Part shown: one piece after another, positions 1 to 64,000 of the stretch
Layout of the letters: every line of letters starts with the position of its first letter
How positions within the stretch are numbered: the first letter of the stretch is position 1
Assembly: GCA_030654175.1 (NCBI GenBank)
Contig: JAURXZ010000013.1
Location: 1 to 64,000, forward strand
From: Bacteroidia bacterium
GTDB lineage: Bacteria; Bacteroidota; Bacteroidia; 2-12-FULL-35-15
Length of the DNA stretch: 64,000 bases
Direction: 5' to 3'
Position numbers and translations under genes: made by a program
Notes under the pieces: generated by a model
The model's database searches: none
Seen by the model: only the letters and a program-made list of their open reading frames with translations
Told to the model about the DNA's origin: nothing

Positions 1-1
1 A

Positions 2-790
2 GGAACTAACGGTAGCAATGGAACAAACGGAACAAATGGAACCGATGGTTCAACCGGCTCAACAGGCGCAACGGGTGCGACAGGAAGTAATGGTAGCAAT
101 GGAACAAACGGAACCAATGGAGTAGATGGTTCTACAGGATCAACTGGTGCCCCAGGAAGTAATGGTAGCAATGGAACGAACGGAACCAATGGAACAGATG
201 GTTCAACCGGCTCAACAGGCGCAACCGGAGCCGCAGGAAGTAATGGTAGCAATGGAACAAACGGAACAAATGGAACCGATGGTTCAACAGGTTCAACAGG
301 CGCAACGGGTGCGGCAGGAACTAACGGTAGCAATGGAACAAACGGAACCAATGGAACAGATGGTTCAACCGGCTCAACAGGCGCAACGGGTGCGGCAGGA
401 AGTAATGGTAGCAATGGAACAAACGGAACCAATGGAACTGATGGTTCAACCGGCTCAACAGGCGCAACCGGAGCAGCAGGAAGTAATGGTAGCAATGGAA
501 CGAACGGAACCAATGGAGTAGATGGTTCAACCGGCTCAACAGGCGCAACCGGAGTAGCAGGAAGTAATGGTAGCAATGGAACGAACGGAACAAATGGAAT
601 AGATGGTTCAACCGGCTCAACAGGATCAACGGGTGCCGCAGGGACTAATGGTAGCAACGGAACAAATGGAACAAATGGAATAGATGGTTCAACAGGTTCA
701 ACGGGCGCAACTGGTGCCGCAGGAAGTAATGGTAGCAATGGAACAAACGGAACTAATGGTTCAACGGGATCTACAGGTGCAACGGGTTTA
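2..790 (+). repeat. Coding tandem repeats, 72/81-bp units (collagen GXY)
   Basis: About ten near-identical units of 24 or 27 codons follow each other; clear unit starts are at 83, 155 and 236. Each begins GGAAGTAATGGTAGCAATGG or a close variant and encodes GSN-GSN-GTN-GTN-G(T/V)D-GST-GST-GAT with an optional extra triplet. The unit-length difference of exactly 9 bases keeps the GXY register, so the array can grow or shrink without a frameshift. Confidence 0.9.
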
Positions 791-3166
791 ATATCTTCAT
801 TAACCGATTCATTTATTTTAGTTGGTAACGCCAGTAATGTGCCAACAGGTGTTGCTATGAGTGGAGATGCAACGATTAACAATACGGGGGGAGTAACTGT
901 TTCTAAAATTAATGGTACTGCTTTGTCAGGATTGGCTACCGGCATATTAAAAAACACAACTACTACTGGTGTTCCATCTATTGCCTTGGCTGGTGATTTT
1001 CCAACGCTTAATCAGAATACAACAGGTAATGCAGCAACCGTAACCACCAATGCTAATTTAACAGGCCCTGTAACAAGCACAGGTAATGCAACCGCAATTG
1101 CAAATGGTGCAATTTCGAATGCAATGTTAGCTAACGGGGCAGTAGCTAATTTATCAGGAACAAACACAGGAGATCAAACCAATATCACCGGAAATGCGGC
1201 AACAGTTACAACCAATGCAAATTTAACAGGGGAAGTAACATCTGTAGGTAATGCAACAACATTAGGATCTTTCACATCATCAAGCTTAGCTACAGCTTTA
1301 ACAAATGAAACCGGAACAGGTGCTGCAGTATTTGGAACGTCTCCTACCTTTGTTACTCCAGCATTAGGCACTCCATCATCAGGTGTAGCAACTAATTTAA
1401 CCGGAACAGCAGCTGGATTAACTGCCGGTAATGTAACCACCAATGCAGATTTAACAGGCGAAGTGACATCAGTAGGTAATGCAGCAACAGTTCCAAATGC
1501 AACAGTAATTGGAAAAGTATTAACTGGATACACAAGTGGAGCAGGTGTGGTAGCAGCAACAGACAATATTCTTCAAGCAATACAAAAATTGGATGGAAAT
1601 AATGGAACCAATGCAAATTTAACAGGGGAAGTAACATCTGTTGGAAATGCCACAACATTAGGTTCTTTTACTTCCGCAAGTTTAGCGACAGCTTTAACTG
1701 ATGAAACAGGTACAGGTGTTGCGGTGCTCTCAACTTCGCCAATATTTGTTACACCAACATTAGGTGTAGCATCTGCTACAACAATAAACAAGATAACTTT
1801 AACAGCACCTGCAACAGGCGCTTCATTGACTATTGCAGATGGAAAAACCTTAACAGCAAGCAATACCTTAACTTTAACAGGCACTGACGGAAGTTCAATA
1901 GCTTTTGGGACTGGTGGAACTGTTGCCTATACTGCAAATAACCTAAGCGTATTTGCAGCTACTACTTCTGCTGAGCTTGCAGGTGTATTATCTGATGAAA
2001 CGGGAAGTGGTGCGGCAGTATTCGGAACGTCTCCTACATTCGTTACTCCTGCATTAGGTACTCCTGCTTCAGGTGTTGCAACTAATTTAACCGGAACAGC
2101 CGCGGGATTAACAGCCGGTAATGTAACAACCAATGCAGATTTAACCGGTCCAATAACATCAGTGGGTAATGCAACGAGCATTGCATCTCAAACTGGGACA
2201 GGAACAACTTTTGTGATGAACACTTCTCCGACTCTGGTTACTCCTGTTTTAGGTGTTGCAACAGCAACTTCTATTAATGGAAATATAATTACTACAGGAA
2301 CAGGTACTCTTACACTTGCTGCAGGTAAAACGCTAACAGCAAGCAATACATTAACTTTAACAGGAACTGACGGAAGCTCGGTAGCTTTTGGAACTGGTGG
2401 GACTGTTGCCTATACTGAAAATAACCTAAGTGTATTTGCAGCTACTACTTCCGCTCAACTTGCAAGTGTATTATCTGATGAAACAGGTACAGGCTTGGCT
2501 GTATTTGGAACTACTCCAACTCTTACTACACCTGTTATTAATGGAACAATCACAGGAACAACAGTAATTCCTGTTGTCAATGGCGGTACAGGGCAAAGCT
2601 CATATACTAATGGACAGTTACTTATTGGTAACACTACTGGTAATACATTGAATAAAGGTACATTAACCGGAACTGCTGGTCAAATCACTGTTACTAATGG
2701 TGCAGGTGCAATTACACTATCAACAAGCCGCACTTTGATAGAGCTTGGTGCTGATGTCAATTGTACGGCTACAACAAACTTTCAGGATATCACCGGACTA
2801 TCATTTCCCATGATCTCTGGGGTGAATTATAGATTTTATGCCGTTATTTGGTACATACCTTCTGCAACTACTAGAGGGGTTAGGATATCTTGCAATAGTG
2901 CAACACCTCCAACATCGCTTACGTATACAACAAGAGTTCCTATAAGTGCTACAGCAGGCACTGACCAAATATATACAAATAGTCAAGTAGCTTATGATTC
3001 AGGAACAAATTCAGGCGCATCAGCTTCAACTGCAGGAAATATAGCTATAATTGAAGGATTTATTACTGCAGCTGCTACCGAAACTTTTATTCTACGTTTT
3101 GCTCCTGAAGCAGCAACTGCGGACCAAATAATAATAAAGTCTGGTTCAACATTGGAGGTGTGGTGA
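2..3166 (+). CDS. Collagen-like / tail-fibre-like repeat surface protein (5' truncated by window)
   Basis: The frame is open from base 2 to the TGA at 3164-3166 (1054 codons) and has no start in the window; a GTG at 839 is only an internal codon. Codons 1 to about 262 are Gly-X-Y triplets rich in GTN, GSN, GTD, GST and GAT, as in bacterial collagen-like proteins. The middle part (about 280-900) repeats modules such as DETGTGAAVFGTSPTFVTP, LTGEVTSVGNA and TLTASNTLTLTGTDGSS, and ends with VVNGGTGQSSYTNGQLLIGN, all typical of phage tail fibres and Bacteroidota fibre-like surface proteins. The last 120 or so residues form a beta-rich tip ending GSTLEVW. Inference: an extracellular fibre or adhesin whose collagen stalk projects a trimeric tip. 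No T9SS C-terminal domain is seen. A phage origin is possible, but no other phage gene is near. Function is not proven. Confidence 0.85.
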   Translation, partial: GTNGSNGTNGTNGTDGSTGSTGATGATGSNGSNGTNGTNGVDGSTGSTGAPGSNGSNGTNGTNGTDGSTGSTGATGAAGSNGSNGTNGTNGTDGSTGSTGATGAAGTNGSNGTNGTNGTDGSTGSTGATGAAGSNGSNGTNGTNGTDGSTGSTGATGAAGSNGSNGTNGTNGVDGSTGSTGATGVAGSNGSNGTNGTNGIDGSTGSTGSTGAAGTNGSNGTNGTNGIDGSTGSTGATGAAGSNGSNGTNGTNGSTGSTGATGLISSLTDSFILVGNASNVPTGVAMSGDATINNTGGVTVSKINGTALSGLATGILKNTTTTGVPSIALAGDFPTLNQNTTGNAATVTTNANLTGPVTSTGNATAIANGAISNAMLANGAVANLSGTNTGDQTNITGNAATVTTNANLTGEVTSVGNATTLGSFTSSSLATALTNETGTGAAVFGTSPTFVTPALGTPSSGVATNLTGTAAGLTAGNVTTNADLTGEVTSVGNAATVPNATVIGKVLTGYTSGAGVVAATDNILQAIQKLDGNNGTNANLTGEVTSVGNATTLGSFTSASLATALTDETGTGVAVLSTSPIFVTPTLGVASATTINKITLTAPATGASLTIADGKTLTASNTLTLTGTDGSSIAFGTGGTVAYTANNLSVFAATTSAELAGVLSDETGSGAAVFGTSPTFVTPALGTPASGVATNLTGTAAGLTAGNVTTNADLTGPITSVGNATSIASQTGTGTTFVMNTSPTLVTPVLGVATATSINGNIITTGTGTLTLAAGKTLTASNTLTLTGTDGSSVAFGTGGTVAYTENNLSVFAATTSAQLASVLSDETGTGLAVFGTTPTLTTPVINGTITGTTVIPVVNGGTGQSSYTNGQLLIGNTTGNTLNKGTLTGTAGQITVTNGAGAITLSTSRTLIELGADVNCTATTNFQDITGLSFPMISGVNYRFYAVIWYIPSATTRGVRISCNSATPPTSLTYTTRVPISATAGTDQIYTNSQVAYDSGTNSGASASTAGNIAIIEGFITAAATETFILRFAPEAATADQIIIKSGSTLEVW

Positions 3167-3228
3167 TAAGAAAAAAATAATGCAAATCCACAGTAAGCGC
3201 TAAGGCAATGCCATTAACTTTCAGCCAT

Positions 3229-3257
3229 TGCAGGTCTTATTTCACCTGCACTTTTTT
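3229..3257 (+). terminator. Rho-independent terminator after the fibre gene
   Basis: Perfect 7-bp stem TGCAGGT / ACCTGCA (3229-3235, 3244-3250) with an 8-base loop, followed by C and six T. It lies 63 bases after the stop codon of the fibre gene. Confidence 0.75.
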
Positions 3258-3433
3258 CATCCCCTCTTACGGATTGCCTCACTCCCCGCTTTTTTAACCT
3301 TCATTCCTCAATTAAATTCAGGGCAAGTTTTTCCGAAATAAGTAAATCAAAAGCTTTGTAGCAATATGGAGTTTTTTTATTATATAATGTTGCTCAATAC
3401 CAATAGCGTCAAAAAAATATTTTTTTTGTACAT

Positions 3434-3718
3434 TTGTCTAAGAACATAGAAAACAATAAAATAGAAGCAATAAAAGATTATTTTAGAACCCGCCCGATTT
3501 TGAAAGCCTATCTATTTGGTTCCTATGTTCGGGGATAGGCTGATAGCCAAAGCGATATAGATTTGTTGGTTGATCTTGATTATTCTCAAAAAATTGGTTT
3601 GCAATCCATTCAAATGAAAATTGATTTTAAAAAAATTCTACATACAAAGTTGATTTAATTTTCAAAATATATTAAACCTTTTATAGATAAGAAAAAACGG
3701 CTAATATATGCGAAGTAA
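3434..3718 (+). pseudogene. Decayed MntA-type nucleotidyltransferase
   Basis: Translating from a TTG at 3434 gives a recognisable nucleotidyltransferase: KAYLFGSYVRG, then a TAG stop at 3536-3538 where an acidic residue is expected, then ADSQSDIDLLVDLDYSQK in the same frame. The G-S-x(9-12)-D-x-D active-site pattern of the MNT family is therefore complete but interrupted. The frame ends at TAA 3656. The usual C-terminus (KYIKPFIDKKKRLIYAK) continues in another frame up to 3718, so there is also a frameshift or small deletion. MntA-like proteins normally pair with HepT in toxin-antitoxin modules; no HepT reading frame follows. The whole module looks like a relic. The call rests on family recognition by eye. 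Confidence 0.8.
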
Positions 3719-3964
3719 GTTGGGCGATAAAGCACATCTGGAACATAACCTGAATAAATTGTAACAACCTTGCTGCACAGCCTTGGTTCGACTTGGCTCA
3801 TGACTAATTTTTAAAATAGAAAGAATTAGTTGAAATTTGGGGGTAATTTTCCTCAATCTGTGTACTTTTCTCCCAAAGCAAAAAACTAAAAATTTATTAA
3901 TCACACATTATCAATTAGTTAGGAGAATCCATTGAATTGGTACGATTTTTCTATTGGATTGAAA

Positions 3965-4837
3965 ATGAATAGAAAAAAAATTGCTTCCGTTTTCATTATA
4001 AATATTGTTTCGATCTCCTTAGTTTTGGGTGCTGCAAAGCCTGATTCTCTTTTTTGTTCAAAATTTAAACCAATCAAAAGATCTTCACTATTCTTATTTA
4101 CAGCAGGGTATAGGATGCCAGTTAATGAGAATACAATTATTAATTCAGGTCGTGGTTTATATTTCGAAGGAGGGTTGAACCCCGGTATTTTAATTTCAAA
4201 AAAACTGGTTCTTGGATTTTATGCGGGCTGGGCATGGAAAGATAAATTATGGTCCACTTCTTTTAATTCCGATTTTGTGAACGATTATCGTTCTTCAGTG
4301 GATCTGGAGCCTCATTTTTCGTACCTCGACTCTACGGTGATTTTTTCAAGTAAAGAGGTGATCTCAGATGCTAATGGCCGCTCTATGCCAATCATAGGTT
4401 GTGGGGCAAAATCGTTTAATAATTTTTCTATCTATTATGGGATCGTTTTAAGATTACCTTATAAATACCTTCCAACCTTAAAATTATACACAGGTGTTAC
4501 ACGCAGTCATTTTCAAGGAGATGGAAATATAGCAACAAAAGAAAAAGAATTTAATGTTTTTCAACTGAGGAGGGCAATGTATGGTTGTGAGTTAATTGTT
4601 TTCAGAGGTCTGCAATGTATATCTCAATGTCCGGGGTGGAAATATCCTTTGAGTAAAAATATAGGGCAATTAAGCCTTTATTACGAATCCTGTGATTTTT
4701 ATAACTCTTCCTTGTATTTTTATGATGGAGACCAACGTACAGATATACCATTAAAGAAATTTATGGCTCCTTCATTCCTTGAAAAATACAAAACCGAAGT
4801 ATCCTGGGGATTTAAATTGTCTTTTGCTATTATGTAA
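3965..4837 (+). CDS. Exported protein of unknown function
   Basis: 290 residues from the ATG at 3965. A longer frame opens at a TTG (3932), but the ATG puts a standard signal peptide at the N-terminus: MNRKK, a hydrophobic stretch IASVFIINIVSISLVLG and a cleavage region AAKPDS. The mature part is rich in Tyr, Phe, Ser and Gly with alternating hydrophobic residues, compatible with a beta-barrel or beta-sandwich envelope protein, and ends SWGFKLSFAIM. I do not recognise the family. It stands alone: a pseudogene precedes it and hldD lies downstream on the opposite strand. Confidence 0.7.
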   Translation: MNRKKIASVFIINIVSISLVLGAAKPDSLFCSKFKPIKRSSLFLFTAGYRMPVNENTIINSGRGLYFEGGLNPGILISKKLVLGFYAGWAWKDKLWSTSFNSDFVNDYRSSVDLEPHFSYLDSTVIFSSKEVISDANGRSMPIIGCGAKSFNNFSIYYGIVLRLPYKYLPTLKLYTGVTRSHFQGDGNIATKEKEFNVFQLRRAMYGCELIVFRGLQCISQCPGWKYPLSKNIGQLSLYYESCDFYNSSLYFYDGDQRTDIPLKKFMAPSFLEKYKTEVSWGFKLSFAIM

Positions 4838-4896
4838 TGTAGCACTAGGAAAACTATTACAATTATATGTTACAATACTTGTTAGTACAGTCAAAA

Positions 4897-5862
4897 TCAG
4901 TAATATTTCTTTCCCTCCAAATAATTTTGAACATAGTCTTTTACGCCTTCTTCCAAGGTATAAAACGGTTTTGAATAACCGATTGATTTTAATTTTTCAA
5001 TTTTCGCTTCGGTAAAATATTGATACTTGTCGCGTATGTCAATAGGAGTATCAATGAATTCAATATTTGGTGCTTTATTCAGAGCCGAAAAAGTATTTTT
5101 AACCAGATCTAAGAATGTACGAGCTTTGCCGGATCCTAAATTATAAATGCCTGAATTTTTGCGATGATGTAACAAAAAATAACAAACTTCCACTACATCT
5201 TTTACATATACGAAGTCCCGCAACTGCTCACCATCTTTATATTCAGGGTTATGGGACCGAAATAATTTAACCGATCCTTTTTCCTGTATTTGATTAAATG
5301 CATGCAGTATTACAGATGCCATGCGGCCTTTGTGATATTCATTTGGTCCATATACATTAAAGAATTTTAAACCAACCCAGAAATAAGGTTTCTTCTCTTG
5401 TTTCAATGCCCATTTATCAAAATCATTTTTAGAATCACCGTAGGGGTTTAATGGTTTTAGTTTTTCGATTGATGCTTCATTATCGTCATAGCCAAATTCA
5501 CCCATACCATAGGTTGCAGCAGAAGAAGCGTACACCAATGGTAAACCAAATTCAACAGATACTTTCCAGAGGTCTTTGGAATAATTCAAATTGAGGTTAT
5601 CAAATATTTCTTTATTAAATTCCGTTGTATCGGTACGTGCTCCCAAATGGAAAACAAATTGAACAAGTCGCTGATTCTCCCGTAACCATTGAATAAAATC
5701 ATCACGATGGATTTTTTGAGAATACTTTTTACCCTCCAGATTTTTCATTTTTTCTGAATTTGAAAAATCATCGACAAGAATCAGATCTATAAAACCTTCC
5801 TCATTTAATTTGCTTACCAAACAGCTTCCAATAAATCCTGCTGCACCTGTTACTATGATCAT
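4897..5862 (-). CDS. hldD: ADP-L-glycero-D-manno-heptose 6-epimerase
   Basis: 321 residues, the usual length. It is an extended short-chain dehydrogenase: NAD(P)-binding GAAGFIG at residues 6-12, FHLGARTDTTE, YASSAATYG and the catalytic YGDSK; FNVYGPNEYHKGRMAS is diagnostic for HldD (RfaD). The enzyme epimerises C6 of ADP-D-glycero-mannoheptose, the last step of making the heptose donor for the LPS inner core, in the cytoplasm. Start is ATG at 5862. It is followed at its 5' side by mqnD and mqnB on the same strand, separated by a short AT repeat, so co-transcription is possible but functionally unrelated. Confidence 0.95.
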   Translation of the reverse strand: MIIVTGAAGFIGSCLVSKLNEEGFIDLILVDDFSNSEKMKNLEGKKYSQKIHRDDFIQWLRENQRLVQFVFHLGARTDTTEFNKEIFDNLNLNYSKDLWKVSVEFGLPLVYASSAATYGMGEFGYDDNEASIEKLKPLNPYGDSKNDFDKWALKQEKKPYFWVGLKFFNVYGPNEYHKGRMASVILHAFNQIQEKGSVKLFRSHNPEYKDGEQLRDFVYVKDVVEVCYFLLHHRKNSGIYNLGSGKARTFLDLVKNTFSALNKAPNIEFIDTPIDIRDKYQYFTEAKIEKLKSIGYSKPFYTLEEGVKDYVQNYLEGKKYY

Positions 5863-5869
5863 ATTATAA

Positions 5870-5903
5870 GATTTGAGATATGAGATTTGAGATTTGAGAT
5901 TTG
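5870..5903. repeat. GAGATTT microsatellite
   Basis: Imperfect tandem copies of a 7-base unit (gagattt and variants) between the 5' end of hldD and the 3' end of mqnD. It is a simple-sequence repeat with no visible coding role. Confidence 0.7.
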
Positions 5904-5930
5904 TAAGTTCTCATTTCAAAACTCAGAAAT

Positions 5931-6815
5931 TTATAAAAATATTTCTTCTTCAGTTTTATCGATTATCCCCAGCTTATACGCTTTATCGAATAATAATTGA
6001 ACTGCACTTTTGCCTTCTATTCCTAAATCTACAGAATAATTGTTTACATATAGCTCAATGTGTTTATACATTACTTCTTCGTCCATCTCCTGTGCATGTT
6101 CTTTCACAAAGTTAAGGCTTGATTTAGGGTTTGCAAATGCATACTCCACACTTTTGCGTAATACCCTATTTACTTTATGTTTCAATTCACTGGATAAATT
6201 CCGTTTGATAACGATGCCACCCAATGGAATTGGTGCTTTTGTTAATGTTTCCCAATATTCACCGAGGTCAATTATTTTTTTTAGTCCTTTTTGTTCGTAT
6301 GTAAAACGGTTTTCGTGAATGATCAAGCCTGCATCCACCTTTCCGCTTAATACTGCATCTTCAATATCAGAAAAAAGCATTTCTGTTTTGTTTTTTGCAT
6401 CCGGAAACGCTAATGATAAAAGAAAGTTGGCGGTTGTGTATTTCCCCGGAATTGCAATTTTGGCAGTGTTCAGATTTTCAATTTTTAACTTTGAACTTTC
6501 AACTAAAATTGGCCCGCAATTATTGCCTAATGCGCTTCCTGCATTTAGTAATTGATAGGATTTGGTTAAGTAGAGATATGAATGAAAACTCAATTTAGTA
6601 ATATCTAATTCAGCTCTAAAGGCCTTTTGATTTAAGGCTTCCACATCCTCCATTATTACTTCAAATTGCAAACCTTCCGTATCAATTTTATTATGAATAA
6701 GCGCATCAAAAATAAAACAATCGTTGGGGCAAGGACTGAAACCTATCGATATCGTTGTGGGTTGTTGGTTCTCGACTAGGCTCGAACTGACAAGGTTGTT
6801 GGTTGTTGGTTGCAT
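5931..6815 (-). CDS. mqnD: 1,4-dihydroxy-6-naphthoate synthase (futalosine menaquinone route)
   Basis: 294 residues. After a low-complexity N-terminus the family core begins: ISIGFSPCPNDCFIFDAL (residues 22-39) is the MqnD signature, followed by the periplasmic-binding-protein-like fold with GSALGNNCGPIL, AIPGKYTTANFLL, GLIIHENRFTY and PIPLGGIVIKR. The enzyme converts cyclic dehypoxanthine futalosine to dihydroxynaphthoate. It sits beside mqnB on the same strand. The first 20 or so residues (MQPTTNNLVSSSLVENQQPT) are encoded by a repeat flanked by an 11-bp direct repeat, so the start codon is repeat-derived; no better start is visible upstream. Residues SSKLKIENLNTAK also look like translated simple repeat. 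Confidence 0.92.
   Translation of the reverse strand: MQPTTNNLVSSSLVENQQPTTISIGFSPCPNDCFIFDALIHNKIDTEGLQFEVIMEDVEALNQKAFRAELDITKLSFHSYLYLTKSYQLLNAGSALGNNCGPILVESSKLKIENLNTAKIAIPGKYTTANFLLSLAFPDAKNKTEMLFSDIEDAVLSGKVDAGLIIHENRFTYEQKGLKKIIDLGEYWETLTKAPIPLGGIVIKRNLSSELKHKVNRVLRKSVEYAFANPKSSLNFVKEHAQEMDEEVMYKHIELYVNNYSVDLGIEGKSAVQLLFDKAYKLGIIDKTEEEIFL
6760..6804. repeat. 23-bp element flanked by 11-bp direct repeats, inside the 5' end of mqnD
   Basis: GGTTGTTGGTT occurs at 6760-6770 and again at 6794-6804 and encloses CTCGACTAGGCTCGAACTG plus ACAA. The inner element contains two CTCGA boxes. The arrangement resembles an insertion with target duplication, or expansion of a simple repeat around a dispersed element. 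It encodes the N-terminus of MqnD. Confidence 0.7.
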
Positions 6816-6873
6816 TTAATATTTACTTCAACTCAATATTAATGAGGCTTTATGGTATTTGTGATTCAGGTAT

Positions 6874-7533
6874 TTAAAACGAATCCAGTATTTCTAAAAT
6901 TTTTGTGTTCAGATTTTCAATTGCTAAAGGGATATTCCAGGTTTCCTTATTTCGTTGTTCAACATAATTAGATACTGCACGTATTTGGGTGTGTTGTAAC
7001 TCTTCATTTTCACAAGCAAACATAAATGCCGCACCTTCCATGCTTTCAACAATTGGATGAAATTTTTCAACCGCTTTTTTAATGTTATTTTCATTTCCAT
7101 GAACTGTATTTACTGTAATTCCGTTTACTTTCGGCAACAATTCAATTATAGAATTTGAAATTTGAAATTTGGTATTTGTAATTTTTGAAACTCCGGTTAA
7201 TTCCAATTCTTCTAAAGTCAAAAATGAATCCCCATCTTCAGCACCTAATTCTGAAAAACAATCTTCATAAACATTAACAACAGAGCCTATTTCAAGATTG
7301 CTATTAAAGCTGCCGCAAATGCCAATATTTAAAGCTAAATCGTATCCATTACTTAAATTTTTTCCTAAATAATAAGCGGTAGCAACCATCCCAACTCCGG
7401 TAATTAAAAAATTAATTTCTAATTTTTTATAGTTGCAACTGACTAAAGTGTTGCCATAGTTCCGAACCGATTCCATTTGAATTAATAATGGCTGAACTTC
7501 AAACCTTGTAGCCGCTACAATCAGGATTTTCAT
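6874..7533 (-). CDS. mqnB: Futalosine hydrolase
   Basis: 219 residues from ATG at 7533; an upstream in-frame start at 7569 would add MYICININSKKQ, which overlaps the promoter-like TATATTTG, so the internal start is preferred. It is a nucleoside phosphorylase-like protein: MKILIVAATRFEVQPL, ITGVGMVATAYYLGK, LALNIGICGSF, VESMEGAAFMFAC (the purine and ribose site with the conserved E of MEGAA) and IRAVSNYVE. It removes hypoxanthine from futalosine, upstream of MqnC and MqnD. Adjacent to mqnD on the same strand. The stretch KITNTKFQISNSII resembles translated AAATTTC simple repeat, perhaps an in-frame expansion in a loop. Confidence 0.9.
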   Translation of the reverse strand: MKILIVAATRFEVQPLLIQMESVRNYGNTLVSCNYKKLEINFLITGVGMVATAYYLGKNLSNGYDLALNIGICGSFNSNLEIGSVVNVYEDCFSELGAEDGDSFLTLEELELTGVSKITNTKFQISNSIIELLPKVNGITVNTVHGNENNIKKAVEKFHPIVESMEGAAFMFACENEELQHTQIRAVSNYVEQRNKETWNIPLAIENLNTKILEILDSF

Positions 7534-7648
7534 TTGTTTTTTTGAATTAATATTAATGCAAATATACAAATCATTTTATCCTTGATTCTTCAAATAAAGG
7601 TTTGTTTTTAGTTTTTGTTTTAAGGAGAATTTCTAATTTAATTGATAA

Positions 7649-7795
7649 TGTTGCGTTAGGGATTGCAGCGTAAATCCTTTTCTGTTTAGAAAAGATTGAA
7701 GCGGAAAGCCCGCCCCTTATTGATTGATATCTTCCGCTCTCCGTTTGGAGGAGAGTGGAGGATGTCAAGCAAAAAGGGGAACGCCCAAGGAATTT
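7649..7795 (+). repeat. Dispersed intergenic repeat, copy A
   Basis: Same family as copies B, C and D. Order: TTGCGTTAGGGATTGCAGCG, AAATCC, hairpin CTTTTCTG..AGAAAAG, ATTGAAGCGGAAAGCCCG, then a GC-rich second hairpin (CCCC ... GGGG) and AACGCCCAAGG. In this copy the apical loop of the second hairpin is replaced by about 50 bases that form their own strong stem, TCCGCTCTCC / GGAGAGTGGA (about 7733-7760). No protein is encoded. Confidence 0.85.
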
Positions 7796-7861
7796 AAATT
7801 TATAAAATAAAATTCATTGTTTATTAAGATTTTACACGAAACTTCATAAAGTAATTCGTAG

Positions 7862-7869
7862 TATATTTG
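7862..7869 (+). promoter_or_regulatory. TATATTTG -7 box, leaderless queD
   Basis: Perfect TAnnTTTG followed by only four bases (CAAA) and the ATG of queD. With the usual Bacteroidota spacing, transcription would begin at or next to the A of the start codon. A matching -33 TTG at the ideal distance is not obvious. Confidence 0.5.
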
Positions 7870-7873
7870 CAAA

Positions 7874-8290
7874 ATGATTCACATTACAAGAAGAGAGCAT
7901 TTTAATGCTGCCCACAAGTTATATAATCCTAAGTGGAGCGAAGAGCAAAATGCCGAAGTATTCGGCAAATGCGCCAATCCGAATTGGCATGGCCATAATT
8001 ATAATTTATACGTTACGGTTAAAGGAAAAGTAAATCAGGATACAGGTTTTTCGGTTAACTTAAAAGAGCTAAGCGTAATTATCAGAACCTATGTAACAGA
8101 TAAATTGGATCACAAAAATTTGAACATGGACGTGGATTTTTTAAAAGACTTAATGCCTTCCACCGAAAATGTTGCCATCGCAATTTGGAAAATATTAACG
8201 CCACATGTAAATGCTTTGGATTGCCAATTACACTGTATTAAGCTGTGCGAAACCGAAAATAATTACGTTGAATATTTTGGAGAGCAGTAA
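7874..8290 (+). CDS. queD: 6-pyruvoyl/6-carboxy-tetrahydropterin synthase family (QueD)
   Basis: 138 residues. Zinc ligands H14 (HFNAAH) and H39/H41 (HGHNY), catalytic C33 (GKCANPNWHGH), the D79-H80 dyad and E126 (CETENNYVEYFG) are all present. The fold converts 7,8-dihydroneopterin triphosphate, the product of GTP cyclohydrolase I. The next gene is folE, so the two form a pterin pair: substrate supply and use in the cytoplasm, for queuosine (6-carboxy product) or for a tetrahydropterin. Sequence alone does not separate QueD from PTPS activity; the symbol is given on bacterial context. The gene appears to be leaderless. Confidence 0.88.
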   Translation: MIHITRREHFNAAHKLYNPKWSEEQNAEVFGKCANPNWHGHNYNLYVTVKGKVNQDTGFSVNLKELSVIIRTYVTDKLDHKNLNMDVDFLKDLMPSTENVAIAIWKILTPHVNALDCQLHCIKLCETENNYVEYFGEQ

Positions 8291-8402
8291 ACACAATTAG
8301 GCAATTATGCAGTAGGCAATTTTTCAATCCGGTGCTTGTAAACTATATAAAAGCTTTTTTTTCTGGTCTGTATGATAAATCAATAAATCAAAATTTTTTA
8401 AG

Positions 8403-9026
8403 ATGTCTCACGATGAATTTGATGATGTAGAAGGTTATAAAAAAATTGACAGGTATAACCTGAAATCAATTGACCACATTGCATCAAAATATAAAACGAT
8501 TTTGAGCGAGATGGGTGAAAACCCTGATCGTGAAGGGCTTTTAAAAACACCTGAACGTGTTGCGAAAGCAATGCAGTTTCTTACGCATGGTTATGATCTA
8601 AATCCGGTAGAGATATTAAGATCAGCTATGTTCAAGGAAGATTACAAACAAATGGTAATTGTAAAAGATATTGAAGTTTATTCAATGTGTGAGCATCATT
8701 TGCTGCCATTTTTTGGCAAGGCACATGTTGCCTATATTCCGGATGGTTATATCATAGGGTTAAGTAAGATACCACGTGTGGTTGATGCTTTTGCAAGGAG
8801 ATTGCAAGTGCAGGAGCGTTTAACAACCGAAATTCGTGATTGTTTGGAAGATACCTTAAAACCTCTTGGTGTAGCTGTGGTAATTGAATGTTCCCATTTA
8901 TGTATGCAAATGCGCGGGATTCAAAAACAAAATTCGGTAACCACAACTTCAGCATTTACCGGAGAATTTTTAAAAGATACTACCCGCACCGAGTTTATTA
9001 GTTTGATAGGATCGAAATTGCATTGA
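8403..9026 (+). CDS. folE: GTP cyclohydrolase I
   Basis: 207 residues. Zinc site C96/H99 ([11 protein letters not shown]) and C167 ([10 protein letters not shown]), and the GTP-binding [10 protein letters not shown] and [22 protein letters not shown] motifs of FolE type IA are intact. It makes 7,8-dihydroneopterin triphosphate from GTP, the first step of folate and, through the upstream queD product, of queuosine or other pterins. The start ATG at 8403 follows the end of queD by about 110 bases that include a short GGCAATT repeat. Probably co-transcribed with queD. Confidence 0.97.
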
Positions 9027-9069
9027 TTTCTTAATGTTTTGTTAAAAAATCTAAAAAAAACTGACATTT

Positions 9070-9100
9070 TTGCATAAACTACTTAATGGTATTATCTTTG
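9070..9100 (+). promoter_or_regulatory. Promoter of the Bax-inhibitor-1 gene
   Basis: TTG at 9070-9072, a 20-base spacer and TATCTTTG at 9093-9100, a perfect match to the Bacteroidota housekeeping consensus, 28 bases before the ATG at 9129. Confidence 0.8.
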
Positions 9101-9128
9101 TGCCTTATTATACAAATCAAAAAAAACT

Positions 9129-9851
9129 ATGGAAACTAATAATTTTAATTACGTTCAATCAAAGGAAGAAACCAGTGCATTATCAAAAACCTTTATGTCG
9201 AGTGTTTTCTCCTGGATGTTTGCAGCCTTGGCTATTACATCTGTTGTAGCTTATTATTTTGGAAATAGCATGGAACTAATATCAATGCTGATCAATCCTG
9301 AAGTAGGAGGTTTAACAATTCTCGGATATGTTGTTATGTTTTCTCCATTTGCATTTATACTTATAATGACATTTGGAATGAACCGTATCTCTTACCCAAT
9401 ATTACTTTTCTTGTTCATACTGTTTTCAGCGGTAATGGGAATGAGTTTAAGTTTTATTTTCCTTGCTTATACAGCAAGTTCAATCTTCTCAACATTCATT
9501 GCCGCTTCTGCAATGTTTGGTGTAATGTCGGTAGTTGGATACACAACTAAAACTGATCTTACTAAATTCGGTTCCATTATGATGATGGGCCTTGTAGGTA
9601 TTGTTATTGCAAGTTTAATAAACATGTTTATGCACAGTGGAACTATGGATTATATCATTAGTTTTGTTGGCGTTTTAGTTTTTACAGGGTTAACAGCTTA
9701 TGATGTTCAAAAATTAAAAAATATCGGTGCAGGTGTTGAGTTAGGAACTGCTGCAGCCGGTAAATTAGTTATTATGGGAGCATTAAATCTATACATGGAT
9801 TTCATTAATTTGTTTTTAATGTTACTTCGCTTATTTGGCGATAGAAAATAA
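9129..9851 (+). CDS. Bax inhibitor-1 / YccA family membrane protein
   Basis: 240 residues with seven hydrophobic segments (roughly 25-45, 60-80, 85-105, 108-130, 135-155, 163-185, 205-228). Family hallmarks: FMSSVFSWMFAALAITSVVAYY near the N-terminus, GLTAYDVQKLKN and a C-terminal LYMDFINLFLMLLRLFGDRK. BI-1 proteins are inner-membrane pH-sensitive calcium leak channels in some bacteria; the physiological role here is unknown. The gene is a single transcription unit with its own strong promoter and terminator. Confidence 0.92.
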   Translation: METNNFNYVQSKEETSALSKTFMSSVFSWMFAALAITSVVAYYFGNSMELISMLINPEVGGLTILGYVVMFSPFAFILIMTFGMNRISYPILLFLFILFSAVMGMSLSFIFLAYTASSIFSTFIAASAMFGVMSVVGYTTKTDLTKFGSIMMMGLVGIVIASLINMFMHSGTMDYIISFVGVLVFTGLTAYDVQKLKNIGAGVELGTAAAGKLVIMGALNLYMDFINLFLMLLRLFGDRK

Positions 9852-9870
9852 TCCCACATTATATTGTGAA

Positions 9871-9905
9871 TAAAAGAGTCCCGGTAGTTATCGGGACTCT
9901 TTTTA
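9871..9905 (+). terminator. Strong terminator after the BI-1 gene
   Basis: Nine-bp GC-rich stem AGAGTCCCG / CGGGACTCT (9875-9883, 9892-9900) with an eight-base loop, preceded by A-run and followed by TTTTTATTTTT, so it could act on both strands. Confidence 0.92.
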
Positions 9906-9947
9906 TTTTTACTAATATTGAACTTATTAATCATAAACTATTTTAAA

Positions 9948-10832
9948 ATGAAAGCATATATATTTCCGGGACAAGGTTCCCAGTTTGTTGGGATGGGAAA
10001 AGAGTTGTACGAAACATCTGCATTGGCGAAAGAATTATTTGAAAAGGCAAATGATATCCTTGGTTTCAGGATCACCGACATTATGTTCAATGGCACTGAT
10101 GAGGAGTTAAAACAAACAAAAGTTACCCAGCCTGCTATATTTTTACATTCAGTGATTTTAGCAAAAACTTTAGGCGAAAGTTTAAAGCCCGATATGGTAG
10201 CAGGTCATAGTTTGGGTGAGTTTTCAGCTTTAGTGGTAAATAAAACATTATCATTTGAAGATGCCCTGGTATTGGTATCAAAACGCGCTATGGCAATGCA
10301 AAAAGCATGTGAATTGAATCCTTCTACAATGGCGGCTATTTTAAATTTGGATGATAAAGTAATTGAAGCGATCTGTGCCGAAATTACTGAAAGCGGTGAA
10401 GTTGTGGTTCCTGCAAATTATAATAGTCCGGGACAATTAGTTATTTCAGGTACTATTACCGGAATAAATATCGCTTGTGAAAAATTAAAAGCAGCAGGTG
10501 CAAAACGTGCATTAGTCCTGCCTGTTGGTGGTGCATTTCATTCTCCATTGATGGAACCGGCACGCATCGAATTAGAAGCGGCCATTAAAGCGACTAATTT
10601 CAGCCTACCTATTTGTCCGATATATCAAAATGTTACAGCAAACGCAGTTTCTGATCCTGCCGAAATTCAGAAAAATTTGATCGCACAGCTTACCGCTCCT
10701 GTCAAATGGACACAAACTATTCAGCAAATGATTGCTGATGGTGCTACTTCATTTACGGAACTTGGACCGGGGAAAGTATTGCAAGGTTTGGTTAAGAAGA
10801 TAAATCCAGCAATGGAAGCAGCTAGTGCATAA
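9948..10832 (+). CDS. fabD: Malonyl-CoA:ACP transacylase
   Basis: 294 residues from ATG 9948 (the longer frame from 9918 adds ten residues that precede the conserved start MKAYIFPGQGSQ). Active-site S88 in GHSLGE, H198 in GGAFHSPLM, and the QPAI and PVKW motifs are present. It loads malonate onto acyl carrier protein for fatty-acid synthesis. It stands alone between a terminator and repeat copy B; other fab genes are not in the window. Confidence 0.97.
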   Translation: MKAYIFPGQGSQFVGMGKELYETSALAKELFEKANDILGFRITDIMFNGTDEELKQTKVTQPAIFLHSVILAKTLGESLKPDMVAGHSLGEFSALVVNKTLSFEDALVLVSKRAMAMQKACELNPSTMAAILNLDDKVIEAICAEITESGEVVVPANYNSPGQLVISGTITGINIACEKLKAAGAKRALVLPVGGAFHSPLMEPARIELEAAIKATNFSLPICPIYQNVTANAVSDPAEIQKNLIAQLTAPVKWTQTIQQMIADGATSFTELGPGKVLQGLVKKINPAMEAASA

Positions 10833-10937
10833 TTTTTTTATATATCGTCCGTTAATTAATGGTTGGATTTTGGAGATTCCCTTGTTAATAGCGATAGATT
10901 TCCTTTTTTTAAGAGGAATTTTAATGTGAAATTCATT

Positions 10938-11033
10938 TTGGGCGTTCCTTTCTTAAACAAGAAAGGTCGGGCTTTGCGCTTCAATCTTTTCTAAACAGAA
11001 AAGGATTTACCCTGCAATCCCTAATGCAGCAAT
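10938..11033 (-). repeat. Dispersed intergenic repeat, copy B (inverted)
   Basis: Reverse orientation relative to copies A, C and D. It contains GGGCGTTCCTTTCTT, GTCGGGCTTTGCGCTTCAA, the hairpin CTTTTCTAAACAGAAAAG and GCAATCCCTAATGCAGC. It lies between fabD and an outer-membrane protein gene. Confidence 0.85.
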
Positions 11034-11094
11034 ATCGGAGGAAAGAGTCGAGAAGGATTAATAAATTTCTTTACATGTTTTAATAAAAAAAATT

Positions 11095-11739
11095 ATGAAA
11101 AAAGGAATCCTGTTTTTTTTAATGTTCGTGTTTGTTTTGCAAAGCAAAGCGCAATTCCTTAATAGCATTGGTATTACAGCTGGTGTATCTGCAGGGAATC
11201 AGAAATTTTACTTTTTTGATCCTCTTTCAATTTCAAAAAAGAAATATGTTTTTGGTGGGAATGGCAGTGTGTTTTTGGAGTTTTTTAGTGGAGATTATGC
11301 GCGGTGGGTAAGTGAAATTCAATTTAACCAAAAAGGTTCGCTTGATAAGCAGCCGGAAGGTAATTACGCCAACAAACTAAATTACATTTGTTGGAATAAC
11401 TATTTGAAATTACGTTATGAGATGGATCGTATCATTCCATATATTTTAGTAGGTCCGCGATTAGAATATAATTTAACTCAGGGAACTACTTCTCCTGTAA
11501 TTACGGGAAAATTTCTTCCTCTACATGTAAGTGCAGCAGGAGGCGTTGGTGTTGAATTTATAAGTTATAGCAATTTTAAGTTTTTTACCGAAGCATTTTA
11601 TAATCCGGATATATTAATGCCTGCATACAAACGCACAGGACTTAGCGTTAGAAATAAAAACATTGAACTTCGCGTTGGTTTGAAGTATGAATTTGGCGGT
11701 AGAAAGGAAACATGTAATACGCCTACGTACGTGGAGTAA
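11095..11739 (+). CDS. Outer-membrane beta-barrel protein (PorT-like)
   Basis: 214 residues. Signal peptide MKKGILFFLMFVFVLQSKAQ with the typical AQ/F cleavage site. The mature part has the alternating pattern of an eight-strand barrel of the PorT / OMP_b-brl class: FLEFFSGDYARWVSEIQF, YLKLRYEMDRIIPYILVGP, GGVGVEFISYSNFKFFTEAFY and a late strand NIELRVGLKYEFGG. A short Cys-containing tail follows. Role unknown. Convergent with the next lipoprotein gene across an inverted repeat. Confidence 0.8.
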   Translation: MKKGILFFLMFVFVLQSKAQFLNSIGITAGVSAGNQKFYFFDPLSISKKKYVFGGNGSVFLEFFSGDYARWVSEIQFNQKGSLDKQPEGNYANKLNYICWNNYLKLRYEMDRIIPYILVGPRLEYNLTQGTTSPVITGKFLPLHVSAAGGVGVEFISYSNFKFFTEAFYNPDILMPAYKRTGLSVRNKNIELRVGLKYEFGGRKETCNTPTYVE

Positions 11740-11740
11740 A

Positions 11741-11876
11741 GTGGTTACGAATAAACGAGTGGTTACGAATTTACGAAATTGTGCGTAAAAAAACAGCCAC
11801 ACAGCTTCGTAAATTCGTTTTTTATTCGTTTATCCGTAACCAGTAAATTTGTTTTTTATTCGTTATCCGTAACCAA
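11741..11876. repeat. Inverted repeat with T-tracts between convergent genes
   Basis: CGAATTTACGAA (11766-11777) pairs perfectly with TTCGTAAATTCG (11806-11817), which is followed by six T. Outer arms GGTTACGAATAAACGA (11743-11758) and TCGTTTATCCGTAACC (11826-11841) pair with one mismatch. A further direct copy of TTATTCGTTATCCGTAACCA follows. Placed between two convergent genes, it probably acts as a bidirectional terminator. Confidence 0.75.
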
Positions 11877-11889
11877 TCTCCGCTTAATC

Positions 11890-12309
11890 TTACTTAGTTA
11901 AAACTGCTGTAATTGTATCATAATGCGTTCCGGTAGTTTGAACGTAATAGGTTAAGTTGATCTGATTCGCATTTGAAAGTACTCCATTTCCTGAAAGAGA
12001 ATTCCCCTGAATAATTTGTGTTGGAATTGAGAGAGTACTTCCGCTTACTATCGAATAGGCTTTCTTATTAAAGCCATACAAATAGGCAATGAAAATATAC
12101 GATGCCTGTGATGAATCGGTGATGGTACAATTGTACGTGGAAGTCCCATAATCTTTGCTGTTTTCAGAAACAGACCAGTTTCCATGAAATTTTTCACGCG
12201 GATCGGTATTTGCTGGTGTAACTGTTGGATCATCTGCAGGGTTACAAGAGGTTATAAATAATGCTCCGAATAGGGCTGTTGCAATGGAAAGTTGAATTAT
12301 TTTTTTCAT
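11890..12309 (-). CDS. Small lipoprotein of unknown function
   Basis: 139 residues. N-terminus MKKIIQLSIATALFGALFITSC is a lipoprotein signal (lipobox FITSC, lipidated C22), followed by a Pro/Asp/Thr linker. The rest (HGNWSVSENSKDYG ... VQTTGTHYDTITAVLTK) looks like a small beta-barrel of the lipocalin-like type that Bacteroidota export, with FHGNW as the first strand. Not recognised beyond that. Single gene, 40 bases downstream of hutU on the same strand. Confidence 0.75.
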   Translation of the reverse strand: MKKIIQLSIATALFGALFITSCNPADDPTVTPANTDPREKFHGNWSVSENSKDYGTSTYNCTITDSSQASYIFIAYLYGFNKKAYSIVSGSTLSIPTQIIQGNSLSGNGVLSNANQINLTYYVQTTGTHYDTITAVLTK

Positions 12310-12349
12310 GTTGTTAGTTTTTTTTGATCAGCATTAAATTTGATTCCTT

Positions 12350-14359
12350 TTAAAATAAATCATTCAATAAATCGTCATCAACTAAATTTGGTAAGGTTAC
12401 TTTTAAGTTTGGTTTGCGTTCCATTTCACGCTTAATTGCAAAAATCGCTCCATTGTTTCGAGCCCAGCTTCTACGGGCTATTCCGTTGTTCACATCCCAG
12501 AATAACATTGACTTTAATCGTCTATCGCTGTCATCAGTTCCATCCAAAACCAAACCAAAACCACCATTGATCACTTCTCCCCAACCAACACCGCCACCAT
12601 TGTGCAATGATATCCAGGTTGCCCCGCGAAAACTATCTCCTACAAAATTTTGAACCGCCATATCAGCTGTAAAGCTGGAGCCATCATATATATTGGATGT
12701 TTCACGGTAAGGCGAATCAGTACCCGACACATCATGATGATCACGACCAAGAACAACAGGAGCTGAAATTCTTCCGTCATTAATTGCCTTGTTAAATGCC
12801 TCTGCAATTTTTAACCGTCCTTCGGAGTCTGCATATAAAATGCGTGCTTGTGAGCCTACTACCATTTTATTTCCTTGTGCAGCTTTTATCCAACGGATAT
12901 TGTCTTCCAATTGTTGTTTGATTTCAGCCGGTGCAGTTTTAAAAATTTCTTCCAAAACTTCCGTTGCAATTTTATCGGTAGTTCCCAGATCTTTTGGGTC
13001 GCAGGAGGAACACACCCAACGGAAAGGCCCAAAACCATAATCGAAGCACATAGGGCCCAAAATATCCTGAACATACGAGGGGTATATAAATTTGCCATCC
13101 GGTTTCAAAACATCAGCACCTGCACGAGATGCTTCCAACAAAAATGCATTTCCATAATCGAAAAAATACATTCCATTTTTTGTCATTTTATTTATCGCGG
13201 CAACATGGCGTATCAATGTTTTTTGAACTTCTTTTTTAAATTGTTCAGGATCGTCCGCCATCATTTTATTGGCGTCATCGAATGATATGCCCACCGGGTA
13301 ATAACCTCCTGCCCAAGGATTGTGTAAGGATGTTTGATCAGAGCCTAATTCTATTTTTACATTTTTCTCAGCAAACCTTTCCCACAGATCAACAATATTG
13401 CCTTGGTAAGCCAATGATACAGCTTCTTTATTGTCCCGGGCTTTTTCAATTCGAACAATTAAATTATCAAGATCGTTATATACTTCATCTACCCAGCCTT
13501 GTGAATACCTTGTTTGCGTGGCTTTAGGGTTTATTTCAGCAATTACAGCAATGGCTCCGGCAATAACAGCGGCTTTTGGCTGAGCGCCACTCATGCCTCC
13601 TAAACCCGCGCTAACAAAAACTTTCCCTGCTAAGCCATCTTCCCTGCCTCCTGCAAATTTTCTTCCCGCATTTAATAAAGTAATAGTTGTACCGTGAACA
13701 ATTCCTTGCGGGCCAATATACATGAACGAGCCGGCAGTCATCTGTCCGTATTGTGTTACACCCAATGCATTAAATTTTTCGAGATCATCAGGCTTACTGT
13801 AATTGGGGATCATCATGCCGTTGGTAACAACCACTCTTGGGGCATCTTTATGAGAAGGGAACAATCCCATCGGGTGACCGGAGTATAATGTTAACGTTTG
13901 TTCATCGGTCATTTCGGCCAGATACTTCATCGTTAGTAAATACTGGGCCCAGTTTTGAAACACCGCACCATTGCCACCGTATGTAATTAACTCGTGTGGA
14001 TGCTGTGCCACTGCATAATCTAAATTGTTTTGAAGCATCAGCATTATGGCTGCTGCTTGTTTTGACTTATGAGGATAATCAGTTATGGGGCGTGAATGAA
14101 TTGCGTAATCAGGGCGAAAGCGGTACATATAAATGCGGCCGTAATTTATTAATTCCTGAGCAAATTCTTTTGATAGAACAGCGTGATGTATTTTGTCGAA
14201 GTAGCGTAAAGCATTGCGTATGGCCAGTTTTTTTTCTTCCGCACTTAAAATGTCTTTTCGTTTTGGGGCATGATTTAAAAGCGTATCCAATGGTTTTATT
14301 GATGGTAGGTCGGACGGTATGCCTTGTAAAATTTGTTTTTTGAATTCTTCGTTCGTCAT
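12350..14359 (-). CDS. hutU: Urocanate hydratase
   Basis: 669 residues, the long variant common in Bacteroidota. Diagnostic blocks: HPHELITYGGNGAVFQNWAQY, SGHPMGLFPS, MTAGSFMYIGPQGIVHGT, the NAD-binding GLGGMSGAQPKAA, GPFRWVCSSCDP near the active site, GRDHHDVSGTDSPYRET and SLHNGGGVGWGEVINGG. It hydrates urocanate to imidazolone propionate in histidine degradation. No other hut gene is in the window, so the pathway genes must be elsewhere. Start ATG 14359 agrees with family length. Confidence 0.97.
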   Translation of the reverse strand: MTNEEFKKQILQGIPSDLPSIKPLDTLLNHAPKRKDILSAEEKKLAIRNALRYFDKIHHAVLSKEFAQELINYGRIYMYRFRPDYAIHSRPITDYPHKSKQAAAIMLMLQNNLDYAVAQHPHELITYGGNGAVFQNWAQYLLTMKYLAEMTDEQTLTLYSGHPMGLFPSHKDAPRVVVTNGMMIPNYSKPDDLEKFNALGVTQYGQMTAGSFMYIGPQGIVHGTTITLLNAGRKFAGGREDGLAGKVFVSAGLGGMSGAQPKAAVIAGAIAVIAEINPKATQTRYSQGWVDEVYNDLDNLIVRIEKARDNKEAVSLAYQGNIVDLWERFAEKNVKIELGSDQTSLHNPWAGGYYPVGISFDDANKMMADDPEQFKKEVQKTLIRHVAAINKMTKNGMYFFDYGNAFLLEASRAGADVLKPDGKFIYPSYVQDILGPMCFDYGFGPFRWVCSSCDPKDLGTTDKIATEVLEEIFKTAPAEIKQQLEDNIRWIKAAQGNKMVVGSQARILYADSEGRLKIAEAFNKAINDGRISAPVVLGRDHHDVSGTDSPYRETSNIYDGSSFTADMAVQNFVGDSFRGATWISLHNGGGVGWGEVINGGFGLVLDGTDDSDRRLKSMLFWDVNNGIARRSWARNNGAIFAIKREMERKPNLKVTLPNLVDDDLLNDLF

Positions 14360-14465
14360 GTTATTAGTTCATTGGTTCAATAGTTCGTTGGTTTATTGAT
14401 TATTGAACAATTAGTAGATAGTAAAATATACTTACTGATCATCGGCACATCAACACATTAGCACA

Positions 14466-14645
14466 TCATTTCTTTTTATCAATTCTTCCTTTGTTTTTGT
14501 CAAAACCATAGGGGCAATGTTTGCACCCATTTTGGCAGCAATACCCGCGTTTTAATAAATATTTTTCGGTAAAAACAATGTAGCCTTCCGGACTGTAATA
14601 AAAATCATCCGGCTCTAAATTTTTACGATGTGAAAATTCTTCCAT
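14466..14645 (-). CDS. DUF5522 family cysteine-rich small protein
   Basis: 59 residues from ATG at 14645; a TTG at 14654 would add three residues but overlaps the promoter palindrome. The end carries YCCQNGCKHCPYGF, a CC-x3-C-x2-C pattern expected of DUF5522, plus a preceding YYSPEGYIVFTEKYLLKRG. The four cysteines suggest a metal site; this is inference and no function is established to my knowledge. Divergent from the ACC-deaminase-like gene with only 28 bases between start codons. Confidence 0.85.
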   Translation of the reverse strand: MEEFSHRKNLEPDDFYYSPEGYIVFTEKYLLKRGYCCQNGCKHCPYGFDKNKGRIDKKK

Positions 14646-14651
14646 TGGATA

Positions 14652-14669
14652 CAAAATTAACTAATTTTG
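14652..14669. promoter_or_regulatory. Perfect 18-bp palindrome holding two opposed -7 boxes
   Basis: CAAAATTAACTAATTTTG: the right half is TAATTTTG for the plus strand, four bases before the ATG at 14674; the left half read on the minus strand is TAATTTTG six bases before the DUF5522 ATG at 14645. Each is a perfect TAnnTTTG. The two promoters must overlap and both transcripts would be leaderless or nearly so. Confidence 0.55.
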
Positions 14670-14673
14670 TCTT

Positions 14674-15636
14674 ATGCAGTTTGAACCAATGAATATTCCC
14701 CTACAAGCAATAAATGATGCTGTAACAAAGAGTCATGGTATTCGTTTATTTATTTTGCGTACCGACCTGAATCATACTCATATTAGCGGGAACAAATTAT
14801 TTAAACTCAAGTACAATTTGCTTGAAGCAGAAAAAAAAGGAATAAAAACATTACTCACTTTTGGTGGAGCTTTCTCAAATCATATTTCTGCAACTGCTGC
14901 TGCCGGAAAAGAGTATGGATTTAAAACCATTGGAATTATTCGCGGTGAAGCATATCCGGAATTAAATCCCACCCTGCAATTTGCTGTTGAATGCGGAATG
15001 GAACTACATTATGTTTCACGGACCCTTTATCGGAATAAAAAAGAATTGTATGAGTATGTGAATCAACAATTTTCGCAGGAAACGTTTTACCTGATACCCG
15101 AAGGTGGTTCAAATGAGTTGGGAGTATTGGGTTGTAAAGAAATTACGGGATATATAAATACTGATTTTGATTATGTTTGCAGCCCTTGCGGAACCGGTGC
15201 AACAATAGCAGGAATTATTATGTCATTAAAAGGCAATCAAAAAGCGATTGGATTCCAGATCTTAAAAGCAGAAGGATACATTAAAAATGAAGTGGAGGAG
15301 TGGTTGAAAAAACGACCAGCTATTGCTATTGCAACTGATACCATTGGATCTGAAATCGATACTGATTCTGCAACTTCACAAAATAACCGGAGCATTAATG
15401 AAGATTATCATTTTGGAGGCTATGCAAAAAATCAAACTGAACTAACAGGATTTATTAATTGGTTTGAGCAAACAAATCATGTTCCTCTTGATTTTATATA
15501 CACGGGTAAAATGATGTTTGGAATTTACGATCTGATTGGAAAAGGCTTTTTCAAAAAGGGGGAAACGATTGTAGCAGTCCATACCGGTGGTTTACAGGGT
15601 AATGCAGGTATGGGGTTTTTATCCGGCCAAATTTAA
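14674..15636 (+). CDS. ACC deaminase / D-cysteine desulfhydrase family PLP enzyme
   Basis: 320 residues, fold type II PLP enzyme. SGNKLFKLKYNL holds the Schiff-base lysine (K41), followed by LLTFGGAFSNHISATAAAG (the substrate and phosphate site), IPEGGSNELGVLGC and SPCGTGATIAGI. The family includes 1-aminocyclopropane-1-carboxylate deaminase and D-cysteine desulfhydrase; the substrate cannot be assigned by eye, so no symbol is given. It starts 28 bases from the divergent DUF5522 gene. Downstream is the glucosaminidase gene, 66 bases away with its own promoter. Confidence 0.88.
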   Translation: MQFEPMNIPLQAINDAVTKSHGIRLFILRTDLNHTHISGNKLFKLKYNLLEAEKKGIKTLLTFGGAFSNHISATAAAGKEYGFKTIGIIRGEAYPELNPTLQFAVECGMELHYVSRTLYRNKKELYEYVNQQFSQETFYLIPEGGSNELGVLGCKEITGYINTDFDYVCSPCGTGATIAGIIMSLKGNQKAIGFQILKAEGYIKNEVEEWLKKRPAIAIATDTIGSEIDTDSATSQNNRSINEDYHFGGYAKNQTELTGFINWFEQTNHVPLDFIYTGKMMFGIYDLIGKGFFKKGETIVAVHTGGLQGNAGMGFLSGQI

Positions 15637-15689
15637 TAATGCTTTGTGAGGAATTAATATCAATTGTTTAATCATTTGGATTTTATAAT

Positions 15690-15697
15690 TACTTTTG
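15690..15697 (+). promoter_or_regulatory. TACTTTTG -7 box, leaderless glucosaminidase gene
   Basis: Perfect TAnnTTTG, then five A and the ATG at 15703. A TTG at 15664-15666 lies 23 bases upstream. The short distance implies little or no 5' leader. Confidence 0.5.
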
Positions 15698-15702
15698 AAA
15701 AA

Positions 15703-16707
15703 ATGCTTAATTATTTCAGAATAGGTTTATTTTTAACTGTTTTACAGCTTCCTGTCTATGCCGGAAACACAGAATCGGCAGGGGCTGCGCAATTGTATGT
15801 CCGGAATTTTAAAGAGGATGCTATAAAAGAGATGTTGCTGTATAACATTCCTGCAAGTATAATACTTGCACAAGGGATGCTGGAGAGCGGGAATGGAACC
15901 AGCGATCTGGCTGTTTTAGCTAATAATCATTTTGGTATTAAGTGTCATGATGAATGGGAGGGGCCCACGTTTATAAAAAACGATGATACAGAAAATGAAT
16001 GTTTTAGAAAATATCCAACAGTTCTTGATTCCTATACAGATCATTCTTTATTTTTAAAGTCAAGGGCACGTTACTCGCAACTTTTCGAACTTAACCACAC
16101 TGATTACAGAGCCTGGGCAAAAGGGCTGAAAGAGGCTGGTTATGCTACAGATCCGGACTATACAAAACGGTTATTAGATCTAATTGAAACACATGAATTG
16201 TTTAAATATGATCTGACCGGACAATCATCAAAAAAAACAAAAAACGATCTGACAAAGAAACAATCCGGGAATTTAAAAAACGAAGTCCCAGGGAATACGA
16301 ACCCTATCCAACCCGCTCCGGCAGCAGAAGGTAAGGCAACAGTTATTCTTGAAAAACCACAAAAGCACGAGGTTTTACGTTTAGGAATAGTCAAATACAT
16401 TATTATTAAACCTAATGACACGTTTGATAAAATAGCGAAGGAAACAGATAAAGACCTTTGGCAGCTTTATAAATTCAATGACTTATCAGAATACGACAAG
16501 TTAGTTCCCGGACAAAAATTATACCTGCAACCGAAACTCAGAAAAGCAAAGGAGCATTATCATATTGTGAAAATGGGCGAAACCATGAAATCAATTTCTC
16601 AATTTTATGGCATAAAATTAAGGCTACTCTACAAAAAAAATAATATGAGGGAGTGGGAGGAGCCTGTTGCCGGACAGCTGCTCTATATGCGGGATACGAA
16701 GAAGTAG
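15703..16707 (+). CDS. Glucosaminidase (GH73) with two LysM domains
   Basis: 334 residues from ATG 15703, chosen because it gives a clean signal peptide MLNYFRIGLFLTVLQLPVYA; the earlier TTG 15664 lies in the promoter. Glucosaminidase domain about 35-170: SIILAQGMLESGNGTSDLA with catalytic E61, NNHFGIKCH, and YADHS-like YTDHSLFLKSRARY. A Lys/Asn/Pro-rich linker follows, then two LysM repeats, YIIIKPNDTFDKIAKETDK and YHIVKMGETMKSISQFYGI, that bind peptidoglycan. It cleaves glycan strands in the periplasm, in growth or daughter-cell separation. Similar to FlgJ/Bax-type proteins of Bacteroidota. Confidence 0.93.
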   Translation: MLNYFRIGLFLTVLQLPVYAGNTESAGAAQLYVRNFKEDAIKEMLLYNIPASIILAQGMLESGNGTSDLAVLANNHFGIKCHDEWEGPTFIKNDDTENECFRKYPTVLDSYTDHSLFLKSRARYSQLFELNHTDYRAWAKGLKEAGYATDPDYTKRLLDLIETHELFKYDLTGQSSKKTKNDLTKKQSGNLKNEVPGNTNPIQPAPAAEGKATVILEKPQKHEVLRLGIVKYIIIKPNDTFDKIAKETDKDLWQLYKFNDLSEYDKLVPGQKLYLQPKLRKAKEHYHIVKMGETMKSISQFYGIKLRLLYKKNNMREWEEPVAGQLLYMRDTKK

Positions 16708-16749
16708 TGAGTTTGTTAATGGTATTAAAGGCTCTTTTATTGTTAGAAG

Positions 16750-16854
16750 GCTGCGTTAGGGATTGCAACGGAAATCCTTTTCTTTTTAGAAAAGATTGAA
16801 GTGTAAAGCCCAGCCCTTTCTTTTTAGAAAGGGAACGCCCAAAAGAATTTAATT
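16750..16854 (+). repeat. Dispersed intergenic repeat, copy C
   Basis: The least disturbed copy: GCTGCGTTAGGGATTGCAAC, GGAAATCC, hairpin CTTTTCTTTTTAGAAAAG, ATTGAAGTGTAAAGCCCAG, hairpin CCCTTTCTTTTTAGAAAGGG, AACGCCCAAAAG. It sits between two convergent genes. Confidence 0.88.
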
Positions 16855-16877
16855 CTTCATTAACTTCGCAATTACTA

Positions 16878-18113
16878 TCAATGAAAAAACAAATACGAAA
16901 TATAAATAGCTGCAATCACCCCGGCTAAATCTGCTATTAAACCTGCCGTTACAGCATAACGGGTTTTCTTTATTCCTACAGAACCGAAGTACAATGCAAC
17001 AATATAAAAGGTAGTATCAGCAGCACCCTGAAACACACAACTCAGTCTTCCAACAAATGAATCCGGCCCGTGGGTTTGCATTGCTTCTATCATCATTGCT
17101 TTAGCACCACTGCCGCTTAATGGCTTCATCAATGCGGTGGGTAGGGCGCCCACGAAATCAGTATTCATATTCAACACACTGAAAAAATAGGCGATTCCGT
17201 TCACCAAATAGTCCATAGCCCCCGAAGCACGGAACACTGCAACGCCAACTAACATGGCAACTAAATAAGGAATAACTTTTATTGCAGTTTCAAATCCACT
17301 TTTTGCCCCTTCAATAAAAGTATCATAAACATTCGCTTTCTTGCGTAAGGCGCCAAGTATGAAAGAAACAATAATTGTTAGTAAAATTACATTAGCACTT
17401 ACCTTTGAAATAGTAGCGATCTGTTCCTGCTCTAATGTGCTAAAGTACCATATAATACTGCCAATGGCAGCACTGATACACAACAACCAGGTCATTACAA
17501 TCCGATTGAATAAATTAATTTTTTGCCATATTGAAACTGCTATCAATCCGGTTATTGTGGAAAAATAGGTTGCAATTAAAATTGGTATGAACACATCTGA
17601 AGGGTCGGCAGCGCCAAGTATGGCGCGCTGTGCAAGGATGGTAACAGGTATAATTGTTAAGCCCGAAGTATTCAAAACCAAAAACATAATTTGCGCGTTT
17701 GATGCTGTATCTTTATTCGGATTGAGTTCCTGCATGCCATTCATTGCTTTCAAACCAAGCGGTGTTGCTGCATTATCAAGCCCCAGCATGTTTGCAGAAA
17801 AGTTCATCATTATTTGTCCATTTGCGGGATGATCTTTCGGGATTTCAGGAAATAATTTATTGAAAAAAGGACCAACAATACGTGATAAAAAATTAATAGC
17901 ACCTGCTTTTTCTCCAATGTTCATAAGGCCCAACCATAGCGTCATTACACCAACTAAGGGTAATGAAATATCCATTACTGCCATTTTGGATGAGCTAAAT
18001 GTTGCATCAATTATTGTTTTAAAAACTTCGGTATCACCTGTAACAATAAGCTTTAAAAGCGCTACAACGAAAGCAATAACAAAAAATGCGATCCAGATAT
18101 AATTTAGTACCAT
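16878..18113 (-). CDS. Nucleoside-recognition (Gate) domain membrane protein, SpmA-SpmB fusion
   Basis: 411 residues from ATG 18113 (the 18128 start adds MYIRA). About ten hydrophobic helices. Two Gate-type halves are visible: SLPLVGVMTLWLGLMNIGEKAG with GQIMMNFSANMLGLDNAATPLGLKAM (SpmA-like) and FIEGAKSGFETAIKVIPYLVAMLVGVAVFR with ALPTALMKPLSGSGAKAMM and SCVFQGAADTTFYIVALYFGSVG (SpmB-like). In Bacillus the two are separate spore-maturation proteins; in non-sporulating Bacteroidota the fused form is probably a transporter of unknown substrate. A TATATTCG lies four bases before the ATG. Confidence 0.87.
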   Translation of the reverse strand: MVLNYIWIAFFVIAFVVALLKLIVTGDTEVFKTIIDATFSSSKMAVMDISLPLVGVMTLWLGLMNIGEKAGAINFLSRIVGPFFNKLFPEIPKDHPANGQIMMNFSANMLGLDNAATPLGLKAMNGMQELNPNKDTASNAQIMFLVLNTSGLTIIPVTILAQRAILGAADPSDVFIPILIATYFSTITGLIAVSIWQKINLFNRIVMTWLLCISAAIGSIIWYFSTLEQEQIATISKVSANVILLTIIVSFILGALRKKANVYDTFIEGAKSGFETAIKVIPYLVAMLVGVAVFRASGAMDYLVNGIAYFFSVLNMNTDFVGALPTALMKPLSGSGAKAMMIEAMQTHGPDSFVGRLSCVFQGAADTTFYIVALYFGSVGIKKTRYAVTAGLIADLAGVIAAIYISYLFFH

Positions 18114-18239
18114 GGCACGAATATACAAATTCGTTGAAAGGAGGAGTTCGGGATTGATAGAATTATAAAATTTGGTAAAAAATCCACCTATGAAATGGGT
18201 TTTATTTCTATTTTTGAATCCTATTTAAATTGTAAATAA

Positions 18240-19550
<1,311 letters not shown>

Positions 19551-19735
19551 TTTATATTATAGAATGGGTAATAAACAATGAAATATACCGATGTAATTGG
19601 CACGCGAAAACTTCATTATTCATTGTCAAAGGACCATTATCAATTATATTTAATTAATTACTTTTTAATCTGATAAAATCCTTTTATCTTTCGGAAAAAC
19701 TGAATAAACGTTATTACTTATATTCGACACTACAT

Positions 19736-21064
19736 ATGGATTCATTAAAAGAAAGATTTGCTGCAAAAGCAGGACCGATAGCAGCAGAAGTTAAAACCCT
19801 TATCAAAGAAAAAGGTGATTTTAAATTAGGCGAATACACCGTAGCTCAGGTATACCAAGGTATGAAGGGTATGATCGGTATGGTTACCGAAACATCAAAG
19901 CTGGATCCTGAAGAGGGGATCCGTTTCAGAGGTTTTACCATTCCCGAATTGCGTGAAAGACTACCAAAGGCTCCGGGTGGTACAGAACCATTGCCGGAAG
20001 GTATATTTTACCTGATGCTTTTGGGAGAACTTCCAACTCAGGAAGAAGTATTGCAAATTGGTAATACATGGGCGCGCAGAGCAATAGTGCCAAAGCACGT
20101 ATTTGATGTGTTGGACGAATTACCTGCTTCCACTCACCCAATGACACAATTTGTAATTGCTATCATGGCAATGCAAACGGAGTCATTATTTGCAGCCGCT
20201 TATAAAAAAGGTGTTAACAAAAGAGATTATTGGGATTATGTGTATGAAGATTCAATGAATCTGATTGCCCGTTTACCGCGTATTGCAGCTTATATTTACC
20301 GTAGAAAATACAAAAATGGTGTTCACATTGAACCGGATCCGAAATTAGATTGGGCAGCAAACCTTGCACACATGCTGGGTTACGAAGAGTTTGATATGAA
20401 ACGTTTAATGCGTTTGTATATGACCATTCACGTTGACCACGAAGGAGGAAATGTTTCGGCTCATGCAACTCACCTTGTGGGTTCAGCATTAAGTGATCCT
20501 TATTTTGCTTTTGCAGCCGGTATGGCGGGATTAGCTGGTCCTTTACATGGCCTTGCAAACCAGGAAGTATTAAGCTGGATTCTTGAATTGCGTAAAGAAT
20601 TAGGTGGTGGTTTACCAACCGAAAAACAAATTGAAGATTATATTAAGAAAACTCTTGCGGAAGGTAAAGTTGTTCCGGGTTACGGACACGCGGTATTGCG
20701 TAAAACTGACCCACGCTTTACAGCTCAGCAGGATTTTTATAACCGTTACATCAAGCCAAAAGGAAAAGATGACCTTTGCGAAATTGTGCAAATGGTATAT
20801 AAAGTAGCTCCTCAGATTCTTGAGAACACAGGCAAAATAAAAAACCCTTGGCCAAATGTAGATGCACATTCAGGTGTATTGTTAACGCATTATGGAATGG
20901 TTGAACATGATTTTTATACGGTATTGTTTGGTGTATCCCGTTCATTAGGGGTATTGTCTTCATTAATTTGGGATCGTGCATTGCGTCACCCAATTGAGAG
21001 ACCGGGTTCTATTACAACCGAAGGCATCAAAAAGAAAATTGCCGCTGCAGAAGCAAAAGCATAA
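19736..21064 (+). CDS. gltA: Citrate synthase
   Basis: 442 residues, ATG start after a weak TTATCTTTC box. It is the type I, mitochondrial-like form: IRFRGFTIPELRERLPKAPGG, HEGGNVSAHATHLVGSALSD, GPLHGLANQEVLSW (catalytic His), VPGYGHAVLRKTDPR (second His) and NVDAHSGVLLTHYG (catalytic Asp). Condenses oxaloacetate and acetyl-CoA, entry of the citric acid cycle. Next to eno by chance or for shared control. Ends 0-2 bases before a strong terminator. Confidence 0.97.
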   Translation: MDSLKERFAAKAGPIAAEVKTLIKEKGDFKLGEYTVAQVYQGMKGMIGMVTETSKLDPEEGIRFRGFTIPELRERLPKAPGGTEPLPEGIFYLMLLGELPTQEEVLQIGNTWARRAIVPKHVFDVLDELPASTHPMTQFVIAIMAMQTESLFAAAYKKGVNKRDYWDYVYEDSMNLIARLPRIAAYIYRRKYKNGVHIEPDPKLDWAANLAHMLGYEEFDMKRLMRLYMTIHVDHEGGNVSAHATHLVGSALSDPYFAFAAGMAGLAGPLHGLANQEVLSWILELRKELGGGLPTEKQIEDYIKKTLAEGKVVPGYGHAVLRKTDPRFTAQQDFYNRYIKPKGKDDLCEIVQMVYKVAPQILENTGKIKNPWPNVDAHSGVLLTHYGMVEHDFYTVLFGVSRSLGVLSSLIWDRALRHPIERPGSITTEGIKKKIAAAEAKA

Positions 21065-21101
21065 AAAAAAGGCTCCGAAATTTTTCGGAGCCTTTTTTTT
21101 T
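21063..21101 (+). terminator. Strong terminator of gltA
   Basis: A-run, stem GGCTCCGAAA / TTTCGGAGCC with a very small loop, then nine T. It begins within the stop codon of gltA and can work in both directions. Confidence 0.95.
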
Positions 21102-21158
21102 GCTTCACACGTTTCCGCGACTATTTCGTAATATATTTATAGGCTATTTTTTTACGAT

Positions 21159-21315
21159 GTTGCGTTAGGGATCCCTTCGACAAGCTCAGGATAAATTCCG
21201 CGAAAATACTTTTCTTGTTTAAGAAAAGATTGAAGCCCTTCGGCATTGCTCAGGATAAACTCCAAGCCCGTCCCTTTCTTTTTTAAGAAAAGGAAACGCC
21301 CCAATTAATTAAATT
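21159..21315 (+). repeat. Dispersed intergenic repeat, copy D, with two internal insertions
   Basis: The framework TGCGTTAGGGAT, CTTTTCTTGTTTAAGAAAAG, ATTGAAGC, AAGCCCGTCCC and GGAAACGCCCC matches copies A-C. Two related stretches, CCCTTCGACAAGCTCAGGAT at 21172 and CCTTCGGCATTGCTCAGGAT at 21237, each followed by AAA.TCC, replace the short segments between the hairpins. The second element type is itself a repeat nested in the first. Confidence 0.82.
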
Positions 21316-21360
21316 TCAATAAATTAATTGCAAGAAAAATAAGGCTCCTAATTTTAACTA

Positions 21361-22821
21361 CTACTTCAACCTGATGTATTTATGAAATTCAGGAACAATT
21401 TTCAATACATACGTCAGCCCACCATAAACAGCAATAATTACAGTTGATTTCATGATCATTGAAATTATTGCATTATTCATTGAAGGCAAAAAATAACTCA
21501 CCAGGAATGCAATAGCTATTACCAGAAGTATTTTTAAACTTGATGTATCATAGGGCTGCATTTTAAATTTTTTCAGAATAATAAAATATTTCAATACATT
21601 ATAAATCACTGATGACAATGCTGTGGCTAACGCTGCTCCTTCAATTCCATAAATTGGGATTAAAATAATATTTAAAATAACAGCTAAAATTAATAACAGA
21701 AATAACAAATAGGTTCCATAAAGATATTTATCCGAAGTAAAAAGAATTGAAGTGTTTACACCTGTAGCGATATTTAAAAATCCCCCAACGCATGCAATTA
21801 TAGCAACTGTGGCACCTTGATGGTAAGCTTCCGGTAAAAGTCCAAGGAGATCGTGAATATTTGCAATAATACCAACCATCAACAATCCTCCGCCAAGCAT
21901 TAAATATTTAACGGATTGATAATATATTTTTTGTATGCTCTGCACATCCTTATTTGCCCATGCTTGTGCCACTTTAGTGTGGGTGATACGTTCTAGCGAC
22001 AAGAGTGGTATTTCAATAACCATAGCGATATAAGCAGAAACCGTAAAAATACCAACATAATCCAGACTCAAATATTTGCCGATCATTATTGTATCCAAAT
22101 GCTTTAAACTTATTGAAGAGAAGCTTGCCAAAGTTAACAGCAAACCAAATTTGGCCATCTTTCCCACTCCAATCGATTTTAAATGGCTCAAATCAATTTT
22201 TAAAGAAGGTTTATCCACTGCATAAATATATAGTATCATTGAAATGGCCTGCAAAAAATAGATCAGTACAAACAAATTGATAAACTGCACCAATTCGATC
22301 CATTTTAAATAGTATATAATAATTAACAGGATGAATAATATCCTTGAAAAAATCCCTTCAAAAAAACTGATGATCGCGGTTTTAAATAGGGAGGCGCAAT
22401 AGGCATTTAAGGTCATATTAAGGCCAATAATTATGGCAAAGGGTAAAAGCAAATCAAAAAAGCGAGTGAATAAAAAGGATTGTTGAATGTATTGGCTGAT
22501 GATCACATTTTTGAATACAAAAACTAAAACTCCGCAAACAATAGTTCCTACCAACGGAAAGAGCAGCATAAAGCCAAAATAACCATGATGTTTTTTTTCT
22601 TCGTTACGGAAATAAGGGAAAAATTTAGTGGTAACGCTGCTCGAGCCTAAAGGCAATACAGTAGCTATCAAACTTGCGGCAGCAATTAAAATCCGTGTTA
22701 ATCCAAGTTCTTCAGGCTTTAATAAATTAGGCTGGATGAACAACAGGCTAATAAAGCCAATTACAACACCTGTGTAAGTGATAATGACGTTTTGAATCCC
22801 TTGTTTTTTTATTGAGCTCAA
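21361..22821 (-). CDS. Lipid-linked oligosaccharide flippase (Wzx / MOP superfamily)
   Basis: 486 residues, about 12-14 transmembrane helices spread over the whole length, starting MSSIKKQGIQNVIITYTGVVIGFISLLFI. The N-terminal pattern and YGIEGAALATALSSVIYN near helix 11 fit polysaccharide-biosynthesis transporters. It should move undecaprenyl-linked repeat units across the inner membrane. It is the last gene of the polysaccharide locus and is clearly paralogous to the flippase at 27956-29437 (both have IGLxxLL, RxFPxF and a PxYGxxGAA motif). Confidence 0.88.
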   Translation of the reverse strand: MSSIKKQGIQNVIITYTGVVIGFISLLFIQPNLLKPEELGLTRILIAAASLIATVLPLGSSSVTTKFFPYFRNEEKKHHGYFGFMLLFPLVGTIVCGVLVFVFKNVIISQYIQQSFLFTRFFDLLLPFAIIIGLNMTLNAYCASLFKTAIISFFEGIFSRILFILLIIIYYLKWIELVQFINLFVLIYFLQAISMILYIYAVDKPSLKIDLSHLKSIGVGKMAKFGLLLTLASFSSISLKHLDTIMIGKYLSLDYVGIFTVSAYIAMVIEIPLLSLERITHTKVAQAWANKDVQSIQKIYYQSVKYLMLGGGLLMVGIIANIHDLLGLLPEAYHQGATVAIIACVGGFLNIATGVNTSILFTSDKYLYGTYLLFLLLILAVILNIILIPIYGIEGAALATALSSVIYNVLKYFIILKKFKMQPYDTSSLKILLVIAIAFLVSYFLPSMNNAIISMIMKSTVIIAVYGGLTYVLKIVPEFHKYIRLK

Positions 22822-22832
22822 GCTTTTAGATA

Positions 22833-23585
22833 TTAGGTCATAGACTTACGTGTAAGTTTATGAATAGGGTAACGTAGAATAATATATACATGATTAAATA
22901 TAGTTTGAAAAAAACCATAATGTTTAACCATTATTTTAAAACGTTCTATTAATGCTCTGGTTTGGTTTTGCTTAGAGGCGCCACCTTCCAGAAATTTTGA
23001 AATGTAAATTTGGGTATTACTGATTTTATCTGATCTTTTCAATACACTAATTACCCAATCAATATCCGAACTGATATGATAATCCAAATTGTAGAAATCA
23101 CATAACGCTCTTTTGGCAATAAATGACTGATGTGAAACACACATTCCGTATTTTAAACTTTTCCAAGTAAGTTGCAGTGGAGGAGCCAATCGCCTGTCAG
23201 CGAGCTGTTCCCCACTTTCATTAGTTATTGCAGTATTTCCATAATAGACATCAGCATTGGTGTAATTTTCAAATACTTTTGATAATGTGGTATTCGTATA
23301 TAATTCATCTCCGGCATTTAAAAACAAAACGTAATCACCAGTAGCTATTTTTAAACCTTTGTTCATAGCATCATAAATACCTTTGTCTTTTTCGGAAATA
23401 ATTTTTGCAATTCTTGAACTGTATTGTTTTATAATTGTTAATGTTCTGTCATTTGAAAGACCATCCACAATAATGTATTCAATATTAGTATAGGTTTGTT
23501 CCAATACACTTTTAATGGTTCGGTCAATTAATGGTGCTCCATTAAATACAACTGTGATGATGCTTATTTTAGGAATGTTTTGCAT
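22833..23585 (-). CDS. Family 2 glycosyltransferase
   Basis: 250 residues from ATG 23585; an in-frame TTG at 23609 abuts the stop of the previous gene, so the ATG is preferred but not certain. GT-A fold: ISIITVVFNGAPLIDRTIKSVLEQTY, VDGLSNDRT (nucleotide-binding DG-S-D), GIYDAMNKGLKIATGDYVLFLNAGDE with the metal-binding position in NAGDE. Close to WcaA/colanic-type transferases. Cytoplasmic face of the membrane, adds a sugar to the growing repeat unit. Donor and linkage unknown. Confidence 0.9.
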   Translation of the reverse strand: MQNIPKISIITVVFNGAPLIDRTIKSVLEQTYTNIEYIIVDGLSNDRTLTIIKQYSSRIAKIISEKDKGIYDAMNKGLKIATGDYVLFLNAGDELYTNTTLSKVFENYTNADVYYGNTAITNESGEQLADRRLAPPLQLTWKSLKYGMCVSHQSFIAKRALCDFYNLDYHISSDIDWVISVLKRSDKISNTQIYISKFLEGGASKQNQTRALIERFKIMVKHYGFFQTIFNHVYIILRYPIHKLTRKSMT

Positions 23586-23609
23586 TAAAGGACCATTAAT
23601 TTCTAACAA

Positions 23610-24815
23610 TTAATTAAATTGTTTTTGATATAAATCAACAAGTTGATCGACTACTTTTTTTTCAGAAAATTTTGCTTCGATAGTGGCTCTTCCATTTTTT
23701 GAAAAGGAAGTATAGTCATCCAACTCAATAAAATTCTCGAGATTTTGGATGAACTCTTTTTCGTTATTAAGGTCGGCCAACAGTCCTGATTTGTGATTTA
23801 TTACCATATCAGGTATTCCACCAATATTAAAACCAAGAACAGGAGTGCCGCAAGCTAAAGACTCTACAACGGTATTAGGCAAGTTGTCTTCAATGGATGG
23901 TATTACAAAAAAATCGGCAGCATTATAACAATTTACAATGTCAGCCTCATTGGTTATAAAACCGAGCTGAATTACCTGGAAACCAAAGTTAATATTCTCA
24001 ACATTTTTACCTAGCATTAAAACACAAATTTTGTGTTTGTTTTTAATCTGGTTCAATGCTGAAAAAAGTAAATGCATACCTTTTCTTTTATCATCTGGTT
24101 TTTCAGCAACAAACAAAATAAATTTTTTATCTGTTTGTTCAATATTTAGTTTTCTGCGAGCTTCCGCTTTATTTACCGGTTTAAAAATATCCGTATTAAT
24201 ACAATTAGGGATCACTTCCACTTCAAAATTTTTAAAAACCTCACTTTCCTTTGCCAATTTCCCAAGCCAGGCAGAAGGGGAAATGATTTTCAAATTGGCA
24301 TCTTTTAAATACTTTTTCTTTTTCTCAATATTTCGTTGAAGTAATTTACGATAAGGTTTGTAATCTAAATCAGAGGTGTAATGATTTCCGCCAGTAAAAG
24401 GGTTCATGTCATGTAAGGTCCAGAAAATGTTTTTCTGTTTGTCGGCAAAAATGTGTTTATAGGAAATTATTTTTGGAACCCAGTGTAAATGTATAATGTC
24501 CGCATCTTTGTATATTTCAAGTTTATCAATGCGGAAACAGGAAGAGGGGCCGTTTATGTATGCTTTCTTATTAAAAAAGGTTGGAAGTCTATTTAACAGC
24601 TGATTGATGAATTTTAAAAGAATAAAATAAAGAAAACCTTTTTGTTTTGAAATAATTTCCTGAATGGAGTAAACGTTTTTCTCTGCCGGTGAATTAATTT
24701 TGTCTAAAACCAATAAACTGGAATTGATCCCATTTGCTAAAAATGCCTGATGCTGTCTTCTGCACGCAATTGCAGCGCCTCCTCCATAATTAGTGGTTAT
24801 TAATAGTATCTTCAT
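23610..24815 (-). CDS. Family 4 glycosyltransferase
   Basis: 401 residues, GT-B fold. N-terminal MKILLITTNYGGGAAIACRR (acceptor side) and C-terminal FVAEKPDDKRKGMHLLFSAL, LGFITNEADIVNCYNAADFFVIPSIEDNLPNTVVE and ACGTPVLGFNIGGIPD, the nucleotide-sugar binding region with the two conserved glutamates of the WcaL-like subgroup. HLHWVPKIISYKHI is also typical of this subgroup. Stop codon meets the downstream GT2 reading frame, so the two are translationally close. Confidence 0.9.
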   Translation of the reverse strand: MKILLITTNYGGGAAIACRRQHQAFLANGINSSLLVLDKINSPAEKNVYSIQEIISKQKGFLYFILLKFINQLLNRLPTFFNKKAYINGPSSCFRIDKLEIYKDADIIHLHWVPKIISYKHIFADKQKNIFWTLHDMNPFTGGNHYTSDLDYKPYRKLLQRNIEKKKKYLKDANLKIISPSAWLGKLAKESEVFKNFEVEVIPNCINTDIFKPVNKAEARRKLNIEQTDKKFILFVAEKPDDKRKGMHLLFSALNQIKNKHKICVLMLGKNVENINFGFQVIQLGFITNEADIVNCYNAADFFVIPSIEDNLPNTVVESLACGTPVLGFNIGGIPDMVINHKSGLLADLNNEKEFIQNLENFIELDDYTSFSKNGRATIEAKFSEKKVVDQLVDLYQKQFN

Positions 24816-24938
24816 TCTAAAGCTCTAAAATAGCATCTTATTCAAATAGATCATCTCTGCCAATTCCGGTTTTTTTATAAGTACAACTTGATATGTTTAT
24901 TAGATAGGTTACTTTTAATAATTGAATCGAAATCTGGT

Positions 24939-25577
24939 TTAAAGTTTCTCTGCAACCACTCTTACCTGGAAAAGTGATCTTGACATACGTCCATAAATTC
25001 TACAAGTCAGATTGAATATTGACTTGCCAAATAATTTGGCAATTTTTGCGTAGTGAGGCGGCCACTTATGAATAAAGGCCTTTGATTCAATAACTTTATA
25101 ACCTGCTTCAGTAAATAAATTGCCCAGATTCATTGGGCTCCAAGAAAATAAATGGTAATTGATGTCTTTGGGTTTATATTTATATCCAATCGATTCACAA
25201 GGTGTCACAAAAATTATTTTACCACCGGTTTTTAGTTTAGATTTAAGTAATTTGATTTGATCTAATGGATCTGGTACATGTTCCAATGCATGATTCGAGA
25301 TTATACAATCCGCCCAATTATCGGGAGCATCTTGCACATATTTAAAGGATTTAATTCCAAAATCATCTAAAGTTTTCCGTGCTTCATCATTAATTTCAAT
25401 TCCGATTTTATCTTTACAATTAATGTTATTTAAAAGAAATCCTCCGCCACAACCAAAATCCATTACATTCATATCTGATGTGATGTAATTTTCAAATTTT
25501 ATCATATTTGCCCATCCACCAAAAGCACTAATATTCTTTTGCCAGTTAAAGTAATTTTCATCATAATGTTCATTCAT
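24939..25577 (-). CDS. Class I SAM-dependent methyltransferase
   Basis: 212 residues. Motif I VMDFGCGGGFLLNNI, acidic loop KIGIEINDEARK, post-motif ISNHALEHVPDPLDQI and motif III KLKTGGKIIFVTP are those of Methyltransf_11/23-type enzymes. The MNEHYDENYFNWQKNISAFGG N-terminus is often seen in O-antigen locus methyltransferases. Probably modifies a sugar or the end of the polysaccharide chain. Acceptor unknown. About 120 bases separate it from the GT4 gene. Confidence 0.85.
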   Translation of the reverse strand: MNEHYDENYFNWQKNISAFGGWANMIKFENYITSDMNVMDFGCGGGFLLNNINCKDKIGIEINDEARKTLDDFGIKSFKYVQDAPDNWADCIISNHALEHVPDPLDQIKLLKSKLKTGGKIIFVTPCESIGYKYKPKDINYHLFSWSPMNLGNLFTEAGYKVIESKAFIHKWPPHYAKIAKLFGKSIFNLTCRIYGRMSRSLFQVRVVAEKL

Positions 25578-25847
25578 GATATTTCTCTCCTTTTTTTATA
25601 ATTTAAATTGTTTTGATGAAAAGCAATATATTGTAATTAGTTTATTGAAAGCGACAAGGGTGTTAATGTTTAGCAATTCTTTTTGGCTTTTAATTAACGG
25701 AAAACAAATATATAAATTATTTTCAGGAGATAGAATATAAACTAAATGGAAATCAGTAATTTATAATGTATTTATGATAACAGATGAAATTTGGTATTTG
25801 CATTTGTTGACCAGTAAAGCAAAGGAAAAGTGTGGAAAGGCTTTTAT
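25578..25847. other. Intergenic region, nothing recognised
   Basis: About 270 very AT-rich bases inside the polysaccharide locus. I see no reading frame, terminator or repeat that I can support. Confidence 0.5.
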
Positions 25848-26753
25848 TTATTTCCCTAAAAATCGGGAGATAATTTGTTTGACTTTAAAAACATTGCCAC
25901 CTTTTTTGTAATGTTTTTTGTATTCTTTAATGATTTTTTCGTCAACATTTATATCCTCAGGAAACTTGGGTTTTTTATTCTCTATTTCGGTTGTATGCGA
26001 TAGCAGATTTTTAGTATGAGTTCCGCTATCCAAACCAATATTATTTACAAGAGATTTAACAGGATATACACAAAAAGCATTGTTTTTGAAATGCGTATAA
26101 TCCCATCTGATTGCCCAGGAATCTATCTCGCCTTTCATTTGCCTGATAAGCATCCTGGATTTGTCACCACCTGTTAGATCGTATTTTTTTTGAAGTTCTC
26201 TGTTTTTATAGAATTCATCAAAATCTTTGACAGCCCAGTCTGCTTTGAGCCATCTGTTTTTCCAGGTTCCCCAACCCCATGAAGCGGCTCTTGGTAACAA
26301 GAAAACATCTTTGTCATATTCTTTATATATTTTCAACAGAGCAGGAGGGTAGCAATAACCGGTAAGAGAGTAGATTCTATTATCAAATTCATATTTTTCA
26401 AGTCCTTCATTCATAAATTCAAGGAAACTCGGGGACGTGACGATGTCGTCTTCTAAAACAATTACTCTGTCATGTTTTTCAAAAACGCTTGTAATGCCTG
26501 CTATTACTGATTTTGCAAGTCCGAAAAATATGGGGCGTTCAACAATGGTAATAGATTTAAATCCTTCTATCGTTTTAATATAATCGCGTACCTTCTTTAC
26601 CTCGTTTGTGAGTGCAGCCGTTTTGGGATATTCTGAAAAAATAAAGAGATCGCTTTCAGCGGCCAATTTGTTAAGTTTCAAATGCTCCACTGTTTGTTGG
26701 GTTTGCTGAAGCCTTTTATAAACAAAAAGAATAATAGGAGCGACATTTTTCAT
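25848..26753 (-). CDS. Glycosyltransferase-like protein (GT-A, GNT-I-like)
   Basis: 301 residues. APIILFVYKRLQQTQQTVEHL at the N-terminus, VIVLEDDIVTSPSFLEFMNEGL with the EDD metal-binding motif at about 97-99, and LLPRAASWGWGTWKNRWLKADW match a glycosyltransferase family common in Bacteroidota polysaccharide loci that resembles GNT-I. WGWGTWK..W is especially characteristic. Expected to act in the cytoplasm on lipid-linked sugar. Donor unknown. Confidence 0.82.
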   Translation of the reverse strand: MKNVAPIILFVYKRLQQTQQTVEHLKLNKLAAESDLFIFSEYPKTAALTNEVKKVRDYIKTIEGFKSITIVERPIFFGLAKSVIAGITSVFEKHDRVIVLEDDIVTSPSFLEFMNEGLEKYEFDNRIYSLTGYCYPPALLKIYKEYDKDVFLLPRAASWGWGTWKNRWLKADWAVKDFDEFYKNRELQKKYDLTGGDKSRMLIRQMKGEIDSWAIRWDYTHFKNNAFCVYPVKSLVNNIGLDSGTHTKNLLSHTTEIENKKPKFPEDINVDEKIIKEYKKHYKKGGNVFKVKQIISRFLGK

Positions 26754-26904
26754 TTTTTCAGTAAAATCAATTATCAGGGAAGTATAAACGGGTTTACCTG
26801 ATGAGTTTATAATGAGTTTGATTAACTTTTATCTATGTTGTTGATCGAATCCGCCCTTAAGTATAGTTTTCACCTGGACCTGAACAAGGAATAAAAAGAC
26901 AATA

Positions 26905-27726
26905 TCATTTGCTAAATGAAATTCCTATTCCGCCACCGGGATACCAATGATTTTTTGGTTTTTCCGAAAAAAACAAATAATTTCTTCCATGTTCTCTTGA
27001 AAAGACCCCAAGTTTATCAGTTGCATGAGAGTTGTCACCAAGAATAATGGCTTTTTCTGTCAAAAAAGGTTTAATTGTCAAATATTCATTATACTCGTAT
27101 GTTGCAGAATGGTCGCTATCATTAATAAATAAATCGATTGGATCTTTGAAATTGCTAAGACTACTTATTGAATCGCCATAAAGTATATTGCCAACGGATT
27201 TATATATGCCGGTCATAAGATAACCCGCTTCAGGATTAATATCAGTGCCAAAATATTTGCCAGTAAAGCCTTCTTCTTTATTTTTTAGTAATGCAGCACA
27301 TAATAAAACGCTTCCGAGACCTTTATCTACTCCCGTTTCAACTACTATTTTGGGTTTTAATAATCTTACAAAAGCATACCAACCGAGTCTTTTAGCAAAA
27401 TCACATCTTAAGTCAGCATACTTTACAAATTTTGATTTTTTTGTTTCTGCAATTACGTGGTTTTTTAAGTTGGTATCGTTTATTGCCTCTTTTAAATAGC
27501 TTAAAATTAAACCAAAATCTTTTTTTGTTACAACTTCTATCACATTTGCAAGATCTAAAAGGTTGCTATCAGTAAGTTCGTAACTGAAATTTGTGTCCTC
27601 TTTAGAAGAAATACCCCATTTTAATATTTGCAAATATTTTCCATTATAATATTTGGAGGCATTGAAAATTCTTCTGAAAAAGTTTAAGATCCAGACTTGT
27701 TTTAATTTACTTAGAAAAAATTTCAT
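26905..27726 (-). CDS. Class I SAM-dependent methyltransferase (Methyltransf_24-like)
   Basis: 273 residues. Motif I KIVVETGVDKGLGSVLLCAAL, DLFINDSDHSATYEYNEY (motif II region with a conserved DSDH), and AIILGDNSH place it among Methyltransf_24-type enzymes near cephalosporin-hydroxylase-like proteins. An N-terminal region of about 100 residues, rich in Lys and aromatic residues, precedes the domain. Likely decorates polysaccharide; target unknown. Its ATG follows TACTTTTG by four bases. Confidence 0.8.
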   Translation of the reverse strand: MKFFLSKLKQVWILNFFRRIFNASKYYNGKYLQILKWGISSKEDTNFSYELTDSNLLDLANVIEVVTKKDFGLILSYLKEAINDTNLKNHVIAETKKSKFVKYADLRCDFAKRLGWYAFVRLLKPKIVVETGVDKGLGSVLLCAALLKNKEEGFTGKYFGTDINPEAGYLMTGIYKSVGNILYGDSISSLSNFKDPIDLFINDSDHSATYEYNEYLTIKPFLTEKAIILGDNSHATDKLGVFSREHGRNYLFFSEKPKNHWYPGGGIGISFSK

Positions 27727-27730
27727 AATG

Positions 27731-27738
27731 CAAAAGTA
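27731..27738 (-). promoter_or_regulatory. TACTTTTG -7 box, leaderless methyltransferase gene
   Basis: On the minus strand TACTTTTG, then CATT, then the ATG at 27726. Perfect TAnnTTTG at the same four-base distance as in queD. No good -33 TTG is seen, so this is weaker support. Confidence 0.4.
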
Positions 27739-27955
27739 AAAGTATTAAATTGATTTTCCGAAGTTCAAAAGGAAGTTGATTGAAATCCCCTATAAAGCCT
27801 ATTGTTTAAAACAATTTGTTGCTTTTTTTGACTTCGGTTTCTTTAAAAGCTATTCAATTTTTTTTGTAATAATAATCCTCCGTATAGGTTTGCACTACTA
27901 AGGGGGAGAGTATTTCAAGTAAATACGAAGTTAACAAAGAATTTGATATATTATA

Positions 27956-29437
27956 TCATTTCCTGCCAAATCCAAATGTTCTGTCGACTTTTTCATTCAA
28001 ATCAGCAGACACTTTTAAATAATAGATAATAAATCCAAATACTAAAGTAGTTATACTGCTTCGAATAAAAATATCTAAATATAAATTTGGCATTTTCCAA
28101 AAATAAGCACCAATCATATAACAGATAAATGAAGCGACAAGCACCAATAAATGTTTACTGGAAAATGGCTGCATTTTAAAACGATATTTAATATAAAACC
28201 ACGTGCAAAAATTGTATAAAGCAGTAGTTATTAAAAAAGCTAATGCTGCCCCCATTCCTCCATAAAGAGGAATCAGGAGATAGTTTAAACCGATACAAAT
28301 TATTGCCGTGGTAATTATTAAAGCGGTCACTAATTTATATTTGTGTGAGGTGGATATAATATGTCCATTCAGTCCTCCGGTAATATCAACCAAAAAACTT
28401 AATCCTATGATAATAAAAACATCAAATTGTTCAGTAAACTCATTTTTATTTATCATCATCAATAAATTATCCTTGTTGATAAGGATTCCAATAAAAAGCA
28501 AGCAACCGGCAATCATTTGTAAAATGGATGTTTTTGAATATATTTCAGCAATGTTGCTCATGTTTTTTTCCTTCCATGAGTCAGCAATAAGTTGGTAGGT
28601 AATACGATTTAAGGCTTTTGCCGGAACGGTGATTACTGTGGCAATATTAAAAAATGTGCTGTAAACTCCAACTATGGACAGCCCAACCATAGATCCAAGC
28701 ATTATAATATCAATTTTTTGCAATAGAACATAAATAGTTCCTGCTAACAACATATAAAAGCCATAGGAAACCATCTCTTTGTTTTTAATTTTTAAAAAAT
28801 CTGCTTTGTTAAACCGATAAGAAAATTTACCCGCAATTACTAAGTTGATAAATAGGAGAAGGGATATTAAACCAGAGATTAAAATATACAAAACAATGAA
28901 TTGCGAAAAATCAATCCAACCTTTTGCCAAAAATAAAATTGCAACGGTGGTTAAAATCCGTAAAACTATTTCGCGTAAAAAACCTGAATATATAGTGTGG
29001 TAAATTACTTTTCCAAAGGATTCTAACAGATTAAAGAAAACAGTGAAAAAAGTAAGTGGGATCAAATAATAGTAATAACTCACAAATAAAGGTGCTTTAT
29101 TTATATAATTAGAAATAATTGCCTGTTTGAAAATGAAGAATAAAAGGGTGGATACAATAAACCCGGCCAATGAAAAAAGTGCTACCCAATACACAAAGCC
29201 ATTATGGGTAAGGTCTTCGCTTTTGTGAAAAGGGAAGTACCTTGCAATTATATTTGGCATCCCCAGAGAAGCCACCAGGGAATATAGGAGTGAAATACCA
29301 ATCAATAATTGGAAAAGACCAATTTGCTCTGTTGTTAAATAAGCTGGATAAAACAATACCAGATTCACATAGCCGATAGCAATTCCAATATACGAAATTG
29401 CGGTGTTTTTATAAGCCTGACTTTTTACAATACCCAA
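27956..29437 (-). CDS. Second polysaccharide flippase (Wzx / MOP superfamily)
   Basis: 493 residues from a TTG at 29437. The frame is open to another TTG at 29497, but that region carries a promoter-like TACTTTTG (minus strand, 29487-29494) and adds residues unlike the family, whereas GIVKSQAYKNTAISYIGIAIGY aligns with the N-terminus of the flippase at 21361-22821. About 13 transmembrane helices. Like its paralogue it should flip lipid-linked oligosaccharide. Two flippases in one locus suggest two repeat-unit types or a teichuronic-type second polymer; this is inference. Confidence 0.85.
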   Translation of the reverse strand: MGIVKSQAYKNTAISYIGIAIGYVNLVLFYPAYLTTEQIGLFQLLIGISLLYSLVASLGMPNIIARYFPFHKSEDLTHNGFVYWVALFSLAGFIVSTLLFFIFKQAIISNYINKAPLFVSYYYYLIPLTFFTVFFNLLESFGKVIYHTIYSGFLREIVLRILTTVAILFLAKGWIDFSQFIVLYILISGLISLLLFINLVIAGKFSYRFNKADFLKIKNKEMVSYGFYMLLAGTIYVLLQKIDIIMLGSMVGLSIVGVYSTFFNIATVITVPAKALNRITYQLIADSWKEKNMSNIAEIYSKTSILQMIAGCLLFIGILINKDNLLMMINKNEFTEQFDVFIIIGLSFLVDITGGLNGHIISTSHKYKLVTALIITTAIICIGLNYLLIPLYGGMGAALAFLITTALYNFCTWFYIKYRFKMQPFSSKHLLVLVASFICYMIGAYFWKMPNLYLDIFIRSSITTLVFGFIIYYLKVSADLNEKVDRTFGFGRK

Positions 29438-29701
29438 TTGTGAATTTTTAATGTCTATGTAATACGCTGCCTCATTGCAATAATAACAAAAGTACAAATA
29501 CTTACGAAGTATATTGTAATATATATAAACTTTCAGCGGTAGAGTGAAATTAACACCCTTTTTACGGGTATTTTATTTAAATTACCAAGCTATGTATTGC
29601 ATTTAGGGGTATTGAATTCCTGAAAAAATTAAAAAAAAATGTGTAAACTTGTGCAGGAGTATTAATCTAAAACGGAAGCTCTTTTCAGAAACACACTATC
29701 C

Positions 29702-30568
29702 ATGAAAACATTTATTCAATTTATAAAAAACATTTATATTTCATTGTTCCCGGCACAACATAAAAAAAAATCTTTCAGTAATATCAATTCTTTAACTTGG
29801 GGAAATATCCATAAGCAAAATTTTGAAAATGAACTTCTTTTATTAAAATATCTTGTAGACAAAGATTCTGTATTTATTGATGTCGGTTCGAATATAGGTC
29901 AGTATATCTGTATGGCAGAAAAAGTGTTGAAACCTGAAAATATTTATGCATTTGAGCCGAATCCGATTTTATTTAAACGTTTAAAAAAAATTTTCAGTAA
30001 TGTTAATATTTTTGACATCGCTTTTTCTGATACAAATTCTTCGGCATCTTTTAAAATCCCCTCTTCAAACGATATAGAATATAATGCAAGAGGAACATTA
30101 AATGTTAATTTCAAAGAGGATAATGAAACCCAATCGCAATTGTTAGTGGTGAAATCACAAAAAATGGATACCTTTTGTGAAGAAAAAAAAATAGAAAAAA
30201 TTAATCTTATTAAAATTGACGTTGAAGGACACGAATTAAATGTAATAAATGGTGCTCTAAAAACGATAAAGAAACATTTGCCAATATTAATAATTGAAAT
30301 TGAGCAACGTCACCATCAGCAAAATATTAAAGAAATTATTAATTCTATAAAGGACATGGGCTATTCCTGTTTTTATTTTGATATTAATAAAAAATTAATG
30401 GAAGAGTTTACCGGCATTTTTTCTATTGAGGAGATGCAGAAAAAGGAGAATCATGCTATCAACAAACAATACATAAATAATTTTATTTTCATTCCAAAAG
30501 CTAGCAATCCAACTCAAAAAGTAGAGGAAATAAATAAAAAAATTGGACAGGAAATAAAAAGCGAATAA
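29702..30568 (+). CDS. FkbM family methyltransferase
   Basis: 288 residues. FIDVGSNIGQYICMAEKVL (motif I), IYAFEPNPILFKRLKK, NIFDIAFSDTNSSASF and KINLIKIDVEGHELNVINGA (the FkbM signature IDVEGxE) are clear. FkbM enzymes are O-methyltransferases; in polysaccharide loci they methylate sugars. It is the only plus-strand gene of the locus, with its own divergent promoter region, and converges on the methyltransferase at 30575 with six bases between stops. Confidence 0.9.
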   Translation: MKTFIQFIKNIYISLFPAQHKKKSFSNINSLTWGNIHKQNFENELLLLKYLVDKDSVFIDVGSNIGQYICMAEKVLKPENIYAFEPNPILFKRLKKIFSNVNIFDIAFSDTNSSASFKIPSSNDIEYNARGTLNVNFKEDNETQSQLLVVKSQKMDTFCEEKKIEKINLIKIDVEGHELNVINGALKTIKKHLPILIIEIEQRHHQQNIKEIINSIKDMGYSCFYFDINKKLMEEFTGIFSIEEMQKKENHAINKQYINNFIFIPKASNPTQKVEEINKKIGQEIKSE

Positions 30569-30574
30569 TTTGTA

Positions 30575-31315
30575 TTACTTTTTTTGTGTCTTTAATTTAC
30601 TTCTTAGCAAAAATAAGGAGTTGCTTATAAACCCAATACTACTGTCTATATGGTCTCTCAAAGTGTATTTGTTTTGATCCAAAATCCAGGTTGCCCGCTT
30701 TGAGCGAACATAATAGTCGTGATTTTTTGCAAATTTTCTAACTGCCTTACGAATAGGAAATCCTTGTTCGATTCCCCAATTCCAATCATCCCCTGTAAGA
30801 ATGGCAGAAGGGAAGAGGCGATGGGCAACTTCAATATCATCACCTGTTTTATCACTATCAAAATATATCAGGTTTGGGCATACCCCTAATTCAAATAGTT
30901 CGTAGAGTTTGTTTGGCGAGGTTCCGCGTACTGGAAATACTCTTTCTTTATATTCCCAAAAGGACGACAGAAAGGTCAAATATGGACCATCTTCTTTTTT
31001 AAATGGCTCAACTAGCTCGTGTCTGCCATTCTTTTCTGCATATTCAGCCCACCAATTACCTTCCCAGGGGTCAATCGCAATAACGTACACATTAGGGGAA
31101 ACGGCCAACCATTTCTTCACTGAAGATCCAAGAAAAACGCCTATTTCAACGATAATGAATATTTCGTTCTTTAAAATTCTATTGGTAATTATCTCTCTTC
31201 CACCACCATCAAGATTCCACTCCGCAGTCTTAAAATCGGGACGATTTTCCGGCCAGGAATATTTAGACCTCAGTGCATCAAGGTTTTTTTCAACAATTTG
31301 AGAAGAAATTTTCAT
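30575..31315 (-). CDS. Class I SAM methyltransferase-like protein
   Basis: 246 residues. IIVEIGVFLGSSVKKWLA gives motif I, YVIAIDPWEGNWWAEYAEK the acidic loop with an ID-PW pattern, and LIYFDSDKTGDDIEVAHRLFPSAILTGDDWNWG the motif II/III region. This is the Methyltransf_24-like group seen in glycan loci. Substrate unknown. Downstream of the Gmd-like gene by 84 bases on the same strand. Confidence 0.78.
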   Translation of the reverse strand: MKISSQIVEKNLDALRSKYSWPENRPDFKTAEWNLDGGGREIITNRILKNEIFIIVEIGVFLGSSVKKWLAVSPNVYVIAIDPWEGNWWAEYAEKNGRHELVEPFKKEDGPYLTFLSSFWEYKERVFPVRGTSPNKLYELFELGVCPNLIYFDSDKTGDDIEVAHRLFPSAILTGDDWNWGIEQGFPIRKAVRKFAKNHDYYVRSKRATWILDQNKYTLRDHIDSSIGFISNSLFLLRSKLKTQKK

Positions 31316-31399
31316 TATTGTTTTTTTTATTGACAGAATTTTAAAAAATGATTTAACAAAAATGTTTGTAAGTAACTAAACATTGAAAAAAAATAAGAC

Positions 31400-32356
31400 T
31401 TAATTGTTGGTTCTTGATAATTCAGATTCTACCAATATCTTTATAAGCTCCTTAAAAGTAACAGAAGGTTTCCATCCGGTTGTTTTATTTAGTTTTCCGA
31501 AATCCCCTAATAATTTTTTTTTGTTTTGCTTTGTGATAATGGATGAGTCCTCCCTAACATATTTTGTCCAATCTAAATCTAGAAGATTAAAAACCTCTTC
31601 AACAAAATCTTTTACAGTATGAAGCTCTCCGCTTGCAATAATAAAGTCATCGCCCTTATCTGCTTGTAAAATTTTGTATGCAGCTTCAACATAATCAGGA
31701 GCATATCCCCAATCGATTGTTGCGGATAAATTGCCTAGTATTAGTTCGTTTTGAGTGTTTCTTTTTATTGCAATCGCTGTTTCGACTATCTTTTTAGACA
31801 CAAATTTTGAGGAACGCAAAGGCGATTCGTGGTTATAAAAAATCCCGATGGAAGTAAATAAATTATGACTGGTTTTGTAAAAATTGCAAAGATTGATTCC
31901 TGCAGTTTTTGTAATTCCGTAAACACAATTTGGATTTATTAGTGTTTGTTCATCCTGGATTTCTGTACTTGTATTTCCAAAAATATGTGATGATGCTGCA
32001 TAAAACAAGCGACAGTTGGGTTGGTGATTTTTTATTGCATTTAATACATTCAACAATGATAATACGTTTGTAGAAAAGCTTTTTTGAAATAAATCAAAAT
32101 CATCTATTTTTTTGTCAACAGCGGACTGATGCACTGCTGCTAAATAGTAAACTTCATTCGGTGCGACTTCCTTAATTAGATTTTCTACATAAAGTGAATC
32201 TGCAATATTTCCAAAAGCAGGTTGAGATTTAAGATTACTGTAAATTTCTTTTGTGGAAAGGCCAACGATTGAATATGCCTTTTCTAAAAGGAATTCCTTT
32301 AGGTAGGTTCCATCTTGTCCTGTATGGCCAATGATTAAAGCTGTTTTCAATGCCAA
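31400..32356 (-). CDS. GDP-mannose 4,6-dehydratase-like SDR epimerase/dehydratase
   Basis: 318 residues, slightly shorter than typical Gmd (about 350-370). GHTGQDGTYLKEFL is the Gmd-type dinucleotide motif, AASSHIFG replaces the usual ASTSELYG, YGITK is the catalytic Tyr-x3-Lys, and NHESPLRSSKFVSKKI and LGNLSATIDWGYAPDYVEA are Gmd blocks. The R and T changes in these blocks mean another GDP- or CDP-sugar substrate is possible, so no symbol is given. The start is TTG directly after the TAA of the upstream gene; a second TTG lies two codons on. There is no ATG, implying translational coupling. Confidence 0.82.
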   Translation of the reverse strand: MALKTALIIGHTGQDGTYLKEFLLEKAYSIVGLSTKEIYSNLKSQPAFGNIADSLYVENLIKEVAPNEVYYLAAVHQSAVDKKIDDFDLFQKSFSTNVLSLLNVLNAIKNHQPNCRLFYAASSHIFGNTSTEIQDEQTLINPNCVYGITKTAGINLCNFYKTSHNLFTSIGIFYNHESPLRSSKFVSKKIVETAIAIKRNTQNELILGNLSATIDWGYAPDYVEAAYKILQADKGDDFIIASGELHTVKDFVEEVFNLLDLDWTKYVREDSSIITKQNKKKLLGDFGKLNKTTGWKPSVTFKELIKILVESELSRTNN

Positions 32357-33616
32357 TTATTTTGCAACAATTTCAATTTGAGGTAAAGGGAAAATTAATT
32401 TTCCGCCCTTATTTAAAAAGTTCTGTTCGCGTTTAATTATACCTTCTCTAAAATGCCAAGGTAGTACTAGGAAGTAGTCAGGGTTTTGTGCCCGGGCAAT
32501 TTCTTCTGAAACGATTTCAATATGCGTTTTAGGAGTAAATGCGCCAAATTTATCTTCGTTGACTTCAGCTATACAAGTGATATCTTTATCAGTAAACCCA
32601 CAATATTGCAATAGAACATTTCCTTTTGTTGAAGCACCATAGCCAAATATTTTTTTTCCCGAGGCTTTAAGATTTTTTATCAAAGTTGTAAGTTCCTCTT
32701 TGTGTTTTACTACATTTTTTGCGAACGTACTGTATATGCCTAATCCATTATAGCCTTCGCTGTTTTCTTTATCCAACAAATCCGTGATTTTTTTATCATC
32801 AGCGACTAAAGTTGTTTGAACTTTTGCAACAGTTATTCTAAAACTTCCGCCATTTACATTATTAATATCAACATCAATAATTTTAAAACCTACTTTATCA
32901 CACAGCCATTTTATTTGCTTTAATCCATAGTATTCTAGGTGTTCATGGCAAATGGTGTCATAAGAATTTGTTTCAATCATTGAAGGAAGGTAGCTTTGCT
33001 CAAATACCCAAATACCATTGTCATCTAAAATGTCGTAAATGTTTTTTGCAAAAGTTAAAGGACTTTCCAGATCATAAAACATGGCAATAGAAGTAACAAC
33101 TTTTGCTTTTTTTGTAAACTTTTTGTTGTACACTTCTGAGCTAAAAAAATCAGCAACCAACCCAATATGTGAAGGGTAATGTTTTTTGAACTTCTGACCT
33201 GTTGGATCAATAACTGTTAAATTTAAGCCTTTATCGGAAGGATAAGTACTTAATAATGTTGAATCATTTCCCCCAATATCAATAATAATATCGTTTGGCA
33301 TTAATGTTAAACGAGATAGTATTTCACCTACTATGCTTTGTAAATGCTTAACCATTGATTGGTTAAGTCCGGAACGGTAACCATAGTTTTCGCCATACAT
33401 TTCGGAGCTATCATAGGAATGATTTAATTGAACAAGCCCGCAAACACTGGAAGGATCATTATCATTATAGCATTTAACCAGTTCTAAAGGTCCGGAGGTA
33501 ATGTTTTGTTCTTTCGATTTTGGAAATACACCTGTTAAAGTTTGTTCTCCCAAGTTTATCAAAGAAACTAAATTAGAATTACCACAAATTCTGCAACAAC
33601 TTATTTTTTTATACAT
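32357..33616 (-). CDS. Sugar C-methyltransferase with zinc-binding N-terminus
   Basis: 419 residues in three parts: CCRICGNSNLVSLINLGEQ with CxxC (zinc-binding, about 1-65), a SAM domain with IIIDIGGNDSTLLS and FEQSYLPSMIETNSYDTICHEHLEYYG (about 85-260), and a C-terminal domain with KKIFGYGASTKGNVLLQYCG (about 320-415). This is the TylC3/NovU architecture that C-methylates dTDP- or CDP-keto sugars. The EQSYLP..I..N.YDT.CHEH block carries the catalytic base candidates. Together with the Gmd-like gene it suggests a C-branched sugar in the polysaccharide. Confidence 0.92.
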   Translation of the reverse strand: MYKKISCCRICGNSNLVSLINLGEQTLTGVFPKSKEQNITSGPLELVKCYNDNDPSSVCGLVQLNHSYDSSEMYGENYGYRSGLNQSMVKHLQSIVGEILSRLTLMPNDIIIDIGGNDSTLLSTYPSDKGLNLTVIDPTGQKFKKHYPSHIGLVADFFSSEVYNKKFTKKAKVVTSIAMFYDLESPLTFAKNIYDILDDNGIWVFEQSYLPSMIETNSYDTICHEHLEYYGLKQIKWLCDKVGFKIIDVDINNVNGGSFRITVAKVQTTLVADDKKITDLLDKENSEGYNGLGIYSTFAKNVVKHKEELTTLIKNLKASGKKIFGYGASTKGNVLLQYCGFTDKDITCIAEVNEDKFGAFTPKTHIEIVSEEIARAQNPDYFLVLPWHFREGIIKREQNFLNKGGKLIFPLPQIEIVAK

Positions 33617-33705
33617 ATTAATTTAGAAAATTCAAATTTAATTAAAAATACCGAAAATGAAAACTAAACAATAGAAAAGGTCGGCAATTTATATTGCCTT
33701 GTTTT

Positions 33706-34887
33706 TCAGTTGCTTAACTGCATTAATCGTGGTAGTAGATTAAGCGCTGAATATTGTTTTGATAAAATTATTGCATTTTGTTTAAAAGTAATCATTTTTT
33801 TTGGCTCTAAAATCAATTCATTGAGCTTTGTGTATAAATCAGGGTAATTGTCATAAAAAATTACTGAATCCTTAAATTCACTGTCTAAAATAAATTCGCT
33901 TGGAAACAAGCCTGGTTTAGCTCCTCTTATCATGTTATAAACAGCCGCAGTTTCTTTTATCTGACCTTTGCCATCTTCACTTAAAATAACCGCAATATTA
34001 CTTAAAATAATATCCGATTTATATAGGTTTTCATCGTAAACTTCGGGTGAAATAAAGTTTTTATAATACAAAATCTCTAACCCTCTTTTTTCGAACACTT
34101 GCACCTGAGAAAGTAATTTCACTTCACCTTCCTGAAAAAAGCCTAACAGATCAATTGTTATGTGTTGTTTGAAAAATTCAAAATTAGCATCTATCAATTC
34201 AAAAAAACCAAAATAATCTCTTTTCCCCGCGCTAACAGAGCCTGGGATACATATCCTAAGCTTTTCTTGAATTGTAATTTCGGGCAAATTGGTGTTTTCA
34301 TATATAAGGGATGGGAATATGATAATTCTGTCCTTATTGATATGTTTTGAAAGAATATTTTTTTGGGTATCTCCTAAAGCAATATAATAGCTGTTTAATT
34401 TTATTACCTTTTTTATTACTTTTTTTCGCAAAGGATCCCTGTAAATTTCTTTAACGCACCATACCAATTGATTGTATATGTTTGAAATTTTATGATTGTT
34501 TTTAATAGTATTTATTAACAACTTTATTTGTGATTTAATGATTGATTCAAACCAATAATCAATATTATGAAAATGAAAAAAAATCAGTACATCTTTGTCA
34601 GGAAATGTTTGAATAAATTCTTTGTAATATTTTGATATCGTGCAATAATGAATTCGATGAGGATCGCTTTTTTTTATCTTTTCAAGAAACGACAAAACAC
34701 TTTCTTCATTATCTTTTACAACAAATTTTACATTATTAATTTTTTCGTTTTCTTTAAGATTTTGATAAATCTCCGGTGTGGTGTAAACAGTAATCTTTGC
34801 ATTCGGTAATATACAATACGTTTTTATGAGTGCATGGGTTACCATATAATGGCTGGGTACGCATATCTCTACTAATGCAATATTCAT
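33706..34887 (-). CDS. Putative GT-B glycosyltransferase of the polysaccharide locus
   Basis: 393 residues. The N-terminus MNIALVEICVPSHYMVTHALI and the middle LRICIPGSVSAGKRDYFGFFELI have the shape of the two GT-B lobes, and SEDGKGQIKETAAVYNMIRGAKPGLFPSEF resembles the donor-binding C-terminal lobe, with an Arg-Gly-x-x-Pro pattern. The usual GT4 EX7E motif is not clean. It is first in the minus-strand locus. A glycosyltransferase role is inferred from shape and position. Confidence 0.55.
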   Translation of the reverse strand: MNIALVEICVPSHYMVTHALIKTYCILPNAKITVYTTPEIYQNLKENEKINNVKFVVKDNEESVLSFLEKIKKSDPHRIHYCTISKYYKEFIQTFPDKDVLIFFHFHNIDYWFESIIKSQIKLLINTIKNNHKISNIYNQLVWCVKEIYRDPLRKKVIKKVIKLNSYYIALGDTQKNILSKHINKDRIIIFPSLIYENTNLPEITIQEKLRICIPGSVSAGKRDYFGFFELIDANFEFFKQHITIDLLGFFQEGEVKLLSQVQVFEKRGLEILYYKNFISPEVYDENLYKSDIILSNIAVILSEDGKGQIKETAAVYNMIRGAKPGLFPSEFILDSEFKDSVIFYDNYPDLYTKLNELILEPKKMITFKQNAIILSKQYSALNLLPRLMQLSN

Positions 34888-35005
34888 GATGTCAGATTAA
34901 ATTAGTAGTCAATAATTCTAAATGTGATTTATTCTTCAACTTTTTCTTTTCGCGATTTCGTTTTCTAATTGATTTTTTTTTTAGCTGGATAAGGAATGCT
35001 TTTCA

Positions 35006-35263
35006 ATGTTTTTAAACCTCATTTTTTTGAAAAAGCAAATGTACAAAATTTACTATAAAACAGCTTTTTATTCCGCAAACATCTTGATATTGAATGTTTT
35101 ATTTTTTGTGAATGAAATGGCAGCATTGTCATTTATTTCTGACAAAAAATGGATAGAATTGAAAATGAAATTCATATTATTTGAATTCGCAGGATGGTCT
35201 AAAAATGAATTAGAACTTTTACCTTCAAAATATGTTTTAGAAAATAAAAAATTTACGAGCTAA
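35006..35263 (+). CDS. Small hypothetical protein (uncertain)
   Basis: 85 codons from ATG 35006, or 74 from a second ATG (MYKIYYKTAFY). A hydrophobic stretch ILILNVLFFV and a short Lys/Glu-rich end are the only features. It lies in an AT-rich gap between divergent blocks, has no recognisable promoter, and could be a chance frame. Confidence 0.25.
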   Translation: MFLNLIFLKKQMYKIYYKTAFYSANILILNVLFFVNEMAALSFISDKKWIELKMKFILFEFAGWSKNELELLPSKYVLENKKFTS

Positions 35264-35430
35264 TTAACTTATATTTCTGATATAATGTGAAGGTATATGA
35301 TAATTCTATAATTAATTTTGAAAGCACTTTTCTTCGATGATAATTGCATTTTATATAGTTTTTGCAAATTCAAATTCGTGTTAATTGTTAAAACAATAAA
35401 TAAGAGAATCTCTAGTCAAAAATCTTGTTT

Positions 35431-35469
35431 TGGGGAAATAATTCTACATTTTGTGGGGAATTAATACCC
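35431..35469 (-). promoter_or_regulatory. Block-motif instances 1a and 1b (tandem)
   Basis: TGGGGAAATAATT at 35431-35443 is the exact complement of AATTATTTCCCCA; TTCTACA follows at 35442, then TGTGGGGAATTAATACCC at 35452-35469, whose complement GGGTATTAATTCCCCACA matches the instance before ytxH. Part of a motif family found before most units from 35.4 to 43.9 kb. Confidence 0.5.
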
Positions 35470-35870
35470 GGATCCCCAATAGTTGATTTTAAGAATTGCG
35501 ACTTAATGATAAATTCCTAAATTCTCTAGAAGCCCTATCAATATTGTTTTTTGCAATTAATCTTTTGATCGCTTATTTATGGCTTTTCCAAAAAGTAAGC
35601 AAATTTTGCAAAATCAACTGTTTTTAATATAAATTCAATTTTAGTTGGCCATTTACATGATTTTGGGCTCAGGATAAAGTGATTTCCTGCAATCAGATTT
35701 GTTCGTTTATCCATTGGTAGTGATGTTTTCCATGCAAGTGCCGATTTATGGGTGCTTTTTAATAGAACTTTAATTTAAAACGATTTTTGCAGAAATTTTC
35801 TGCGTTTTGGTTTTTAAAATGGGTTTAAATTCGGCAGATTCAGTTAATAATTACTTTAAAACAATTATTC

Positions 35871-35900
35871 CAAATTGTTGAGGAAATTTTTCCACATAAA
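35871..35900 (+). promoter_or_regulatory. Block-motif instance 2, before the NtrC-type regulator
   Basis: ACAATTATTCCAAATTGTTG then AGGAAATTTTTCCACAT. TGTTGAGGAAATTTTTCCAC plus A is an imperfect 21-bp palindrome (TGTnGAnnAAnTTnnTCnACA). It ends 11 bases before the TATATTTG at 35911, where a -33 TTG would be expected but is missing. Confidence 0.55.
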
Positions 35901-35910
35901 TTTATGGTTG

Positions 35911-35918
35911 TATATTTG
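35911..35918 (+). promoter_or_regulatory. TATATTTG -7 box of the regulator-kinase operon
   Basis: Perfect TAnnTTTG 27 bases before the ATG at 35946. No TTG at the right distance upstream; the palindrome of instance 2 occupies that place, suggesting an activator-dependent promoter. The string TGGTTGTATATTTGTT is also a poor sigma-54-like pattern. Confidence 0.5.
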
Positions 35919-35945
35919 TTAAAAGATATCCAAGAAATAGCATAT

Positions 35946-37388
35946 ATGGGCAAAATACTGATAATAGAAGATGACATTGATATGAGTCTTCTTCTAAAAA
36001 AATTTCTGACTAAAAACGGCTATGAAGTGGTGACCGTTGCTAATGGAAAAAATGGGATAGCTGCATTTGAAACAAATCAACCTGATTTGGTACTCTGTGA
36101 TTATCGCTTAGGTGATATGGAAGGTGTTGAGGTTCTTAAAAGGATAAAAGACATTGAGCCATCAGTTCCATTTATTATTATGACAGGATATTCTGATATA
36201 CGAACGGCTGTTAATGTAATGAAAATGGGTGCATTTGATTACCTGGCTAAACCTTTATTACCGGATGAAACACTTCAAATTATCAGACGGGCATTTGCAA
36301 GTCGTAATCAGGTAGCTCATGTTATTATGGATGAAGAAGCAACTACCTCCACTTTTCCTATTATTACAAAGGCAAAAACAAATGTCGGGAAAAGCGATTA
36401 TGTTTTTGGTAAAAGTCCACACTCCAGGGAATTACTTCGACAAATAGATCTGGTTGCACCTACAAATTATAGTGTAATAATATACGGTGAAAGTGGAGCC
36501 GGTAAAGAAGCGATTGCCCAAACGATCCATAAAAAAAGTAAACGTTCAAAACAACCATTTATAGCGATGGATTGTGGTGCCATTTCCAAAGAACTTGCGG
36601 GAAGTGAATTATTCGGACATGAAAAAGGCTCATTTACAGGTGCGTTAACAACCAAAATCGGACATTTTGAATTGGCAAATGGCGGAACAATTTTTTTAGA
36701 TGAAATAACCAATCTTCCTTATGATATTCAATCTTCTCTTTTACGCGTTGTTCAGGAGCGAAAAATAAAACGAGTAGGAGGGAACAAGGAAATTCCAATT
36801 GATGTGAGAATTATTGTTGCGAGTAATGAAAATTTAAATGAGGCCTATAAAAAAGGCAAATTCAGAGAAGATCTGTTTCATCGTTTTAATGAATTTCATC
36901 TGACTGTGGCTGCCTTGCGCGATCGTAAAGAAGATCTTCTCATGTATGCAAATTTTTTCCTCAACATCGCTAATCAGGAAGTTGGGAAAAATGTAGAGGG
37001 GTTTACATCGGAAGTGGAAGAATTGTTTTTAAAATACCCGTGGTATGGTAATCTTCGTGAAATGAAAAATGTGGTGCGCAGAGCCGTATTATTAACTGAA
37101 GGAACTGCCGTGGAAGCAAAATCTTTGCCGTTTGAGATTTCTAATTATACCCGCACCACAATGGCAATTGCTGATGATAAACAAGAATTGATCATTGAAT
37201 ACAATGTTAGTGCAGTCAATGATACCAAAGAAGAGAAGCCTGATTTAAAATCTGTGGCTCTTGTGGCCGAATATGATTTAATTATAAAAGTATTAAAAGA
37301 AGTAAATTATAATAAAAGTAAAGCCGCCAAAAATTTAAATATCGATAGAAAAACATTGTATAATAAAATGAAGGCGTATAATATGTAG
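35946..37388 (+). CDS. Sigma-54-dependent response regulator (NtrC family)
   Basis: 480 residues from ATG 35946; a start at 35904 would place the promoter inside the gene. REC domain 1-118 with phosphoacceptor D52 (LVLCDYRLGDMEG). AAA+ domain about 155-390: Walker A GESGAGKEA, GSFTGA loop (Ala to Ser variant of GAFTGA) that contacts sigma-54, Walker B LDEI, FREDLFHR arginine finger. C-terminal Fis-type HTH NYNKSKAAKNLNIDRKTLYNKMK. It activates sigma-54 promoters on phosphorylation. rpoN lies 7 kb downstream. The kinase gene follows after 16 bases, so this is an operon and probably a cognate pair. Confidence 0.95.
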   Translation: MGKILIIEDDIDMSLLLKKFLTKNGYEVVTVANGKNGIAAFETNQPDLVLCDYRLGDMEGVEVLKRIKDIEPSVPFIIMTGYSDIRTAVNVMKMGAFDYLAKPLLPDETLQIIRRAFASRNQVAHVIMDEEATTSTFPIITKAKTNVGKSDYVFGKSPHSRELLRQIDLVAPTNYSVIIYGESGAGKEAIAQTIHKKSKRSKQPFIAMDCGAISKELAGSELFGHEKGSFTGALTTKIGHFELANGGTIFLDEITNLPYDIQSSLLRVVQERKIKRVGGNKEIPIDVRIIVASNENLNEAYKKGKFREDLFHRFNEFHLTVAALRDRKEDLLMYANFFLNIANQEVGKNVEGFTSEVEELFLKYPWYGNLREMKNVVRRAVLLTEGTAVEAKSLPFEISNYTRTTMAIADDKQELIIEYNVSAVNDTKEEKPDLKSVALVAEYDLIIKVLKEVNYNKSKAAKNLNIDRKTLYNKMKAYNM

Positions 37389-37404
37389 TTTACTATAAAA
37401 GAAA

Positions 37405-38847
37405 ATGGATCAAAAAGAAAACATTAAGGTATTACTGGTAGAGGATGATGAAGATGATTATATTTTGTTTAAAGAAATTCTAAATGAGATTAAAATTAAT
37501 TCTTACTCTTTAACATGGGCATGCACCTATGAGAAAGCTCTCGAATTTATAAGTAAGAACGAGCATGATATTTATTTTTTTGATTACCTCTTAGGAGCCA
37601 GAACAGGTTTGGATTTAATTCAGGAATCTATCATTGCCGGAATAAATTCTCCTATTATAATTTTAACAGGACTTGGTAATCAGGAAACCGATTTAAAGGC
37701 AATGAAACTAGGTGCTGCGGATTACCTGGTTAAAGACGAAATCGATGTTAAAAAATTGGAACGGAGCATTCGATATTGCATTGAACAAAATCAAATGTTG
37801 AAAAAATTGAAAGCTTCTGAAACCAAATTTCGAAGCGTTTTTGAAAATTCTCATGATGTAATATACCTTTCGGATAAATTAGGAAACATTATTGATATTA
37901 ATAAATCTGCAGAACGATTATTTGGTTACTCTAGAGAAGAAATGCTTGCAATGAATACTGCGGCATTATATGAAAATGAAAAAGATCGGGAGAAATTTAT
38001 TGAGGAGTTACATAAAAATGGAAATTGTCCAAGTTTCGAAGTTGTTTTAAAGGACAAATCCTGGAATAAAAAATATTGTACCCTCACTGCCAACATTGAG
38101 AAAATTGGTGAAAATAGTGATATATATTATCAGGTTATTATTCACGACATGACAATGCGGAAAAGGGCAGAGCATGATTTGATCACTGCCGAAAAATTGG
38201 CCATTGTAGGAAGGATTGCGCGTACACTTGCTCATGAAGTTAGAAATCCTCTTACCAGTATCAATCTTTCTGTTGAACAATTAGAAGAGGAATTGGATGT
38301 GAAAAATAGCAGTCCATTTTTTGAAATTATTAAGCGAAATAGTAAACGTATTAATGACCTGGTTACCGAATTGATAGAAAATTCAAAACCTACAGAGCTT
38401 AATGAAGCTCCGATACTCATTCAAACAATTCTTCAAAATACCATTGATTTAGCAAGGGACAGGGCTGAATTGAAAAATATAAAAATATTAACTGATTTTA
38501 ACTTAAAAGATGAAACCATCATTGCTGATGAAGCTAATCTGACAATTGCGTTTTTAAATATTCTTATCAATGCCATTGAAGCTGTTCGAGAAGATATCGG
38601 AATAATTAAAATCAGTTCAAATTGTAATAATAACAAATGTTATATCTCTATTGAAGACAATGGATATGGCATTGATGAGCATCATTTAACAAAAATATTT
38701 GAGCCTTACTTTACCAACAAACCAAATGGTATGGGCTTAGGACTTGCCGCAAGTCAAAATATTATTAATATCCACAAAGGCAGAATTGATTTAGAAACCG
38801 AACTAAGGAAAGGTACTAAATTCAATATTGAATTAAACATGATCTAA
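37405..38847 (+). CDS. REC-PAS histidine kinase, partner of the NtrC-type regulator
   Basis: 480 residues. REC domain about 7-130 (D60 in IYFFDYLLG, KDE pattern in LVKDEID), PAS about 140-255 (FRSVFENSHDVIYLSDKLGNI), HisKA with H277 in LAHEVRNPLTSI, and HATPase with NILINAIEA, DNGYGID and GMGLGLAASQNII. No membrane segment, so it is soluble. An N-terminal receiver in a kinase that is followed in the operon by no other kinase means it may be regulated by an upstream relay, perhaps the Hpt protein elsewhere. Signal unknown. Confidence 0.93.
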   Translation: MDQKENIKVLLVEDDEDDYILFKEILNEIKINSYSLTWACTYEKALEFISKNEHDIYFFDYLLGARTGLDLIQESIIAGINSPIIILTGLGNQETDLKAMKLGAADYLVKDEIDVKKLERSIRYCIEQNQMLKKLKASETKFRSVFENSHDVIYLSDKLGNIIDINKSAERLFGYSREEMLAMNTAALYENEKDREKFIEELHKNGNCPSFEVVLKDKSWNKKYCTLTANIEKIGENSDIYYQVIIHDMTMRKRAEHDLITAEKLAIVGRIARTLAHEVRNPLTSINLSVEQLEEELDVKNSSPFFEIIKRNSKRINDLVTELIENSKPTELNEAPILIQTILQNTIDLARDRAELKNIKILTDFNLKDETIIADEANLTIAFLNILINAIEAVREDIGIIKISSNCNNNKCYISIEDNGYGIDEHHLTKIFEPYFTNKPNGMGLGLAASQNIINIHKGRIDLETELRKGTKFNIELNMI

Positions 38848-39128
38848 AAATTTATTTGTTTTTTGAAACAATAATGTTGTTTTGGATTAATAAAGATAGT
38901 TGTCTAATTATTTCCCCATAAAATAGGTACACTATTTTATATATAAATTCCAAAGGTAAAATCTTCCAGCTTTTTAATGCCTTTTATTTGCTGTGGATTC
39001 ACTCATTAATGAGTGGTCAATAGTTAATCTTAGAGGTTTTGAGGTAAAGTGTGTTTTTTTATGTGGCAATTTTGCTCATGAGCTTACCTGTCTTGAAATG
39101 TTAAATCGTAAAAAAGTAAAATAAAATC
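38848..39128. other. Intergenic region with block-motif instance 3
   Basis: 280 bases; the motif at 38899-38919 is followed by an AT-rich stretch. No gene or terminator seen. Confidence 0.5.
38899..38919 (+). promoter_or_regulatory. Block-motif instance 3
   Basis: GTTGTCTAATTATTTCCCCA followed by T. The AATTATTTCCCCA core is the exact complement of instance 1a. GGATTAAT 15 bases upstream resembles the left arm. It lies about 210 bases before the 118-residue hypothetical gene. Confidence 0.5.
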
Positions 39129-39485
39129 ATGGAAAAAGATATTCTTCATCCTACTAAACTTCTTAAAGGGCGGATCTCACTTAAATTTCAGAAGGAAAAA
39201 GATCTGAATGATTTTTGTGAGAGCACTTTTGAATACTATGATAAAGAACGTTTTGAGGCAATAGCAATAAGGTTGTATTACGGTAAAGAAATAATTGTTA
39301 CTCTTTATGCATTGGATAAAGCGAGGCAACAGGGAGGCGGTTTTTATTTTGGCAAACTACCAGTCAAAAAATTTAAAACAACGGCTATTTCTTTAGCTCA
39401 GGTTCTACCGTTTATTGAGGAATTCAATTTTACACTTACTTCTGGCAATTACCCATTGGATTCGATGGAAGTAATAAATAAATAG
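39129..39485 (+). CDS. Hypothetical protein, 118 residues
   Basis: A soluble, charged protein (MEKDILHPTKLLKGRISLKF ... FNFTLTSGNYPLDSMEVINK) with the look of a mixed alpha/beta domain: LKFQKEKDLNDFCESTF could be a first helix, RFEAIAIRLYYGKEIIVTLYALDK strands. No family recognised. It lies in the signalling block behind motif instance 3 and before a small acidic protein, so it may belong to the same regulon. Confidence 0.6.
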   Translation: MEKDILHPTKLLKGRISLKFQKEKDLNDFCESTFEYYDKERFEAIAIRLYYGKEIIVTLYALDKARQQGGGFYFGKLPVKKFKTTAISLAQVLPFIEEFNFTLTSGNYPLDSMEVINK

Positions 39486-39532
39486 TAATATTTTTTTGTA
39501 TAAAGTAATATGTTTAACTAAAAAAAATCAGC

Positions 39533-39724
39533 ATGAAAAAGAAGCGAAACGAGGAATTAGATTCCCCAAAGCAAATTAGCAAACCTAATAGAATTAAACA
39601 GGGTGTCAAAAAACAAAGCCCAGTTAAAAAGGTAAAACCTGCAACATTAGTAGAAGAAATGGATGATGAATTAATTGATGATGAGGAATTGGAATTATTT
39701 GAAGATAACGAAGATTTTATGTAA
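39533..39724 (+). CDS. Small highly charged protein, 63 residues
   Basis: Lys/Arg-rich first half (MKKKRNEELDSPKQISKPNR) and very acidic second half (EEMDDELIDDEELELFEDNED). Likely disordered. An ATG at a sensible distance from the previous gene (47 bases) and a strong terminator 65 bases after the stop support a real gene, but composition alone proves little. Confidence 0.5.
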   Translation: MKKKRNEELDSPKQISKPNRIKQGVKKQSPVKKVKPATLVEEMDDELIDDEELELFEDNEDFM

Positions 39725-39786
39725 TTATCGTTGTCTGACATTTAACACCAAATTGTCTTATTCATTTACTTGTTAATCCAAAAGTA

Positions 39787-39824
39787 AAAAACGATTACCC
39801 AATTAACGGGTAATCGTTTTTTTT
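39787..39824 (+). terminator. Strong terminator
   Basis: AAAACGATTACCC / GGGTAATCGTTTT, an 11-13 bp stem with a seven-base loop followed by eight T. Ends the unit with the 118- and 63-residue genes; the symmetry allows action on the convergent strand too. Confidence 0.93.
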
Positions 39825-39951
39825 ATTAATTAATTTTAAGAAAAGCGAAAGATGGTGCTTTTCTGAACTTTTACCAAACCGCTAATGAGTCATGAAAGTG
39901 CTTTTAACTTAACATTTCAGTTTGCGGTTTGGTAAATAGCTGGATAAAGTA

Positions 39952-40821
39952 CTAGTCGTTAAGCACAGCTAAATACTTACTTGTACTCCAGAATTTATCT
40001 GGTTGAATGATACGTAAATTAGTATATTCGCCATTTTCTTGCTCGAGCATATAGGAATCTGATGGATGCGTTGTTATTACTTTCGCTTTTTTACTATTTA
40101 TGGGGATATTAAGGACTAGAGTGTAATCTATTCGTGTAAAGTTGTTTTTGTCAACATCAGCATTTAATTTAGGTGTCTTGCCCATTCCAAGTACCCCTCC
40201 TGTTTTATTAATTATTTTCTTTTGCTCCATTTCTTTTGATTTCCCAACTAAATAATACGCTGTGTGGATGGATGCGATCTGATCAGCAATTATTTTAGAT
40301 TGCGAAGCGCTTGTGTTGGAAAGCGTATCAATGGAAGTTTGTAATTGTGCCATTTGTGCATTAGCAGAATTTAATTTTTCGTTAAGGGTTTGAAGCTCTG
40401 TATTTTTTGAAGCGATGTCTTCATTTAAACTTGCTATCATTTTTTGAAATTCGTTAATTTTTAAAGAATTGTTTTTTAATTTACGATTTAGCTCCGCTAT
40501 TTTTGCCTTGTTTTGATTCAACAAATTATTTATGGAAGCAATCTGAGAATTAATACGATTTTTTGTATTGCTTACAAATTTGCCTCCAGGTGTTTCCACT
40601 TCTGTTGATATAATGTTTTGCATTAATGCTACTGAATCGAGATTTTGTTTTATATCATTAAAGGAGAACAAAAGGTCGTTTATTGTGGAATCTTTTGAAC
40701 TCGCAACCATTGTGAGGGAATCGAGTTTATAAGATAATTTTTTCTGTTGCATTTCTGCTTCTTGGTTACAAGACGATAAAAGAATTACTGTTGCCAGTAT
40801 AGGTACTAAAAGAATTTTCAT
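39952..40821 (-). CDS. Coiled-coil lipoprotein
   Basis: 289 residues. Signal MKILLVPILATVILLSSC with lipobox LLSSC (lipidated C18). Residues about 25-185 are heptad-rich with SKDSTINDLL, INSQIASINNLLNQNKAKIA and NEKLNSANAQMAQLQTSIDT, a long coiled coil. The C-terminal part (KKAKVITTHPSDSYMLEQEN) is a small beta domain. Likely in the periplasm, anchored to a membrane. Found in other Bacteroidota as an unnamed protein of this shape. Divergent from nothing; it is controlled by motif instance 4. Confidence 0.8.
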   Translation of the reverse strand: MKILLVPILATVILLSSCNQEAEMQQKKLSYKLDSLTMVASSKDSTINDLLFSFNDIKQNLDSVALMQNIISTEVETPGGKFVSNTKNRINSQIASINNLLNQNKAKIAELNRKLKNNSLKINEFQKMIASLNEDIASKNTELQTLNEKLNSANAQMAQLQTSIDTLSNTSASQSKIIADQIASIHTAYYLVGKSKEMEQKKIINKTGGVLGMGKTPKLNADVDKNNFTRIDYTLVLNIPINSKKAKVITTHPSDSYMLEQENGEYTNLRIIQPDKFWSTSKYLAVLND

Positions 40822-40870
40822 GTTTTTTTATTTTTAGGGTTAGTTTATAAATTAGATTTAAAATTATATG

Positions 40871-40898
40871 CCAATGGTTTTATTTCCCAATTTGTAGT
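40871..40898 (-). promoter_or_regulatory. Block-motif instance 4 (degenerate)
   Basis: Complement reads CACTACAAATTGGGAAATAA, AACC, comparable to TTCTACA...GGGGAA of instance 1 with two or three bases lost. It lies 50-75 bases before the lipoprotein start at 40821. Weaker than the others. Confidence 0.35.
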
Positions 40899-40999
40899 GA
40901 CTTGCTGATAGTTTTTGAAATTTAAGATGATGACTTTAAAAAGGTTTCGTTAAATTTTACAATTAAATTGATTAATATTTTTTAACTCTAAATCGAGTT

Positions 41000-41341
41000 T
41001 TACTTTTCGCTTTTTAATTCAATTGTTTTCTGTTTCGGATTTGTTACAATTCTGTTTTCTATGTGCCCATTCATATCAATACATTCCCCGTTTTTCAATA
41101 CCAGATTTATACCATCGGATCTTAAAATGTTTCCATCTATTGTCACCTTTGAACCGTCTCTGAGTGTTACTAATGTGGTTGTTGGTACTTCATCCTTCAT
41201 AAGCATCATTATTCCATCTTTTAAAATGGCGCAATATTTGCCATTTTTTTCCTGCTCAAAGTTCCCTGTTGTATCCTTGATTTGTGATAATGCATTTAGT
41301 GAAAAAATGCAGAATGTTATTAAAAGGATCATTGATTTCAT
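41000..41341 (-). CDS. DUF6799 domain exported protein
   Basis: 113 residues with signal peptide MKSMILLITFCIFSLNALSQ. The repeated motif GKYCAILKDGIMMLMKDEV and GSKVTIDGNILRSDGINLVLKNGECIDMNGHI is the DUF6799 pattern (DG..M.L..GE..DM.G). Small periplasmic or surface protein of unknown function. Second gene of a possible operon with the DUF4136-like and OsmC genes. Confidence 0.75.
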   Translation of the reverse strand: MKSMILLITFCIFSLNALSQIKDTTGNFEQEKNGKYCAILKDGIMMLMKDEVPTTTLVTLRDGSKVTIDGNILRSDGINLVLKNGECIDMNGHIENRIVTNPKQKTIELKSEK

Positions 41342-41382
41342 ATTTATTTGTATTTAATAACCTTAAGGTTTAGGGATCCATT

Positions 41383-42057
41383 TTATTTAGATACCAGATC
41401 TCCATTTAAAACCCCATCTTTTTTCATCTTTGCAACAATTATGTTCGAAAATTCTTTAGAAAATATTTCCAACCCTGCAGGGTTATAGGTTCTTGATTGA
41501 GCCGACCAAACTAATTTTTCTGTTTTTACTTCATATAAATTCGTTTCAATGAAATATATTTTATCCTGAACATAATATCCCGGGTCGTAAGAGTAAGGAT
41601 ACCGGTAACTATAGTATCCCCAAAAATTGTCGTAGTAATTATACCCGATTATTGGATTGTAAGAATAGCTTCCGGGAATATACCTGGTTTCAGTTTCCTT
41701 GTTTATTAATGAAATGGTAAGAATTGCGTCTACATTTTTATTCTTAACATTTTTCATGATGGCTTCTTTATCAGAATCTGTGTTGTGAATATCAGGAGGA
41801 AACTCAGAAATGCTTTTTAGAACATTTATTCCGTTACCAAGAGCCAAAGCGAATTCATTTTCTAATGTAACTTTGGCTATTGTATTGCTTGTGAGAGCAG
41901 CAACTAAAATCTTGCTGTATTTTTGGGGAGGTACGCTGGGGCTTTTCCAGGATGCTGTTATAACTGTGGATGGCCCGCAACGTATAAAAAGCATTGCAAT
42001 AAATGAAAAATATGCAATTGCCGCGATTTTATAAATGTTTTTATTTGAAATTTTCAT
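41383..42057 (-). CDS. DUF4136-like lipoprotein
   Basis: 224 residues. N-terminal hydrophobic segment ending LFIRCGP, a possible lipobox with an atypical Arg at -1. The PSTVITASWKSPSVPPQKYSKILV start, an aromatic-rich low-complexity stretch YYDNFWGYYSYRYPYSYDPG, and NLYEVKTEKLVWSAQSRTYNP match the DUF4136 type of envelope lipoproteins. Function unknown; these often sit in stress-related loci. Overlaps no neighbour; 16 bases from OsmC. Confidence 0.72.
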   Translation of the reverse strand: MKISNKNIYKIAAIAYFSFIAMLFIRCGPSTVITASWKSPSVPPQKYSKILVAALTSNTIAKVTLENEFALALGNGINVLKSISEFPPDIHNTDSDKEAIMKNVKNKNVDAILTISLINKETETRYIPGSYSYNPIIGYNYYDNFWGYYSYRYPYSYDPGYYVQDKIYFIETNLYEVKTEKLVWSAQSRTYNPAGLEIFSKEFSNIIVAKMKKDGVLNGDLVSK

Positions 42058-42073
42058 CTTTCTATTTTAAATT

Positions 42074-42514
42074 TTATTTACTCATTTTCTCAACCACGAT
42101 TTCCTCTGTTAACGAAGCATCCATTGTTATGGAAAGAAATAAAGCTCTCGAAACCGGGCAATTGTCTCTGGCATTGATTGCATATTCTTCAAATTTCTCT
42201 TTGCTAATGCCTGGTACTTTTGCTTTTACAATTAGATGTGAATGCCCGATAACGCCTTTCTCTAGTGCTACTTCCGATGTCGTTTCAATTGTATCGGCAA
42301 TAAAGCCCGCATCTTCCAATAGGAAGCTAAGTTTCATTGTAAAACATCCTGCGTGCGCAGCCGCAATTAACTCTTCAGGATTAGTGCCCTTCTCATTTTC
42401 ATAACGGGTATTATACGCATAATATGCATTCTCAATCGCATGACTTTGAGAAGTAATTTTCCCACTTCCCGTTTTCCCTGAACCGTGCCAGATTGCTGTT
42501 GATGTTCGTTTCAT
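42074..42514 (-). CDS. osmC: OsmC-type organic hydroperoxide reductase
   Basis: 146 residues. N-terminal AIWHGSGKTGSGKITSQS, then the active-site cysteines C57 in AAHAGCFTM and C118 in DNCPVSRAL, spaced as in OsmC/Ohr, and E39-like residue in the GTNPEELIAAAHAG block. Thiol peroxidase that reduces organic peroxides in the cytoplasm; general stress function fits the neighbourhood of YtxH and lipoproteins. GTNPEEL and the length favour OsmC over Ohr. Confidence 0.92.
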   Translation of the reverse strand: MKRTSTAIWHGSGKTGSGKITSQSHAIENAYYAYNTRYENEKGTNPEELIAAAHAGCFTMKLSFLLEDAGFIADTIETTSEVALEKGVIGHSHLIVKAKVPGISKEKFEEYAINARDNCPVSRALFLSITMDASLTEEIVVEKMSK

Positions 42515-42662
42515 GATTTTTTTAAATTAACGTTAAACACTCTTTTAGGTTACTCGTAAGCCTTGCGATCGAATAAAATTGATCCTTGTTTTTCCAAGCG
42601 TGATTCGATTTATATTATTGCTAAAAGTATTATGCCATCATTAAAATTTTGGGCGTTTAAAA

Positions 42663-42685
42663 GTTGAGGATAAATTTCCCTGAGT
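42663..42685. promoter_or_regulatory. Block-motif instance 5
   Basis: GTTGAGGATAAATTTCCCTG, then AG. It resembles GTTGAGGAAATTTTTCC of instance 2. About 150 bases from the osmC start on the opposite strand. Confidence 0.45.
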
Positions 42686-42803
42686 TTTTTAAATATTCTT
42701 TGCAAAAGGTGGATTATTTTCTTAATCAATTGCAGAAAAAATATTTTTGATTAAAGTGTTTTTCGATTCCTTTTTTTTCGAATCTATAAACACTTCAAAA
42801 AAA

Positions 42804-42846
42804 TGGCAATTAGTTCTACAATTCGTTGAGCTAATTGCCCATTTGT
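42804..42846 (+). promoter_or_regulatory. Block-motif instance 6, before the holin-like gene
   Basis: GGCAATTAG (42805-42813) and CTAATTGCC (42831-42839) form a perfect 9-bp inverted repeat around TTCTACAATTCGTTGAG. It ends about 10 bases before the -33 TTG at 42851. Confidence 0.6.
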
Positions 42847-42850
42847 GAGT

Positions 42851-42880
42851 TTGGAAATAAAAACAACTCCGGTATTTTTG
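42851..42880 (+). promoter_or_regulatory. Promoter of the holin-like operon
   Basis: TTG at 42851-42853, a 19-base spacer and TATTTTTG at 42873-42880; perfect Bacteroidota consensus with the palindromic motif right upstream. Confidence 0.8.
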
Positions 42881-42975
42881 GGCATAATTATTAGTTGTTG
42901 CTTATTAGATTAAAGTAAATAAGCCAAATTTTTGTTTCTAGATTTTAAATTGACAGTTTGTATTAAAATATAATT

Positions 42976-43326
42976 ATGGAAGAGAATAATAAAATTGAAA
43001 AATTCCTTAAAGACGTTAAGGAATACGCTGAAGTCAGATTTGATTTAGTGTCCCTGAATGTTCAGGATAAATTTTCGGATATTGTATCATCACTTGTCTC
43101 AATAATTATGCTATCGGTAATGGCTTTATTGATATTGTTATTTGCAGGTATTGGCGCAGCAATATGGCTGGGGGAATATTTTAATAATGCTTCGATCGGA
43201 TTTTTTTGCATAACAGGATTTTATCTCCTTCTTGCTTTACTAATACTCTTTAACCGTGAGAAATGGATAAAATTTCCGGTAATGAATTCTTTGATAAAAA
43301 AAATACATTTTAATGATGAAAATTAA
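42976..43326 (+). CDS. Holin-X-like (phage_holin_3_6) membrane protein
   Basis: 116 residues with two transmembrane helices (about 38-62 and 76-95) flanked by charged regions: VKEYAEVRFDLVSLNVQDKF before them and a basic end. This matches the Holin-X / phage_holin_3_6 group, which in non-phage settings is a small stress-associated membrane protein, often next to YtxH. The next gene overlaps by 14 bases, so it is an operon. It is not evidence of a prophage. Confidence 0.75.
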   Translation: MEENNKIEKFLKDVKEYAEVRFDLVSLNVQDKFSDIVSSLVSIIMLSVMALLILLFAGIGAAIWLGEYFNNASIGFFCITGFYLLLALLILFNREKWIKFPVMNSLIKKIHFNDEN

Positions 43327-43690
43327 TTCCCTTGCAGATCTTAAAACTGAACAAAAGAGATTGCTTCAGCGAAAAGAGGTTCTTGAAACTGATATTATAA
43401 CTGGTTTTGAAAAATTTAAAGAAGAATTAAGGCCCTTAAGTTCATTTACCAAAGGTGCTGGAAATATATTGGTGAGTAAAGATAACGGGATCCTTGGCAA
43501 TTCATTAGGAGCCATTGCCAATTTTATAACAAGAAACGTATTGCTTAAAAATTCAGGTTTTATAACCCGATTGATAGTCCCATATCTGGTCAAAAATTCT
43601 ACAAGTAGTTTGGTTGAAAACAATAAATCAAAGATCGTTGATTGGGTAGGGAATATGTTTTCAAAATTTGCAGGTAAAAAAGCCGTATAA
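43313..43690 (+). CDS. Small hypothetical protein overlapping the holin-like gene
   Basis: 125 residues starting MMKINSLADLKTEQKRLLQR. A coiled N-terminus, a Gly-rich middle (NGILGNSLGAIANFITRN) and a short amphipathic C-terminus. No clear membrane helix. Such phage-shock-like small proteins follow holin-X genes in other Bacteroidota. Overlap of 14 bases with the upstream gene shows coupled translation. Confidence 0.7.
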   Translation: MMKINSLADLKTEQKRLLQRKEVLETDIITGFEKFKEELRPLSSFTKGAGNILVSKDNGILGNSLGAIANFITRNVLLKNSGFITRLIVPYLVKNSTSSLVENNKSKIVDWVGNMFSKFAGKKAV

Positions 43691-43729
43691 GATTATTGCC
43701 GGGATGTTAATTGTTCTGATCTAGTAAAG

Positions 43730-43775
43730 AGCAATTAATTCTACAATCTGTTGAAATTATTCTCCACATTTTGAT
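43730..43775 (+). promoter_or_regulatory. Block-motif instance 7, before ytxH
   Basis: GCAATTAATTCTACAATCTG, then TTGAAATTATTCTCCACATT. TTCTACA-N3-TGTTGAA is a near-perfect palindrome, and TGTTGAAATTATTCTCCACA a second one. It lies about 30 bases before a TTTTTTTG at 43800-43807. Confidence 0.6.
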
Positions 43776-43859
43776 TGTAAATTACCGAAATGGGGTTGTT
43801 TTTTTTGGCATGGTTTTTCTCTATCCCCTAATTAAAATAATAACTAAAAAATATATAGC

Positions 43860-44090
43860 ATGACAACAAATACGAAAATTATCGGAGCATTATTGCTCGG
43901 TGCAGCTGCAGGTGCAGTGTTAGGTTTATTATTCGCTCCAAGCAAAGGAAGCGATTTAAGACAAAAGATCAAAGATAGCACCAGTGATCTTGCTGATGAA
44001 TTATCGGACAAAATTAAGGAAGGTAAAGAAGCTCTATCAGGATTGAAAGAAAGAGTTATGTCAGAGGCTGGTGATCATAAAATGAGCTAA
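43860..44090 (+). CDS. YtxH-domain small membrane protein
   Basis: 76 residues. A Gly/Ala/Leu-rich N-terminal helix GALLLGAAAGAVLGLLFAPSKG is the YtxH signature; an amphipathic charged helix (LADELSDKIKEGKEALSGLK) follows. General-stress proteins of unknown mechanism, inner membrane. Its own motif and promoter, with stops in all frames before rpoN. Confidence 0.85.
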   Translation: MTTNTKIIGALLLGAAAGAVLGLLFAPSKGSDLRQKIKDSTSDLADELSDKIKEGKEALSGLKERVMSEAGDHKMS

Positions 44091-44409
44091 AAGGTGAGTT
44101 GCCTAAAATAAGACAGCTATTTTGAAAAACAGCAGATAAATTGGGCAAGGGAAGGATATATTACTTGTTTTTATTTTAAGAAGATGAAAACAGTTAGAAG
44201 AAAAAAATAAAGTGTTAATCAAAAAATGAAATCTGGTTAAATTACCTAGCATTTGATAACTTTTATAGTCTTTTTATTTTAAAAATTCTTATTTCCTTCC
44301 TTTGTTCAATTATTCCTTTGATTCAGAAACACTTAGAATGATAATTTTTTAAAAGTAATTCATTATTTATTATACTATTTCAGTCATTGTTTCCAATATT
44401 TATTTATTT
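44091..44409. other. Intergenic region ytxH-rpoN, nothing recognised
   Basis: About 320 AT-rich bases. No clear terminator, promoter or frame. The block motif is at best very weak here (TTATTTCCTTCC near 44290). Confidence 0.45.
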
Positions 44410-45858
44410 ATGAACCAGCGCCAGCATCAGCAACAAAAACAGCAGCAAAAGCAAGGCTATTATATGTCGCAGCAGCATTTAAAGTTAATGCACATCATGC
44501 ATTTATCCGGTTACGCGTTGCAGGAATATATTGCTAATGAAATTGAAATGAATCCGGTTTTGGAAATGGAGAAGGAAGGTGATGTTGAGTTAAAGAATAA
44601 TGAAGAAGATGATTCATTTGATTCAGAATTGGTATGGGATTCGGAGGATGAATCTTTTGAAAAGAATTATAAACAAACAACTTCTAATGAAGATTACTAC
44701 GAAGCTCCGATAGTTCAATATTATTCCTTGCAGGAAAATTTGAAAGCTCAAATTCAGATGTTGAATTTAAGTGGCGAAGTAACGGAGATTGTTTATTATT
44801 TGATAGATGAATTAAACGATGATGGTTATTTGCCAACTCCTTTATCGGAAGTTACAGACAACTATGAGTTTTGTAATGGGAAGATTGTCGTGGAAGAGAA
44901 AGTTGAAAATGCCCTTAACACTCTGCAGAAATGTGAGCCGGCTGGGGTAGGAGCAAGGGATCTTCGCGAGTGCTTGCTCTTACAACTTAGAAGGAAAAAG
45001 AAAGCGGATCATAAAATTCATAAATTATCAATGCAATTGCTTGAAGAAGAATACCAGGCTTTTGTTCAGCGTCAATATCTTAAAATTAAAACAGCCTTGG
45101 GTATTTCATCAGATGAGTTAGAAAAATGTATTAACTATATTAGTAAACTTAGCCCTAAACCGGTCACTGAAATTAATAAATATGAATTACTTAAAGAACA
45201 AATAATTCCTGATTTTGAAGTGACTGTTGAGGATCAGGAAATATATGTATCACTCACGTCATCTGAGTTTGTGAAACTTCTTGTGAATACAAATTACACT
45301 TCAAAGGATATGAATATCCGCAATAATACCGAACGAAAACAAGTTGACGACTATTATAAAAATTTGGTTTCAGATGCCAATTCACTTGTAAATGCTTTAA
45401 AGGAAAGGGAAACAACAATGATCAATGTTATGAAAGTAATTGTTCAAATGCAACCCGATTTTTTTAAAAGTGGTGACATAAAGGAGTTGAGGCCTATGAT
45501 ACTTCAAGATATTGCGGTTTCTACAGGATTCGATATTAGTACTGTGTCGAGAATAACAAGTAATAAACATGTACAAACACCATTTGGGATATTTGGATTG
45601 AAAAATTTGTTTATGAGAGCAATACCTTCCGAAAGTCTTGATTCTTCACCATCCACGTCAATTCAGGTTCAGGAACTTATTCAAGAAATTGTGAAGAAAG
45701 AGAATAAATCAAAACCATTATCTGATACCCATATTATGCAATTATTAAAGAAACAGGAAATATCTATCGCAAGGCGAACAGTGGTCAAATATCGGGAATT
45801 AGCTGGTGTTCCTAATAGTACTATGCGTAGGGAGCAAGAAATGATTTTAAATGAATGA
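44410..45858 (+). CDS. rpoN: RNA polymerase sigma-54 factor
   Basis: 482 residues. Gln-rich activator-interacting N-terminus MNQRQHQQQKQQQKQ, then LMHIMHLSGYALQEYIANEIEMNPVLE (AID), a core-binding region with SLQENLKAQIQMLNLSG and KCEPAGVGARDLRECLLLQL, the HTH about 365-400 (LQDIAVSTGFDISTVSRITSNKHVQTPFGIFGLK), and the C-terminal RpoN box RRTVVKYRE. It needs an AAA+ activator; the NtrC-type regulator at 35946 is a candidate. A small coiled-coil lipoprotein follows after 60 bases. Confidence 0.97.
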   Translation: MNQRQHQQQKQQQKQGYYMSQQHLKLMHIMHLSGYALQEYIANEIEMNPVLEMEKEGDVELKNNEEDDSFDSELVWDSEDESFEKNYKQTTSNEDYYEAPIVQYYSLQENLKAQIQMLNLSGEVTEIVYYLIDELNDDGYLPTPLSEVTDNYEFCNGKIVVEEKVENALNTLQKCEPAGVGARDLRECLLLQLRRKKKADHKIHKLSMQLLEEEYQAFVQRQYLKIKTALGISSDELEKCINYISKLSPKPVTEINKYELLKEQIIPDFEVTVEDQEIYVSLTSSEFVKLLVNTNYTSKDMNIRNNTERKQVDDYYKNLVSDANSLVNALKERETTMINVMKVIVQMQPDFFKSGDIKELRPMILQDIAVSTGFDISTVSRITSNKHVQTPFGIFGLKNLFMRAIPSESLDSSPSTSIQVQELIQEIVKKENKSKPLSDTHIMQLLKKQEISIARRTVVKYRELAGVPNSTMRREQEMILNE

Positions 45859-45919
45859 TCCGAATATTTCTCTGCCAAATAAAAAAAATTAGTTAGCATT
45901 AATTTAAATTATTAAAATC

Positions 45920-46333
45920 ATGAATTTAAGGAATATTGTTTGGGTTGGATTAGCAACTGTGAGTCTTTTTAATTCTTGCACTTCAAAGGAAGATAGAATT
46001 GAAAATGTACAGGAAAAAGTTTTGGATGTTAAAGAAGATCTAAAAAAGGCTCAGGAAGAATTTATTGCTGAATCCGAAAAACGAATTGAAGAAAACCGAA
46101 TAAAAATTGATGAATTACGAATAAAAATTGCAAATTCTGATATAAAATTACGTGAAGAATATTTGATAAGAGTGAATAAATTGGAGCAAAAAAATACGGA
46201 ATTAAAAACCAAACTCAAAGAATATAAGGAAGAAGGAAAAGAGAAATGGGAAGAATTTAAACGTGAATTTAATTACGATATGGATGAATTAGGAAAAGCA
46301 TTGAAAGATCTTGTTATTGATAATAAAAAATAA
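45920..46333 (+). CDS. Small coiled-coil lipoprotein
   Basis: 137 residues. Lipoprotein signal MNLRNIVWVGLATVSLFNSC with lipobox LFNSC. The rest is an almost uninterrupted charged helix (EDRIENVQEKVLDVKEDLKK ... KIDELRIKIANSDIKLREEY) ending FNYDMDELGKALKDL. Fits the envelope-stress theme of this block and of the lipoprotein at 39952. Confidence 0.82.
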   Translation: MNLRNIVWVGLATVSLFNSCTSKEDRIENVQEKVLDVKEDLKKAQEEFIAESEKRIEENRIKIDELRIKIANSDIKLREEYLIRVNKLEQKNTELKTKLKEYKEEGKEKWEEFKREFNYDMDELGKALKDLVIDNKK

Positions 46334-46544
46334 GGATGTTTTAATATATAAATCGAATGTAATAATATATTTAGAGGCCAAATCTTAGATGCTTTAATGT
46401 CTTTTTGTATCTCAATAATTAAAGCACTAATTATTTTTTAATGTAAATGTTTTGTCATTAACTAAGCTATTCAAATAGTCTTTACCTCACCATTTGCAAT
46501 ATGGAATGACCTATCCATGATTTATTCCTACGAATTTAATTAAA

Positions 46545-48800
46545 CTATCTCGATAAAGTAAAAGAACCTTTTTCTGTTGACGTTTTGGTACTACATGGAG
46601 TGTTGTACTCGATAGTGTACTTATAGACCCCATCATCAACTCTTTTAAAATCAATGGTTTTACCATCCCAATCTTTGTTACAATCATAAGATTCGTACAC
46701 AACTTTACCAAGGCTATTGACTATTTTAATATGATAATCATTTACATTTTGAGTAGTAATTTTTAAAATGGGAGTATTCAAATCACTACTGAATTTAACT
46801 TTTTTGGGGACGTTTATAATTGGTACCCCCCCCCGATTGATAATATATATAGTATCTGTAGCTGCACATATTCCTTTGTTTACGGTAACGTAATACGTTC
46901 CTGTTCTATTTATCTTAATCGAGGGAGAAGTATCACCTGTTGACCATAAATAGGATGCGCCTGCATTTCCAGCATTTAATACAGCTGAATCTTTTCCGCA
47001 AAGCGAAATATCATTTCCCAGAAATACTTTAGGAGAAGGTTCAAATGTTATGTCTACAGTATCAGCACTGCTGCATAAACTATTTGAAACTTTAACCCAA
47101 TAAGTTCCACCTGAGGTAATTTTTATAGTTTGGGTATTAGCCCCTGTTGACCAAAAATGAGATACCGCGCCCGATCCGCCATTTAATGTTTGAATTACCC
47201 CATCGCATAACAAAAGATCCTCTCCTATATTAACATTGGGTACAGGTAGAAGTTTAACAAGAAGTGTATCTGAACTAGAACACCCTTTATTAGTGACATT
47301 TACCCAGTATTTACCCGCTTTAGTAACATTTATTTTTTGTTCATATTCGGAAGTTGACCATTTATAATTCATTCCATTGTTATGAGCATTTAAAACTATG
47401 GACTGATCCTTACAGATCGATGTATCATTTCCAAGTTTTACTTTGGGGTAGGAAGATACGGTAACAGTATGCGAAATGGTATCAATACCTGCCGAATCTG
47501 TTACATATAAATTAACACGGTATTCTCCCGGTGCCCTATAAAAATGCGAAGGATCAAGTTTAGTTGAAGTATTCTTTTTCGCAGCTCGTTTATCTCCAAA
47601 ATCCCATACTACATTCGGATGTCGGCCAGAACATCCGGCAGACTCAAAAATAAAATTGGTTGTTTCTTTGAAGCAAACATTCTTGTACGTAAAATTATTT
47701 TTAGTTTTATAAATTTCAGATTGAATGTGATCGGAAACGCCTAATGCTAATGAAGATTTTGTAGTGATCTTAGAAAATTCAAGGTTAAAAGAATTTGGAT
47801 TTTTTACAACTATAATTTGGTTTCCTTTATCAAATGGTATGTACAATTTCCCATCGGCACCCAACTCTATCTGGCCGGGCCCGGTAACACGTACAGCGGT
47901 ATCTGCAGGTGTTGAAGTAATATAATATGACTTAATTTTTTCTGTTGCAAAATCATATTGAAAAAAATTATTTTTTTTATTATCATACCAATTGGTCATA
48001 TATGCCTTCGATCCGTCAGGTGAAAATTCCATTCCGTATAAACCATTGCCTCCACCGGGTAATGTTATTGTTTTGGGATTATTAATGATCCCTGTGTATG
48101 CATCAAGATCACAAACAAAAGCAGTAGAAGTTGGGTTATTAGAAAATGAAATTCCCATTTTTCCATTGTGATAATCCAATTCTCCACGTCCAAGAAAAAT
48201 TTCCGGCCCGGAATAATCATACATAATTGTTCCGGGAGAAATACCCTTTTCATCAATTAAATATTTCTTAAAACCAATTTCGCAGGCATAAGCAAGCAGC
48301 CAGTAACTGTTCCGGCAGGGGCGTTTGATGATCTCAAGTCCTTCTGCAACATTTGCAGTATCTATTAGTACATTTAAATTAACCACCGCTCCAAGCCCAT
48401 CCTCCAATTTCATATCTACCACGCTGCAATATAAACTTGAACAGAATTCGGCATTATAAAAAACATAGAATTTATTCGGGTCATTAGGGAATGGACAAAT
48501 ATCAATTTCGGATGAGGATGAATTTGCATAGATGTTTTCTGAACCTGGCATGATAACATTTAGCTTATTGTATATTCCATCAGCATTCACAAAAAATAAA
48601 ATATTACCTAAACCATCTTCGGCATGTGCTATCGCCTCAAATCCATTGTTAATGCCGGTATAGCCAATGGTCGGTTTGGATGTTGCAAAGTTTAATTTTA
48701 CAATATTATTACTGCTATTCACAAATAAGTTACGAACCTGAGCAGTAGCAACATTATTTATGATCAGTAAAATCATAAAAGAAAAAGAGATGCGAGTCAT
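46545..48800 (-). CDS. Secreted PKD/Ig-repeat protein with CHU_C-like (type IX) C-terminus
   Basis: 751 residues. Signal peptide MTRISFSFMILLIINNVATAQ. Residues about 40-360 look like a beta-propeller (SPDGSKAYMTN, GADGKLYIPFDKGNQIIVV). A PKD domain follows (VVWDFGDKRAAKK, THFY-like PSHFYRAPGEYRVNLYV). Three Ig-like repeats LGNDTSICKDQSIVLNA ... YKWSTSEYEQKINVTKAGKYW. The last 90 residues, DYHIKIVNSLGKVVYESYDC then WDGK and DGVYKYTIEY, are of the gliding-motility-associated CHU_C type, a secretion signal for type IX export. A G9 tract (46826-46834) sits between repeats and C-terminus. Extracellular. Confidence 0.87.
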   Translation of the reverse strand: MTRISFSFMILLIINNVATAQVRNLFVNSSNNIVKLNFATSKPTIGYTGINNGFEAIAHAEDGLGNILFFVNADGIYNKLNVIMPGSENIYANSSSSEIDICPFPNDPNKFYVFYNAEFCSSLYCSVVDMKLEDGLGAVVNLNVLIDTANVAEGLEIIKRPCRNSYWLLAYACEIGFKKYLIDEKGISPGTIMYDYSGPEIFLGRGELDYHNGKMGISFSNNPTSTAFVCDLDAYTGIINNPKTITLPGGGNGLYGMEFSPDGSKAYMTNWYDNKKNNFFQYDFATEKIKSYYITSTPADTAVRVTGPGQIELGADGKLYIPFDKGNQIIVVKNPNSFNLEFSKITTKSSLALGVSDHIQSEIYKTKNNFTYKNVCFKETTNFIFESAGCSGRHPNVVWDFGDKRAAKKNTSTKLDPSHFYRAPGEYRVNLYVTDSAGIDTISHTVTVSSYPKVKLGNDTSICKDQSIVLNAHNNGMNYKWSTSEYEQKINVTKAGKYWVNVTNKGCSSSDTLLVKLLPVPNVNIGEDLLLCDGVIQTLNGGSGAVSHFWSTGANTQTIKITSGGTYWVKVSNSLCSSADTVDITFEPSPKVFLGNDISLCGKDSAVLNAGNAGASYLWSTGDTSPSIKINRTGTYYVTVNKGICAATDTIYIINRGGVPIINVPKKVKFSSDLNTPILKITTQNVNDYHIKIVNSLGKVVYESYDCNKDWDGKTIDFKRVDDGVYKYTIEYNTPCSTKTSTEKGSFTLSR

Positions 48801-49089
48801 ATATCAATGTGAATCAATGGTTATTTATTGGGTATAGCCTCGTTTGACCTTCTATCAAAGATATAGAAATTTAATTTACTTGATTAACTGAACTACTTGA
48901 GTCCATTCCTGCTTCCTTAAACTCTATATGACACTAATTTCACAAATTTAATACGCTGATTATCAATTATAGTTTTTAAAGAAAATTCGTGCAATTTGTT
49001 TCAAAAACTCTTTTCGGAGGGGACTCCTACTTCCATAATTAAAAAATCTTCTATATTTACCATATAATAACATGCATCTATACAATCAT

Positions 49090-52000
49090 ATGAAATCAAA
49101 ACTACTGACACTTGCTTTAATCGCTTTTGCTATCAGCACATTCGGGCAATTTCCACAAAATAATTATCAAAGCGCTTCTAACAAATACTATTGGAAAAAC
49201 AGGAAACCTTACGAGGGATACTGGCAACAAGATGTTCACTATAAAATAAACGCATCCATTGATGACAAAACAGATATTATTGATGGTGCAATTGAATTGG
49301 TCTATACCAATAATTCACCCGATGAATTACCCTTTGTATATTTCCATTTGTATAGTAATGCTCAAGCTAAAGGTTCTTATTTATCCAGCCTCTACCATAA
49401 CAACGGGATGAAATTAAGGTATGGTAAATACCAGGAACAGGGCCTAGGAACTAATGTTTCAAAGATCACATTTAACGGAGTTGATCTGAAAACGGAACAA
49501 GATAATACTGTGCTAAAAGTATTTCTTCCAAAGCCAATAAAATCAGGCGAAAGCATAACTTTCAAAATTGATTTTAAAACCTATTTTGATAACGGGACGA
49601 TTCGTAACCGGATGAAATTATTTAATGCCTGGGGAAATAAACATTATGATGTGGTTCACTGGTATCCCCGCATTTCGGTATATGACAAAAAATTCGGCTG
49701 GGATACCGATCAACACATGGATCACGAATTTTACGGTAATTTCGGAACGTATGATGTTGCTTTTACATTTCCAAACAATTATATCCTTGATGCAACAGGA
49801 GTGTTACAGAATAAAGACGAGGTATTGCCAGCCGATCTGCTTGCAAAACTTGATATTAAAAATTTCAAAAATAAACCCTGGAATGAAACACCATCCGTTA
49901 TAATACCAGCTGATGGAACAAAAAAAACATGGAGATTCCATGCCGAAAATGTTCATGACTTTGCACTTACAGCCGACCCTACTTACCGTATTGGTGAAGC
50001 TGAATGGAACGGAATAAAATGTATTTCCCTTGCTCAGGAGCCACATGCTTCACGTTGGCAGAATGCGGCAGAATATGCGGCTAAAGTGATAAGAGTAAAT
50101 TCCGAAGATTTTGGAATGTATGGCTATCCCAAAATGATAGTTGCGGATGCGCAGGACGGAATGGAATACCCAATGCTTACACTTGATGGTGGTTACGATC
50201 CTGATTATCGTGATCTGTTAGTACATGAGATCAGCCACAATTGGTTTTTTGGAATGGTTGGCTCTAATGAAACATACAGAGCTGCGCTGGATGAAGGATT
50301 TACTCAATTTTTAACCAACTGGACCTATGAACGGATCGATGGTAATCAACGGGTGAAATATGCACCTAAATCAAAATATGTGGAACGCTTCACAGAACCT
50401 GATTATGTAAGGAACAGCGAAGTTTATAATGGGTATATGAATGATGCTGCAAAAGGAATGGAAACCAATATTAATGTTCACTCTGATGGATTTGGCGGTG
50501 CAATACGGCACGGTGGAGGTTACCGACAAGTGTATATGAAAACAGCAACCATGCTTTATAACCTGCAATATACACTGGGCGATTCGTTGTTCCTGAGTGC
50601 TATGCAACATTATTTCAATCAATGGAAATTTGCTCATCCGTATTTTGAAGATTTCCGTAATTCGGTGATACAGCATACCAAGGTTGATCTCAACTGGTTC
50701 TTTGATCAATGGATCGAATCTTCCAAAACAATTGATTATGCCGTAAAATCAGTAAAAAGCGGAGATATGGATGGTGAATATAAAATCACCTTCAAGCGCA
50801 AAGGAATGCAAATGCCAATTGATTTTGCGGTAGTTGCAAAAAATGACAGTGTTTATAATTTTCACATCCCTAACAATTGGTTTGTAAAAAGAACCAAAGC
50901 AACCGTATTACCGCGTTGGATAGGCTGGGATAACGTGAAACCTGAATATACGGCTACTGTAATCATTCCTTCCGGTATTGAAGATGTGGTTATTGATCCA
51001 AGCACACGATTGGCTGATATATATATGCTTGACAACAATAAAAATTTTTCTATTAAATATCGTTTCGATTCTAAGATCTATAATCCGCCTAACTGGATGC
51101 GATATGAAGTATTTGCCCGTCCTGATATATGGTACAATGGCTATGATGGAATAAAAGCCGGATTAAATATCAATGGTAATTATATGAATTACAAACATAT
51201 TTTTGATGCAACAGTTTGGTTCAATACCGGTATTGCTCAAAATTATTTAACTACTACCATTGCAAAGGATAAATATGATGATGTAAATTTCCGGATCAGC
51301 TATCGTACGTCCACTGACGCGTTTATGAAGGGCTCCGCAATATATGGAACCGCAAAAGCATTGGATGGCTTAAATGCTTACACGCTTGGTTTTGACAGAA
51401 AAGATATTGAAGGAAAAAACAAGGTATATATGTTTTTCAAATCGATGTATCGGAAAGATCTGAATGACCTTACTTATTTATTATTACCTAAAGAATGGAC
51501 CCCTAATCAGCTTAACAATACATTAAACATTGGTATTGAGCATATCTATAATTACTCAAGAGGATCGGGTAATATTAATTTAGGACTGCGTACCTCGGCC
51601 CTGTTAAGTGATTATGACTATCAAACTCTTAATTTAAATGTAATTAACCGTACGCGTTTAGGAAAACTGGTTTTAAATACTCGCCTGATCGGGCAATATG
51701 GAACGGGTAATAACTGGGCAAGTGAATCTTCGTTATTTTTAGCAGGTGCAAATCCGGAAGAAATGATGGATAATAAATATACCCGTTCACAAGGCTTTTT
51801 TGATCCGGCCTGGGCAAATATGGGCGCCACCACCAATACATTCCAACATGGTGGCGGACTTAATTTACGTGGTTACTCCGGCTATTTAGCTCCTCAATTA
51901 ACAAGTGATGGAAGCTCGGTATTTACCTACAAAGGACAAACAGGGGCTGCGGTAAATGCAGAATTAGAATTTGATGGAATTGTAAGGATCAGAAGGCAAA

Positions 52001-52278
52001 ATTGGTTAACACGTACTTTTAAATTAACTACTTATTTGTTTGGTGATGCAGGTATCATCAATTACAATAGCCTTACTGATGATGTTTTAAAAATGAGCGA
52101 TGTGCGTATTGATGCAGGTTTAGGACTTGCATTTACCATTAAAAGGTTTGGAGTGTTACAAACGGTTAATCCTCTGACCATTCGTTTTGACATGCCATTT
52201 TTCTTAAACAAAACTCCGGCAACAGATATTGGGTTTATTCAATATCGCTTTGTTATTGGCGTGAGTAGAGCTTTTTAA
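49090..52278 (+). CDS. M1 family metallopeptidase fused to an Omp85-like barrel
   Basis: 1062 residues from ATG 49090 (a start at 49072 adds MHLYNH). Signal peptide MKSKLLTLALIAFAISTFGQ. The M1 catalytic domain (about 40-560) has LLVHEISHNWFFGM, zinc site H379 and H383 (HEISH) and E402 in DEGF with the usual 18-residue spacing; a YVxFHLYSN and GGYDPDYRDLL block are also M1-like. After about residue 640 the sequence becomes beta-rich with the Omp85-type LRGY motif (residues 926-929 of this start) and ends FVIGVSRAF with a terminal aromatic. Inference: an outer-membrane barrel presenting a peptidase domain. The N-terminal end of the M1 domain lacks the GAMEN motif in its usual form (DGMEYP here). 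Confidence 0.85.
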   Translation: MKSKLLTLALIAFAISTFGQFPQNNYQSASNKYYWKNRKPYEGYWQQDVHYKINASIDDKTDIIDGAIELVYTNNSPDELPFVYFHLYSNAQAKGSYLSSLYHNNGMKLRYGKYQEQGLGTNVSKITFNGVDLKTEQDNTVLKVFLPKPIKSGESITFKIDFKTYFDNGTIRNRMKLFNAWGNKHYDVVHWYPRISVYDKKFGWDTDQHMDHEFYGNFGTYDVAFTFPNNYILDATGVLQNKDEVLPADLLAKLDIKNFKNKPWNETPSVIIPADGTKKTWRFHAENVHDFALTADPTYRIGEAEWNGIKCISLAQEPHASRWQNAAEYAAKVIRVNSEDFGMYGYPKMIVADAQDGMEYPMLTLDGGYDPDYRDLLVHEISHNWFFGMVGSNETYRAALDEGFTQFLTNWTYERIDGNQRVKYAPKSKYVERFTEPDYVRNSEVYNGYMNDAAKGMETNINVHSDGFGGAIRHGGGYRQVYMKTATMLYNLQYTLGDSLFLSAMQHYFNQWKFAHPYFEDFRNSVIQHTKVDLNWFFDQWIESSKTIDYAVKSVKSGDMDGEYKITFKRKGMQMPIDFAVVAKNDSVYNFHIPNNWFVKRTKATVLPRWIGWDNVKPEYTATVIIPSGIEDVVIDPSTRLADIYMLDNNKNFSIKYRFDSKIYNPPNWMRYEVFARPDIWYNGYDGIKAGLNINGNYMNYKHIFDATVWFNTGIAQNYLTTTIAKDKYDDVNFRISYRTSTDAFMKGSAIYGTAKALDGLNAYTLGFDRKDIEGKNKVYMFFKSMYRKDLNDLTYLLLPKEWTPNQLNNTLNIGIEHIYNYSRGSGNINLGLRTSALLSDYDYQTLNLNVINRTRLGKLVLNTRLIGQYGTGNNWASESSLFLAGANPEEMMDNKYTRSQGFFDPAWANMGATTNTFQHGGGLNLRGYSGYLAPQLTSDGSSVFTYKGQTGAAVNAELEFDGIVRIRRQNWLTRTFKLTTYLFGDAGIINYNSLTDDVLKMSDVRIDAGLGLAFTIKRFGVLQTVNPLTIRFDMPFFLNKTPATDIGFIQYRFVIGVSRAF

Positions 52279-52298
52279 AAGCCAGCTCTATTATAATA

Positions 52299-52386
52299 GA
52301 ATGCAGATGACGCAGATGGTTATGATCAAAAATGATCTTTTATTGCCTGGATTCATACTGATTTTACTTGTGAAATCAGTGTCTTG
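52299..52386. repeat. Degenerate CGCAGATGACGCAGAT-type intergenic repeat
   Basis: ATGCAGATGACGCAGATGG, ATCAAAAATGATC and TGTGAAATCAGTGTC resemble an intergenic repeat common in Bacteroidota. Only one copy is seen in the window, so the call rests on resemblance. Confidence 0.35.
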
Positions 52387-52490
52387 TTTTTTCCTGACAA
52401 AAAAGTAAATTAATAATGACGGTTAAAAAAAAATGTTGTTATTTTGCTAAAATAAAAAATCGTAAAAATTTTAAACTTAAAAATAAAAAA

Positions 52491-53246
52491 ATGAAAAAAG
52501 CATTCATTGCAGTTGTTACCATTATTGCAAGTCTATCAGCGGTTGCGCAAACCAATGAGGAACTATATGCAAAAGCGTATAAGTTAAAAGTTGAATACAA
52601 AAACAAAGAAGCATTTCCGATGTTTCAGACCTTGTTAAAGAGCGATTCTAACAATTTAAACTATTTGCAATATGGAAGTTTCTTATATTCAAAATATGGT
52701 TTTTACTATGCTCCCGAAGCAGAAAAAATGACCTATTATAAAAAAGCGGAGCACCTTGCTAAAAAAGCGATCAAAATAAATGAAGCATCAGCGGATGCTC
52801 ATTATGTGTATGCAATGGCATTGGGACGTATAAATGAAAATGCAAGCTCAAAACAAAAAATTGCGAATGCAAAATTAATTAAAACAGAAGTTGACAGGGC
52901 TATTGCGCTGAATCCAAAATTAGCCGGAGCGTATCACATACTTGGCCGCTGGAATCGTACTGTTGCAGGTTTCAGTAGTGTAGAAAAAATTATGATCAAT
53001 TCATTTTTTGGTGGCGTGCCTCCGGGCGGTTCTTACGATGATGCAGTAAAATCATTTATGACAGCTGTAGGCATTGAACCCAAATATATGGCACACCAAT
53101 ATGAACTGGCTCAAACCTATTATGACATGGGCAAAAAAGTGGAGGCAAAATTATGGGCTCAAAAAGCATTGGAAATAACGCCTTCAAATGATGATGACAA
53201 GAAAGCAAAAACAGATTGTGAGGCTTTGTTGAAGAAATTGAATTAA
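52491..53246 (+). CDS. TPR protein resembling RMDN (regulator of microtubule dynamics) proteins
   Basis: 251 residues from ATG 52491 (the longer frame from 52416 is Lys-rich nonsense ahead of a signal peptide MKKAFIAVVTIIASLSAVAQ). Three or four TPR-like helical pairs: AHLAKKAIKINEASADAHY, RAIALNPKLAGAYHILGRWN and AVGIEPKYMAHQYELAQTYYDMGKK. The stretch FFGGVPPGGSYDDAVKSFM and the DDKKAKTDCEALLKK end match the RMDN family of eukaryotic TPR proteins. Periplasmic. Function unknown in bacteria. Confidence 0.8.
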   Translation: MKKAFIAVVTIIASLSAVAQTNEELYAKAYKLKVEYKNKEAFPMFQTLLKSDSNNLNYLQYGSFLYSKYGFYYAPEAEKMTYYKKAEHLAKKAIKINEASADAHYVYAMALGRINENASSKQKIANAKLIKTEVDRAIALNPKLAGAYHILGRWNRTVAGFSSVEKIMINSFFGGVPPGGSYDDAVKSFMTAVGIEPKYMAHQYELAQTYYDMGKKVEAKLWAQKALEITPSNDDDKKAKTDCEALLKKLN

Positions 53247-53256
53247 GAAGTTGATA

Positions 53257-53324
53257 TTGGATATTAGATGTTGGATATTGGATATGGAACTCTTGTAATC
53301 TAACATCCAATATCTAATATCCAA
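53257..53324. repeat. GGATATTAGAT inverted repeat
   Basis: TTGGATATTAGATGTTGGAT (53257-53276) pairs with ATCCAATATCTAATATCCAA (53305-53324) with few mismatches. It lies between the TPR gene and DUF2147; a possible terminator or dispersed AT-rich repeat. Confidence 0.6.
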
Positions 53325-53343
53325 CTAATGAATCATTCAAAAA

Positions 53344-53796
53344 ATGTATTCTAAAAAAATCACCTGTCTTTTTTTGTTCATCACCCTTCTGGGGCTGAAC
53401 AAAACATTTGGTCAGAATACTGCAGAGAATGATCGGATAATTGGTGTTTGGGAAGTAGGCAGCGGTAAAGCCCGAATAAAAATATCCAGGTATGGCGATA
53501 AATATTCAGGTAAAATGGTGTGGTTAAAGGAACCCTTATATGCGAATGGCATCACCAAGCGGGACACCAAGAACCCCATAGAAAGCAAAAGGACTTCCCC
53601 TCTGATAGGATCCACCAATTTGTTGGGTTTTGAATACAAAGGAAATAACAGCTGGGGAAATGGAACTATATACGACCCTCAGAATGGAAGTACTTACAAT
53701 TGTGTAATTAAGTTAATTGATGAAAATACGCTTGATGTAAGAGGTTTTATAGGAATTCAGTTAATTGGCCGAACTGATACCTGGAAACGCATTTAA
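53344..53796 (+). CDS. DUF2147 domain exported protein
   Basis: 150 residues. Signal peptide MYSKKITCLFLFITLLGLNKTFGQ. DUF2147 hallmarks: IIGVWEVGSGKARIKISRYG, GKMVWLKEP, DPQNGSTYNCVIKLIDENTL and VRGFIGIQLIGRTDTWKRI. Small periplasmic beta protein of unknown function, widespread in Bacteroidota and Proteobacteria. Cys in TYNCVIKL is part of the conserved pattern. It ends about 75 bases before the rpmH promoter. Confidence 0.9.
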   Translation: MYSKKITCLFLFITLLGLNKTFGQNTAENDRIIGVWEVGSGKARIKISRYGDKYSGKMVWLKEPLYANGITKRDTKNPIESKRTSPLIGSTNLLGFEYKGNNSWGNGTIYDPQNGSTYNCVIKLIDENTLDVRGFIGIQLIGRTDTWKRI

Positions 53797-53870
53797 GGTC
53801 ACAAAATGGGGTATTTTTGTTAATTTTATTGATTTATCAATAGTTTTTACAGAAGATTTAAAGAAAAACG

Positions 53871-53899
53871 TTGCAGGAAAGAAAAAATGTATATCTTTG
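53871..53899 (+). promoter_or_regulatory. rpmH promoter
   Basis: TTG at 53871-53873, 18-base spacer, TATCTTTG at 53892-53899; perfect consensus. The leader before rpmH is about 65 bases. Confidence 0.8.
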
Positions 53900-53971
53900 C
53901 AATCCGAATTTAGAAAAGAAATTATAAATTAGTTCTTCACATTTTAAGAAGGACACAACATAAGTGAACTA

Positions 53972-54133
53972 ATGAAAGCACTACGTACTTACCAACCGTC
54001 AAGAAAGAAAAGAGTAAATAAACACGGTTTCCGTGAGAGAATGGCATCTGCTAATGGACGCAGAGTATTAGCTTCCCGTAGAGCTAAAGGAAGAAAGAAA
54101 TTAACCGTTTCTGACGAAAAAACTCATAAATAG
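53972..54133 (+). CDS. rpmH: 50S ribosomal protein L34
   Basis: 53 residues: [20 protein letters not shown], then [20 protein letters not shown] and [10 protein letters not shown]. The L34 core (KRxNKHGFRxRM...GRxVLxxRRxKGRxxL) is complete; the C-terminal tail is typical of Bacteroidota. Basic rRNA-binding protein of the large subunit. It has its own promoter and terminator; the dnaA/rnpA partners often linked to it are not in the window. Short, so easily missed by ORF calling. Confidence 0.96.
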
Positions 54134-54170
54134 AAATCAATTTGATGATTAGTCGATTTGAAAATTGGAA

Positions 54171-54203
54171 AATGCCTCGCAATACATGCGAGGCATTTTT
54201 TTT
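54171..54203 (+). terminator. rpmH terminator
   Basis: ATGCCTCGC / GCGAGGCAT, nine-bp stem with a seven-base loop (54172-54180, 54188-54196) followed by seven T. Confidence 0.93.
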
Positions 54204-54315
54204 ACTCAATAATGTTAAAAACGTCTTATAAAATGAGATTAAAATCGATTTAAAAAACAATAAATTCGTACTCAATTTTCAAATTATCTAATTTTCATAT
54301 TAGCAAATTATAAAT

Positions 54316-57135
54316 ATGCCAAGAGATCATTCCATAAAATCAGTTTTAATAATAGGTAGCGGTCCAATTGTGATTGGCCAGGCATGTGAATTTGATTATT
54401 CAGGTTCACAAGCTGCGCGTTCATTGAGAGAAGAAGGAATTATAGTAACACTTATCAACTCTAATCCGGCTACTATTATGACGGATAAGGTAACTGCTGA
54501 AAACATTTATCTTTTGCCCCTGGAGGTTAAGTCCATTATAAAAATATTAGAAGAAAATAAACATATTGATGCCGTACTGCCAAGTGTTGGCGGACAAACA
54601 GCCCTTAACCTCGCAATGAAATGTGATGAAATGGGTATTTGGAAAAAATATGGCGTACGAATGATCGGTGTTGATATTGATGCCATTGAAATTACTGAGG
54701 ATCGTGAAAAATTCCGTCAATGTATGGAATCTATTGGGGTTGGAATGGCACCATCGAAAATATGCCGCTCATTTCTGGAAGGAAAAGAGATAGCACAGGA
54801 ATTTGGTTTCCCATTAGTTATTCGCCCTTCGTTTACCCTTGGGGGGAGCGGTGGGGCTGTTGTGTACCTGAAAGAGGAATTTGATAAAGCACTTGACCGT
54901 GGATTGCATACTTCTCCTATTCATGAAGTGCTCATCGATAAAGCGGTATTGGGTTGGAAAGAATATGAGTTGGAATTATTGCGTGATAGCAATGATAATG
55001 TTGTTATTATTTGTTCGATAGAAAATTTTGATCCGATGGGCGTTCATACCGGGGATAGCATCACTGTTGCTCCTGCAATGACCTTATCGGATACAACTTT
55101 TCAAAAGATGCGTACCCTGTCCATTAAAATGATGCGCAGTATCGGTAATTTTGCAGGTGGATGTAATGTGCAGTTTGCAGTAAACCCTGATGATTCTGAA
55201 GATATCATTGCGATAGAAATAAATCCACGTGTATCCCGTTCATCCGCATTAGCAAGTAAAGCAACAGGGTATCCGATCGCAAAAATTGCCGCCAAACTGG
55301 CAATTGGATTTAATCTGGATGAATTAGAAAATCAAATTACAAAATCTACTTCTGCTTTTTTTGAGCCTACGTTGGATTATGTTATTGTTAAGATCCCCCG
55401 TTGGAATTTTGATAAATTTAAAGGTGCTAATCGCGAATTAGGCTTTCAAATGAAATCGGTTGGGGAAGTGATGGGTATTGGCAGATGCTTTCAGGAGGCG
55501 CTGCAAAAAGCGTGTCAATCATTGGAAATTAAACGTAATGGATTAGGTGCGGATGGAAAAGAAGTAACCAACCAGGATGAATTATTAAAAAGCCTTGAAC
55601 GACCAAGCTGGAACAGGCTTTTTCATATTTACGATGCCATTAAATTGGGTATTTCCATAAAAACGATACAAAAACTTACACGTATCGATTCATGGTTTTT
55701 GAACCAGATCGAAGAAATGATCCTGCTTGAAGGAGAAATTTCAAAGTACACATTACCACAACTTCCGCGGGAAATATTTTATGAAGCCAAGCAAAAAGGA
55801 TATGCCGACAGGCAAATTGCTCATCTTTTAAAATGCCTGGAAAGTGAAGTATTTAAACGCAGACAGGAATTAGAGATCAAGCGGGTTTATAAATTAGTGG
55901 ATACCTGTGCCGCAGAATTTGAAGCTAAAACGCCTTATTATTACAGCACGTTTGAAGACGAAAATGAATCGATAGCTTCTGATAAGAAAAAAATTATTGT
56001 GCTGGGAAGTGGTCCGAATCGTATCGGGCAAGGAATTGAATTTGATTATAGTTGTGTACATGGTGTTATCGCTGCTAAAGAATGTGGCTACGAAACGATC
56101 ATGATCAATTGTAATCCTGAAACTGTTTCCACAGATTTTAATATTGCCGATAAATTATATTTTGAACCTGTTTTCTGGGAACATATCTACGATATCATTT
56201 TGAATGAAAACCCTGTTGGTGTGATCGTTCAGCTTGGCGGGCAAACCGCTTTAAAGTTGGCTGAAAAATTAGAGCGATATGGAATAAAAATTATTGGTAC
56301 CGATTATAAATCACTGGATCTGGCTGAAGACAGGGGAAGTTTCTCTAAACTATTACAGGAAAATAATATTCCTTATCCTAAATTTGGAGTGATCGAAGAC
56401 GGTGAGCAAGCGGTGGAACTTTCAAAAACATTAGGTTTTCCTTTATTGGTCCGCCCTTCCTATGTATTGGGTGGTCAAAACATGAAGATCGTTATCAATG
56501 AAGCAGAGTTGGAACAACACGTAGTAAATTTATTAAAGGATCATCCCGGTAACCAGGTATTGCTTGATAATTTTATAGAAGGAGCTATTGAAGCGGAGTC
56601 GGATTCTATTTGTGATGGTGAAGATGTTTATATCATTGGTTTAATGGAACACATTGAGCCTGCAGGAATTCATTCCGGAGATTCATACGCGGTATTGCCT
56701 CCTTTTGATCTTAGTGAAAATGTAATTAAACAAATTGAACAACATACAAAAACCATTGCATTGGCATTAAACACTGTAGGGTTATTAAATATTCAGTTTG
56801 CTATTAAAGATGAAGTGGTATATATCATTGAAGCGAATCCCCGTGCATCCCGTACTGTTCCATTTATTGCAAAAGCTTATGATGAGCCTTATGTAAACTA
56901 TGCAACAAAAGTAATGCTGGGCGAAAAGAAAGTGAAGGATTTTACATTCAATCCAAGAAAAATAGGATACGCAATTAAAATTCCGGTATTCTCTTATAAT
57001 AAATTCCCGGAAGTAATAAAGGAATTGGGTCCTGAAATGAAATCGACCGGTGAAGCTATTTATTTTATTGACGATTTAACGGATGAATTTTTCCATACGA
57101 TCTATTCAGAACGAAATTTATATTTGAGTAAATAA
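54316..57135 (+). CDS. carB: Carbamoyl-phosphate synthase large subunit lacking the allosteric domain
   Basis: 939 residues, against about 1070 in E. coli. Two ATP-grasp synthetase halves: IGSGPIVIGQACEFDYSGSQA, IRPSFTLGGSGGAVV and ALASKATGYPIAKIAAKLA in the first; LGSGPNRIGQGIEFDYSCVH, RPSYVLGGQNMKIV and EANPRASRTVPFIAKAY in the second, with the oligomerisation helices between. The chain stops soon after ELGPEMKSTGEA, where the C-terminal MGS-like allosteric domain should follow, so UMP/ornithine/IMP control is absent. Makes carbamoyl phosphate for pyrimidine and arginine. carA is not in the window. Confidence 0.97.
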   Translation: MPRDHSIKSVLIIGSGPIVIGQACEFDYSGSQAARSLREEGIIVTLINSNPATIMTDKVTAENIYLLPLEVKSIIKILEENKHIDAVLPSVGGQTALNLAMKCDEMGIWKKYGVRMIGVDIDAIEITEDREKFRQCMESIGVGMAPSKICRSFLEGKEIAQEFGFPLVIRPSFTLGGSGGAVVYLKEEFDKALDRGLHTSPIHEVLIDKAVLGWKEYELELLRDSNDNVVIICSIENFDPMGVHTGDSITVAPAMTLSDTTFQKMRTLSIKMMRSIGNFAGGCNVQFAVNPDDSEDIIAIEINPRVSRSSALASKATGYPIAKIAAKLAIGFNLDELENQITKSTSAFFEPTLDYVIVKIPRWNFDKFKGANRELGFQMKSVGEVMGIGRCFQEALQKACQSLEIKRNGLGADGKEVTNQDELLKSLERPSWNRLFHIYDAIKLGISIKTIQKLTRIDSWFLNQIEEMILLEGEISKYTLPQLPREIFYEAKQKGYADRQIAHLLKCLESEVFKRRQELEIKRVYKLVDTCAAEFEAKTPYYYSTFEDENESIASDKKKIIVLGSGPNRIGQGIEFDYSCVHGVIAAKECGYETIMINCNPETVSTDFNIADKLYFEPVFWEHIYDIILNENPVGVIVQLGGQTALKLAEKLERYGIKIIGTDYKSLDLAEDRGSFSKLLQENNIPYPKFGVIEDGEQAVELSKTLGFPLLVRPSYVLGGQNMKIVINEAELEQHVVNLLKDHPGNQVLLDNFIEGAIEAESDSICDGEDVYIIGLMEHIEPAGIHSGDSYAVLPPFDLSENVIKQIEQHTKTIALALNTVGLLNIQFAIKDEVVYIIEANPRASRTVPFIAKAYDEPYVNYATKVMLGEKKVKDFTFNPRKIGYAIKIPVFSYNKFPEVIKELGPEMKSTGEAIYFIDDLTDEFFHTIYSERNLYLSK

Positions 57136-57255
57136 TATAATATGTTTTGAGGGATGTCTCATGTGGGTTTGTTTTTTACATTTGATTGGAAAACATATGC
57201 AAAAAGCAAAGGATGTAGCAATACATCATGTATTTAAATTATCAATTAACAAAGG

Positions 57256-57705
57256 TTATTTTGATTTAAAATACTGCATTGCCCCTAAAGTAATTACCAC
57301 TGCCGATGCCATTCCTTCAATTAATATAGCAAAAAACACATGCATTCCTGAAGTAGCATTAAAGCCCAAAGTTGTAACCTCCCGTATGTGCTGCATTAAT
57401 GCAGCATCGAAATAACTTAGATAAATACTCATAAAAAGAGCAAATAAAATTATAGAGACAAGAGAAATGATCATTCCCTCCCCCCAACCTTTCATGTAAA
57501 AATCGGGTTCCTGTAATTCGTTTTTTAATTTTTTAATGCCATAACCTATACCAATAGCTAAAATTACAAAGTTAAAAAAGCGAAGTTCAAGGACTTGAGA
57601 CAAACCAAAAAATTTCATTATCATAAAATATGCGACAAGAGAAAGGAATGTTATAAAACCAACTTTAAAGCCAATTTTTTCAATAGAGGGAGCTGAAGTT
57701 TTCAT
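57256..57705 (-). CDS. DUF4199 domain membrane protein
   Basis: 149 residues with four hydrophobic helices (about 12-32, 42-58, 75-97, 122-144). The region MKGWGEGMIISLVSIILFALF and the interhelical YFDAALMQHIREVTTLGFNAT fit DUF4199. Inner-membrane protein of unknown function, Bacteroidota-specific. Upstream of it, on the same strand, is the signalling cluster. Confidence 0.78.
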   Translation of the reverse strand: MKTSAPSIEKIGFKVGFITFLSLVAYFMIMKFFGLSQVLELRFFNFVILAIGIGYGIKKLKNELQEPDFYMKGWGEGMIISLVSIILFALFMSIYLSYFDAALMQHIREVTTLGFNATSGMHVFFAILIEGMASAVVITLGAMQYFKSK

Positions 57706-57748
57706 GATTTCTTAGATTTTCAGAGAATGCTAATGGTAAATCAATTCA

Positions 57749-58114
57749 TTAAATTATTTCTTTTACATATTTTTTCACAAGACGAGATAGATTTTTAAAA
57801 TCGATAGGTTTAGTAATAAAATCAATTGCTCCCAAACCCATTGAGCGCCTTATGAAATCTTTTTTGTCCAATGAAGAAATAAGTATTATTGGTATATTAT
57901 TAAAATAAAACTGCTTTAACAGGTTGAGCAAGGCCAACCCCGATATGTTGGGCATCATAATATCACTTATTATTAAATCAATTTTTTCTTTCTGAATTAT
58001 ATCAAGCGCCTGAAAACCATCTTCAGCAATAATAGTTTCATATTCTTCGGCTTTTAAGTAATGTGAGATAACTTCAAGCATTAATTTATCGTCATCAACA
58101 ATCAGGATTTTCAT
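57749..58114 (-). CDS. Single-domain response regulator (CheY-like)
   Basis: 121 residues. ILIVDDDKLMLEVI (acidic pocket D7-D9), phosphoacceptor D51 in IISDIMMPNISG, LISSLDK with Ser and the Lys of ITKPIDF. No output domain. Gap of 12 bases to the next regulator, so the last gene of the signalling operon. Probably the shuttle or end point of a phosphorelay with the free Hpt protein. Confidence 0.93.
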   Translation of the reverse strand: MKILIVDDDKLMLEVISHYLKAEEYETIIAEDGFQALDIIQKEKIDLIISDIMMPNISGLALLNLLKQFYFNNIPIILISSLDKKDFIRRSMGLGAIDFITKPIDFKNLSRLVKKYVKEII

Positions 58115-58126
58115 GGTTTGAGTTTT

Positions 58127-58741
58127 TTAGAATTTAATTAATAAAAAACTTAGTATCAGTATAATAATTATAATTATACCTACTACTTGATAAGGCTTTA
58201 CAGCTTTCTCGTTACTATTAATATCCCCGATTATGTTCTGCAACACATTATTTATTCTTACAAAGGCCGATTCACTTTTTGGAATGTAATCATATGAACC
58301 ATTCTCTATACATTTAACAGCCACATCCAAACTATCCTGAACCGACAACATAACAACTTTAATTTTGGGATATAATTTTTTAATTTGTTTTAGAATTGTT
58401 AATCCATTCCAAGCATAGGAAACTTTTGAATCTAAATAATAATCTAAAATAACAACATCAGGTTTTTGCTTTATTTGCTGTAAACATGCTTCTCCGGTTT
58501 GAAAAGTTTTTATTTTCACAGAAGGTATTTTATCTAAAATAGAATGTTCCAAAGCTTTTGTATACATTGGATCATCATCAACAATAAATATCAATATTTC
58601 ACGAGTTCCGGTTTTTGTTTTGGCCAATGCCCCCTTTTTACTATAACTAACTCGTAATTCCTTTTCAGGATGTACTAATGTTGGCTGAAACATTTTTCCA
58701 TCTTCTCCTGGAGAATTAGAAAGAGTTGATATCGTTTTCAT
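58127..58741 (-). CDS. Response regulator with C-terminal membrane helix
   Basis: 204 residues. An N-terminal basic/Ser-rich extension of about 47 residues, REC domain about 48-172 (IFIVDDD, D100 in VVILDYYLD, K155 in YIPKSES), a short linker and a single transmembrane helix VVGIIIIIILILSFLLIKF at the very end. A receiver anchored by a C-terminal tail is unusual; it would place the phosphorylated domain at the cytoplasmic membrane face. Between the Hpt gene and a CheY-like gene on the same strand. Confidence 0.88.
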   Translation of the reverse strand: MKTISTLSNSPGEDGKMFQPTLVHPEKELRVSYSKKGALAKTKTGTREILIFIVDDDPMYTKALEHSILDKIPSVKIKTFQTGEACLQQIKQKPDVVILDYYLDSKVSYAWNGLTILKQIKKLYPKIKVVMLSVQDSLDVAVKCIENGSYDYIPKSESAFVRINNVLQNIIGDINSNEKAVKPYQVVGIIIIIILILSFLLIKF

Positions 58742-58859
58742 GATCAGAGAGTTTTAATTCTATGTAATGATACGTTTGATAAGGAGCTTAATTAAATTAT
58801 TTTCGTTAAACATGGCTAAATCAAAGTTGTTCTTTATCAATTTTGAGACAAAATTTTAT

Positions 58860-59222
58860 TTATAAAAATGATTTTTGCTCAATTTCGAGTTCTTTTATAG
58901 CTTCATTACAAATATTTTTAGTCCTGGCAATCATTTCCGGCAGCTGATCAAGATTTGTTTCATTAGATGCATATTCTTCAATCAACTTTATAAGTGAATC
59001 CAACTCTTTCATCCCCATAAATGAAAATGAAGGTTTCATTTTATGGGCTATTGCACGAAGTGATTTCCAATCTTTCGCTTCCAAATATTTTTCCAGATTA
59101 CTTATTTCTATTGGCGTTTGCTCCATAAATACCGTTATCATTTCATTGATGAACTCATTACTTCCATTTGAAAGTTGTTTCAAATAAGTTAAATCAATGT
59201 GTTTGTGAGTGATTGTTTCCAT
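58860..59222 (-). CDS. Free Hpt phosphotransfer protein
   Basis: 120 residues, all helical. H60 in AIAHKMKPSFSFMG is the phosphorylatable histidine with the conserved Lys and the GM. LKQLSNGSNEFINEMITVFMEQTP and KYLEAKDWKSLRAI are the flanking helices. It lies 15 bases after the hybrid kinase gene, whose own Hpt is missing; the pair forms a split phosphorelay. Confidence 0.93.
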   Translation of the reverse strand: METITHKHIDLTYLKQLSNGSNEFINEMITVFMEQTPIEISNLEKYLEAKDWKSLRAIAHKMKPSFSFMGMKELDSLIKLIEEYASNETNLDQLPEMIARTKNICNEAIKELEIEQKSFL

Positions 59223-59237
59223 CTTAATTGTATTAGT

Positions 59238-61679
59238 TTATATTAAATTTGGTTTTAAAAGTTTACTCTTTTTAAGTACAGAAACTATTTTATAGTATAA
59301 TATTTTTGAATCAAAAGGTTTAGAAATATAATCATCCATTCCTGCATTCATGCATTTTTCTGCTTCGCCAGTCAGGGCATGCGCTGTCATGGCAATAATT
59401 GGAGTATCGCGTTTTGGGGGAATCATTTTTTCTCTGATATAATGTGTTGCATCATAACCGTCCATTTCAGGCATTTGAATATCCATTAATATCAAATCGA
59501 AATTATTTTTTTCTAGTTTGTCGATTGCTATAAGACCATTTTCTGCAACTTCGACTTTCAGTTTCCAGTCTGTTAACACTTTTTTTGCTAAAATCTGATT
59601 CAGTAAATTATCTTCAACAAGCAATACATTTAATCCTTCCAACTCTTTAACTTCGAAAGTTTCAGCAATATTTTTATTTCCAGACTCAGACTTATTACCT
59701 TTTTTGAACTTTAAATAAAAACTAAATGTAGATCCTTCACCCACCTTGCTTTGTACAGAAATTGTTCCTCCTTGCAATTCAACAAGCTGCTTTGCAATGA
59801 CGAGTCCTAACCCTGTACCTCCATATTTTCGGGTTGTTTCATTACTAACCTGTGTAAAGGCTTTAAACAAAGTTTTCAGCTTGTCTTCAGGGATTCCAAT
59901 CCCTGTGTCAGTTACTGAAAATTTAAGTTCCTCCATGTCATTAACCTCCGAATGCAGATCAACAGTAATTTTAACCTCACCCTGGTTTGTAAACTTAATT
60001 CCATTGCCTACCAGGTTCAATAAAATTTGATTGAGACGGGTTGGATCACCAATTAAGTTATCAGGTATCCTCGGATCAATAGTTGTAGATAAACGAATAT
60101 TTTTCTCAATTGATTTAGTAAGCATTAATTCGGTGACCGTGGAAATTACTTGTGATAAACGGAAGTCTATTAATTCAAATTCCAACTTTCCGGATTCTAT
60201 TTTTGAAAAATCAAGAATATCATTGATGATAACAAGTAAATTTTTACCTGAAGTTTTAACGGCATCGATATACTGTTTTTGCTCTGAGGTAAGGGACGTT
60301 TTTAAAAGAAGATCTGTGAACCCGATAACAGCGTTCATAGGAGTACGTATCTCATGACTCATGTTTGCCATAAATTGTGACTTGACCTTCATGGATTCTT
60401 CCAGTTCTTTTTTCGCAATTGTAAGCTCTTCAAGAGTTCGGTTTACTTTATTTAACGACTGTTCAGCAATTCTATTTGCTTCCACCAATTCTTCCTCTAT
60501 TTGCTTTCTTAATGAAATGTCAGTTTCAATGGCAATGATCCGCTCTATTTGTCCGTCTTTTCCAAGTATCGGGGTTGCGGTTGTTATTACCCAGTATTCC
60601 TTACCATTTTTAGTATAATTTACATTTTCAAATGTTACCGGTTTTTTCTCTTTTAAGATCGATTCGAAAATGTTTTTTTGTTGAGTTATTTGGCGTCCGT
60701 TACTTCCTCTCAAAATACTGATAGATTTGCCTTTCAAATCTTTTAATGTATAATTGGTAAGTCTTGTAAAACCTTCATTTACCCATTCAATGTTTTGATT
60801 TTTGTCAATTATTACTACAGAATTATACGATTGAGTAGCCGCAAGAACCAATTTGGTTAATTCTTCTTTTTGAACATTTTCAGTAACGTCCTGAGATGTT
60901 CCTGTCATTCTGATGGCCTGACCGGATTTATTAACAATAACTTTAAATCGTGTATGTATTGTTTTTATTGCAGAACCGGGATCAACAATCCGAAAATAAA
61001 AATCGCCAGATTCATGCGTTTTTTTTGTTTCAACTATAACTCTCTTTAAATGCCACCAATCGTCAGGGTGCACCATTTCATGAAATTTCTCAATAGTTAT
61101 ATTTGGATTATGCGGACTCAATCCGTAAATACGATAAAGTTCATCCGACCATATAATGGTGTTTTTTTCAATGTCCCATTCCCAATTTCCAATGTGAGCA
61201 AGCTGTTGAGCTTCCGAAAGTTTTAATTGCTCTGCCAGCAGATCTCTTGTCCTTGCTTCTAATTTTTTTGAATTCTCCGAGAGATCTTTTAGAAGTTTAA
61301 AGCGTTCAATACTATAATTAATAGACCGACCCAATTCTTTTCCACTGATATGCCCTTTCTCTAGAAAATCCTGAGCTCCGAGTTTCATGGCACTTATTCC
61401 TATTGATTCATCCTCCAATCCTGTAAGTACAATAATTGGAGTTTTTGGAGAATGCGCGTATATTTTTTTAAAGGTGTCCAGGCCGCTGCTATCCGGTAAA
61501 GTAAGATCCAAAATAATAATATCAAAAGCTTCCTTTGTTAACAATTCCAAACCTTTTGATAAATAATCTACTGATGAAAATGTAAATTTGTCACCATAGA
61601 ATTCTTTCAAATAAATATTAATTAAACGCGCATCGCCAGCATTGTCTTCAATTACAAGTATTTTAATATTTTCTATCAT
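59238..61679 (-). CDS. Hybrid histidine kinase REC-PAS-PAS-HisKA-HATPase-REC
   Basis: 813 residues. Receiver about 5-125 (ILVIEDNAGDARLI, IIILDLTLPDSSG), two PAS domains about 150-400 (IYGLSPHNPNI; VVIIDKNQNIEWVNEGF), HisKA with H442 in MANMSHEIRTPMNAVIGF, HATPase with LLNLVGNGIKFT, VTDTGIGIPEDKL and GGTGLGLVIAKQLVE, and a second receiver about 680-800 (LILMDIQMPEMDGYDATHYI, ISKPF). No membrane helices, so it is soluble. It should autophosphorylate and pass phosphate over its C-terminal receiver to the downstream Hpt protein. Signal unknown. Confidence 0.95.
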   Translation of the reverse strand: MIENIKILVIEDNAGDARLINIYLKEFYGDKFTFSSVDYLSKGLELLTKEAFDIIILDLTLPDSSGLDTFKKIYAHSPKTPIIVLTGLEDESIGISAMKLGAQDFLEKGHISGKELGRSINYSIERFKLLKDLSENSKKLEARTRDLLAEQLKLSEAQQLAHIGNWEWDIEKNTIIWSDELYRIYGLSPHNPNITIEKFHEMVHPDDWWHLKRVIVETKKTHESGDFYFRIVDPGSAIKTIHTRFKVIVNKSGQAIRMTGTSQDVTENVQKEELTKLVLAATQSYNSVVIIDKNQNIEWVNEGFTRLTNYTLKDLKGKSISILRGSNGRQITQQKNIFESILKEKKPVTFENVNYTKNGKEYWVITTATPILGKDGQIERIIAIETDISLRKQIEEELVEANRIAEQSLNKVNRTLEELTIAKKELEESMKVKSQFMANMSHEIRTPMNAVIGFTDLLLKTSLTSEQKQYIDAVKTSGKNLLVIINDILDFSKIESGKLEFELIDFRLSQVISTVTELMLTKSIEKNIRLSTTIDPRIPDNLIGDPTRLNQILLNLVGNGIKFTNQGEVKITVDLHSEVNDMEELKFSVTDTGIGIPEDKLKTLFKAFTQVSNETTRKYGGTGLGLVIAKQLVELQGGTISVQSKVGEGSTFSFYLKFKKGNKSESGNKNIAETFEVKELEGLNVLLVEDNLLNQILAKKVLTDWKLKVEVAENGLIAIDKLEKNNFDLILMDIQMPEMDGYDATHYIREKMIPPKRDTPIIAMTAHALTGEAEKCMNAGMDDYISKPFDSKILYYKIVSVLKKSKLLKPNLI

Positions 61680-61797
61680 TAGAACTTAGTATTGAAAAAA
61701 AATCTAATTCATTTGAGTTAATAACTGATAAAGACCAACCTTGTCTAATTAAATATTTATACCAATACGATTTCTAGCCACGAAAATGTTAGTTATA

Positions 61798-64000
61798 TCA
61801 TTTTTTTATGGTGAAGTAAAAAGTACTGCCTTTACCAAATTCAGATTCTACCCAGATCTTACCTCCATGTCGTTCAACAATTTTTTTACAAATTGCTAAG
61901 CCCATTCCTGTGCCCGGATATTCTTCTTTACTGTGAAGTCGTTTAAAAATTATAAATATTTTATCTATATATTCTTTCTGAATGCCAATTCCATTATCCT
62001 TAACTGAAAATATATATTCGTCCTTTTCTTCTTTGCACGAAATATCTATTTCAGGATTCCGCGTATTTTTGAACTTTATGGCGTTTTGGATTAAATTCTG
62101 GAACAGTTGATTTATTAAAATAGGATCACCATTAATTTTAGGTAAATCATTGATATTAATTGTTGCCTTATTTTCTTTAATTGCCGTACTCAGATTCTCT
62201 AGTACTTCTTTTAATAATATGTTTACATCAATTATTTCAAAGGCTTTAACCCTGTTAATACGTGAATATTCCAGTAGACTGTGAATAAGAGATCGCATAC
62301 GATTACTGCCATCAACAGCAAAAGAAATGAAATCTTTTGCATCTTGGTCTAATTTATCTTTGTAACGGTTTTCTAATAGCTGAAGATAACTAGTAACCAT
62401 CCTTAGGGGCTCCTGCAAATCATGTGATGCGATATAGGCAAATTGTTCTAACTCAGTATTAGAGCGTGCCAACTCTTTAGTTTTGTTATCAAGTTCAGTC
62501 TGGATTTTTTTTCGGTCGGTTATATCGTTTGCAATACCCAAAATGTAAATCGGTTTGCCGATACTATCTTTTACTAAAACTATTTTAGTTTCAATTATTC
62601 GTATTCCTTTATATTTGGTATGAACCGGCTCTTCATCAATTTCAAAAAGCTTTCCCGTCTCCAATAATTTTTTATCGTTAGCTACAAAACGGTCAGCTTC
62701 TTCTTTAGGGAATAATTCATAATCACTTTTTCCAATTATTTCTTTTTTTGAAAAACCAAAAAGCTCCTCCACTAACTTATTTACTCTGACGTATCTCAAA
62801 TCACTAACATTTTTAACAAAAATAATAATCGGAAAATTTTCTATGATAGAATCAAGAAAATTTTCCGAAATTTTTAACGCATCTAAACTCTTTCTGTTTT
62901 CTGTAATATCCCTTGCAAAACAAATAAAATAATACTTTTTATCATCAATTTTATAAGATGAAATGCTGAGAGAAATAGGAAATTCAGTTCCATTTTGATT
63001 TTTAGCTTCTATCTCAAAAGTAGTATTTGAAACGTTTTCTAAATCCTTTGCTAAGAAAGGTTGCATTTCCTTATTATATGATTCATGAAATTGTGCAGGA
63101 ATAATATATTGAATGAGGGGCTTGCCAACAACATCAATAGCTTTCCATCCAAAAACAGTTTCTGCTTTTGGGTTCCATTTTATTACATTGCTTTTATCAT
63201 CAATAACGATAACGGGGTCAGGAGCATTGTCAAAAATGGCTCGAATTTGTTGTTCATTGTTTTTTAATTCATGAATATATTTTTTAAGATTTTCTTCATC
63301 GATCTTTTTTTGAGTAATGTTTCTGAAAATACCACGGGTTGAGATCATTTTGCCATTGATCATCTTTGGCATTGACGCCCCGTTAACTACAATTTTTTGA
63401 TTCCCTTTGGTTAAAAATCCCATTTCAAATTCATTGAAATTCTCTCCTTTCAACAATCGGGAAAAAATATCCCTACATTCTTGTTGATACTCGGGATGAA
63501 TGATATCGAAAATAATTTTAGTTTTTATTTCTTCATCAGTATATCCCAGCGTTTTTTTCCAGGCATTGTTCACATAAAGAAATTTCCCGTGAGGATCCAC
63601 ACATTGTATTAAATCAGATGCATTATCAAAAAGGTCACGATATTTCTCCTCACTTTCATTTAAAGTTACCTCTTCGATTTTGCGTTCTGTAATATCACGG
63701 ACAATCGCATAAATTTTTTTATCAGTTTGGTTAGGAGTTGCGTTCCATTCAAACCATAAATATCCTCCATCTATTTTACGATATCTATTCGTGAAATTTA
63801 AACTAATTTCGCCTGCTTTCAATTTCTCCATTTCTTTAAGTGTGGTTTCAATATCATCGGGATGAATAAAATTTATAAATTTTTTTTCAAGAAGTTCCTT
63901 TTGAGAATAGCCTAATTTCTTTTCGAAATTTGGATTAATAATTTCGAAATAGCCTTCCAAATTAGCAATGCAACAGAGGTCTTGTGAGTTTTGAAAAAAG
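61798..64000 (-). CDS. Multi-PAS sensor histidine kinase (5' end beyond window)
   Basis: The frame is open to the window edge; the apparent start at 63960 is an internal TTG because FFQNSQDLCCIANLEGYFE, the start of a PAS domain, continues beyond it. Four PAS domains are visible (LEGYFEIINPNF; DPHGKFLYVNNAW; DDKSNVIKWNPKAE; NVSDLRYVRVNKLV), then HisKA with ASHDLQEPLRM, and HATPase with NLIQNAIKFKN, DNGIGIQKEYID and GTGMGLAICKKIVERHGGKI. The EPLR motif is the bacteriophytochrome-like HisKA variant. Soluble in the part seen. First gene of the signalling cluster. Confidence 0.93.
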   Translation of the reverse strand, partial: FFQNSQDLCCIANLEGYFEIINPNFEKKLGYSQKELLEKKFINFIHPDDIETTLKEMEKLKAGEISLNFTNRYRKIDGGYLWFEWNATPNQTDKKIYAIVRDITERKIEEVTLNESEEKYRDLFDNASDLIQCVDPHGKFLYVNNAWKKTLGYTDEEIKTKIIFDIIHPEYQQECRDIFSRLLKGENFNEFEMGFLTKGNQKIVVNGASMPKMINGKMISTRGIFRNITQKKIDEENLKKYIHELKNNEQQIRAIFDNAPDPVIVIDDKSNVIKWNPKAETVFGWKAIDVVGKPLIQYIIPAQFHESYNKEMQPFLAKDLENVSNTTFEIEAKNQNGTEFPISLSISSYKIDDKKYYFICFARDITENRKSLDALKISENFLDSIIENFPIIIFVKNVSDLRYVRVNKLVEELFGFSKKEIIGKSDYELFPKEEADRFVANDKKLLETGKLFEIDEEPVHTKYKGIRIIETKIVLVKDSIGKPIYILGIANDITDRKKIQTELDNKTKELARSNTELEQFAYIASHDLQEPLRMVTSYLQLLENRYKDKLDQDAKDFISFAVDGSNRMRSLIHSLLEYSRINRVKAFEIIDVNILLKEVLENLSTAIKENKATININDLPKINGDPILINQLFQNLIQNAIKFKNTRNPEIDISCKEEKDEYIFSVKDNGIGIQKEYIDKIFIIFKRLHSKEEYPGTGMGLAICKKIVERHGGKIWVESEFGKGSTFYFTIKK

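Follow-up and report, generated by a model that had tools for sequence, protein, structure and literature searches.

A repeated palindrome and tandem sites suggest a local NtrC/sigma-54 regulon in a Bacteroidia genome

We analysed a 64,000-nucleotide stretch of DNA from an uncultured Bacteroidia bacterium (the window). It probably contains a stress regulon of the NtrC/sigma-54 kind that is local, autoregulated and served by tandem enhancers, and whose sites, here and in relatives, would be the targets of the response regulator encoded at 35946..37388 (+). The repeated motif is real. The original prediction had proposed a single operator family for this regulator, including autoregulation, and that is most likely correct as judged from the site that 12/12 close orthologues carry at the promoter of this regulator, the enrichment of sites in regulator-bearing genomes and their clustering near the gene.

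An NtrC-type regulator and the site at its own promoter

Pfam, PDB relatives and sequence motifs identify the product of 35946..37388 as an NtrC-type response regulator (gene calls throughout are simple longest-ORF calls). It comprises a receiver domain (PF00072), a sigma-54 AAA+ domain (PF00158, 221 bits) and a Fis-type HTH (PF02954), with the GAFTGA loop present as a GSFTGA variant and Walker motifs GESGAGKE and GGTIFLDE. This domain content places it, by sequence, among the predicted sigma-54 enhancer-binding proteins of the NtrC superfamily. The regulator scores below the NCBIfam equivalog cut-offs for NtrC (NR(I)) itself (TIGR01818, 395.9 vs 558.6 bits; NF008176, 351 vs 620), and below those of the ZraR and PspF families. 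A sensor kinase with receiver-PAS-HisKA-HATPase architecture (Pfam) follows at 37405..38847 (+).

The window motif has the consensus TTGGGGAA-N4-TTCCCCAA, and we scored it with a matrix built from the regulator promoters of seven relatives, including no window sequence. The five best window matches were at 35878 (20.5), 3837 (20.5), 35430 (19.6), 42664 (16.1) and 38900 (15.8); those at 43748 (12.5), 35453 (12.4) and 43727 (9.6) ranked next, interspersed with matches in coding sequence. Scores of at least 16 occurred four times vs 0.37 expected in 64 kb of order-1 Markov sequence; the highest of 60 null maxima was 21.4. Looser strings were not significantly in excess in the window (TGTNGANNAANTTNNTCNACA with up to three mismatches, 11 matches vs 7.7 expected; AATTATTTCCCCA, 78 vs 63; TTCTACANNNNGTTGA, 92 vs 80), so the case for the motif rests on data from outside it.

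Such data come first from the regulator gene. The palindrome TTGAGGAAATTTTTCCACAT at 35878..35897 is the top matrix match in 1.277 Mb of the genome, and scanning the genome and its relatives, as the original prediction had suggested, found it kept before the regulator in all 12 close orthologues, four of them held out. In the held-out orthologues the operator was the top match of the entire 10-18 kb locus, at -65..-69. Downstream lies TATATTTG (35911..35918, +), the -7 element of a sigma-A promoter, which puts the operator centre at about -35.5. A TAHHTTTG element occurs in 10/12 orthologues, where the operator centre is at -35.5/-36.5; this consensus for the Bacteroidota sigma-A promoter element appears in the available text of PMC6847099. 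Among 46-58% homologues, the regulator promoters that we searched showed no such operator. Jiulongibacter and Flavisolibacter have homologues at 54-58%.

Further upstream, TTGGGGAAATAATTCTACAT (35430-35449, score 19.6) and GTGGGGAATTAATACCCGGA (35453-35472, score 12.4) form a distal tandem at 35430..35472, 516 bp from the regulator start. The best site between -700 and -100 of the regulator scored 12.9-20.3 in 8/8 genomes and 15.3, 13.0, 12.3 and 6.8 in the four held-out orthologues, with 0.9% of 1854 600-bp windows reaching at least 13 as the null. A matrix search for a sigma-54 element downstream of 35430 (both strands), 35878 and 38900 found none. The arrangement at the regulator's own promoter is of the sigma-A kind, unlike the tandem/sigma-54 one described below.

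The proximal site might be read as a DnaA box, whose consensus is TTWTNCACA, or as a plain repressor operator unconnected with sigma-54. Within 35878-35897, TTTTCCACA does agree with the DnaA consensus; however, orthologues carry TTCCCCAA, TTCTACAA or TTACTCAA at the same place, which do not match a DnaA box, and the motif of the proximal site recurs in tandems upstream of sigma-54 elements. We regard either reading as very improbable.

Tandem sites stand at fixed spacing before sigma-54-type promoters

Two tandems lie close to the sigma-54 gene. The gap between osmC and the holin-like operon contains GGCAATTAG-TTCTACAATTCGTTGAG-CTAATTGCC (42804..42846, centre 42822), which is kept in the relatives G017 and G022. 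It is followed by a sigma-54-type promoter, TTGGGCATAATTATTAGT (42878..42895, +), the best sigma-54 matrix match in the window (16.2), with its -24 element 59 bp from the enhancer centre. The operon itself (42976..43690, +) encodes a holin-like protein (PF07332, Pfam) and a hypothetical protein and is conserved beside ytxH/rpoN. The second tandem, two 20-mers at 21 bp (43727..43767, centre 43747), precedes ytxH (43860..44090, +; PF12732) and is conserved before ytxH in relatives; the promoter TTTGGCATGGTTTTTCTC (43804..43821, +; score 13.6) lies 60 bp from its centre. After ytxH comes rpoN (44410..45858, +), which encodes sigma-54 (TIGR02395, 368 bits vs a cut-off of 277). The original prediction overlooked both this NtrC-like placement of enhancers before sigma-54-type promoters and the adjoining rpoN.

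The canonical sigma-54 pattern TGGCAYN5TTGCW showed no enrichment in the window (64 vs 67 expected), and we therefore used a sigma-54 matrix trained on relatives and then applied to held-out tandems. Below each of these seven tandems stood a -24 GG element at fixed spacing from the enhancer, at distances of 59, 60, 59, 60, 61, 71 and 60 bp and with scores of 13.6-17.7, a range that about 0.3% of random window positions enter or exceed (at least 13.6). The -12 positions of these promoters read TTAG, TTCT, TTCC, TTTA and similar, vs TTGCW; the canonical -12 GC is weak or missing. What the sequence establishes is where the sites lie, how they are spaced and conserved, and which promoter elements accompany them.

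Close holin loci carry the tandem in 8/9 cases, the remaining locus ending at a contig edge, and distant holin paralogues in 0/21 of those examined. As a string, the tandem TTCTACANNNTGTTGA was not enriched over control either with up to one mismatch in eight genomes (71 vs 61) or as an exact match in 28 genomes (10 vs 7); its support comes from position only.

The motif had been said to occur nowhere else in the window. That claim fails: a further tandem, TTGGGGGTAATTTTCCTCAA / CTGTGTACTTTTCTCCCAAA, with 21 bp spacing and scores of 20.5 and 9.7, lies at 3837..3877, and one more site follows 3.3 kb beyond the window, at contig position 67307. The promoter-like ATTGGTACGATTTTTCTA (3936..3953, +; score 11.8), upstream of a gene ending at 4837, is 82 bp from the centre of this tandem; as it overlaps the called gene start, the gene may in fact begin no earlier than 3965.

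Not all listed sites are conserved

The sequences quoted in the original prediction are present where it placed them, and its eight sites divide unevenly. The entries 35871-35900, 42804-42846 and 43730-43775 each mark a real site that is conserved, and 35431 and 35452 turn out to be one tandem pair. Two more, 38899 and 42663, match the matrix but showed no conservation in the relatives examined: for TTGTCTAATTATTTCCCCAT (38900..38919, score 15.8), upstream of gene 39129, no counterpart was seen before the orthologous genes, and TTGAGGATAAATTTCCCTGA (42664..42683, score 16.1), in the gap between osmC and the holin operon, was not present in G022. The site at 40871-40898 is unsupported; it falls outside the 22 best window matches of either matrix and adjoins a conserved sigma-54-type -24 element. 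That element belongs to the promoter TTGGCATATAATTTTAA (40858..40874, -) of the coiled-coil lipoprotein gene (39952-40821), whose matrix score is low (4.5) and whose TGGYAY..TTTTA is kept in 5/5 aligned genomes. The osmC operon promoter ATGGCATAATACTTTTA (42622..42638, -) likewise has a low score, 4.8, with 16/17 bases the same in G022.

The lack of conservation seen for 40871, 38899 and 42663, together with the lack of a window excess for loose strings, is what one would expect if AT-rich intergenic palindromes had been selected by eye. Against so simple an origin stand the independent matrix, the held-out orthologues, the fixed promoter spacing and the lack of a tandem at all 21 distant paralogues examined, and as an account of the motif we give chance hardly any weight. 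For 35430, 35878, 42804 and 43730 it is ruled out.

Sites cluster around the regulator and in genomes that carry it

The four best matches in 1.277 Mb, a quarter of the genome, all fall within C30:1-68000, around the regulator (p 8e-6), while the same scan with a reversed matrix gave zero matches of at least 19. Eight regulator-bearing genomes yielded 56 site matches vs 6 for the control, and 28 genomes in which no close orthologue was detected yielded 44 vs 32 (Fisher p 1.8e-5 for regulator-bearing vs other genomes). Exact palindromes with up to one mismatch occurred at three places in the genome itself (six rows, counting both strands) vs eight control rows. A sequence-only model, R1, run on eight genomes, ranked the regulator promoter first in five of them (G000, G019, G012, G032 and G008) and other places above it in G009, G018 and G028; because its training sites were included and other places outrank the promoter in three genomes, we do not take R1 as proof.

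Conserved sites also occur upstream of rpoN in Jiulongibacter and, in G019, upstream of a LytTR response regulator that is not linked to the block; its counterpart in G000 has one too. The LytTR case raises the possibility that the sites serve another protein of the same clade, whether the LytTR regulator encoded at C30:66464 or a further regulator of NtrC type, controlling a block that includes the NtrC-type pair. The genome has many sigma-54 activators (27 scored matches), and tandems are present in G017 and G022 (83% and 78% complete) with no close regulator found. We nevertheless judge this unlikely, as the best-conserved site is that at the promoter of regulator 35946 itself and motif sites cluster around its gene. 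The LytTR variant is further weakened in that a sigma-54 arrangement needs a sigma-54 activator, which the LytTR regulator is not.

Four relatives have a candidate sRNA in the downstream region that was found in those four only among 36 genus genomes searched; a weak match in G000 was discarded as it lies within a coding frame. Among the Rfam matches listed for the relatives' downstream RNA (L110 and L111), 0/10 reach the gathering score, and one match in 30000-50000 of the window also falls under it.

Discussion

We propose that regulator 35946 acts through two arrangements of one palindrome. In the first, a pair of dimer sites 21 bp apart would serve as an enhancer, lying some 60 bp before the sigma-54 -24 element, or near -85 relative to the start. 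Once phosphorylated, the regulator would assemble on this enhancer, form a loop and remodel the sigma-54 polymerase of the holin operon and of ytxH. Probable further targets are osmC, whose distance from the shared enhancer is 186 bp, together with the lipoprotein gene and the gene at 3932. In the second, the single palindrome, whose centre falls near -35.5 in the sigma-A promoter of the regulator gene, would confer autoregulation, most likely repression, in which the other site, a few hundred bp upstream, may share. More tentatively, the whole could be a self-reinforcing local sigma-54 stress switch of Bacteroidota: the same palindrome would repress the sigma-A promoter and, as 21-bp tandems, enhance sigma-54 promoters, with positive feedback possible through the rpoN of the relatives' target operon and a sigma-54-driven sRNA of about 105 nt in the output.

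The genes concerned encode OsmC, a holin-like protein, YtxH and a lipoprotein, and in relatives also MlaE/MlaD and Omp85. This content agrees with the 'envelope-stress regulon' of the original prediction, but the stress or envelope role itself, like binding by regulator 35946 and the direction of regulation, is something we infer.

The design recalls NtrC/glnA, where tandem palindromes lie upstream of -24/-12 promoters and sites also occupy the regulator's own sigma-70-type promoter. The two have in common a regulator that combines a receiver with AAA+ and Fis HTH domains, tandem sites before sigma-54 promoters and a site at the regulator's own promoter; they differ in motif, in targets (holin-like, YtxH, OsmC, lipoprotein) and in the weak -12 element found here. 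PspF, which has no receiver domain, and ZraR are sigma-54 activators with a presumed role in envelope protection, and regulator 35946 may resemble them as a sigma-54 activator with an envelope role; the block proteins scanned gave no match to psp or zra families. In the available text of a survey of sigma-54 regulons with Bacteroidota data (PMC12316311) we found neither an NtrC-type regulator nor an operator or gene block of the present type.

The NtrC/sigma-54 mechanism is textbook knowledge. Little seems to have been described of the operators that NtrC-type regulators use in Bacteroidota; in the open literature searched we found no paper on this operator, and the present regulon is undescribed there. 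Our analysis would connect sigma-54, in this Bacteroidota group, with genes that often bear the 'stress' label (OsmC, YtxH, holin-like, Cbp1-family lipoprotein), and it supplies a regulator with its candidate operator, a class of promoters and a few proposed targets, all directly testable.

A putative operator at the regulator promoter

The 35-44 kb block encodes an NtrC-type response regulator (35946..37388, +), a receiver-PAS kinase, small hypothetical proteins, a coiled-coil lipoprotein, DUF6799, OsmC, a holin-like protein and YtxH (43860..44090, +), with rpoN (44410..45858, +) directly beyond ytxH, on contig C30 of a 5.1 Mb genome (G000) from an uncultured Bacteroidota bacterium. Domain and motif searches and PDB relatives equip the regulator with the parts of a sigma-54 activator; it scores under the NCBIfam cut-off for NtrC. 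Close orthologues (76-83% identity) occur in seven genus genomes, with four more in a second collection. Literature searches aimed at this regulator and operator, which took in part of the text of PMC12316311, found no paper on the system. The lipoprotein (39952-40821) matches the NCBIfam model NF052320 for Cbp1-family collagen-binding adhesins at 219.8 bits against a cut-off of 90, which is unexpected in a putative stress block.

Alignment of the upstream DNA of eight genomes revealed a palindrome (35878..35897 in the window; best forms TTGGGGAATATTTTCCCCAA in G019 and TGGGGAATAATTTCCCCA in G012) just upstream of a conserved promoter element, TGGTTRTAWATTTG. For four orthologues whose sequences were not used for training, the top match of the entire 10-18 kb locus lay at -69, -65, -66 and -68 relative to the start of the regulator gene, with scores of 15.4, 19.0, 17.9 and 14.7. 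Relative to the -7 element TAHHTTTG, a consensus taken from PMC6847099 and PMC7366714, the palindrome is centred at -35.5 or -36.5 in 10 of 12 regulator promoters; the exact element is missing in two (L173 and L179). The operator was not found at the regulator promoters of 46-58% identical homologues from Jiulongibacter, Flavisolibacter and Lentimicrobium.

The original prediction read palindromic sites before most units of this block as the operator of one regulator. As loose strings inside the 64-kb window the motif is no more frequent than chance, but it exceeds chance by the held-out orthologues and by relatives' matrices. A matrix built from seven relatives' regulator promoters, window sequence excluded, placed its best window matches at 35878, 3837, 35430, 42664 and 38900. 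With a matrix of 19 relatives' sites, a scan of 1.277 Mb of the genome (C30, C31 and 600 kb of C16) ranked C30:35878, 67307 (within the 3'-terminal part of a predicted ORF), 35430 and 3837 highest, all within C30:1-68000. That region held six of the 12 matches scoring at least 15 (p 1.6e-5), versus none of seven for a reversed-matrix control; the six elsewhere are read as background because their number is near the control's. Counting palindromic places on both strands, TTGGGGAANNNNTTCYMCA with at most one mismatch occurred 56 times versus 6 for the control in eight regulator-bearing genomes, and 44 versus 32 in the 28 genus genomes in which no close orthologue was detected (Fisher p 1.8e-5), two of which, G017 and G022, are incomplete and contain the target block.

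A distal site

Between -700 and -100, the best site besides the proximal operator scored 12.9-20.3 in 8/8 genomes, part of these sites having belonged to the training set, and 15.3, 13.0, 12.3 and 6.8 in four held-out orthologues; 0.9% of 1854 null 600-bp windows reached 13. We infer that the distal site (35430..35472, a tandem in the window) and the proximal one would together support looping autoregulation. Alternatively, the distal site may serve a separate target. Its neighbours vary: a divergent kinase gene is close by in four genomes, and the two sites flank a DksA/TraR-like gene in G019, G012 and G032. In the window, the intervening ~400 bp (35473-35877) contain no identifiable ORF or RNA. 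Operator-like sites lie near DksA/TraR-like genes in five genomes (L034:16345-16701 and loci L143 and L146 among them), three divergent from the regulator and two on other contigs; zinc-finger family membership was confirmed for one.

Sites in relatives

A 30-kb block with sites in G009 encodes Ku, LigD, an Omp85 protein, BrkB, DUF748, MlaD, an ABC ATPase and MlaE, as well as ytxH, holin, a hypothetical gene and rpoN in one row. Ku and a multidomain LigD (NHEJ; L039:7973-11348) there share a putative stress block with the regulator. The C30:67307 site precedes a LytTR response regulator (family tested), and a similar gene on another G019 contig is likewise preceded by a site. Sites also stand ahead of rpoN in Jiulongibacter (score 22.1), a DUF892 gene in Flavisolibacter and, in Lentimicrobium, a lipoprotein of the Cbp1 family to which 39952-40821 belongs. 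In G053, a gene judged YtxH-like by eye (L041:3013-3234), with promoter-like CTGGCATGATTTTCAC, immediately precedes a regulator homologue (about 54% identical).

A conserved non-coding RNA candidate of ~105 nt occurs in 4/36 genus genomes (L110:8806-8915, minus strand, equivalent to G009:C4:205805-205914; G018:C12:100709-100815; G008:C6:172141-172246; G028:C16:3466-3571) at 90-100% identity to the G009 query. It begins right after a sigma-54-type element and ends in a terminator-like hairpin and T run; a search of two of the loci against Rfam gave no match at or above a family's gathering score.

Tandem sites and putative sigma-54 promoters

Both ytxH (43727..43767) and the holin operon (42804..42846) are preceded by two sites ~21 bp apart, around TTCTACANNNTGTTGA. 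The exact tandem string occurs once per genome in 6/8 genomes, always on the regulator's contig; five copies precede ytxH and the remaining one, in G028, sits where its contig ends. The 36 genus genomes gave 38 holin-like matches, nine of them close (48-100% identity), and eight of these nine loci carry the tandem at up to one mismatch, the ninth ending 204 bp upstream; among the 29 distant matches, 0/21 loci obtained had it, even with two mismatches allowed. Genome-wide the string is not enriched (71 versus 61 control at up to one mismatch in eight genomes; 10 versus 7 for exact copies in the 28 genomes, three of the 10 within the G017 and G022 blocks), so the evidence is one of position, not count.

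A sigma-54 promoter matrix trained on relatives only gave 73 window matches of at least 7.5 on both strands. First came the holin promoter (16.2); those of ytxH (13.6) and of the gene at 3932 (11.8) took ranks three and ten. At random window positions the chances of such matches were 0.0012, 0.003 and 0.009, respectively. For seven held-out tandems (two each in G000 and G017, one each in G012, G032 and G022), the best promoter matches scored 13.6-17.7, and their distances from the centre of the tandem were 59, 60, 59, 60, 61, 71 and 60 bp, versus 61-62 bp for four training tandems; the G028 locus was too short to include. Hand-picked spacings were 59, 70 and 70 bp for opposite-side MlaE promoters, 64 bp for the G032 lipoprotein promoter and 82 bp for the 3837..3877 tandem. 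A spacing of about 60 bp would correspond to about -85 from the transcription start, a usual place for an enhancer. Matrix scores were low for osmC (4.8) and the lipoprotein gene (4.5); an osmC element, ATGGCATAATACTTTYAG, is common to G000 and G022, and the lipoprotein element TGGYAY..TTTTA is kept in 5/5 aligned promoters. A search at sites 35430, 35878 and 38900 found no sigma-54 element.

From these sequence comparisons we conclude that the tandem sites are putative enhancers and that, at the regulator's sigma-A promoter, the single site is a putative autoregulatory operator, each predicted to be bound. Because the single site covers the -33 region, its occupation would probably repress the regulator gene.
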